Source: Candidatus Nealsoniibacteriota bacterium (GTDB lineage Bacteria; Planctomycetota; Planctomycetia; Pirellulales; Thermoguttaceae). From it: a stretch of 33,092 nucleotides of DNA. The first letter of the stretch is position 1, and every line of letters starts with the position of its first letter. The notes below the pieces were generated by a model, which did not search any database, had not been told where the DNA came from, and saw only the letters and a list, made by a program, of their open reading frames with translations. Below are positions 1 to 33,092 of the stretch, one piece after another. The stretch is from NCBI GenBank assembly GCA_013202865.1, contig JABMRB010001231.1:1-33092 (forward strand), written 5' to 3'. Position numbers and translations under genes: made by a program.

Positions 1-123
1 ATCGATCATTCGATAAATGCAAGTCTTGCTCAAAATCAACGAGCAAGGGTTATGAGCACGGGACTCTCACGCCTGTGAGTCGGCCCCGATGAGCGCTGCA
101 CTTTCACGCCGGTGTTTACAGGA

Positions 124-307
124 AGGCCCCGGCTCGGGCTCAACAACAGCAGGGCCGCCCTGCCTTACGTCTCACCGTCGCCGTACACCCTCAGGACTTA
201 GGCGAAGGGCGTACGGCGACGGCGAGACGACGGCGAGACGACGGCAGGGCTAATCCAGGGTGGTCCACTTCGGTGCCGGTGCCTGGTCCCATTTGCGAGC
301 CGATCTC
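124..307 (+). repeat. Direct repeat DR1, copy 1 (184 bp)
   Basis: Near-identical to 11401-11573 (aggcccc..tcgggctcaacaacagcagggccgccctgc..tgcgagccgatctc). The 11-bp length difference equals a tandem duplication of ggcgagacgac in this copy. Confidence 0.93.
157..250. repeat. Long imperfect inverted repeat (hairpin) inside DR1 copy 1
   Basis: gccctgcc..ctcaccgtcgccgtacaccct pairs with agggcgtacggcgacggcgag..ggcagggc around a ~14-nt loop. Confidence 0.85.
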
Positions 308-860
308 CAGCGGAGTAGTCCAACAAACGGATTCACGGAGCGATCCGTGCGACGGCGGACGTTCTATCAATTATTCGCGAGAAGAAAGCGAGCGGCTGAA
401 ACCCGCTGATCAAGAAATGCGTGAAGGTATACGCGACGCCGTTGGCGGTTGTCGATCGGCCGTGTGGCAATGGAACCGCCCAACGCTATGATCACCTGTA
501 GATCGGACACGCATTGCCCCATTATCATGTACTCTCTTGGGCCCAGATTTCCTGAAAACGGCTGAAAGTCGTTCTGCCGCATTTGATGAAATTGCGGAAA
601 CCGCAGCAACGATTGACTCATAGCCCCCCGTCTGGCGAGTATTCCAAAATCGCCTGCTTGATTTCCTCGGGCAAGAGCGGAAGTTTGGCAAGCCTCACCA
701 GCTCACCGGGAATGGCGTAATACTGGCGCGCCTTCTTAACGCGATGCATCAGCGGGACCGTTCCTTGATGAATCACGATTCCACCGGCTCGATGTCGTTT
801 TGCGGGCATGGGTTTATTCTTTGCGAGGGACAGAGTGATGATTGTGGGCGTCCGTTTGAT

Positions 861-1529
861 TCAGAGACACGGCTGTGCCTGCGAGCCCAATTGTTTCCAC
901 AGACGTCTCCGCGCGTAAACACCAAGATCCGATGCATCCATATCCGCGTTACTTATCGGTGGCACCATGCCATTGGCCAGATTAGAAAACAGGAACCGTC
1001 GCTCACACGGTGCCCCGCCGCCTGCTGTCCACGCATCAACCAACTCAGTATATCCACCGAAACCGTCAAGCCAAAAGGCGAGAATATCGGAGCCCAACTC
1101 GGTCAGCTCACCCCCGAGCAATATTCCATCTGGAGGCAGCTGTTCCGAACGTAAACCACGTCGATCGGAGTCCGATTGGACACCATTGATATCAACGACG
1201 GAATCCTTATCCTTGACTAGGATGGCCTCTCGTCGTTTCTTCTTCCTGTACCAATCCACTGTGCAGTTACTCCAGCATGTCTTTAGGAAGGCTCGGCACG
1301 ACCTTCTTTTCGGGTCACAGTTAGGAAGAAATGTCTCATGCGTGGCCAGGAGCACTTCCTGGCCCATGTCCTGCCGGTCCGCCTTGCAAAGGCTGCTCCA
1401 CTTCCCTGCAATGTAACGCTCGATCTCCTCGTTTACTTCTTCAAACAATCGTTTATAAGAAGTGTCGCGTTCATCATCAGCAGCCGTAACAAATTCGAGA
1501 TACAGTGTATCAAGCGTCGACTGGTTCAT
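861..1529 (-). CDS. ECF-type RNA polymerase sigma factor-like protein
   Basis: Region-2-like segment DRQDMGQEVLLATHETFLPNCDPKRRSCRAFLKTCWSNCTVDWYRKKKRREA. C-terminal region-4-like segment is weak. Start overlaps upstream stop by 4 nt. Confidence 0.65.
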   Translation of the reverse strand: MNQSTLDTLYLEFVTAADDERDTSYKRLFEEVNEEIERYIAGKWSSLCKADRQDMGQEVLLATHETFLPNCDPKRRSCRAFLKTCWSNCTVDWYRKKKRREAILVKDKDSVVDINGVQSDSDRRGLRSEQLPPDGILLGGELTELGSDILAFWLDGFGGYTELVDAWTAGGGAPCERRFLFSNLANGMVPPISNADMDASDLGVYARRRLWKQLGSQAQPCL

Positions 1530-3340
1530 CGTAGCACTTTCTCCTTCTCTTCGCCGTTCAGTATGCTCCTGGCTTGAACGTGCCCTTGCCAGTCTTCTTC
1601 TTCCTTCATCACGAGCCCCCGCAAGAAGTGGCGTTCAATCGGCCTTAGTCCAAAAGTACCGGCCTCCTCGTTCCAACCTCTGCCGGCAAGCACGTCAGAT
1701 ATCCGCAAAGCAAGATTTCCACGCTTCTTGCCTCCGGTTGACAGCGGGAGCGACTCGTCATTGAGTGCCAGCAGATTTTTCATCCAATTGTGTGAAGTGT
1801 CGATGTTCTCTCCTCCATGCCAAGCAAACACAGAAGGACTCTCTGGAATCGGATACAGAGCCAGATACACATCATTCGACATAATCGTGGGGTTTATCTC
1901 GCTGCCGTCTTCCCCTGTGAGATCATGGAAGCGGCGCTCCAAGTGCTTCTTGGCATTGAGCACCCTTTCAACAAGACGTTTGATAATCAGAATAGCCGCC
2001 CACCGTCGCACAAGGTCAGAATATTCGCCCGCAAATAGATCACAACACTTGTCAGTTCCGCAATGTCCGTGCAAACCGTTCGGCGTCGCAAACGTCTTAC
2101 ACCGATCCTTTAGCTTGTGTACCTTGTCGACCTCCACGAGTGCCACAAGTTCACGATGAACCATGCCGGAGATCTTGTCAGCCAGCAACGCCGGCGTATT
2201 GGCGGCATGCTCCAATCGAAATACCTCGGCTGCTTGTTCTTTGATTCCCAAAAGTCTTTCCGCCACGCTTGTGGTGTTGTCGCCATCGCTGCAAGGCTCA
2301 CACGCCTTGACTTGCGTTATCAACGGCCCCAATCTCTTGATTTTTTCGCAAACTGCCTTGTAGGACTTCGGATTTGCGTCTTTCAACGACGGTTCCAAGT
2401 TGGACACGACGCTCAACCAGTCTCGTAATGGAGCGAGCAACGCGGACAGTTGCCCACGTTCCTCAATGAGTTGCGTGTTGTTGTAAGCATCCCACACCGT
2501 CTTAGCCAGTTCATTGGCTGCGACATAGCCCTCTTTAGAAATCACATGATTCTGCAGGTCGTCCACCCAGGCCTGGATTGCCTTGGAACGCTCCTGTTCC
2601 GGCACGTCGATAAAGAGCCCCTGAACAGGTAATCGCCGCGTGCCGAAACGGGATTGGATTGTCACAACTTCGTGGTCGGGATTGGCAGCAAGCGCAATAA
2701 GGTCGCCAATGGAAATTACAATGCGATGGTCGTAGTACAGGCACTCGATGCGTGATCGAAGTCTGCGCACTCCTGCTTCTAGGATGTTCTTCCAGGTTCG
2801 TTTCTTTCCGGCAAACTCGATATCGACGTCATAGCACATCTTGAGCGTGCTTTCCAACTGTCGCACGGTGGGCCCCATGCGTTTCGACTGATAGGTTGTT
2901 GCGACCATGCCAGCCGGATGAAGCCGGAAGTGAGCAGCGTAGATCGAGCCTATCAAGAATCCGTCAAAATCCACCGCCTCATACTTTGCGGATAGGAAAC
3001 TCAATTGCGGGCCACTTTCCCCTGAATCGCCCTCATCCGCGTCCGACGCATCGTGAACATCGAATTGTCCTGCCGTCTTTCCCGAAGGATTGTATGTTGA
3101 GAGGTCGTAATCGATGGCAACTAGTTCGACAGGGAACACTGAGTCATTAGCATTTGAAGACAAATAGGCCTTCAGTAGTTGATTGAAGTCCTCGATGCTC
3201 TTGAGAGAGTCATTCTTGCCAGCGTCATCTTTGCAGACCACCTCGAAGAAGGGATCATACACACCGAGCCCACGTTCCGGGTGTCCGCTCTCCGGAATGT
3301 CATCAATCCAAAGGATTGCTATTTTGTCAAAGCTGGTCAT
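1526..3340 (-). CDS. Receiver-domain-like response regulator with large uncharacterised C-terminal part
   Basis: 604 aa. N-terminus ILWIDDIPES, candidate phosphoacceptor region LVAIDYDLS, later GFLIGS and ATTYQ, consistent with a divergent receiver. Cys/His cluster HGHCGTDKCC in the C-terminal half. Confidence 0.6.
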   Translation of the reverse strand: MTSFDKIAILWIDDIPESGHPERGLGVYDPFFEVVCKDDAGKNDSLKSIEDFNQLLKAYLSSNANDSVFPVELVAIDYDLSTYNPSGKTAGQFDVHDASDADEGDSGESGPQLSFLSAKYEAVDFDGFLIGSIYAAHFRLHPAGMVATTYQSKRMGPTVRQLESTLKMCYDVDIEFAGKKRTWKNILEAGVRRLRSRIECLYYDHRIVISIGDLIALAANPDHEVVTIQSRFGTRRLPVQGLFIDVPEQERSKAIQAWVDDLQNHVISKEGYVAANELAKTVWDAYNNTQLIEERGQLSALLAPLRDWLSVVSNLEPSLKDANPKSYKAVCEKIKRLGPLITQVKACEPCSDGDNTTSVAERLLGIKEQAAEVFRLEHAANTPALLADKISGMVHRELVALVEVDKVHKLKDRCKTFATPNGLHGHCGTDKCCDLFAGEYSDLVRRWAAILIIKRLVERVLNAKKHLERRFHDLTGEDGSEINPTIMSNDVYLALYPIPESPSVFAWHGGENIDTSHNWMKNLLALNDESLPLSTGGKKRGNLALRISDVLAGRGWNEEAGTFGLRPIERHFLRGLVMKEEEDWQGHVQARSILNGEEKEKVLR

Positions 3341-3345
3341 GCTTG

Positions 3346-5226
3346 CTATTCCTTACTTTGTTCCATGCCAGATAAATGGATGGCCACGCCATAAAACGGG
3401 ACGCCCTTTGTGTTCTTGTAGCGGCGGTGCCAAACAGAGCCAACATCCAGATTGTGAAGTATGCCGGCCACCATCCCGAGCCCCTTGCCAGCGGAGTCGT
3501 CCACTCGCGTATACGCGTCCGGTAGGCTTCGCCACTTAAGAAAGCCGAGGTCGCGGTCATCATTTTGCACGTCGACCCAGTTGCACAACAGCATTGCGGG
3601 CAAACCGTCGACTAAGTCTGATTTGACAATCAATGATACCGTCGCGAGGTTGTGAGCGACAGTGTTATTGATCCCCCCGTGTCGAATTGCGTTTAGGAGC
3701 ACCTCATAGAAGACGGCGGACAGCACTTCATCGCCAAGCCGACAGCGAGCATTCTCATCATCCACAATTTCCGGAGACAATCGCAACGAACAGTTGTTGT
3801 CCACGATTACTCTCAATTCCAGGGAGCATTCCCCGAAGCCGTCGATGCACCGAGAAGACAAAACATTGGCCGCCCATTTCCTAACCTGATGCACCAGATC
3901 AAGGGGACTTCGATCGTAGGAAACGAAGCGTTCCCTTTTCGCCTTTTCTTTCTTGTAGTACTCCCAGAAGCTGTCGATCCGGTCGAATCCCCACAACTGA
4001 AGCGTTTGATAGGTGTTGGACAGCGTTCGTGCGCTTCGCATTGCGAGGTAGGTGCCACGAGAGACGTCATCAAGAGCATGAATTCCCGTGCCCGCGTTTT
4101 CCATCTCGCGCTGGTAATCCGTTAGATGTTTACCTTGAATATCCACGAGCTGCCGTTCGACGTCGTCACAGCGATTGCGCATGATATGGCCTGAGTTGCG
4201 GAATGCCGATTCCATGACTCTCAATACTTCTGAATGCCGTTGTGTCTCAGCCATCGCCTGCAGGACCGGCGAAGCGTTGAGTCCCAGGAGCATTCGCAGA
4301 ATATGGTGGAACGCCCTGTCCGGCTCCTCATGATCCATCGTCGGCCAATAGATCACCATCGTGGAATCGAATCTGTTCTGAGCTGTTGGTGAATGGAAGT
4401 AGGAGACGCTGGAGTGGCCCATTCCCTCGCAGTAGATTGCCATCAGTGCGAAGTGTTGCACGGCGTTCTGGCATTCCTTACACAGTTTCTTCTGCATGTC
4501 CTCTGCGACTCCCTTTTCTGCCAGTTGTTCTCCGAGTGAAGAAGTGGAATGCTCCCACGCTTTTATATGACTGGCAAGCTGCTCTTTTGCAATGTCATAA
4601 TATCCCTTTGCCGAACGCGACTGTCCGAATTCCCTCCAAATATCACGAACGGTGTTGATGATCGCGTTCGGCGTTGCGCCAGGTGGACGAAGGAACTGGA
4701 CTGTGATATCCCTTGCATTATCCCACTCTTCTCGCTCATTCGCATCGACGCGGTGTTCCAGGTTGTCAGGGAAGAACGCTCGAAATTGAATTCCAACGCT
4801 ATTTGGACGCAATGTGAAAATATGGGCCAGGGCGAGGCCAGATTCTTTTCTCGCTAACATCTGAAGGAATGGCAACGAATGGTAGGAATCGTTGAGAAGA
4901 AGAACAATCTCGCGAAAGAAGTCCGAGAATTTCCCGCCCCCCTCCAACTGTCCTCGCCCTCCCGTGGGAGCCACTCCTTTGAGTCGTTCACGCTCAGCCT
5001 TCTCCTTTCCTGGTGTCCAAAACACTTCCGTTCCAGGATAGATTGGCCTAAGACACTCTTCGAGATCCCCTGAGAAACGCATCTCTAACTGTTCGCGGTT
5101 ATGGTCGTAGGAGGCGACTCGCAACAAGAGTGAATTGCACAACCAAATCGCGTGTTCCGTAGGGCATTCATTCCCCTGGCGGCGGTCTGGATAGTTGCAT
5201 TTGTGGCCGGTTGTTGTTTCAGTCAT
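3346..5226 (-). CDS. GHKL ATPase / atypical histidine-kinase-like protein
   Basis: 626 aa. N-box-like EVLLNAIRHG and G-box-like GKGLGMVAGIL. Possible His-box GHIMRNRCDDVE. Confidence 0.7.
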   Translation of the reverse strand: MTETTTGHKCNYPDRRQGNECPTEHAIWLCNSLLLRVASYDHNREQLEMRFSGDLEECLRPIYPGTEVFWTPGKEKAERERLKGVAPTGGRGQLEGGGKFSDFFREIVLLLNDSYHSLPFLQMLARKESGLALAHIFTLRPNSVGIQFRAFFPDNLEHRVDANEREEWDNARDITVQFLRPPGATPNAIINTVRDIWREFGQSRSAKGYYDIAKEQLASHIKAWEHSTSSLGEQLAEKGVAEDMQKKLCKECQNAVQHFALMAIYCEGMGHSSVSYFHSPTAQNRFDSTMVIYWPTMDHEEPDRAFHHILRMLLGLNASPVLQAMAETQRHSEVLRVMESAFRNSGHIMRNRCDDVERQLVDIQGKHLTDYQREMENAGTGIHALDDVSRGTYLAMRSARTLSNTYQTLQLWGFDRIDSFWEYYKKEKAKRERFVSYDRSPLDLVHQVRKWAANVLSSRCIDGFGECSLELRVIVDNNCSLRLSPEIVDDENARCRLGDEVLSAVFYEVLLNAIRHGGINNTVAHNLATVSLIVKSDLVDGLPAMLLCNWVDVQNDDRDLGFLKWRSLPDAYTRVDDSAGKGLGMVAGILHNLDVGSVWHRRYKNTKGVPFYGVAIHLSGMEQSKE

Positions 5227-6527
5227 GCATCACCATAGAACTCTTGGTAGAATCCGTTTCGCAGTTCGACTAGTTTCTCCATCGGACATTCACAGCGAAC
5301 AATGACATGTTCTCCGTCATAGTGGTCCCAATTCTCGTCTTGAATGAGCCCGCGTCTATGATACTCCTTGTGAATCGGAGTGCCTGGGAAGGGCACCAGG
5401 AAGGAGACATAGGGGAAATCGATCGCAATGCCGCTCTCTCGCAGCATCAGGAGGCGATTCAGCCCGTACTGGATTAGGCCATAATTCTCGTGAGGCTCAC
5501 CGATTATATACGACGGGCACACACGAATACCATGATCGCAGAGAATTTGCAGGCTTTCCTCCACGTTCGGGCCGCCGGCCTTATGGTAATGTCGAAGTGT
5601 CGCCGGGATAAACGACTCCAGGCCAATCACGGATCGACTATATCCCGACTGGCGGAGCAACGGCAGAAGACGATGGACTTTTGGATTCTTTAGATCGGTA
5701 AGCTTCATGTATGTGTGCCACTTGACGGGACTGCCGCGATCGACCAACCCTTGGGCAATCGCCCGCACGCGACGCGGATTGGAGAAGAAATCCTCGTCCC
5801 AGATAGCCAGCGTCTCAACTCCGTAGCGTGTTGTGAGATGGTCGACTTCTTCAAGAATCTGTTTAACAGACCTCGACAGGGGACGCTCGTAGCGGCACGC
5901 AGTATGGCAGAACGTGCATTTGTAGCGGCAACCTCGCTGGGCATGGATTGTTGCATAACGCTTGCCCGGAAAAGCTTCGGCCGAGTATTCATCCATGGGA
6001 AGCCCTTCTCGTTCCATCATCGGCAGTTCGGCCGGATACACGCGTTGGGCGGCGGAAGTCGACATTGCATGGACCCCATCACTTCCTCGGTAGGCGATGC
6101 CGGGAATGTCGGCGGGCGAAGCTCCCTCCAGGTAGGTGAGAAAGGCTTGCTCACCATCGCTAATCACTGCCATATCTGCGTCAGCCGTTTCCGCAAGGCG
6201 TACGGCATTCTCTGAAGTGACGCACTCGCCACCGATTGCTATTCTAGCATTCGGGATCACTTCGCGAACCAGTCGAACGCTATCGCAACTTCTATTGAAA
6301 TTGAAGTTTCGTACGGAGAAGCCGACGACCGTGGGCTGGTAGTCGGCGAGCACATTTCGAAGATCATCTTCGACGGAAGTTCGGAGTAAGTGCAGTAACC
6401 GACAATCAATTGCACGTTTCTTGAGCAACGCGGCCAGATAGCACAAGCCGATGGGCTCGGAATGCGAGAGACGCTGCAGCCCGCCAGCCGGCTTATCGAT
6501 TTTGACCAAGAGGACCCTTTCGTTCAC
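5223..6527 (-). CDS. B12-binding-domain-type radical SAM protein
   Basis: CxxxCxxC motif (QRGCRYKCTFCHTAC), N-terminal Rossmann-like region (VVGFSVRNFN, IAIGGECVTSENA). GTG start at 6527 preceded by aaggagg and overlapping the upstream TGA (GTGA), so the listed ORF start at 6686 is too long. Confidence 0.88.
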   Translation of the reverse strand: MNERVLLVKIDKPAGGLQRLSHSEPIGLCYLAALLKKRAIDCRLLHLLRTSVEDDLRNVLADYQPTVVGFSVRNFNFNRSCDSVRLVREVIPNARIAIGGECVTSENAVRLAETADADMAVISDGEQAFLTYLEGASPADIPGIAYRGSDGVHAMSTSAAQRVYPAELPMMEREGLPMDEYSAEAFPGKRYATIHAQRGCRYKCTFCHTACRYERPLSRSVKQILEEVDHLTTRYGVETLAIWDEDFFSNPRRVRAIAQGLVDRGSPVKWHTYMKLTDLKNPKVHRLLPLLRQSGYSRSVIGLESFIPATLRHYHKAGGPNVEESLQILCDHGIRVCPSYIIGEPHENYGLIQYGLNRLLMLRESGIAIDFPYVSFLVPFPGTPIHKEYHRRGLIQDENWDHYDGEHVIVRCECPMEKLVELRNGFYQEFYGDA

Positions 6528-7246
6528 GCCGGTCCTCCTTCCGGTGCGTGCTTGGTCTTCTCGAATCGTACGAGATGTCCGTCGGAGAGTTCCAGAACGT
6601 GGTCCCCCCACGATTCCGCAAGTTCGTGGTCGTGGGTGACCATGACGGTGGTTATGCGATGCTCGCGAATCCATGCCCGAGTCCACCGCAGAAGATTCTC
6701 TCGGACTGTCGGGTCCAAGTTGGCCACAAACTCGTCCAAGAGCAGGATAGATGGACTTCGCATCATTGCCATGATGATTGCCACCTGCTGGCGTTCCCCT
6801 CCCGAAAGCTCCGAGACTGGCGTATTCTCGAACGATTCAAACCGCTCCTGCAACCCGGCCCTTTTCAGAAAAGCATGGATGTCATGCTGAAAACGGTGTT
6901 CAGGAAATGTCAAGAGATACGAGGGACGCCGGGAAAACACGAGGCTCAGGTTTTCGAGCGGCGTCATGGAACCGACAACGCCAAGCCCAACGTCCTGAAA
7001 AACGCTGACTACTTCACTTCGCATGTTGGTGACCGGAGTATCGTCGACGAGTATTTCACCTTGGTCCCAGGGAAAAGCGCGCCGCAAACAATTCAACAGA
7101 GTTGTCTTCCCGGAACCGTTGTGGCCGATTACCGACAATATCTGGCCACTTTGGAGCGAAAACGAAATGTCCCTAAGCGCTGGAACTTCCCGTCCGCCCG
7201 GGGTGATGAAGGTCTTCGACAGACTATCTACTTGCAGATGCGACAT
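6524..7246 (-). CDS. ABC transporter ATP-binding protein
   Basis: Walker A GHNGSGKTT, signature LSGGERQQ, Walker B SILLLDEF, H-loop VTHDHE. Confidence 0.95.
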   Translation of the reverse strand: MSHLQVDSLSKTFITPGGREVPALRDISFSLQSGQILSVIGHNGSGKTTLLNCLRRAFPWDQGEILVDDTPVTNMRSEVVSVFQDVGLGVVGSMTPLENLSLVFSRRPSYLLTFPEHRFQHDIHAFLKRAGLQERFESFENTPVSELSGGERQQVAIIMAMMRSPSILLLDEFVANLDPTVRENLLRWTRAWIREHRITTVMVTHDHELAESWGDHVLELSDGHLVRFEKTKHAPEGGPA

Positions 7247-7248
7247 TG

Positions 7249-8145
7249 CTATATTCGTATCTTTTCGAGCACATTATGGCCAAAGAAGCCGTTGCTTCGC
7301 GCGAGCCAGCAAAACGCTATCACCATTAGCGAAGTCACTAGGTCCAAACCGCCATCGGGCATGCCGAGATTCAATGCCAGGAGACGCACTAATTGCATAA
7401 CCAAAGTACCGCCAATACAGGCGAGGAAAGCCGGCGCTAGTCTTCTGGTTGGGAAGATGGCCTCGCCCAACATGATCGCAGCTAGCGCCGAGATGGCCAT
7501 GCCACGTCCCATGTTTATGCTCGCGTAGCCCGATCGCTGTGAGAGCAGGGCCGCAGCCAGGCCAATGACCCCATTAGCAATTGCCAGGCCGACCATATCC
7601 CAGACAAGCAACGAGTGGCCTAATTCTCGTGCAAGATTGGGGTTCTCGCCACGTATGCGTAGCATGAAACCACTACCCGTTCGTAACAAGCTTACAACCC
7701 CGACGACAATCACGGCGAGTGACAACGCCATGCCCACAATTCCCACTGCTAGTGGATTATCGAGAAAACCAAGCACAGAGCCTAGTACCCAATCATCCGG
7801 AAGTGTTCGGCTCGGCTGGCCCGCAACAAGAAGGCCAACAGAGAAGCACATCATCATTGTAAGGATCGAAGCCAGAATCGTTGGCAACTTCACTAAATTG
7901 GCCAACGCGGCAGTCGTCAACCCAGCAGCGACTCCCGCCAAAACGCTGACTATCAGGGCGATCCAAGGCGAGCCCGTGCTGACATACGCCATGCCGCCAA
8001 GAATGGCTGAAAGCCCGAAACCACCCTCTGCCGTCAAGTCGGGAAACCGCAAAACGCGGAACGACAGGTATACGCCAATCGTGACGACCGAGAACAACAG
8101 AGTTGTTTCCAGGGTGTACAGCAATTGTACGACGGTGGAGTTCAT
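7249..8145 (-). CDS. ABC transporter permease (TrpX/LivH-like inner-membrane component)
   Basis: Multiple hydrophobic helices, between binding-protein and ATPase genes. Start MNSTVVQLL at 8145 overlaps upstream stop by 4 nt. Confidence 0.87.
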   Translation of the reverse strand: MNSTVVQLLYTLETTLLFSVVTIGVYLSFRVLRFPDLTAEGGFGLSAILGGMAYVSTGSPWIALIVSVLAGVAAGLTTAALANLVKLPTILASILTMMMCFSVGLLVAGQPSRTLPDDWVLGSVLGFLDNPLAVGIVGMALSLAVIVVGVVSLLRTGSGFMLRIRGENPNLARELGHSLLVWDMVGLAIANGVIGLAAALLSQRSGYASINMGRGMAISALAAIMLGEAIFPTRRLAPAFLACIGGTLVMQLVRLLALNLGMPDGGLDLVTSLMVIAFCWLARSNGFFGHNVLEKIRI

Positions 8146-9131
8146 TCCCCGACCTGCTTTCCTTCTTGTTTCCACGTTTCGGGAACTGCAAGGCCCAACT
8201 CGTCAATCTGGCTGCTGTTATAGTAGAGTTCAAAACGATCCGCTTGACGAATGGGCATTTCGGCCGGTCTCTTCTTGCCGTTTAGGATAACGGCGGCCAT
8301 TTCGGCGGATATCCTGCCCAAGTCATCGTAATTGAAGCCCACGGAAAAGATCGCCCCTTGCTTCGCCGTTCCTTCATCGCAGTTGAAGACGGGGATTTCG
8401 ACCTCATTTGCCGTTCGAACCAAGAGCGGAAACGCGCTCTGAATGGTCGCGTCGGTTGGAGCGTATAACGCGTCGACTTTACCGACGAGTGAAACCAACG
8501 TTTGCTTGATTTCGTTCTGATTCGAGATGGTTGCCGCAACTGGCGTTAGGCCGCGTTCTTGACATTCGATCTTGAAGCGACCCGCGATGATCTCGGAGTT
8601 GTCTTCCGATGGGTTGTAAATGATGCCAATTCGCTTTGCATTTGGCAGCATCTCGGCAAGTCGGTCCAATTGGGCGCTAATGGGGCTGAGATCGCTCGTG
8701 CCTGTGACGTTGTGTCCCGGTTGCTCCCATGAATCTACCAGCCCGGCAGATTGAGGATCGGTGGCTGCCCCAAGTACGATCGGCAGGCTATCGGCCTTCT
8801 TCATCAGGGATTGGGCTTGGTTTGTACCAATGACGAACACGAGATCGTATCCCTCCGTGGCAAATTTCCGAGCCATCTGCTCTGTCTTGGCCGCGTCGCC
8901 CTCGGGCACCATCGTTACAAACTCCACTCTGCCGGGAAATTCTCTCTCCAGAGTCTCGCGAAAGGCGTCGGCCATCCCGTCGAGAACCGGATGCCGCACC
9001 ACTTCGAAAACGCCTACCTTGAAGTGCTTCTCACCCGGAGTCGGCGGCCCGCCGTCCTGGTTTAGGCAAAAGATCAAGGCGATCAGGACGATCACAAGGC
9101 CGATCCCAACATACCACCTTCTGTTTCTCAT
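8142..9131 (-). CDS. ABC transporter substrate-binding protein (ABC_sub_bind/TrpX-like)
   Basis: N-terminal hydrophobic signal; FKVGVFEVVRHPVLDGMADAFRETL, IVLGAATDPQSAGLV, NVTGTSDL, KRIGIIYNPSEDNS typical of the family. Confidence 0.9.
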   Translation of the reverse strand: MRNRRWYVGIGLVIVLIALIFCLNQDGGPPTPGEKHFKVGVFEVVRHPVLDGMADAFRETLEREFPGRVEFVTMVPEGDAAKTEQMARKFATEGYDLVFVIGTNQAQSLMKKADSLPIVLGAATDPQSAGLVDSWEQPGHNVTGTSDLSPISAQLDRLAEMLPNAKRIGIIYNPSEDNSEIIAGRFKIECQERGLTPVAATISNQNEIKQTLVSLVGKVDALYAPTDATIQSAFPLLVRTANEVEIPVFNCDEGTAKQGAIFSVGFNYDDLGRISAEMAAVILNGKKRPAEMPIRQADRFELYYNSSQIDELGLAVPETWKQEGKQVGE

Positions 9132-10126
9132 GACAGAGATCCCTTATTTGCGGGTTTTTCGCAGACAATCAAGTGTTCGTTGTATGAAGGCCCTGTGGGG
9201 AACGGTCGCGACCGTGTCTCCACAAAGCCCGCGCGATGCAGAGCATCGCTCAGTTCCTGCTCTGTATGACATCGTCCGAGCGAGTCTCCGTTCACACCTG
9301 TACTTAGCTCGAACATGTCGAGTTCGACTTGCAATTGCCCGTCATCGGACCGCAAGAAAGTGACAAAAACCGCCTTTCCGCCAGGTTGGAGGTACTCGCA
9401 CACTCGCTTGAGCCATGTGTCGAGTCGGTCCGCCGAGCAGTATTCTAGCAAATGGCTGCAAAACACCGCATCAAATGGTGATTCCGGTGTCCAGGCCGGA
9501 AAATCGCCCGGCACCCAGTGGAAATACTCCGTTTCTCCGTAAAGTGATCTCGCCGTTTCCACCACTGACGTGAGGTCCACCGCAGTCACATCAAGTTGCC
9601 CATCCTCGGCAAGACCTCGACATAGGGTGGCGGGACCAGCCCCCAGGTCAAGAACGCGTCCTAGCAGATGCTCCCTGCACTCCCCCTTGAGGAAGTCAAG
9701 ATTGGATTGGGCGATCACATCCATCGATTTGAGATACGAACGGCAGAAATCGGAATTCTGTATCCGCTGACGGTGAAAGCCCCCACCAGTCTTCATCGAC
9801 ACGACATCGGGCAGCGCAAGCCATGCCTCGAAGCAATGAAGGTGATACCCGGCGAACGCATCGAGGGTTGTGTCGCATTTCGCCGTGGCACCATCGGCAG
9901 TCAATCGATATTGATCATTGTCGCATTCCGCCAACTGAAGCTCGACGAGCAAATTGAGGACTGGTTGGATCCAAGTTCCTTCATAACCGACCCTATTTGC
10001 AACGGAGGTGGACGTTTGCGGTTCGAGTTCAAGCGATCGGAGAATCCCACTGCGCACGGCGAACGCCAAGACGCGCGAGCGCTTGTAGGCACGAAGTTCG
10101 TCGTAAAGTACTGTCAATCCGCTCAT
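9128..10126 (-). CDS. SAM-dependent methyltransferase (O-methyltransferase family 2-like with N-terminal winged-helix region)
   Basis: Motif I VLDLGAGPATLCRGLA, motif II-like AVDLTSV, FDAVFCSHLLEY. ATG at 10126 overlaps upstream TGA by 4 nt. Confidence 0.85.
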   Translation of the reverse strand: MSGLTVLYDELRAYKRSRVLAFAVRSGILRSLELEPQTSTSVANRVGYEGTWIQPVLNLLVELQLAECDNDQYRLTADGATAKCDTTLDAFAGYHLHCFEAWLALPDVVSMKTGGGFHRQRIQNSDFCRSYLKSMDVIAQSNLDFLKGECREHLLGRVLDLGAGPATLCRGLAEDGQLDVTAVDLTSVVETARSLYGETEYFHWVPGDFPAWTPESPFDAVFCSHLLEYCSADRLDTWLKRVCEYLQPGGKAVFVTFLRSDDGQLQVELDMFELSTGVNGDSLGRCHTEQELSDALHRAGFVETRSRPFPTGPSYNEHLIVCEKPANKGSLS

Positions 10127-11100
10127 GTAGGTCGATCTCCCCACGCGTACAATAGCCTCCAACCGATTAGCGTGCCCGCCTTAGTTTGGCATGAGCCAAG
10201 ATAGCGGTCAATGGCGTCGCCAACGAAGCCAGCCTTCTGGCACGGCAACACCAGTGGTTCTGAAATCGACTCTCCGCCTATGCCAAAAAGCTCATGGAGA
10301 AACCAAGTCGCGTCACCAACGGTTGGGAAACACCACGGCGTTATCCTAACCGCAGTCTGCACATTCGTGAATCCCGCTTCTCGCATGATTTGGGCGACGT
10401 GGTTCGCCGTCTCAAAACACGCTGCATGGCCACTCGGGCACTCCGACGCCACGAACTCGTCAAAGAATGCTGCTGGCTCTGGTGCTATGGGGAACGCGGG
10501 GATTTCGAGTGTGGGTCCTGCTGCTCGTCCCAATGCGGCCTTCAGGTTCGGAAGGTTGGCAACATAATCTCGCCCCCTCCCGTTTTCCGAAGAAGTCACT
10601 TCACCGGTTTGCGGCACGTCTGCGAGAATCAATCGCCCCCCCGGGCGCAGCAAGGCTCGCCATCGCCTCAATACTCCCAGCCTGACACGTTCGGTATCTA
10701 AAGCCGAAAGGGAACTGTCTCGTTCAGCCTCTTCGGCAAGGATGTGATGAAAACCCGCCAAGCAAACCGCGACGTCATATTCCCCGGGCAATTGGCGCAG
10801 TCCCGATTCCCGGCATGCATCGCCTTCGTACACCTTGCGTTTGGTCGATGGGGCGGGCAGCAGGCTTGCTGTTTCATCGATCAGGTCAATCCGTCGAAAC
10901 ACTGGTGCCAGCCAATCCGACGCGAAACCCGCCCCCCCAAAGATGTCGAGCATAACGCCATTCCTACCTGCGGCAAGCTCGCATATATGTGCAAGTTCCG
11001 CCACCCGAGCTTCCGGAAATCGCTGCATAGCGGCCACATAGCGTACGGCTCTAGCTCGAAACGCCTCGCGACAATTGAGCTTCGTCGTAATTCGTGTCAT
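10123..11100 (-). CDS. SAM-dependent methyltransferase, class I
   Basis: MLDIFGGAGFASDWLAPVF (motif I), YDVAVCLAGFHHIL, LRPGGRLILADV. First gene of the minus-strand operon. Confidence 0.75.
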   Translation of the reverse strand: MTRITTKLNCREAFRARAVRYVAAMQRFPEARVAELAHICELAAGRNGVMLDIFGGAGFASDWLAPVFRRIDLIDETASLLPAPSTKRKVYEGDACRESGLRQLPGEYDVAVCLAGFHHILAEEAERDSSLSALDTERVRLGVLRRWRALLRPGGRLILADVPQTGEVTSSENGRGRDYVANLPNLKAALGRAAGPTLEIPAFPIAPEPAAFFDEFVASECPSGHAACFETANHVAQIMREAGFTNVQTAVRITPWCFPTVGDATWFLHELFGIGGESISEPLVLPCQKAGFVGDAIDRYLGSCQTKAGTLIGWRLLYAWGDRPT

Positions 11101-11400
11101 GGCAAGTAGTTAGATGATGTCGTCTGGTGGAAGGTGGGTTGCTGACACAACCTCTCACTGTACTATAGGAAAATCGATTTGACTCATCCTGTCAATCGCT
11201 GCCAAACGACATCTGCGATTGGTAAAGCACGTCGTAGCAGAATGTTACGTCGATGTCGTCATTTCTCTATCCCGGAGATCTACCCCCGAGCATCCCGAAG
11301 TGAGCATGCACGAAGGAACCTCGAACGCAGGATTGCTTCAAGCAGTGGAGATCGATGCGCAAATTGACCCGGCACAAGCCGAATTACTGGCAATGTCGGG

Positions 11401-11573
11401 AGGCCCCAGTTCGGGCTCAACAACAGCAGGGCCGCCCTGCTTTACGTCTCACCATCGCCGTACACCCTCAGGACTTCGGCGAAGGGCGTACGGCGACGGC
11501 GAGATGACGGCAGGGCTAATCGAGGGTGGTCCACTTCGGTGTCGATGTCTGGTCTCATTTGCGAGCCGATCTC
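11401..11573 (+). repeat. Direct repeat DR1, copy 2 (173 bp)
   Basis: Matches 124-307. Lacks the 11-bp tandem duplication and differs by scattered substitutions. Confidence 0.93.
11434..11516. repeat. Long imperfect inverted repeat (hairpin) inside DR1 copy 2
   Basis: gccctgctttacgtctcaccatcgccgtacaccct pairs with agggcgtacggcgacggcgagatgacggcagggc. Confidence 0.85.
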
Positions 11574-11951
11574 GAAACCAGCAAGCACGTCGCCGTATCT
11601 GAAAAGCTCTTGCCGTCCAACATGCAGTCGTCACCCGAAGTCGGTTCGGACCGGCCGAGGAAATTTGCCTTGCCAGGCGGTCAAATTGAGAACGTCGCCC
11701 CGCTCTGGAATCAAACCGACCAAGGTTGCGTCGATTCACTCATGCGCCGCCGCGACGATCAACCGCCGGAACTGCCCATGCAGCAAGACTCGATAGCCGA
11801 TGAGGTCGAGTTGCTGGGCGTGGAGGGTTCCTTTGAGCTTCATGGAAGGTGACCTTCGCGAACTCGGCGCGTACTGTTGAGCTTTCGTACAATGGATGGA
11901 GATACGGCCGTGCGGACGTGACAGGGTCCGCCGTGCCAGCGAGCCCGGCGG

Positions 11952-12109
11952 AGAACTCATGTCGTCAATCTACGCGCCGAGAACCCGTGGGCGGCCAGGT
12001 AGATGACAGAGCCTCGCAATCGATGGCCACCCCCCACCGGGTGAGTATTGGGCCCGTTGTGAATGCTCCGCAGCCGGTCTGAGCGTTAGACCGCTCTCCG
12101 GAAATCTTC
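11952..12109 (+). repeat. Direct repeat DR2, copy 1 (158 bp)
   Basis: Shares tcgtcaatctacgcgccgagaacccgtgggcggccaggtagatgaca exactly with 29939-30096, plus tgaatgctccgcagcc and ccggaaatcttc at matching offsets. Confidence 0.94.
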
Positions 12110-12110
12110 A

Positions 12111-12260
12111 CCGGTGCTGGTGGCAGCCTACATTGAGGAACTGGGGCTCTACCGCGCTCCGCCCACCGTGCAGCAGCATCTCGCCGCAATTCGCACACTG
12201 TTTGATTTCCTGGTCATTGGGCAGGTCGTCCCCTTCAACCCGGCCGCATCCGTGGCCTAG
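12111..12260 (+). pseudogene. Tyrosine recombinase fragment (N-terminal SAM-like domain region)
   Basis: Translates to PVLVAAYIEELGLYRAPPTVQQHLAAIRTLFDFLVIGQVVPFNPAASVA*, aligning with IVVAAYVESLSSELSRPTVKLHLAAIRMLFDYLVTGHVVAVNPAASVR of the intact integrase at 30142-31125. Confidence 0.9.
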
Positions 12261-12380
12261 CAAGCTACGGATTTACGCTCGTGGACTCTCCACCGCTCAT
12301 GCCCATATGTGTTTGGCTGAGACAACTGGCCGGCGTACCCACATTCCACACTGAACAGCGTGCGATGTAGGTCGACGATG

Positions 12381-12441
12381 CCACCCCCCCTGCAGAGTGC
12401 AGGGTGGCTGGGCGACGAAGTCGCTTTCTGACGGGGGGTGG
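12381..12441. repeat. Nested inverted repeats upstream of module 2 operon
   Basis: Outer arms CCACCCCCC (12381-12389) / GGGGGGTGG (12433-12441). Inner hairpins CCCTGCA-GAG-TGCAGGG (12388-12404) and GCGAC-GAA-GTCGC (12412-12424). Confidence 0.8.
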
Positions 12442-12528
12442 CGCTTCCTTTCCCGTTCCGAGTTTGGTAATGTTTGCAGGTGTTCATGAGTCCGTTCCGC
12501 CAGAGATTTGGCAGGCGAGGTGAGATCC

Positions 12529-12759
12529 ATGCCGAAACTAAGCGAGTATTTGACGATCAAGGACGCCGCCGAGTTCTTGGCTGTGTCCCAGAATACCCTG
12601 AGAAACTGGGAGGCGAGCGGCAAGATTGCCGTTCATCGAAACCCAATGAATGGCTATCGCCTTTTCAAGACCCAAGACCTGCAGAACTTGCTGGAAGAGA
12701 TCGAAAAGTCAGCCGCCCCGGCGAACCCGAAATCCCGGCGTCCAAGGCAAGCGAAGTAG
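12529..12759 (+). CDS. MerR/excisionase-type helix-turn-helix protein
   Basis: LTIKDAAEFLAVSQNTLRNWEASGKIAVHRNPMNGYRLFKTQDLQNLL. Preferred start at 12529 with gaggtga upstream (listed ORF starts at 12508). Confidence 0.88.
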   Translation: MPKLSEYLTIKDAAEFLAVSQNTLRNWEASGKIAVHRNPMNGYRLFKTQDLQNLLEEIEKSAAPANPKSRRPRQAK

Positions 12760-12799
12760 ACCGCCAGCACTGTCCTCACAACCTTGTGGCAATCCGACG

Positions 12800-15700
12800 A
12801 TGGACATCTTTCAGCTGCATTCGGAAATCGTCCGCGATTACCGGTCGTACATCGAGAGTTTCATCAACATTCGTGACGATAAGATCCGCGAGGTTGTTGA
12901 GCGTTCTCTCCTTGGGGGGCGTCTCTGGCCGGAGCCAATGCTCCAATTCAACCCGGCATTCGAGACCGTTGCCGACATATCAGAGGTTATCGATCAAGGA
13001 CTGCTTTCCAAGGAGCTCAAGGACATTTTTTGGGACATGCGCTCTGGTGAACCCTATCGTTTGTATCAGCACCAGCTAAAAGCGTTGAAGCTTGGTGCTG
13101 CCGAGCGAGATTTTATTGTGACGTCTGGGACGGGGTCAGGGAAATCACTAACGTTCATCGGCACGGTTTTCAACCATCTTTTCAAAACGAATAGCTTTGG
13201 TAGCGGTGTTCAAGCGGTGTTCGTATACCCAATGAATGCGCTGATCAATTCGCAAGTTGACGAGCTTGATAGATACGCGGCGGCGTTTGAGAAGCGTACT
13301 GGCACACCGTTTCCCGTGCGATACGCGTCCTACACCGGCCAGCTAAGAGAAGACGACCGCGAACCATTGCGTGAATCCCCTCCGGATATTTTCTTGACGA
13401 ACTACATGATGCTGGAACTCATCCTGACCCGGCATCGTGAACACGTCATCCGAGACTCGATCTTTGAGCATCTCCGGTTTCTTGTGTTCGACGAATTGCA
13501 CACGTACCGGGGGCGTCAGGGGGCTGACGTTGGGATGCTCGTGCGCCGCATTCGCGCCAAGAGCACACACCAACCGGTCTGCATCGGCACATCGGCTACG
13601 ATGGTGTCTGGTGACAGTTCCGTCGAAGAACAAAAGCAGGAGGTGGCAAACGTCGCATCACAGATCTTCGGGGCTCAGTTTGAGTCGGAGCAAATCATAA
13701 ATGAAACGCTGACGAAGTCATTCTCTCCCGAGTCGCCGCTTCCCTCACGAGAAGAACTTACCAAGTCCGTCGAAACCAGTGTTGACTTTGATGCTGGTCC
13801 AGAACACCTTTCTTCCAATCCCGGTGCAATATGGCTTGAAAGTCGCATTGCCTTGACCGAGAAGGACGGTGATCTTGTTCGTAACGTACCAAGGACTTTC
13901 CTTGAAATCGCCAATTCGCTTTCCGAGGACACCGGCCACTCGGTTGATCACTGCTCAACACACCTACGTGATCTTATGCAGTGGATTAACCTTGTAAATG
14001 AGCGCAATCCTGACTCTCGCTACACCTATCTTCCATTCAAGCTCCACCAATTCTTCGCACAAACCGGTTCAGTCTACACCTCGCTTTCGCAGGCTGATGA
14101 TCGCATCATCACGATGGAACCCGGTATTTTTAAGACAGACGATCGGGGTAAGACACCGATTTTCCCCAACGCGTTCAGCCGCGGATCTGGTCACGCATTC
14201 ATTTGCGTCTACATGGACACCAGAGAACGGCAATTGCTGCCTCGCGAATTCAACGACACGGAGCTGGAAAGTGCGTCACGCATCCCCGGATATGTCATCG
14301 TTGGAGAGGATGTCTGGAACCCCGCGGAAGACCGTGAATCGATGCCCGAGTCATGGTTCAAGGTAAGCAAGTCTGGGGAAGTTTCTATTGTCAAGAAATA
14401 CGAAGACCGGATTCCGCAACCCGTCTCCTTTGATGAATCGGGGAACTACTCGGTATCCCACGCCATGGATTACACAGGCTGGTTCATGTCCTGCCCTCTC
14501 CTGTTCGATCCAACTAGCGGGCAGTTTTTCGATCCACAGACGAATGAGTCGACGAAGTTGACACGCTTGGGAAATGAGGGACGAAGCACATCTACCACGA
14601 TTACGGCATTCTCCATCTTGTCTCGTCTCAGTGAACACGGCTATCTCCCACAGGATCAGAAGCTCCTCAGCTTCACGGATAATCGACAGGACGCGGCGTT
14701 GCAGTCTGGTCATTTCAATGACTTTATCAAGGTCGTCCAGCTTCGTTCAGCGATATGCAACGCCGTCGAGACGGCACCTGACGGACAGCTCACCTACACG
14801 AACCTTGGTGACGCGATCTTCAATGCACTGAAACTGGATTTTCGTGAATACGCCAACTACAAGAGCGACATCCAAGCCGCTCCACCACCGCCGGTTCTCC
14901 ACGCATATCATGAGTCACTAAAGAAGTACCTCGTATATCTCGCATTGTACGATCTCCGGCGAGGCTGGCGGGTAGTACTGCCCAACCTTGAGCAATGTGC
15001 CCTCCTGAAGATCGACTACGCACACCTCGACGACATCGCCGCTTGGGACGAAGGCTGGGCCACAGTACCACCGTTCAATTCACTGCCGGTGTCTGAGCGA
15101 CGGCAGTTGCTCTTCAATGTGCTGGATTTGTTTCGTCTCGAATATGCAATCTACAGTGAAAACTATCTCACCGAGGAGCGAATTCGCCAGAACAAGAAGG
15201 AGATTGAGGAGAAGCTCATTCCTCCATGGAAGTTCGAGGAAGCCGATCGGATCGATCCGTATTACCTTCGATATGACACGCTGGCTCCACGTACCAAGCT
15301 GTACACGAAGAGCGTCGGTCTGACCAGTGCCTTGGGTAAATTTATCCGGCAGAGGATACGGCAGATTGATCCGGACTTCGAACTAAAACGAGATTCCTAC
15401 TTAGAACTTATCGTGGCTTTGCTGGACATGTTGGAGGCAGCCACCTATCTCACGTCACGAACAGCGCAAAATCGCGAGAACAAAGAAGTCAAGGTCTACC
15501 AGCTAAGATTGGACAAGATCATATGGCTGCGAGGGGATCGCGAGACCGTGGCTCCTGATGTAGTGAAGCGGCGAACGTACAAGGCCATCACACCCCAGCC
15601 GAACCGCTTCTTTCAGCAAGTCTATCTGCGTGACTTTTCCGAGATCAAACGGTTAATTGGCGGCGACCACACCGGGCAACTGAGCAACGAACAGCGAATC

Positions 15701-17977
15701 GATCGGGAGGAGCGTTTTCGAGCTGACTTCCGAGACTCGGATGGCAAGCCCGACCTCGATCGAATCATGCGTGAGTCCGTCAGTGCTCTATTCTGTTCTC
15801 CGACGATGGAGTTGGGAATCGACATTCGGAATCTGAATGTTGTCCATATGCGGAATGCGCCACCAAACCCAGCCAATTATGCACAGCGCGGTGGCCGAGC
15901 TGGACGAGGCGGTCAGGCTGCTCTCGTGTTCACCTACTGCTCTAGCTTCTCAAACCACGATCGTCATTACTTTCGCAATCAACAGAAGATGGTTGCGGGA
16001 ACCGTGCTGCCACCACGAATCGACCTCTGCAACAAGGAATTGCTCACGTCCCATCTGCACGCTGTGTTCTTGTCCGAGGTCGGCCTCAAGGGCCTCGACT
16101 ACTCACTGCTCGATATCATTGACGAAGGCGAAGCTGGGCTGCCGCTGACGATGCCAACGCAGGCACAGTTGCAGGTCGATCAACTTGCATACGCGAAGAT
16201 ACGTGCAACGTTCCAACGGGTCATAAGGAACTTCGAGGCAACGTTGACGACGGACCATGGACACTGGTATAGCGAGCAGTGGATCGACAAGACCTTGGCA
16301 AACATCGGAAGAAGCCTAGATTCCATTATGGACCGTTGGCGACGGCTGTACCGGCAAGCGAAAGCCACTTTGTCCCGCGCCACGCAAGAAATCGAAAGTG
16401 GCACGTACAGTCTTGGCAGCAAAGAGTACAAGCAGGCGAAACGCAATCAGGATCAGGCGACTAGGCAGTTGGATCTACTCAAGAACGATGTCCGAGGCCG
16501 ATCCAATCAGCTCTCCGAGTTCTACCCGTACCGTTTTTTGGCCTCTGAGGGATTCCTGCCCGGTTATAACTTCACACGATTACCACTTCGTGTGTTCATT
16601 CCGATGGGCGACGCGGGTGAGTACATCTCCCGACCCCGTTTCATGGCGCTGCGAGAGTTCGGGCCCGGCAATGTCATCTATTACAATGGGCAGAAATATG
16701 AGATCCGGCAACTCATCGTCCAAGATGCCGAGAACCATCTGCAGGAAGCGAAGATCAGCCTGAACGCCGGGTACTTTCTTCGTGACAATCAGAAAGATCT
16801 TGAACTATGTCCTTTCACAGGGGTCAGTTTGTCGGACAACCAGCAGGTCGAGTACCTGCATGACTTGCTCGAAATGTGCGAGACCCGAGCAGCGCCACGT
16901 GCCCGCATCTCGTGTGAAGAGGAGGAACGCCTCAACAAGGGATTCCAAATCGACACCTATTTTTCCGTCGCAGACGGAGCGATGAACCGTGTGCAAAAGG
17001 CGGTTCTGAAGAGCGGCGAAGACGAGTTCCTTCATCTCCACTTCATCCCCGCGGCGAATCTGATTCAGGTGAACCGAAAGTGGAAGAGCAGCGAGAAAGA
17101 TGGCTTCACGCTTGGAATGATGTCCGGATTTTGGAAGACGGGCAACCTCGATGATCGGGGGCCGGATGCCGAGAGCATTAGGAACGTAAAGCTCATCACC
17201 ACCGATACAGCCGATGCACTGTACATTGAGCCGATTGAGCCGCTCGGACTGGACCGAGCCGGCGTGATCACGCTGCAATACGCCCTGAAGCGAGCCATAG
17301 AACGCATATTCCTCATTGAGTCATCCGAACTCGCAGTCGTTTCCATGGGGCGAGCGGATCTCCCCAATATCTTTCTGTACGAAGCAGCCGAGGGCAGTCT
17401 GGGAATTCTGTCTCAGTTCGTAAAGAACGTTGATACATTTCAACGTGTCGTCAACGAAGCCATCAGTCTACTGAGATACGACGATCCCGCGTACCGCGAT
17501 CCCGCATCGTACGATGACTTGCTCAGCTACTACAATCAGCGAGATCATCCGATCATCGATCGCTTTCTAATTCAGGACGCACTTGGCAAACTCAGGGGAT
17601 GCAAGCTCGAACGGCAAACCAGCGGCAGCCACAGCGATTATGACTCACACTACCAGACTCTGCGGCGTCAAGTCGATCCGAACTCTAGCACGGAAGTTGA
17701 ATTCCTCGACTATCTCTACCAGAACGATCTGCGTCTACCGGACGCGGCCCAGAGGACGGTTGATGGAATTTACGTCCAGCCGGATTTTTTCTACGAGCCG
17801 GATGTCTGGGTGTTTTGCGATGGCACGCCGCATGACAAGCCAGACGTTCGCTTGGATGACGAAGCCAAACGACAAGCTATCCTGAATCGTGGCGAACAGG
17901 TTTTCGTTTACTATTACAAGGATGATCTGGCAACGAAAGTCGCCAGCCGTCTGGACATTTTCACCAAGGTGCGCTGA
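12800..17977 (+). CDS. Large DExH helicase with DUF1998-like region and C-terminal Vsr/DUF559-like nuclease segment (DruE / fused DrmA-DrmB-like)
   Basis: ~1725 aa. Motif I TSGTGSGKS, motif II FDELH, GTSATM, CSPTMELGIDI, QRGGRAGRGG. C-terminal PDFFYEPDVWVFCDGTPHD..RQAILNRGEQVFVYYYKD. Start at 12800 (MDIFQLHSEI) because the listed start overlaps the HTH gene. Confidence 0.87.
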   Translation: MDIFQLHSEIVRDYRSYIESFINIRDDKIREVVERSLLGGRLWPEPMLQFNPAFETVADISEVIDQGLLSKELKDIFWDMRSGEPYRLYQHQLKALKLGAAERDFIVTSGTGSGKSLTFIGTVFNHLFKTNSFGSGVQAVFVYPMNALINSQVDELDRYAAAFEKRTGTPFPVRYASYTGQLREDDREPLRESPPDIFLTNYMMLELILTRHREHVIRDSIFEHLRFLVFDELHTYRGRQGADVGMLVRRIRAKSTHQPVCIGTSATMVSGDSSVEEQKQEVANVASQIFGAQFESEQIINETLTKSFSPESPLPSREELTKSVETSVDFDAGPEHLSSNPGAIWLESRIALTEKDGDLVRNVPRTFLEIANSLSEDTGHSVDHCSTHLRDLMQWINLVNERNPDSRYTYLPFKLHQFFAQTGSVYTSLSQADDRIITMEPGIFKTDDRGKTPIFPNAFSRGSGHAFICVYMDTRERQLLPREFNDTELESASRIPGYVIVGEDVWNPAEDRESMPESWFKVSKSGEVSIVKKYEDRIPQPVSFDESGNYSVSHAMDYTGWFMSCPLLFDPTSGQFFDPQTNESTKLTRLGNEGRSTSTTITAFSILSRLSEHGYLPQDQKLLSFTDNRQDAALQSGHFNDFIKVVQLRSAICNAVETAPDGQLTYTNLGDAIFNALKLDFREYANYKSDIQAAPPPPVLHAYHESLKKYLVYLALYDLRRGWRVVLPNLEQCALLKIDYAHLDDIAAWDEGWATVPPFNSLPVSERRQLLFNVLDLFRLEYAIYSENYLTEERIRQNKKEIEEKLIPPWKFEEADRIDPYYLRYDTLAPRTKLYTKSVGLTSALGKFIRQRIRQIDPDFELKRDSYLELIVALLDMLEAATYLTSRTAQNRENKEVKVYQLRLDKIIWLRGDRETVAPDVVKRRTYKAITPQPNRFFQQVYLRDFSEIKRLIGGDHTGQLSNEQRIDREERFRADFRDSDGKPDLDRIMRESVSALFCSPTMELGIDIRNLNVVHMRNAPPNPANYAQRGGRAGRGGQAALVFTYCSSFSNHDRHYFRNQQKMVAGTVLPPRIDLCNKELLTSHLHAVFLSEVGLKGLDYSLLDIIDEGEAGLPLTMPTQAQLQVDQLAYAKIRATFQRVIRNFEATLTTDHGHWYSEQWIDKTLANIGRSLDSIMDRWRRLYRQAKATLSRATQEIESGTYSLGSKEYKQAKRNQDQATRQLDLLKNDVRGRSNQLSEFYPYRFLASEGFLPGYNFTRLPLRVFIPMGDAGEYISRPRFMALREFGPGNVIYYNGQKYEIRQLIVQDAENHLQEAKISLNAGYFLRDNQKDLELCPFTGVSLSDNQQVEYLHDLLEMCETRAAPRARISCEEEERLNKGFQIDTYFSVADGAMNRVQKAVLKSGEDEFLHLHFIPAANLIQVNRKWKSSEKDGFTLGMMSGFWKTGNLDDRGPDAESIRNVKLITTDTADALYIEPIEPLGLDRAGVITLQYALKRAIERIFLIESSELAVVSMGRADLPNIFLYEAAEGSLGILSQFVKNVDTFQRVVNEAISLLRYDDPAYRDPASYDDLLSYYNQRDHPIIDRFLIQDALGKLRGCKLERQTSGSHSDYDSHYQTLRRQVDPNSSTEVEFLDYLYQNDLRLPDAAQRTVDGIYVQPDFFYEPDVWVFCDGTPHDKPDVRLDDEAKRQAILNRGEQVFVYYYKDDLATKVASRLDIFTKVR

Positions 17978-17980
17978 GAC

Positions 17981-20827
17981 ATGACGTTTACCCCCGGATC
18001 ATTGGTGACTCTGCGTGATCGTGATTGGGTCGTTATGCCCTCCAACGACCCAGATCTGCTCGTCGTCAAACCACTGGGCGGCTCTGAGGAGGAGATCACT
18101 GGAATCTATCTCCCGCTCGGATTTGAGGACGACAAACCGGCTACCGCAACGTTCCCCCGCCCGACAGTCGACGACCTCGGTGACATTTCCACCAGCCGGC
18201 TGCTGTACGATGCCGCACGGCTTTCTTTTCGAAATGGTGCCGGTCCATTCCGCTCGTTGGCGCGTCTCTCGTTCCGCCCTCGCTCCTACCAAATGGTCCC
18301 CTTAATCATGGCATTGCGGCAGGAACAGGTGCGATTGCTGGTTGCAGATGACGTCGGCGTCGGAAAGACGATCGAGGCACTGCTCGTAGCCAAGGAGATG
18401 CTTGAGCGGCGTTCAATTCGCCGATTTGCCGTCGTGTGCTTGCCTCATCTGTGTGACCAGTGGCAAACAGAAATCAAGGACAAACTGGGACTTGACGCCG
18501 TTGTTATTCGTACGAACACGCAGGCGAGGCTAGATCGGGAAATACAGGGAGATGTGAGCGTCTACCGGTACTATCCCTACCAGATCATCTCCATCGATTT
18601 TATCAAATCCGATCTTCGGCGGCAGGTTTTCATCAACGAGTGTCCGGAACTGATCATCGTCGACGAGGTGCATACCTGTGCTCGACCGGTGGGTGCTACC
18701 AAGAACCAACAACGGCGTCACGCTCTGATTTCGGACATCGCCAGCAAGGCCGATCAGCATTTGGTCATGCTGACGGCCACACCGCACAGCGGAAAGCCAG
18801 CCGAGTTCCATTCCCTCCTTGGAATCCTGAAACCGGAGTTTGAAGAACTGGACGTTGCCACGTCAAGTCAGGCCCAAAGGCGAGAACTTGCCCGGTACTT
18901 CGTTCAGCGGAAACGGGCAGACGTCGAAAAGTGGATGGGCGAAGACACGCCATTTCCACAGCGAGATCCGGGTGAGATCGACTATCGCCTCTCGAAGAAA
19001 TATGCCGCATTGTTTGATCGCATCCTCGATTTCGCTAGGAAACTCGTTGCTGGCAGAACGGGCGGACAGCGTCAAAAACGATTGCACTACTGGACTGCAT
19101 TGGGACTTCTTCGCGGTGTCATGTCCAGTCCGGCTGCTGGAGTCGCCATGCTTCAAAACCGCATGAGCAAACTGGATCCTGCAGCCGGCCAGACATCCGA
19201 TGACGATGAAGAGAATCCAGTTCACGACGTCGATTACGGCTACGAAACGGATCTCCCCCCCGGACAGCTCTTCGGACAGGCAGATTGGTCCAAATACCAG
19301 CGACAACAACTTCGCGAGTTCGCTCGCGAACTGGAAGGTCTCGGCGGTGAAGATGACGACCAGAAGTTGGCCTACGCTGCCACCATCGTCGAGGACTGGC
19401 TCAAAGGTGGTTTCAATACGGTGGTCTTCTGTCGATTCATTCCGACGGCCAAGTACGTCGGAGAGTATCTGCTGCCACTTCTGCAGAAGAAATTTCCAAA
19501 GGTCGACCTCCAGGTAATAACCAGCGAAGACCCCGATGACGTTCGAAAGCAGCGAATTGACGCCATGGAAGGTTCAAAGCAACGAGTTCTCGTATGCACA
19601 GACTGTCTGAGCGAAGGGATCAATCTGCAAGAGTATTTCACCGCTGTCCTACATTACGATCTCCCGTGGAATCCGAATCGGCTGGAGCAACGAGAAGGGC
19701 GTGTCGACCGATTCGGCCAAACCGCACCGATTGTGAAAGCTTACTTGCTCTACGGATCAGACAATCCGATCGACGGTATCGTGTTGGACGTGATTCTGCG
19801 GAAGGTGCGGGAAATCAAACGCGCGATTGGCATCAACGTCCCGTTCCCGGAAGATAGCAAGAGCATCATTGACACAATCGCCCAAGCCTTGCTGGTGAAC
19901 CCCGACCGCAAGATCTCAACACGAAAGGTCGACAACCAGATGGCCTTTGACTTCGCCGATTTCGACGAAGCCGAGCAGGCGAAGATACAGGCCAGCGACA
20001 AGATGGATCGTATGGCCGAACAGGAGAAGACTTCTCGAAGCGTCTTTGCCCAGAATGCGATCAAAGCCCATGAGATTGAGGCCGACCTCAAGGAAACTGA
20101 CGAAGCCATCGGTGCTCCGAAAGCTGTCGAAGAGTTCGTCTTCACCGCGCTCAACAACCTCCTTGGGGCTCAGATGGTCGAATTCAAGAATGGGTATAAG
20201 GTATTCACAATCAACCTTCCGTCAGCGCTAGGCTCGGCGCTGTCAACGGACTCTGAAGTGCTCGTAAGTTTTGAATCACCCACGCCGGCGGACTACATCT
20301 ACCTCGGGCGCAATCACCCGTTCGTCGAGCAGCTTTGTCAACTTGTCATGGCAAATACGTTCAATCGGCGAGGCAAGCACGCGGCCCGGTTGGCTGTGGT
20401 ACGTACGGATACGGTCACGATCAAAACAACCATCTTGCTGTTTCGAGTTCGGAACGTCATCGAATCACGCAAGCGAGATCATCAGATTGTGGCTGAGGAG
20501 ATGTTGGTGTGGGGCTACCGAGGGACAGCGACCGATGGCGACTTCCTTACAGGGACCGAGGCAAGCGAACTCCTCGCCAAAGCCCGTCCGACATCCGACC
20601 TCACACCCCAAGCGAGAGCCGGTTTTCTCGATAACGAGCTCCAGCAAATCGACAACTTGCAGGGAGAATTCGACGAGTTGGCAGAGACGCGTTCGGAGCA
20701 CCTTGCGGACGCCCACGAACGGTTCAGTAAGCTAATGGACCGAAAGCGATATCAGGTCGTCCATCCGGTGCTTCCGATGGATGTACTCGGACTTTACGTG
20801 TTACTACCTGATTCAGGCGACAAGTGA
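17981..20827 (+). CDS. SNF2-family helicase, DrmD-like
   Basis: ADDVGVGKTIEALL, IIVDEVHTC, MLTATPHSG, VLVCTDCLSEGINLQ, NRLEQREGRVDRFGQ. Confidence 0.9.
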   Translation: MTFTPGSLVTLRDRDWVVMPSNDPDLLVVKPLGGSEEEITGIYLPLGFEDDKPATATFPRPTVDDLGDISTSRLLYDAARLSFRNGAGPFRSLARLSFRPRSYQMVPLIMALRQEQVRLLVADDVGVGKTIEALLVAKEMLERRSIRRFAVVCLPHLCDQWQTEIKDKLGLDAVVIRTNTQARLDREIQGDVSVYRYYPYQIISIDFIKSDLRRQVFINECPELIIVDEVHTCARPVGATKNQQRRHALISDIASKADQHLVMLTATPHSGKPAEFHSLLGILKPEFEELDVATSSQAQRRELARYFVQRKRADVEKWMGEDTPFPQRDPGEIDYRLSKKYAALFDRILDFARKLVAGRTGGQRQKRLHYWTALGLLRGVMSSPAAGVAMLQNRMSKLDPAAGQTSDDDEENPVHDVDYGYETDLPPGQLFGQADWSKYQRQQLREFARELEGLGGEDDDQKLAYAATIVEDWLKGGFNTVVFCRFIPTAKYVGEYLLPLLQKKFPKVDLQVITSEDPDDVRKQRIDAMEGSKQRVLVCTDCLSEGINLQEYFTAVLHYDLPWNPNRLEQREGRVDRFGQTAPIVKAYLLYGSDNPIDGIVLDVILRKVREIKRAIGINVPFPEDSKSIIDTIAQALLVNPDRKISTRKVDNQMAFDFADFDEAEQAKIQASDKMDRMAEQEKTSRSVFAQNAIKAHEIEADLKETDEAIGAPKAVEEFVFTALNNLLGAQMVEFKNGYKVFTINLPSALGSALSTDSEVLVSFESPTPADYIYLGRNHPFVEQLCQLVMANTFNRRGKHAARLAVVRTDTVTIKTTILLFRVRNVIESRKRDHQIVAEEMLVWGYRGTATDGDFLTGTEASELLAKARPTSDLTPQARAGFLDNELQQIDNLQGEFDELAETRSEHLADAHERFSKLMDRKRYQVVHPVLPMDVLGLYVLLPDSGDK

Positions 20828-20897
20828 CCAGAGTTTGGGAAACGTCGGCACAATGAAGACATCCGACATGGGATAGGAGCGGCAACCGCCGTAGGCA

Positions 20898-23800
20898 ATG
20901 CAGTACCCCAGCATCCGGATAGAAGGGGCGATTCTGTCTGGAGACATAATCGACGCAATCGAGCGTGGCGAGAAAGGCTTTCAGAAAGCCGACGACTTCG
21001 ACCTTGATCCGACATCGAAGGTCAAAGCCGAAATCGCCAGTGCGTGGGCCGATGCACGGGACCAGTGGCGGATATTCCGCCGAAAGGCCGACGCGTTGAA
21101 AGAGGGGGCGACCGGTACGACCGAGACGCGGAATCTCTGGATGACACCTCTGCTCGGACTGCTTGGCTATCAGGTCGAATTTGCTGCCAAAGGTGAGGAA
21201 GTCAACGGTCGCAATTACGCCATCAGCCACCGTGACACATCCCGTGATGGTTTCCCGGTCCACATCGTCGGCTGTAACGACAGTCTGGATTGCCGCCGCA
21301 CAGAGGGCGGAACTCGCATGTCTCCCCACGCGCTCGTTCAGGAGTACCTGAACCTGACCGAGCACCTCTTCGCCGTGGTCACCAACGGTGGGTTCCTTCG
21401 GTTGCTGCGAGACAGCACACGGCTGGTCAAGCTCAGCTTCTTGGAATTCGACCTTGATCGCATGTTCGAGGAGGAGCTTTTTGCCGACTTCGCCATCCTG
21501 TTCCGGCTGGTCCATGTGTCGCGAATGCCACGCACGCAGGAATCGGCAGCCGAAAGCATTATCGAGAACTACCATCAAGATGCCCTTGACTCCGGCTCAC
21601 GCATCCGTGACGGCCTCAGCGACGCGGTAGAGAGGTCCATCAAGTCGTTGGCGAACGGGTTCCTCAAACACCCAGCGAACGACATCTTACGTCAGTCGAT
21701 CATCTCGGGTGAGACGGATCACAAGACCTTCTACCAGTGGCAGCTCAGACTGATCTACCGCTTGCTCTTCCTGATGGTGATCGAGGAACGCGATCTGATC
21801 TTTTCAAGAGACGCTGATCGCCGTTACCGGGAGGTCTACTACGACTACTACAGCATCGGTCGGCTGAGACGACTATCCGTACACCGCCACTTTGCGGATC
21901 GCGCTTATCAGGATGCATGGACCGGTCTGCGAAATACGTTCCAGTTGTTCGAAGACATTGGGTACGGGAAGAAGCTGGGGATCGCCCCTTTGGCCGGCGA
22001 TTTGTTCGACGGTCGGGCCATCGGACTTCTGAACGACTGCCGGCTCGACAACGAAATCCTGCTCACTTGTCTGAAGAACCTCAGCTTGTTTACCAACCCC
22101 ATCACCCATCAGGTGATGCGAGTGAACTACGCGGCGCTCAACGTTGAGGAATTCGGCTCCGTCTATGAAGGATTGCTGGAATACGATCCCACAATTCAGG
22201 AAATGGATGGCCGGCTCGAATTCTCCTTTGTGGGGGGTGACGACCGCGCGGCGTCCGGCTCACACTACACGCCCGACGAACTCGTGCAACCGCTGATCAA
22301 GCATTCGCTGGACTACATCATCGCCGGCAAGCTGAAAGAGCCTGATCCCGAGAAAGCCCTGCTTGGCATCAATATTTGCGACGTGGCTTGCGGATCGGGC
22401 CACATCCTGCTAAATGCCGCACGCCGGATCGCCACGGAGCTTGCCGTTCTGAGAACGGGTGAAGACCAACCGTCGCCGCCCGCCTTCCGCGCCGCGGTTC
22501 GCGACGTCATTCGCAACTGCATTTACGGTGTAGATCTCAACCCTCTTGCCGTCGAACTCTGCAAGGTAAGCCTTTGGCTGGAGGCCCATGTGCCTGGCGA
22601 GCCGCTGAACTTCCTGGATCACCACATCAAATGCGGCAACGCCATCGTGGGGCTTGCCAACCGCGAAGAACTACAGCGAGGCATTCCGGATGAAGCGTTC
22701 AAGACCCTTCCGGATGACGACAAGAGGGTCGCCGCCGCGTTCCGCAAGCAGAACAAGGAAGAACGGAGAGGATATCAGACGCTTGACTTCAGCGGGCGGC
22801 CAGCAGGCGATCTGGACGCTCTGTGCGGCGACTTCACCAGCGTAGCCAACCTGCCCGAACAAACCACGGAAGAGATCCGGAAGAAGCAGGAAGCCTATGC
22901 TGAGTTCCGTCGAGGCATCCATCTCAGAAACTTGAAGACGCTCGCTGACATTCAGGTTGCTCAGTTCTACATCCCTAAGACCGAAGAGACGCGTCGGAAA
23001 GCTACGACGCACGACCAGTACAGACGCTATCTGAAAGGCGAGAATCCACACCCAGAGCCAACGGCTTTCGCTCAGGCGATTGCTTATCGGAAACGGTTCT
23101 TCCACTGGTTCTTGGAGTTCCCCGAGATTATGTCACAGGGTGGATTTGACTGCATCTTGGGCAATCCCCCATATCTAGGAGGGCAGGCGCTTAGCGGCAC
23201 ATATGGTTATCCGTTTTGCGAATATGTCAAATGGCAGTATGTGCCCATTGGTCTCAGCGATCTGGTGGTTTTCTTCGTTCGCCGTATCTACAAGTTACTC
23301 AAGCCGAACGGGATCACAGCGTTTATCACGACGAACTCAATTAAAGACGGCGATATTCGCCGCGAAGGCCTTGAGAAGATTCTCGACGACGGCGGCGTGA
23401 TTATGATGGCTGTCCGAGCCATCAAGTGGCCTGGGCGGGCCAATCTCACGATTTCGCTCGTTGCCATCTCAAGAGGCAATGTGCCTCACCCCCGATTCCT
23501 CAACGGACGCCAAGTTGATTGTATCAGCGCGTACTTGGAAGACGAGCAGCGGTCACCGGAGCCGAATCGACTACACGAGTCATTTTCGAAGGTTTTAGTT
23601 GGTACACACTATCTTGGGGACGGCTTCGTTATTCCCGCAGAGCAGGCACAGAGAATGCTCATGGAAAACGCAGATAACTCTGATGTGCTTTTTCCGTTGT
23701 TTAACTGCCAGGAATTGAACAACTTGCCAGACCATCTCGCCAAAAGGTATATCATCAACTTCCACACCTGGGACGAAGAGAAGGCTTCTCAGTACGCTGA

Positions 23801-24683
23801 TGCTTTCGCCATTGCAAAGGAACACGTGTGGCCGGAACGCCAGAAAAAGGCTGGCCGTCTAAGAGACCGATGGTGGTTGTTCAAAAGACCATACGTCGAG
23901 ATTTCTAACCGTAGCAGAACACTCGACAGGTTCTTCGCGTGTGGCATCACGACAAAACACATGAGCTTTTCCGCAATGAGTCCGAATCACGTCTTCTCTC
24001 ACGCGGTATGTGTCCTAGTCTCTGATCGTTGGGATCACTTCTCCGTAGTGCAGTCGTCGTTGCATGAGTGTTGGGCCCGCAAACTGAGTGGTGCCCACGA
24101 ACTGCGACTACGATACTCACCATCAAACTGCTTTGAGACTTTTCCCTTTCCAGAACACCTTTGGCAGATGGAGAATCCCGAGTTGGGCTTGGTAGGCAAA
24201 GAGTATCACGAGCGTCGCCGGTCGCTCATGCGCTTGCTCTGGATTGGGCTTACCGGTATCTACAACCTTTTCCACACCCGCGACCTTACTCGCGATATTG
24301 TTGCAGCTGCCTCGAAGAAGGATACGGAAATTGCGGTGTCGGGCTACGATGGCCTGCTCGAACTTCGCCGCAAGCACGTAGAGCTCGACACAGCTGTCCT
24401 ATGCGCCTACGGCTGGCACGAGCCCACCGACGACGGCCCGCCCATCGACCTACGGCACGACTTCCACGAAGTCGACTACCTCCCCGAAAACGACCGAATC
24501 CGCTACACCATCCACCCCGACGCCCGCCGCGAAATCCTCAAACGCCTCCTCCTGCTCAACCACCGCCGCCACGCCGAAGAAGAGGCTGCAGCCAAGAAGA
24601 CGAAGTCCGAGAAAGGCAGCCGAGCCGACAAGAGCGACGCTGACGACGGGAAGGAACCAGAGAAACTGCCCTTGTTCGATTAG
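20898..24683 (+). CDS. Eco57I-type / DrmMI-like N6-adenine DNA methyltransferase
   Basis: 1261 aa. SAM motif CDVACGSGHILLNAARR, catalytic FDCILGNPPYLGG, N-terminal helical region, C-terminal DLAVLxAYGW-like segment. Confidence 0.9.
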   Translation: MQYPSIRIEGAILSGDIIDAIERGEKGFQKADDFDLDPTSKVKAEIASAWADARDQWRIFRRKADALKEGATGTTETRNLWMTPLLGLLGYQVEFAAKGEEVNGRNYAISHRDTSRDGFPVHIVGCNDSLDCRRTEGGTRMSPHALVQEYLNLTEHLFAVVTNGGFLRLLRDSTRLVKLSFLEFDLDRMFEEELFADFAILFRLVHVSRMPRTQESAAESIIENYHQDALDSGSRIRDGLSDAVERSIKSLANGFLKHPANDILRQSIISGETDHKTFYQWQLRLIYRLLFLMVIEERDLIFSRDADRRYREVYYDYYSIGRLRRLSVHRHFADRAYQDAWTGLRNTFQLFEDIGYGKKLGIAPLAGDLFDGRAIGLLNDCRLDNEILLTCLKNLSLFTNPITHQVMRVNYAALNVEEFGSVYEGLLEYDPTIQEMDGRLEFSFVGGDDRAASGSHYTPDELVQPLIKHSLDYIIAGKLKEPDPEKALLGINICDVACGSGHILLNAARRIATELAVLRTGEDQPSPPAFRAAVRDVIRNCIYGVDLNPLAVELCKVSLWLEAHVPGEPLNFLDHHIKCGNAIVGLANREELQRGIPDEAFKTLPDDDKRVAAAFRKQNKEERRGYQTLDFSGRPAGDLDALCGDFTSVANLPEQTTEEIRKKQEAYAEFRRGIHLRNLKTLADIQVAQFYIPKTEETRRKATTHDQYRRYLKGENPHPEPTAFAQAIAYRKRFFHWFLEFPEIMSQGGFDCILGNPPYLGGQALSGTYGYPFCEYVKWQYVPIGLSDLVVFFVRRIYKLLKPNGITAFITTNSIKDGDIRREGLEKILDDGGVIMMAVRAIKWPGRANLTISLVAISRGNVPHPRFLNGRQVDCISAYLEDEQRSPEPNRLHESFSKVLVGTHYLGDGFVIPAEQAQRMLMENADNSDVLFPLFNCQELNNLPDHLAKRYIINFHTWDEEKASQYADAFAIAKEHVWPERQKKAGRLRDRWWLFKRPYVEISNRSRTLDRFFACGITTKHMSFSAMSPNHVFSHAVCVLVSDRWDHFSVVQSSLHECWARKLSGAHELRLRYSPSNCFETFPFPEHLWQMENPELGLVGKEYHERRRSLMRLLWIGLTGIYNLFHTRDLTRDIVAAASKKDTEIAVSGYDGLLELRRKHVELDTAVLCAYGWHEPTDDGPPIDLRHDFHEVDYLPENDRIRYTIHPDARREILKRLLLLNHRRHAEEEAAAKKTKSEKGSRADKSDADDGKEPEKLPLFD

Positions 24684-24693
24684 GTACGCGACG

Positions 24694-26670
24694 ATGAATG
24701 ATCCAGAGTCAAACGCCAACGATGAGCCCGATGAGGCGTATCCAGACGCTGACGTCGCGGAGATCTTGAAGGACTTCGGCGTTCTAAAGCGAAGCCCGTC
24801 GGACGAGTTGCCGGCGGACAGGACGGCAGCAGAGATCCTCTTGGATGCCATCACTGATCGTGAGAATGCCGGACGCTTCCTCGACAGCCTTCTTCCCGAT
24901 GGCATCCCAGTTGGCACAGCATTCTATGACCGCTTAGATTCCCTGCGACGTTGGATTAGCATAGGAGATAGTGCAGGTGAAGCGATTGGCATCCTTTGGT
25001 CCGAAGCAATTGGGCGCTTGGACTCCGACCTGCGGGAAGAGCTTCTAAACATCTTCGTCTCGCAGTCAGGAGGGCACTTCTTCGAAAACCTCGAAGGGCT
25101 ACGCGTCGTTCTCGCCGATCACGACTTTCCAGTTGGCTACCTCGCCGAATGGCTCCCCAAGGTGGGCAAAGCCGTTCAGCGCGACATGATGCAAGACGGC
25201 TTCTGGAATGCTGTCGAAGCGTACTGTGCGGCACACGTGTCGAATGCCCTGAAAGTGATCTGGGTTTTGGTGAATACCCCGGAGCATGTGCGGCTCAATC
25301 TTGCTGGTGTCATGCTTGGGACAATCCGCCCGATGGAGATGGACAAGCCTCAGAACGAGGACTTCGAACGGGTCGAGGCGTTTCTGAAACTGCACGAAGA
25401 TTCCCAACTTCGTTCTGTCTTCGATTGGTCATGGGTGACCATGTCTCGTAAAACGGGCATCACCAAGCCACAACTTGATTCGCTTCTGACACGTGGTGAT
25501 GGAGGCCGAGAGGATGACCGTTGCAGTGTCGTAAGCGTCGTCTGCTGCATCCTCCGGAACAAAAGTCTGTCCCCCGAACTCTTCGACATCGGAAACGGAT
25601 GGATCGAAAAGAACCTCGGCCCTTCCCTGTCGTCCGTAGCCAAGTACCACGTGGCCAATACGGCGGCCATTTTGAATCGATCCTCTGACGACCCCAATCG
25701 CGGAGAAGTCGATTGCACATCATGGGTCACGGCCATTCAGCCGGTCTCTGCCGAGGATATGGGCACATGGGAGCAAATCGAGCGATTCTTGTACAACCTT
25801 TTGAAGACTAACTCGGCAAGGTTCTGCGATGTCTTTGAGCAGCTCTGCTCTCTGGCCGCTGACACCCTACATCAACTGATGTCGAAGCCCCGCACGTTCG
25901 AGTTGCTTCTCCGCGAGATGAACGACGCCGACTTGGCGAACCTCGTCGGACGACTGGCGCTGTCTTGGGATACTCCGACTCGCTGCCTCGGAGTGTTCCT
26001 CTTCGACCAGCTCGATGTCGAAGAGATTCCAGAATCGTCTCTTGCTGCAATCGAAGACCTTGATCCCCGGCTACTTTTCTATGAGCTGCAGAGATCGGCA
26101 CCTAAGCCGGAAGCCAACGCAAGGATGTTGGTCTCACTGATACCACATCTTGACGAAGCGGATACAGACTTCTGCACGGAATTCTACGATGAAGTGAAAT
26201 TGCAGGCACAGAACTTCGCTGGTGCCTTTCGATCCGAACTTGAGAAGCGAGTCAGTGGACTACCGGCAGTCACGAAGGTGCTGGAGGAAGTGGCCGCACA
26301 TTTCGATGAGCTTCAGCGTGTACACGAGGCTGGAATGAATGCAATGGAGGTTACTGGTCACCGGCGCGGGATCGTTTTGCATCATAGGCGATTCAGTCAA
26401 GAAGCCAGTGAGAGCATGAAGGAGTATTCGCCATTTCTCGGGATGATCAAGCAAGTTCAGCAACTCTATGGTCGCTCTGCCAGTACCTTCATCGATGGTA
26501 GGCTTCAAGACTCCATTCCGTTGGTCCCGATCTCCTCGTCATTTGAGATGCCCATGGTCGAGCTCTGTGACCCGGAGCACATGGTGATGCGACGAATACG
26601 TGCCGCAAACGTCATCTCATCTCTCCTCGAAGAGCATTCTGGTAATATGACGGAGGCAGGGAATGAGTGA
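24694..26670 (+). CDS. Uncharacterised, apparently alpha-helical repeat-like protein (658 aa)
   Basis: Long intact ORF in series with the helicase/methylase genes. No recognised motif. Overlaps the next gene by 8 nt. Confidence 0.8.
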   Translation: MNDPESNANDEPDEAYPDADVAEILKDFGVLKRSPSDELPADRTAAEILLDAITDRENAGRFLDSLLPDGIPVGTAFYDRLDSLRRWISIGDSAGEAIGILWSEAIGRLDSDLREELLNIFVSQSGGHFFENLEGLRVVLADHDFPVGYLAEWLPKVGKAVQRDMMQDGFWNAVEAYCAAHVSNALKVIWVLVNTPEHVRLNLAGVMLGTIRPMEMDKPQNEDFERVEAFLKLHEDSQLRSVFDWSWVTMSRKTGITKPQLDSLLTRGDGGREDDRCSVVSVVCCILRNKSLSPELFDIGNGWIEKNLGPSLSSVAKYHVANTAAILNRSSDDPNRGEVDCTSWVTAIQPVSAEDMGTWEQIERFLYNLLKTNSARFCDVFEQLCSLAADTLHQLMSKPRTFELLLREMNDADLANLVGRLALSWDTPTRCLGVFLFDQLDVEEIPESSLAAIEDLDPRLLFYELQRSAPKPEANARMLVSLIPHLDEADTDFCTEFYDEVKLQAQNFAGAFRSELEKRVSGLPAVTKVLEEVAAHFDELQRVHEAGMNAMEVTGHRRGIVLHHRRFSQEASESMKEYSPFLGMIKQVQQLYGRSASTFIDGRLQDSIPLVPISSSFEMPMVELCDPEHMVMRRIRAANVISSLLEEHSGNMTEAGNE

Positions 26671-28519
26671 AGACTTGAAGACATCCTTCTTGACGTACTA
26701 CATCAGAAGCCTTGCGGAACGTACTCGCGATGAGAAGACGGGAACCAAGTTCGGCTTCGATTGGGTGATCTACAACATCGGCTTGGCAGCGGATTGGAGC
26801 CCACACCGTCTTCCCTTTTTGCGTGGTGCTGCGGACGAGACATCAAAGACGAAGAGCGAGGCTGAATTTGGCGTTGATATTGCCTTCCTCTCACCAGACC
26901 GACGCACCTTGCGAATCTTCGTTCTAAAGGATGAAGTCCTCAACAACGCAAACTGGGGAAGGCACAGTTTCGATGTGGACCTTCGAAGTGCCTGCGCCCC
27001 CGATATATCTTCCCCCGAGTTGGCTGAAGTCTCGGAGGTCCATGTTATACTGGCCTACAACAAGGACGAGGATCGGAATGGTGTTGAGCATTTCGACCGG
27101 CTGACTGCTTCGATGCCGACACGGATTGCGGACGACGTCGCCTTGAGCCTTGATCGGTGGAACCTAACGACAATTGTCGACAAGGTCAAAGCTTCACTGC
27201 TTTCGCCGTCACTGCTGCCCCAGAAGTTCTTCAGTCAGTTCTCCTACATCTGTGCTCAGTTCGCTGACTTCCGGCACGGTTCGGATGAGTGGACTGACCA
27301 GCTAGTGCCGAACTGGCGACGATTTCTGGAGGAGCTGCTCTCGGAGCTTGCCGACGAGCGTTGCGTCCGTCTACTCCCTGTTGCCCTTCTCATCCTGCAG
27401 GAACACGGAAAGGCGAACCAGACCTCCGAGACCGGTTGGATCGACCTGATGGAATGGGGAATGCTTTCTGCGTGGAATGTTGCCAAGAACACGGAGAAAA
27501 AGGAGATCTCTAACGCCGTTGCGCAGATATGGATCTCCTTCTACGTGGCTGAGTTGGATCGATACTATCGCAGCCACGCCGCCGATTTGGCGGTAGGCTT
27601 CAGTGTACACAAACGGCTCTCCGACAGTCTTGTTGATACTGTGGCAGCGGCTATGATTGCCCACTGGCACACAGCACGACTTGGGATTCTCGGCGCAGCG
27701 TACGCCGAACTTCTGCCACGGAATTCTGATGAAGCTACGGACGCACGAGAACAGGCATTGACAGAAGTGTCGAATTGGTTTGCTGGTCACTTGATTGCCA
27801 ATCCAGCTGCCATGCGACCTGTTCTCGACATCCATCACATCGAGTTGTTTTTAGCGTGGGCAGTGTTCATGCAGATTGGCCGCGACGAGGATGTCTACCG
27901 ATGGCTGCTTATGTTGATTAACAGATTGTCCGTACGACGAGCGGGGCTAGCAGAGATACCGTTTATCGAAGGCTCTAACGGGATTGAACTGGTGTTCGAG
28001 TGTGTCGCCGTGAGCAAGCAGCCACCTGAGTTCTGCGATGGAAGCTCAGTCTACATGATATGCCTGATGGAGTTGCTCTGTGCTCTGCCGGAGCAGCAAC
28101 GTGACGAGTTGCTGGAAAAGGCATATCTGCTCCTCGCATTGGGCAAAGACAGCGCTGGCGAAATAATGGAGGGCGTCGAACCACTGGATCTGATGCTCTG
28201 GATTCCGCCTGCTGACTGGTCAGATCGCGTTCTGACGAAGACACTCGCTGATGAAGGCGAATGTGCTGGAATACATCTGGGATCACCCGGCGAAGCAGTG
28301 CCGCTGACAGGTGCTGAAGTCGCTGCCTCGATAGAGAACTCGGTCAGGGAGACGCGAGAGAAGCGAGAGTTCAAGTATCTCTCGGGATTGCCACTCTCGG
28401 TCGTTGTCCTCGCGTGCCTCAAGCACCGGTCTCCCTTACCACCTGAACTCTGGCGGCGAGCGATATTTGAAAACGATGATAGAGACACTGAGACCACAAC
28501 CGGAGAAGCAGTATCATGA
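26663..28519 (+). CDS. Uncharacterised protein (618 aa) with possible N-terminal PD-(D/E)XK-like segment
   Basis: Coupled ORF. N-terminal SEAEFGVDIAFLSPDRRTLRIFVLKDEVLNNANW resembles the ExE..GVD..xxK nuclease pattern; the rest is helical and unknown. Confidence 0.78.
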   Translation: MSEDLKTSFLTYYIRSLAERTRDEKTGTKFGFDWVIYNIGLAADWSPHRLPFLRGAADETSKTKSEAEFGVDIAFLSPDRRTLRIFVLKDEVLNNANWGRHSFDVDLRSACAPDISSPELAEVSEVHVILAYNKDEDRNGVEHFDRLTASMPTRIADDVALSLDRWNLTTIVDKVKASLLSPSLLPQKFFSQFSYICAQFADFRHGSDEWTDQLVPNWRRFLEELLSELADERCVRLLPVALLILQEHGKANQTSETGWIDLMEWGMLSAWNVAKNTEKKEISNAVAQIWISFYVAELDRYYRSHAADLAVGFSVHKRLSDSLVDTVAAAMIAHWHTARLGILGAAYAELLPRNSDEATDAREQALTEVSNWFAGHLIANPAAMRPVLDIHHIELFLAWAVFMQIGRDEDVYRWLLMLINRLSVRRAGLAEIPFIEGSNGIELVFECVAVSKQPPEFCDGSSVYMICLMELLCALPEQQRDELLEKAYLLLALGKDSAGEIMEGVEPLDLMLWIPPADWSDRVLTKTLADEGECAGIHLGSPGEAVPLTGAEVAASIENSVRETREKREFKYLSGLPLSVVVLACLKHRSPLPPELWRRAIFENDDRDTETTTGEAVS

Positions 28520-29283
28520 GCCTGTTCACTGACCCGCAAGGTATTGATGCGTACGGGCATCGGCTTGCGCAACTGCTCATCGTCGGCGGTTACCAACTGG
28601 AATCACGTGCCGCGTGTGGCAAACGTGTCCTTTTTGACACATGGGCAAAGGCCGTCAGGTCCGAGGCTCGGAAACGCGGCATTGAAGCATCGCCCGATCA
28701 ACTGCGCTGGCTGTGGGATTCCCTCAAGGTTGAGCCTGAAACCAAGAAGGCCCTTGGTAAGCTGATGGTCGACGGTGCGGAGGTGAAGCCCGTTAAGGTC
28801 CTGCCGAAGGGCTGCACGTTTTCCATAGACCTGAAGAACATCTCGACGGGGTATGGCAGAAAGGGCGATGCCTTCGGTCCAAAGCTCAAACCGACCGCAA
28901 AGGTCACGATTGATAACGATTTGTACATGAAACGTGGCAAGAAGAACCATCTCGAATGTCAGCCGCTAAAAGCGACTTTGTGCATGACGATCCACAGCGA
29001 TGTGGACTCCGAGGAAGCCGAAGCGGCCAAGATGAAGGCAAAGCCAACCAATGTGTCAGTCGCTGGGAGCGAGGTGACGGTACAGGTTGGCAGCCTTAAC
29101 CAAGCTTACACGAAGGCAAGCCTACGGCTCGAACCAGATCGACAAAGCCACGGTGGTCGCACGTACGACGCTCTCTTTTGGATCGCCCCTCCGGGAGAAC
29201 AGGTGTCACTCGGAGAGATTCGAGACGATGTCGAATGCGGAAAATGGACCTTCCCCGACCTGTCACTCTCTGAAGAGGAGTAG
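28516..29283 (+). CDS. Uncharacterised protein (255 aa)
   Basis: ORF overlaps the previous stop by 4 nt. Beta-rich-looking C-terminal half. No family recognised. Confidence 0.75.
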   Translation: MSLFTDPQGIDAYGHRLAQLLIVGGYQLESRAACGKRVLFDTWAKAVRSEARKRGIEASPDQLRWLWDSLKVEPETKKALGKLMVDGAEVKPVKVLPKGCTFSIDLKNISTGYGRKGDAFGPKLKPTAKVTIDNDLYMKRGKKNHLECQPLKATLCMTIHSDVDSEEAEAAKMKAKPTNVSVAGSEVTVQVGSLNQAYTKASLRLEPDRQSHGGRTYDALFWIAPPGEQVSLGEIRDDVECGKWTFPDLSLSEEE

Positions 29284-29294
29284 AGAGGTAGCTC

Positions 29295-29888
29295 ATGAGC
29301 AGATCTGGAAGACCGCCGACAACCATCGCCAGTGATTCACCGTCCGTCACGGAGTTATTCCATCGCGTCAATAGCGTGATTCCGGACGAGCAGGAACTTG
29401 TCACTGTCGATCTAGAAATGGCTGTTGCTGATGCACTGGATTTGCTTGAGAAACACGGCTTCTCACAAGTGCCGGTGGTCGTGGGCCGTGAAGTGCTTGG
29501 TTTGTTCTCCCATCAGACCTTCTCGCGAGCGGTGATTACGCATAGTCGAGCAGCCTCAAAGAACAGGAAGTTTGAACCGCTTGCGCTTACTGTCGAAGAG
29601 TGCACGTAACCGAAGCCACATTTCGCCCGCGTTACAGACGAATTTATTGAGTGGTTTGATGTTATTGACCGCTGTGACGCCGTGCTTGTTGGTTCGCCTG
29701 ATCGACTGCAAGCCATCGTAACGGCCATGGACATACTGCGATATCTTTATCGTGTTGCAAGCCCATTCGTCTTGATTGGTGAGGCCGAGCTCGCGCTGCG
29801 TGCTCTCATGCAAATGGCCGTCGACAGGGCCTGCGCCGGCCCAAGTGCCCCAGGAACCGACAGTCGATGCCCCCCCGAAAGAATGTGA
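29295..29888 (+). pseudogene. CBS-domain protein gene interrupted by an in-frame TAA at 29607-29609
   Basis: 29295-29609 encodes VTVDLEMAVADALDLLEKHGFSQVPVVVGREVLGLFSHQTFSRAV (CBS). The same frame continues after TAA as PKPHFARVTDEFIEWFDVIDRCDAVLVGSPDRLQAIVTAMDILRYLYRVASPFVLIGEAELALRAL, a second CBS-like half. Confidence 0.82.
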
Positions 29889-29938
29889 CGCACATGTACC
29901 TTCAGGGTGTGCAACCCGAAGAGTCTGGGCCGCAGCTA

Positions 29939-30096
29939 AGAACTCATCTCGTCAATCTACGCGCCGAGAACCCGTGGGCGGCCAGGTAGATGACAAAGCT
30001 CTCCCAATCGACATCCACCCCCCCATGGGGGAATACTGGCCGGCTGTGAATGCTCCGCAGCCATTCTGAGCGTTGACGCACTTTCCGGAAATCTTC
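29939..30096 (+). repeat. Direct repeat DR2, copy 2 (158 bp)
   Basis: Same length and order of conserved blocks as 11952-12109. Confidence 0.94.
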
Positions 30097-30141
30097 GCCT
30101 CGGAAGAAGGAACGCGTCCTCGTTGTTGTCGGGGCGGTCGA

Positions 30142-31125
30142 TCAAATCAGGATTCTCTCGATTTCGTCCAAACTGATGGCGTCGCCGGTGCGGTCGTAGA
30201 GCTTGGTCGTTCGGGCCGATTCGTGGCAAGCAATTCTTTGAGCATGCTCCAGTCGGCCGTCCGAGGATAAGTATGCCGTTATCCCTGTGGCTCGGAACGT
30301 GTGGCAAGAGGTCGACTCCGGTAGATCGGCCTGGCAAGCCCGGCGTTTGACCATTCGCAAGACGTCCGATCGATGCATGCGGCGGTCGGTCAACCGGCGT
30401 CGTCGGTCGAGCGTGCGAAACAGGGGTAGTCGCTTTTCTTCGGCGATTCCGGCCGCTTGCAGATATTTGTCCATGTACAGCTCGGCGTTATGATGTGAGG
30501 GAACCTCGTGCCTCTTTCCGCCCTTTTCATGAAGCCGAAACCACATCCGTCGGCCTTGCGGAAAGTAGTCCTCGACGTTCATGCCCACGGCCGCCGATAC
30601 GCGAGCGAAGCTGTACACCATTAGCCCAATCAAGGCCCGGTCGCGGAGGCCCGCGATGGTGCGGGTGTCGATCGAATCCAGCAGCAGCCGAGCTTCCTCG
30701 GCAGTGAGTACCGGCGTTTTGCCTTTCTTAACCACATGCTTTGGCCCTCGGACCGAGGCGGCCGGGTTGACCGCGACCACGTGTCCCGTCACCAAGTAGT
30801 CGAAAAGCATACGGATAGCCGCCAGGTGGAGCTTGACCGTGGGCCGACTGAGTTCTGACGACAAACTTTCGACGTAAGCCGCAACGACAATTGGTTCGAC
30901 ATCTTCCAGGCCGATTCCACGCTGTTCACACCAGCGGCAGAATCGCCCCACAGCCCGAGCATAAACTTCTCGGGTGCCGCGATTGCGGATGTTCGCGGTG
31001 AAGAATTCGACGAAGCGCTTCGCGGCAGACGATCCGGCATGACGAATCAAGTCGGGAACCAGCGGCAACTCGGTTGCCAGAAGAAAGCCTGATTTCTGAG
31101 TGATAAGGTCGTATTCCGTGTTCAT
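30142..31125 (-). CDS. Tyrosine recombinase / integrase
   Basis: MVYSFARVSAAVGM (Arg I), SCHTFRATGITAYL (HxxR-type), ACHESARTTKLYDR (catalytic Tyr), N-terminal SAM-like core-binding region. Likely start MNTEYDLITQ, shorter than the listed 31362. Confidence 0.93.
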   Translation of the reverse strand: MNTEYDLITQKSGFLLATELPLVPDLIRHAGSSAAKRFVEFFTANIRNRGTREVYARAVGRFCRWCEQRGIGLEDVEPIVVAAYVESLSSELSRPTVKLHLAAIRMLFDYLVTGHVVAVNPAASVRGPKHVVKKGKTPVLTAEEARLLLDSIDTRTIAGLRDRALIGLMVYSFARVSAAVGMNVEDYFPQGRRMWFRLHEKGGKRHEVPSHHNAELYMDKYLQAAGIAEEKRLPLFRTLDRRRRLTDRRMHRSDVLRMVKRRACQADLPESTSCHTFRATGITAYLSSDGRLEHAQRIACHESARTTKLYDRTGDAISLDEIERILI

Positions 31126-31356
31126 GGCGCTCCATGTGTTCACCCTAGTATACCACATCGAGACCGTTCCAAAAAGGACGTTTTGCAGCACATTCCTTTG
31201 TCCACCCACCAATGCCCCAACGGCTTCGATTTTCCACACGCAGCTCGTCAGGAATTGCCCTAGTCTGGATTTGCAGATCAATCGATGGGCGACCGCGATG
31301 CACCTTGCGTGAATAGCCGCCCAACGCGAGCCATTGACATCACTTCCGGGGGCTGC

Positions 31357-31518
31357 TGTCACAGGTTTCGTGTTACCAGGACTGGCGTCAACCTACAAGA
31401 TGATGGTTCGCTGCACACGTCCCAAGCGGTCGTACCCCTCAAGTTACCCCGGACTACGAAGCTCTATGATCGGCGGCAGGATCGGCTAACCCTCGACGAA
31501 GTCGAACGAATTCCCATC
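31357..31518 (+). pseudogene. Tyrosine recombinase C-terminal fragment
   Basis: CHRFRVTRTGVNLQDDGSLHTSQAVVPLKLPRTTKLYDRRQDRLTLDEVERIPI aligns with CHTFRATGITAYLSSDGRLEHAQRIACHESARTTKLYDRTGDAISLDEIERILI of the intact integrase. Confidence 0.88.
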
Positions 31519-31569
31519 TGCTGCATGCGAGAGCGGTCCTTTCCAGCATTGCCGGAATGCCCGCATTGC

Positions 31570-31587
31570 CAGAATGCCGGCATTCTG
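31570..31587. repeat. Perfect 18-bp palindrome cagaatgccggcattctg
   Basis: Sequence equals its own reverse complement; flanked by related gcattgccggaatgcc/gcattgccagaatgcc units. Confidence 0.9.
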
Positions 31588-31857
31588 CCGTTCTGGCGAT
31601 TCAAGGAAGCCAGAACGCTGCTCAAAAACTCTCAGCACGTGCGGCGACGGTCTTGAATTCGACGTGACCATGCTTGGAGACGGTTGAGGCGACTCGACGG
31701 GACGTTCCGATTTCCTGACGATAGTGGTCGTCAATTCGCGGCCCATGGCGCCTTTCATACCAATTCACACGGCGCCAAACCCGGTCCAAAAGTCTAACCC
31801 GATCTGGACTATGCCCTATGGATTTGCCTCGTCTGAATCGGTGACTCTGCCCGCGTC

Positions 31858-32694
31858 CTAACGACAGGCAGTTCGTCCAGATCCCGAACTGCCATTCAGT
31901 CGTCGGGCATGATTGAAATACGTTGCCCTGCAGCCGCCGCCCAGTCTGCAAAAGGCTTCCACTCGTTGCCGTTCATTGGCGTATTTCGAGTCCGCCTTGA
32001 TTCGTGCGACCAACAGCGTCTTCTCCGAGAGCGCATCCGAAAGGATCGCCTGCATCCAGTTCAAGCCGGCCTTCTTCAGTTCGGCTGCTCGCACGTAGTG
32101 TCGCATTGAGGGCCGGTGTACCAGATGCAAGTGTCCCTCGAACCATTCCAGTATCTCCGTGTCGCGGAACCACTGAATCACCTTTCGATGAACCTCTTCC
32201 GCCGTAGGCTCGAAGACGATCACATGGCCTCGGTCTTGAACGGCCTCCACATTGCCATTGAGCGTCTTCCAGTCATTGGCGATCAACACCACTCGACTCT
32301 GCGTTTCAAAGGACCGCGGCACGCCCTCACGCTCCAATCGACTCGACCCAGACTGCCAGGCAATCTGCTTGACCGGATCGGTCTGACATAGACACTTCAA
32401 GAGTCTCACCGCGCATCGGTCGCTATAGAGATTGTCCACGTCGTCGATGACTACCAGTTCGTCTTTGTGACGCCACAGCGCCCCGTACATGCCGAACGCA
32501 GTGGCGTTGCCTTCGATCCAACACGCTCGCTCACCTGTGAGCCGCCGCACAGTTTGGCTCTTAGCCAGCCCGGGACCGCCCACAACAATCAGCAGGTTCA
32601 GATGCCTGGCAGCAAACGCTTCAACGTATCGCTCCAGTTTGTCGTACGTCCGGACCGGTATGGCTCGCTCAGGTGTTGTTTTCGGTTTGCTCAT
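31858..32694 (-). CDS. AAA-type P-loop ATPase, likely mobile-element-associated
   Basis: Walker A LLIVVGGPGLAKSQT, Walker B LVVIDDVDN, sensor-like VVLIANDW. Confidence 0.78.
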   Translation of the reverse strand: MSKPKTTPERAIPVRTYDKLERYVEAFAARHLNLLIVVGGPGLAKSQTVRRLTGERACWIEGNATAFGMYGALWRHKDELVVIDDVDNLYSDRCAVRLLKCLCQTDPVKQIAWQSGSSRLEREGVPRSFETQSRVVLIANDWKTLNGNVEAVQDRGHVIVFEPTAEEVHRKVIQWFRDTEILEWFEGHLHLVHRPSMRHYVRAAELKKAGLNWMQAILSDALSEKTLLVARIKADSKYANERQRVEAFCRLGGGCRATYFNHARRLNGSSGSGRTACR

Positions 32695-33092
32695 CTAGGG
32701 TTTCTTACTCACGAAAGCCCGCGGGAGGGCAGGTGTCTTGTTCTTCTTCGGTCCAGCAGTAGCACGATATGGCGTCTGTGGTCCAGCCGCAATTCCCACA
32801 CGTGGACCGGGATAACTTCCATATCTGCACAGCAATACACTCGACAATTCAGACGAAATGACGCGGGATTCATCTCCCTTTCCACAAGAAGGTGGCGGAT
32901 TGGGAAACCTTTCCCAAGGGGCCTTCGTTCCACGGAGTGGCGCTGGAGAATCGCTATGAGCCCCGCCGAATCGGCACCTACAACGGCCTGGCCCGGATGT
33001 AGGTGAGGGCCGGGCATCGCGACACGCAGATTTCTTAGACTATCGCCAAGGGCAGCCCTCTCACTAACGTGTGTGTCGCACCTATCTCGTTC

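Follow-up and report, generated by a model that had tools for sequence, protein, structure and literature searches.

A putative import-coupled kinase-receiver module encoded in a nine-gene operon beside a defence cluster in a member of the Planctomycetota

Gene Content and Organization of the Operon

The window, by which we mean the whole stretch of 33,092 nt that was analyzed, carries on its minus strand nine open reading frames between positions 861 and 11100, all with intact frames (Table 1). Gene starts were set at the positions that give the junctions described here (10126 for mt2, 8145 for the permease, and 6527, a GTG codon, for rSAM) rather than at the longest-ORF starts, and the GTG start of rSAM is preceded by a strong Shine-Dalgarno sequence, AAGGAGGA. 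With the true starts set, six junctions are 4-nt overlaps (mt1/mt2, mt2/SBP, SBP/permease, ATPase/rSAM, rSAM/kinase, and receiver/sigma) and the remaining two are gaps of 2 nt (permease/ATPase) and 5 nt (kinase/receiver), which confirms the layout given in the first-pass annotation of this DNA. All nine genes are similar in GC content by codon position. These co-oriented genes are a real operon, and their ATGA/GTGA overlaps indicate that it is very probably translationally coupled.

Table 1. Features in and around the operon in the window and at the second locus (contig C33 of a Pseudomonadota genome)
Feature	Position	Strand	Description	Remarks
Left repeat	121..307		~180 nt, long hairpin	Flanks operon
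sigma	861..1529	-	ECF sigma-like protein	Region 2 recognized, region 4 not
receiver	1526..3340	-	Receiver-like protein	Motif level only
kinase	3346..5226	-	Soluble histidine-kinase-like protein	H-box, N-box, G2 box
rSAM	5223..6527	-	Radical SAM enzyme with B12-binding domain	CxxxCxxC present; GTG start
ATPase	6524..7246	-	ABC ATPase, TrpZ-like	Walker A, signature, and Walker B all present
permease	7249..8145	-	ABC permease, BPD_transp_2, TrpY-like
SBP	8142..9131	-	Binding protein, ABC_sub_bind/TrpX family	N-terminal hydrophobic segment; selectivity positions D252, Y268
mt2	9128..10126	-	Class I methyltransferase, O-methyltransferase-like	Weak dimerization domain; ATGA overlap with mt1
mt1	10123..11100	-	Class I SAM-dependent methyltransferase (Methyltransf_23)	First gene of operon; E 1.9e-6
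Right repeat copy	11398..11573			Flanks operon
Defence-flanking repeats	11952-12112, 29939-30099		160-bp direct repeats, 86%
Integrase-like fragment	about 12120-12261			Left end of defence cluster
Defence cluster	12508-29283		Composite	Divergent from operon
Tyrosine integrase	30142-31362			Right end of defence cluster
Second locus, ATPase	15478-14615	-	ABC ATPase
Second locus, permease	14796-13822	-	BPD_transp_1 permease
Second locus, binding protein	13825-12752	-	NMT1 binding protein
Second locus, binding protein	12452-11472	-	Another NMT1 binding protein
Second locus, fusion	11475-8908	-	Methyltransferase-kinase fusion
Second locus, receiver	8915-7398	-	Receiver-like protein

Pfam and NCBIfam support the identification of the methyltransferases and of the ABC_sub_bind/TrpX, BPD_transp_2, ABC_tran, and Radical_SAM plus B12-binding proteins. 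Both domains expected of a B12-dependent radical SAM enzyme are present in rSAM, together with the CxxxCxxC motif; its homologues in the phylum are generic and at most ~30% identical. The last gene, called a sigma factor before, matches sigma-70 region 2 and not region 4, and its scores (E 0.013 in Pfam; E 2e-4 at best in NCBIfam) fall short of the curated cut-offs.

Membership in MADS, raised by the PADLOC models mads_2/3/8, was rejected, as specific mad2/mad3 homologues are not present. The operon ATPase matches mad3, but Escherichia coli PhnC matches it better, and E. coli CheR also matches mad2, less strongly than mt2 does; the matches of the operon are therefore generic. The mads_2 and mads_3 profiles (PDLC04134 and PDLC04135) pick up ordinary enzymes of both kinds, methyltransferases and transport ATPases, so that they can give false defence calls.

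Kinase-Like and Receiver-Like Proteins

The two large proteins of the operon, of 626 aa (kinase-like) and 604 aa (receiver-like), had no convincing match among the Pfam, NCBIfam, and PADLOC models or the PDB sequences, and in the window the kinase, receiver, and sigma proteins lacked a specific PADLOC match (best E 0.05). No transmembrane segments were predicted in the kinase or the receiver, so the signal should be intracellular, which fits import.

The kinase-like protein contains an H-box, AFRNSGHIMRNR (H347), an N-box, YEVLLNAIRHG (E508 and N512), and a G2 box, GKGLGM; a canonical DxGxG box is not evident, and no Pfam HATPase threshold was reached. When its core was compared by hhalign with six E. 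coli histidine kinases, the match spanned most of that core and placed the histidines opposite each other, at a probability of 82% (E 1e-5) against 0.1-0.2% for unrelated pairings, which supports homology to histidine kinases at the level of profiles. In the receiver-like protein, the pattern D13/D14, D77, T149, K180 is followed by a large C-terminal region (~390 residues) of unrecognized fold. The corresponding hhalign comparison was not significant (P 0.04), and no Pfam match was obtained; the assignment as a receiver is therefore made from motifs and pairing, and any homology is at the motif level only. Of the two names proposed at first, the histidine-kinase-like one is based on motifs and one profile comparison and the receiver-like one on motifs, neither protein falling into a Pfam or NCBIfam family. 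Single-sequence AlphaFold2 models of the two proteins, with pLDDT values of 34 and 36, were set aside.

Importer and Likely Ligand

The importer has all components of the TrpXYZ type, namely, an ABC_sub_bind binding protein (TrpX-like, E 9e-68), a BPD_transp_2 permease, and an ATPase. Its three proteins are homologous to those of the TrpXYZ/CD0873-type importers at roughly 31-39% identity, but the binding protein scores 258 bits against an NCBIfam TrpX cut-off of 390, and the importer sits in a putative signalling operon. The importer alone is common, and among the matches listed its relatives are at most 39% identical. Eighty-five such loci were examined (at least 80 GTDB TrpY loci and five plasmid loci), and none of those listed carries rSAM, methyltransferase, kinase, or receiver genes.

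The solved binding proteins closest to that of the window bind Tyr (6hni), Phe (3lkv), and Trp (3lft). Two residues govern selectivity, being Glu263/Tyr279 in the tyrosine binder CD0873, Ala/Tyr in the Phe binder, and Ala/Gln in the Trp binder (PMC6816091). At the aligned positions the binding protein has D252 and Y268, which is nearest to CD0873 (E/Y) and not to the Trp binder (A/Q), so a tyrosine-like ligand is our best guess from the alignment. The closest plasmid importer of this type, on an Ensifer plasmid (L028 885-8754), lies among apparent tryptophan/kynurenine degradation genes, as read from their translations, which hints at aromatic amino acids or their derivatives as the cargo of related importers.

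A Second Locus of the Kinase-Receiver Pair in the Pseudomonadota

About 1,700 genome searches, some of them overlapping, were made with the kinase, with the pair, or with profiles of both proteins, and two loci of the pair were found in all, one in the window and one in a Pseudomonadota genome; the module therefore looks rare. The second locus was the only match of a joint kinase and receiver query in 399 Pseudomonadota genomes (E 2e-25 and 1.5e-20), and there the two genes are adjacent, on one strand, and in the gene order of the window, at 26-32% identity. The kinase was found only in the window among 60 relatives and 393 genomes from its phylum. Profiles of both proteins brought up no further locus in the genomes searched from the order (246), the Cyanobacteria (166), a gammaproteobacterial class (105), and the class of the second genome (48); the pair was absent from the 297 genomes searched in the phylum to which a Desulfobulbaceae locus belongs and from the plasmids and phages searched, and the kinase alone as query found no match in viral contigs.

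Shared by the two phyla are, in the kinase, AFRN[SA]GH[IL]MxNR, the N-box YE(V/I)(L/F)LNA, and GLGM, with H347, E508, and N512, and, in the receiver, the acidic pair (D14), D77, T149, and K180. The N-terminal halves of the two kinases diverge, as would be expected if the ligands that they sense differ.

In the second genome (G529), methyltransferase and kinase, which have separate genes in the window, form one fusion protein, and the coding region of the fusion overlaps that of a binding protein by 4 nt and that of the receiver by 8 nt. The presence of a methyltransferase and a kinase in one polypeptide suggests a coupling between methyl transfer and sensing. Two hydrophobic stretches of the fusion pass a simple transmembrane filter. 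In PADLOC the second receiver has no specific match, and the fusion matches only mad2, via its methyltransferase domain. The binding proteins upstream resemble 3ix1 (a ThiY-type pyrimidine-precursor binder) and 4nmy, and the importer is of the ThiY/SsuABC type and nonhomologous to that of the window; a transporter of another family thus occupies the same position. No rSAM or sigma gene was recognized near the second locus, so these two genes of the window may be passengers. Since a transposase-like sequence lies downstream of the second receiver, a gene that followed it may have been lost.

The first-pass annotation had proposed one self-contained circuit and a neighborhood search with the kinase and receiver as queries. 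The pair, its order, an importer upstream, and a methyltransferase do recur; the exact MTase-MTase-ABC-rSAM-HK-RR-sigma set does not, as the importer family differs and rSAM and sigma are missing from the second locus. The occurrence of the pair in a further phylum, with its order unchanged and an importer and a methyltransferase present, gives the one-circuit view independent, if partial, support, and these genes look more like a module than like chance neighbors. Their shared core of importer, methyltransferase, soluble kinase, and receiver has the look of a module that recurs and whose parts can be exchanged.

Flanking Repeats and Neighboring Defence Clusters

The long direct repeats reported around the operon are real and 88% identical to each other. 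Elsewhere in the 9.1-Mb assembly, where the repeat has two full copies, we found one partial copy (contig C1338, 46426-46522), and no integron attC core motifs were seen by eye in the repeat. The idea of a mobile cargo between repeats retains one palindromic repeat pair and lacks a recombinase inside it, and mobile defence cargo is only suggestive. The neighboring defence cluster is bounded by direct repeats of its own and has an integrase or integrase-like fragment at each end, an arrangement as for an integrated element by its sequence features; the operon and the defence cluster may be two separate insertions.

The defence-like operon noted next door is also real. It contains a MerR/HTH_17 gene, a DruE-like DEAD helicase with an MZB-like domain, a DpdE/DrmD-like SNF2 helicase, a DrmMI-like methyltransferase, OloA-like and OloB-like genes, and a gene for an unrecognized 255-aa protein, and it is not obviously a standard single system. 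At the second locus, HmaABC with inserted PRTase-CE and NADAR genes lies on the plus strand, 1.4 kb from the ATPase gene. Beyond these HmaABC genes (L135 2902-14914, on C33) come the gene of a very large repeat-like protein and a prophage. Hma is described as a defence system in the BREX-related literature, with experimental support for its helicase (PMC12839542).

Both loci thus diverge from large helicase/DNA-methyltransferase defence clusters. As the window was the starting point of the search, this association counts as one independent observation. No promoter motif common to the operon and the defence genes scored above shuffles. The suspected relation to defence is suggested by the divergent clusters (two of two loci, one of them independent) and not by a shared promoter motif.

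Comparison with Known Signalling and Defence Systems

Like classical two-component systems, the operon encodes adjacent proteins with an H-box and GHKL-type N and G2 boxes in one and the receiver-type D/D/T/K pattern in the other. The two proteins differ from such systems in being soluble, in falling outside every library family tested, and in lacking a recognized DNA-binding output domain, and their operon includes an importer and methyltransferases (the second locus has the kinase-methyltransferase fusion). The Lsr system for AI-2 combines ABC import, enzymatic modification, and intracellular sensing, an outline like that proposed for the operon; however, its importer families and modifying enzymes differ, and the operon has no LsrK/LsrR homologues, a kinase-receiver pair being its putative sensor. 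The PhyR-NepR-EcfG general stress response joins a kinase, a receiver protein, and an ECF sigma factor in one chain, as is proposed for the operon, and is without an importer or methyltransferases. In the operon, the receiver-like domain is N-terminal, the remainder has no sigma-like domain, and NepR was not seen. The Hma/BREX-related and Druantia/DISARM/Dpd systems adjoin the operon at the two loci, but none of their genes is in the operon, which has no specific match to a defence model.

The initial view that this is not a named system stands, as the core pair fits no PADLOC, Pfam, or NCBIfam model and no published description was found. The signalling module is apparently undescribed, rare, and made of known kinds of parts; it is a variant of two-component-type signalling and no new category.

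Proposed Mechanism and Alternative Explanations

We propose that the operon encodes an import-coupled cytoplasmic phosphorelay, to which we assign a probability of about 0.5. A periplasmic binding protein and the ABC importer would take up a small molecule, in this case probably an aromatic amino acid like tyrosine or a derivative of one. The two methyltransferases and rSAM would modify it or, alternatively, report the SAM or methylation state. The soluble histidine kinase, of a so far undescribed family, would then read the product or the state of the enzymes, autophosphorylate at H347, and pass the phosphate to D77 of the receiver, whose large C-terminal part would provide the output, here probably via the cotranslated ECF sigma-like protein. 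The gene set, the overlapping junctions, the lack of predicted membrane segments in kinase and receiver, and the recurrence of the pair with another importer and a fused methyltransferase are observed, whereas we infer the identity of the ligand, its modification ahead of sensing, the phosphotransfer, the activation of sigma, and the target genes.

A tentative and somewhat unlikely alternative is that the module controls, or is accessory to, the divergent anti-phage restriction cluster, in that a metabolite set free by lysing neighbors or produced by kin would be imported and the defence genes switched on. At both loci the operon begins about 1.4 kb from a divergent defence cluster, with DruE/DpdE/DrmMI/OloAB-like genes in the window and the HmaABC cluster with PRTase-CE and NADAR in the other phylum; as the defence types differ, any link would be to defence in general. 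However, there are just the two loci, one of them the starting point, unrelated cargo gathers in defence islands, the operon and the defence genes have no promoter motif in common, and the two blocks in the window have separate flanking repeats.

The genes might instead form a nutrient-uptake or small-molecule biosynthesis operon, for the import of aromatic amino acids, methylations, and radical SAM chemistry, with its own terminal regulators and with no part in cell-cell signalling or defence. The methyltransferase and B12 radical SAM enzyme are typical tailoring enzymes, and the surroundings of the Ensifer importer would suit such a role, but none of the 85 listed TrpXYZ-type loci has any of the enzyme or kinase-receiver genes, and the second locus keeps the pair with a ThiY-like importer and no rSAM nearby. 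As the importer changed, rSAM is lacking, and the pair was kept, the constant part is the pair and not the chemistry, and we hold this explanation to be quite unlikely. It is also conceivable, although we think it very improbable, that the large proteins are a GHKL-type ATPase and a partner with another function (e.g., an effector pair) and that the sigma-like protein is degenerate or unrelated. Although the missing family matches and DxGxG box, the unrecognized C-terminal ~390 residues of the receiver-like protein, and the lack of sigma region 4 would agree with this, the H-box, N-box, and G2 box are kept across phyla, the profile match is to histidine kinases, and the acidic pair, D, T, K pattern of the partner is conserved.

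Two-component systems usually sense at the membrane. An importer that is swapped and a methyltransferase that is kept with a soluble pair would point to intracellular sensing of an imported, perhaps modified, compound. In a broader proposal, which we consider unlikely, the module would belong to an undescribed class of sensors for restriction-type immune islands: a metabolite would be imported and methylated, a soluble, methyltransferase-coupled kinase and its receiver would then adjust the expression of the adjacent anti-phage cluster, and importer and output would have been swapped between lineages. If the association with restriction islands is true, it would offer a testable answer to the question of when bacteria express large, costly defence systems.
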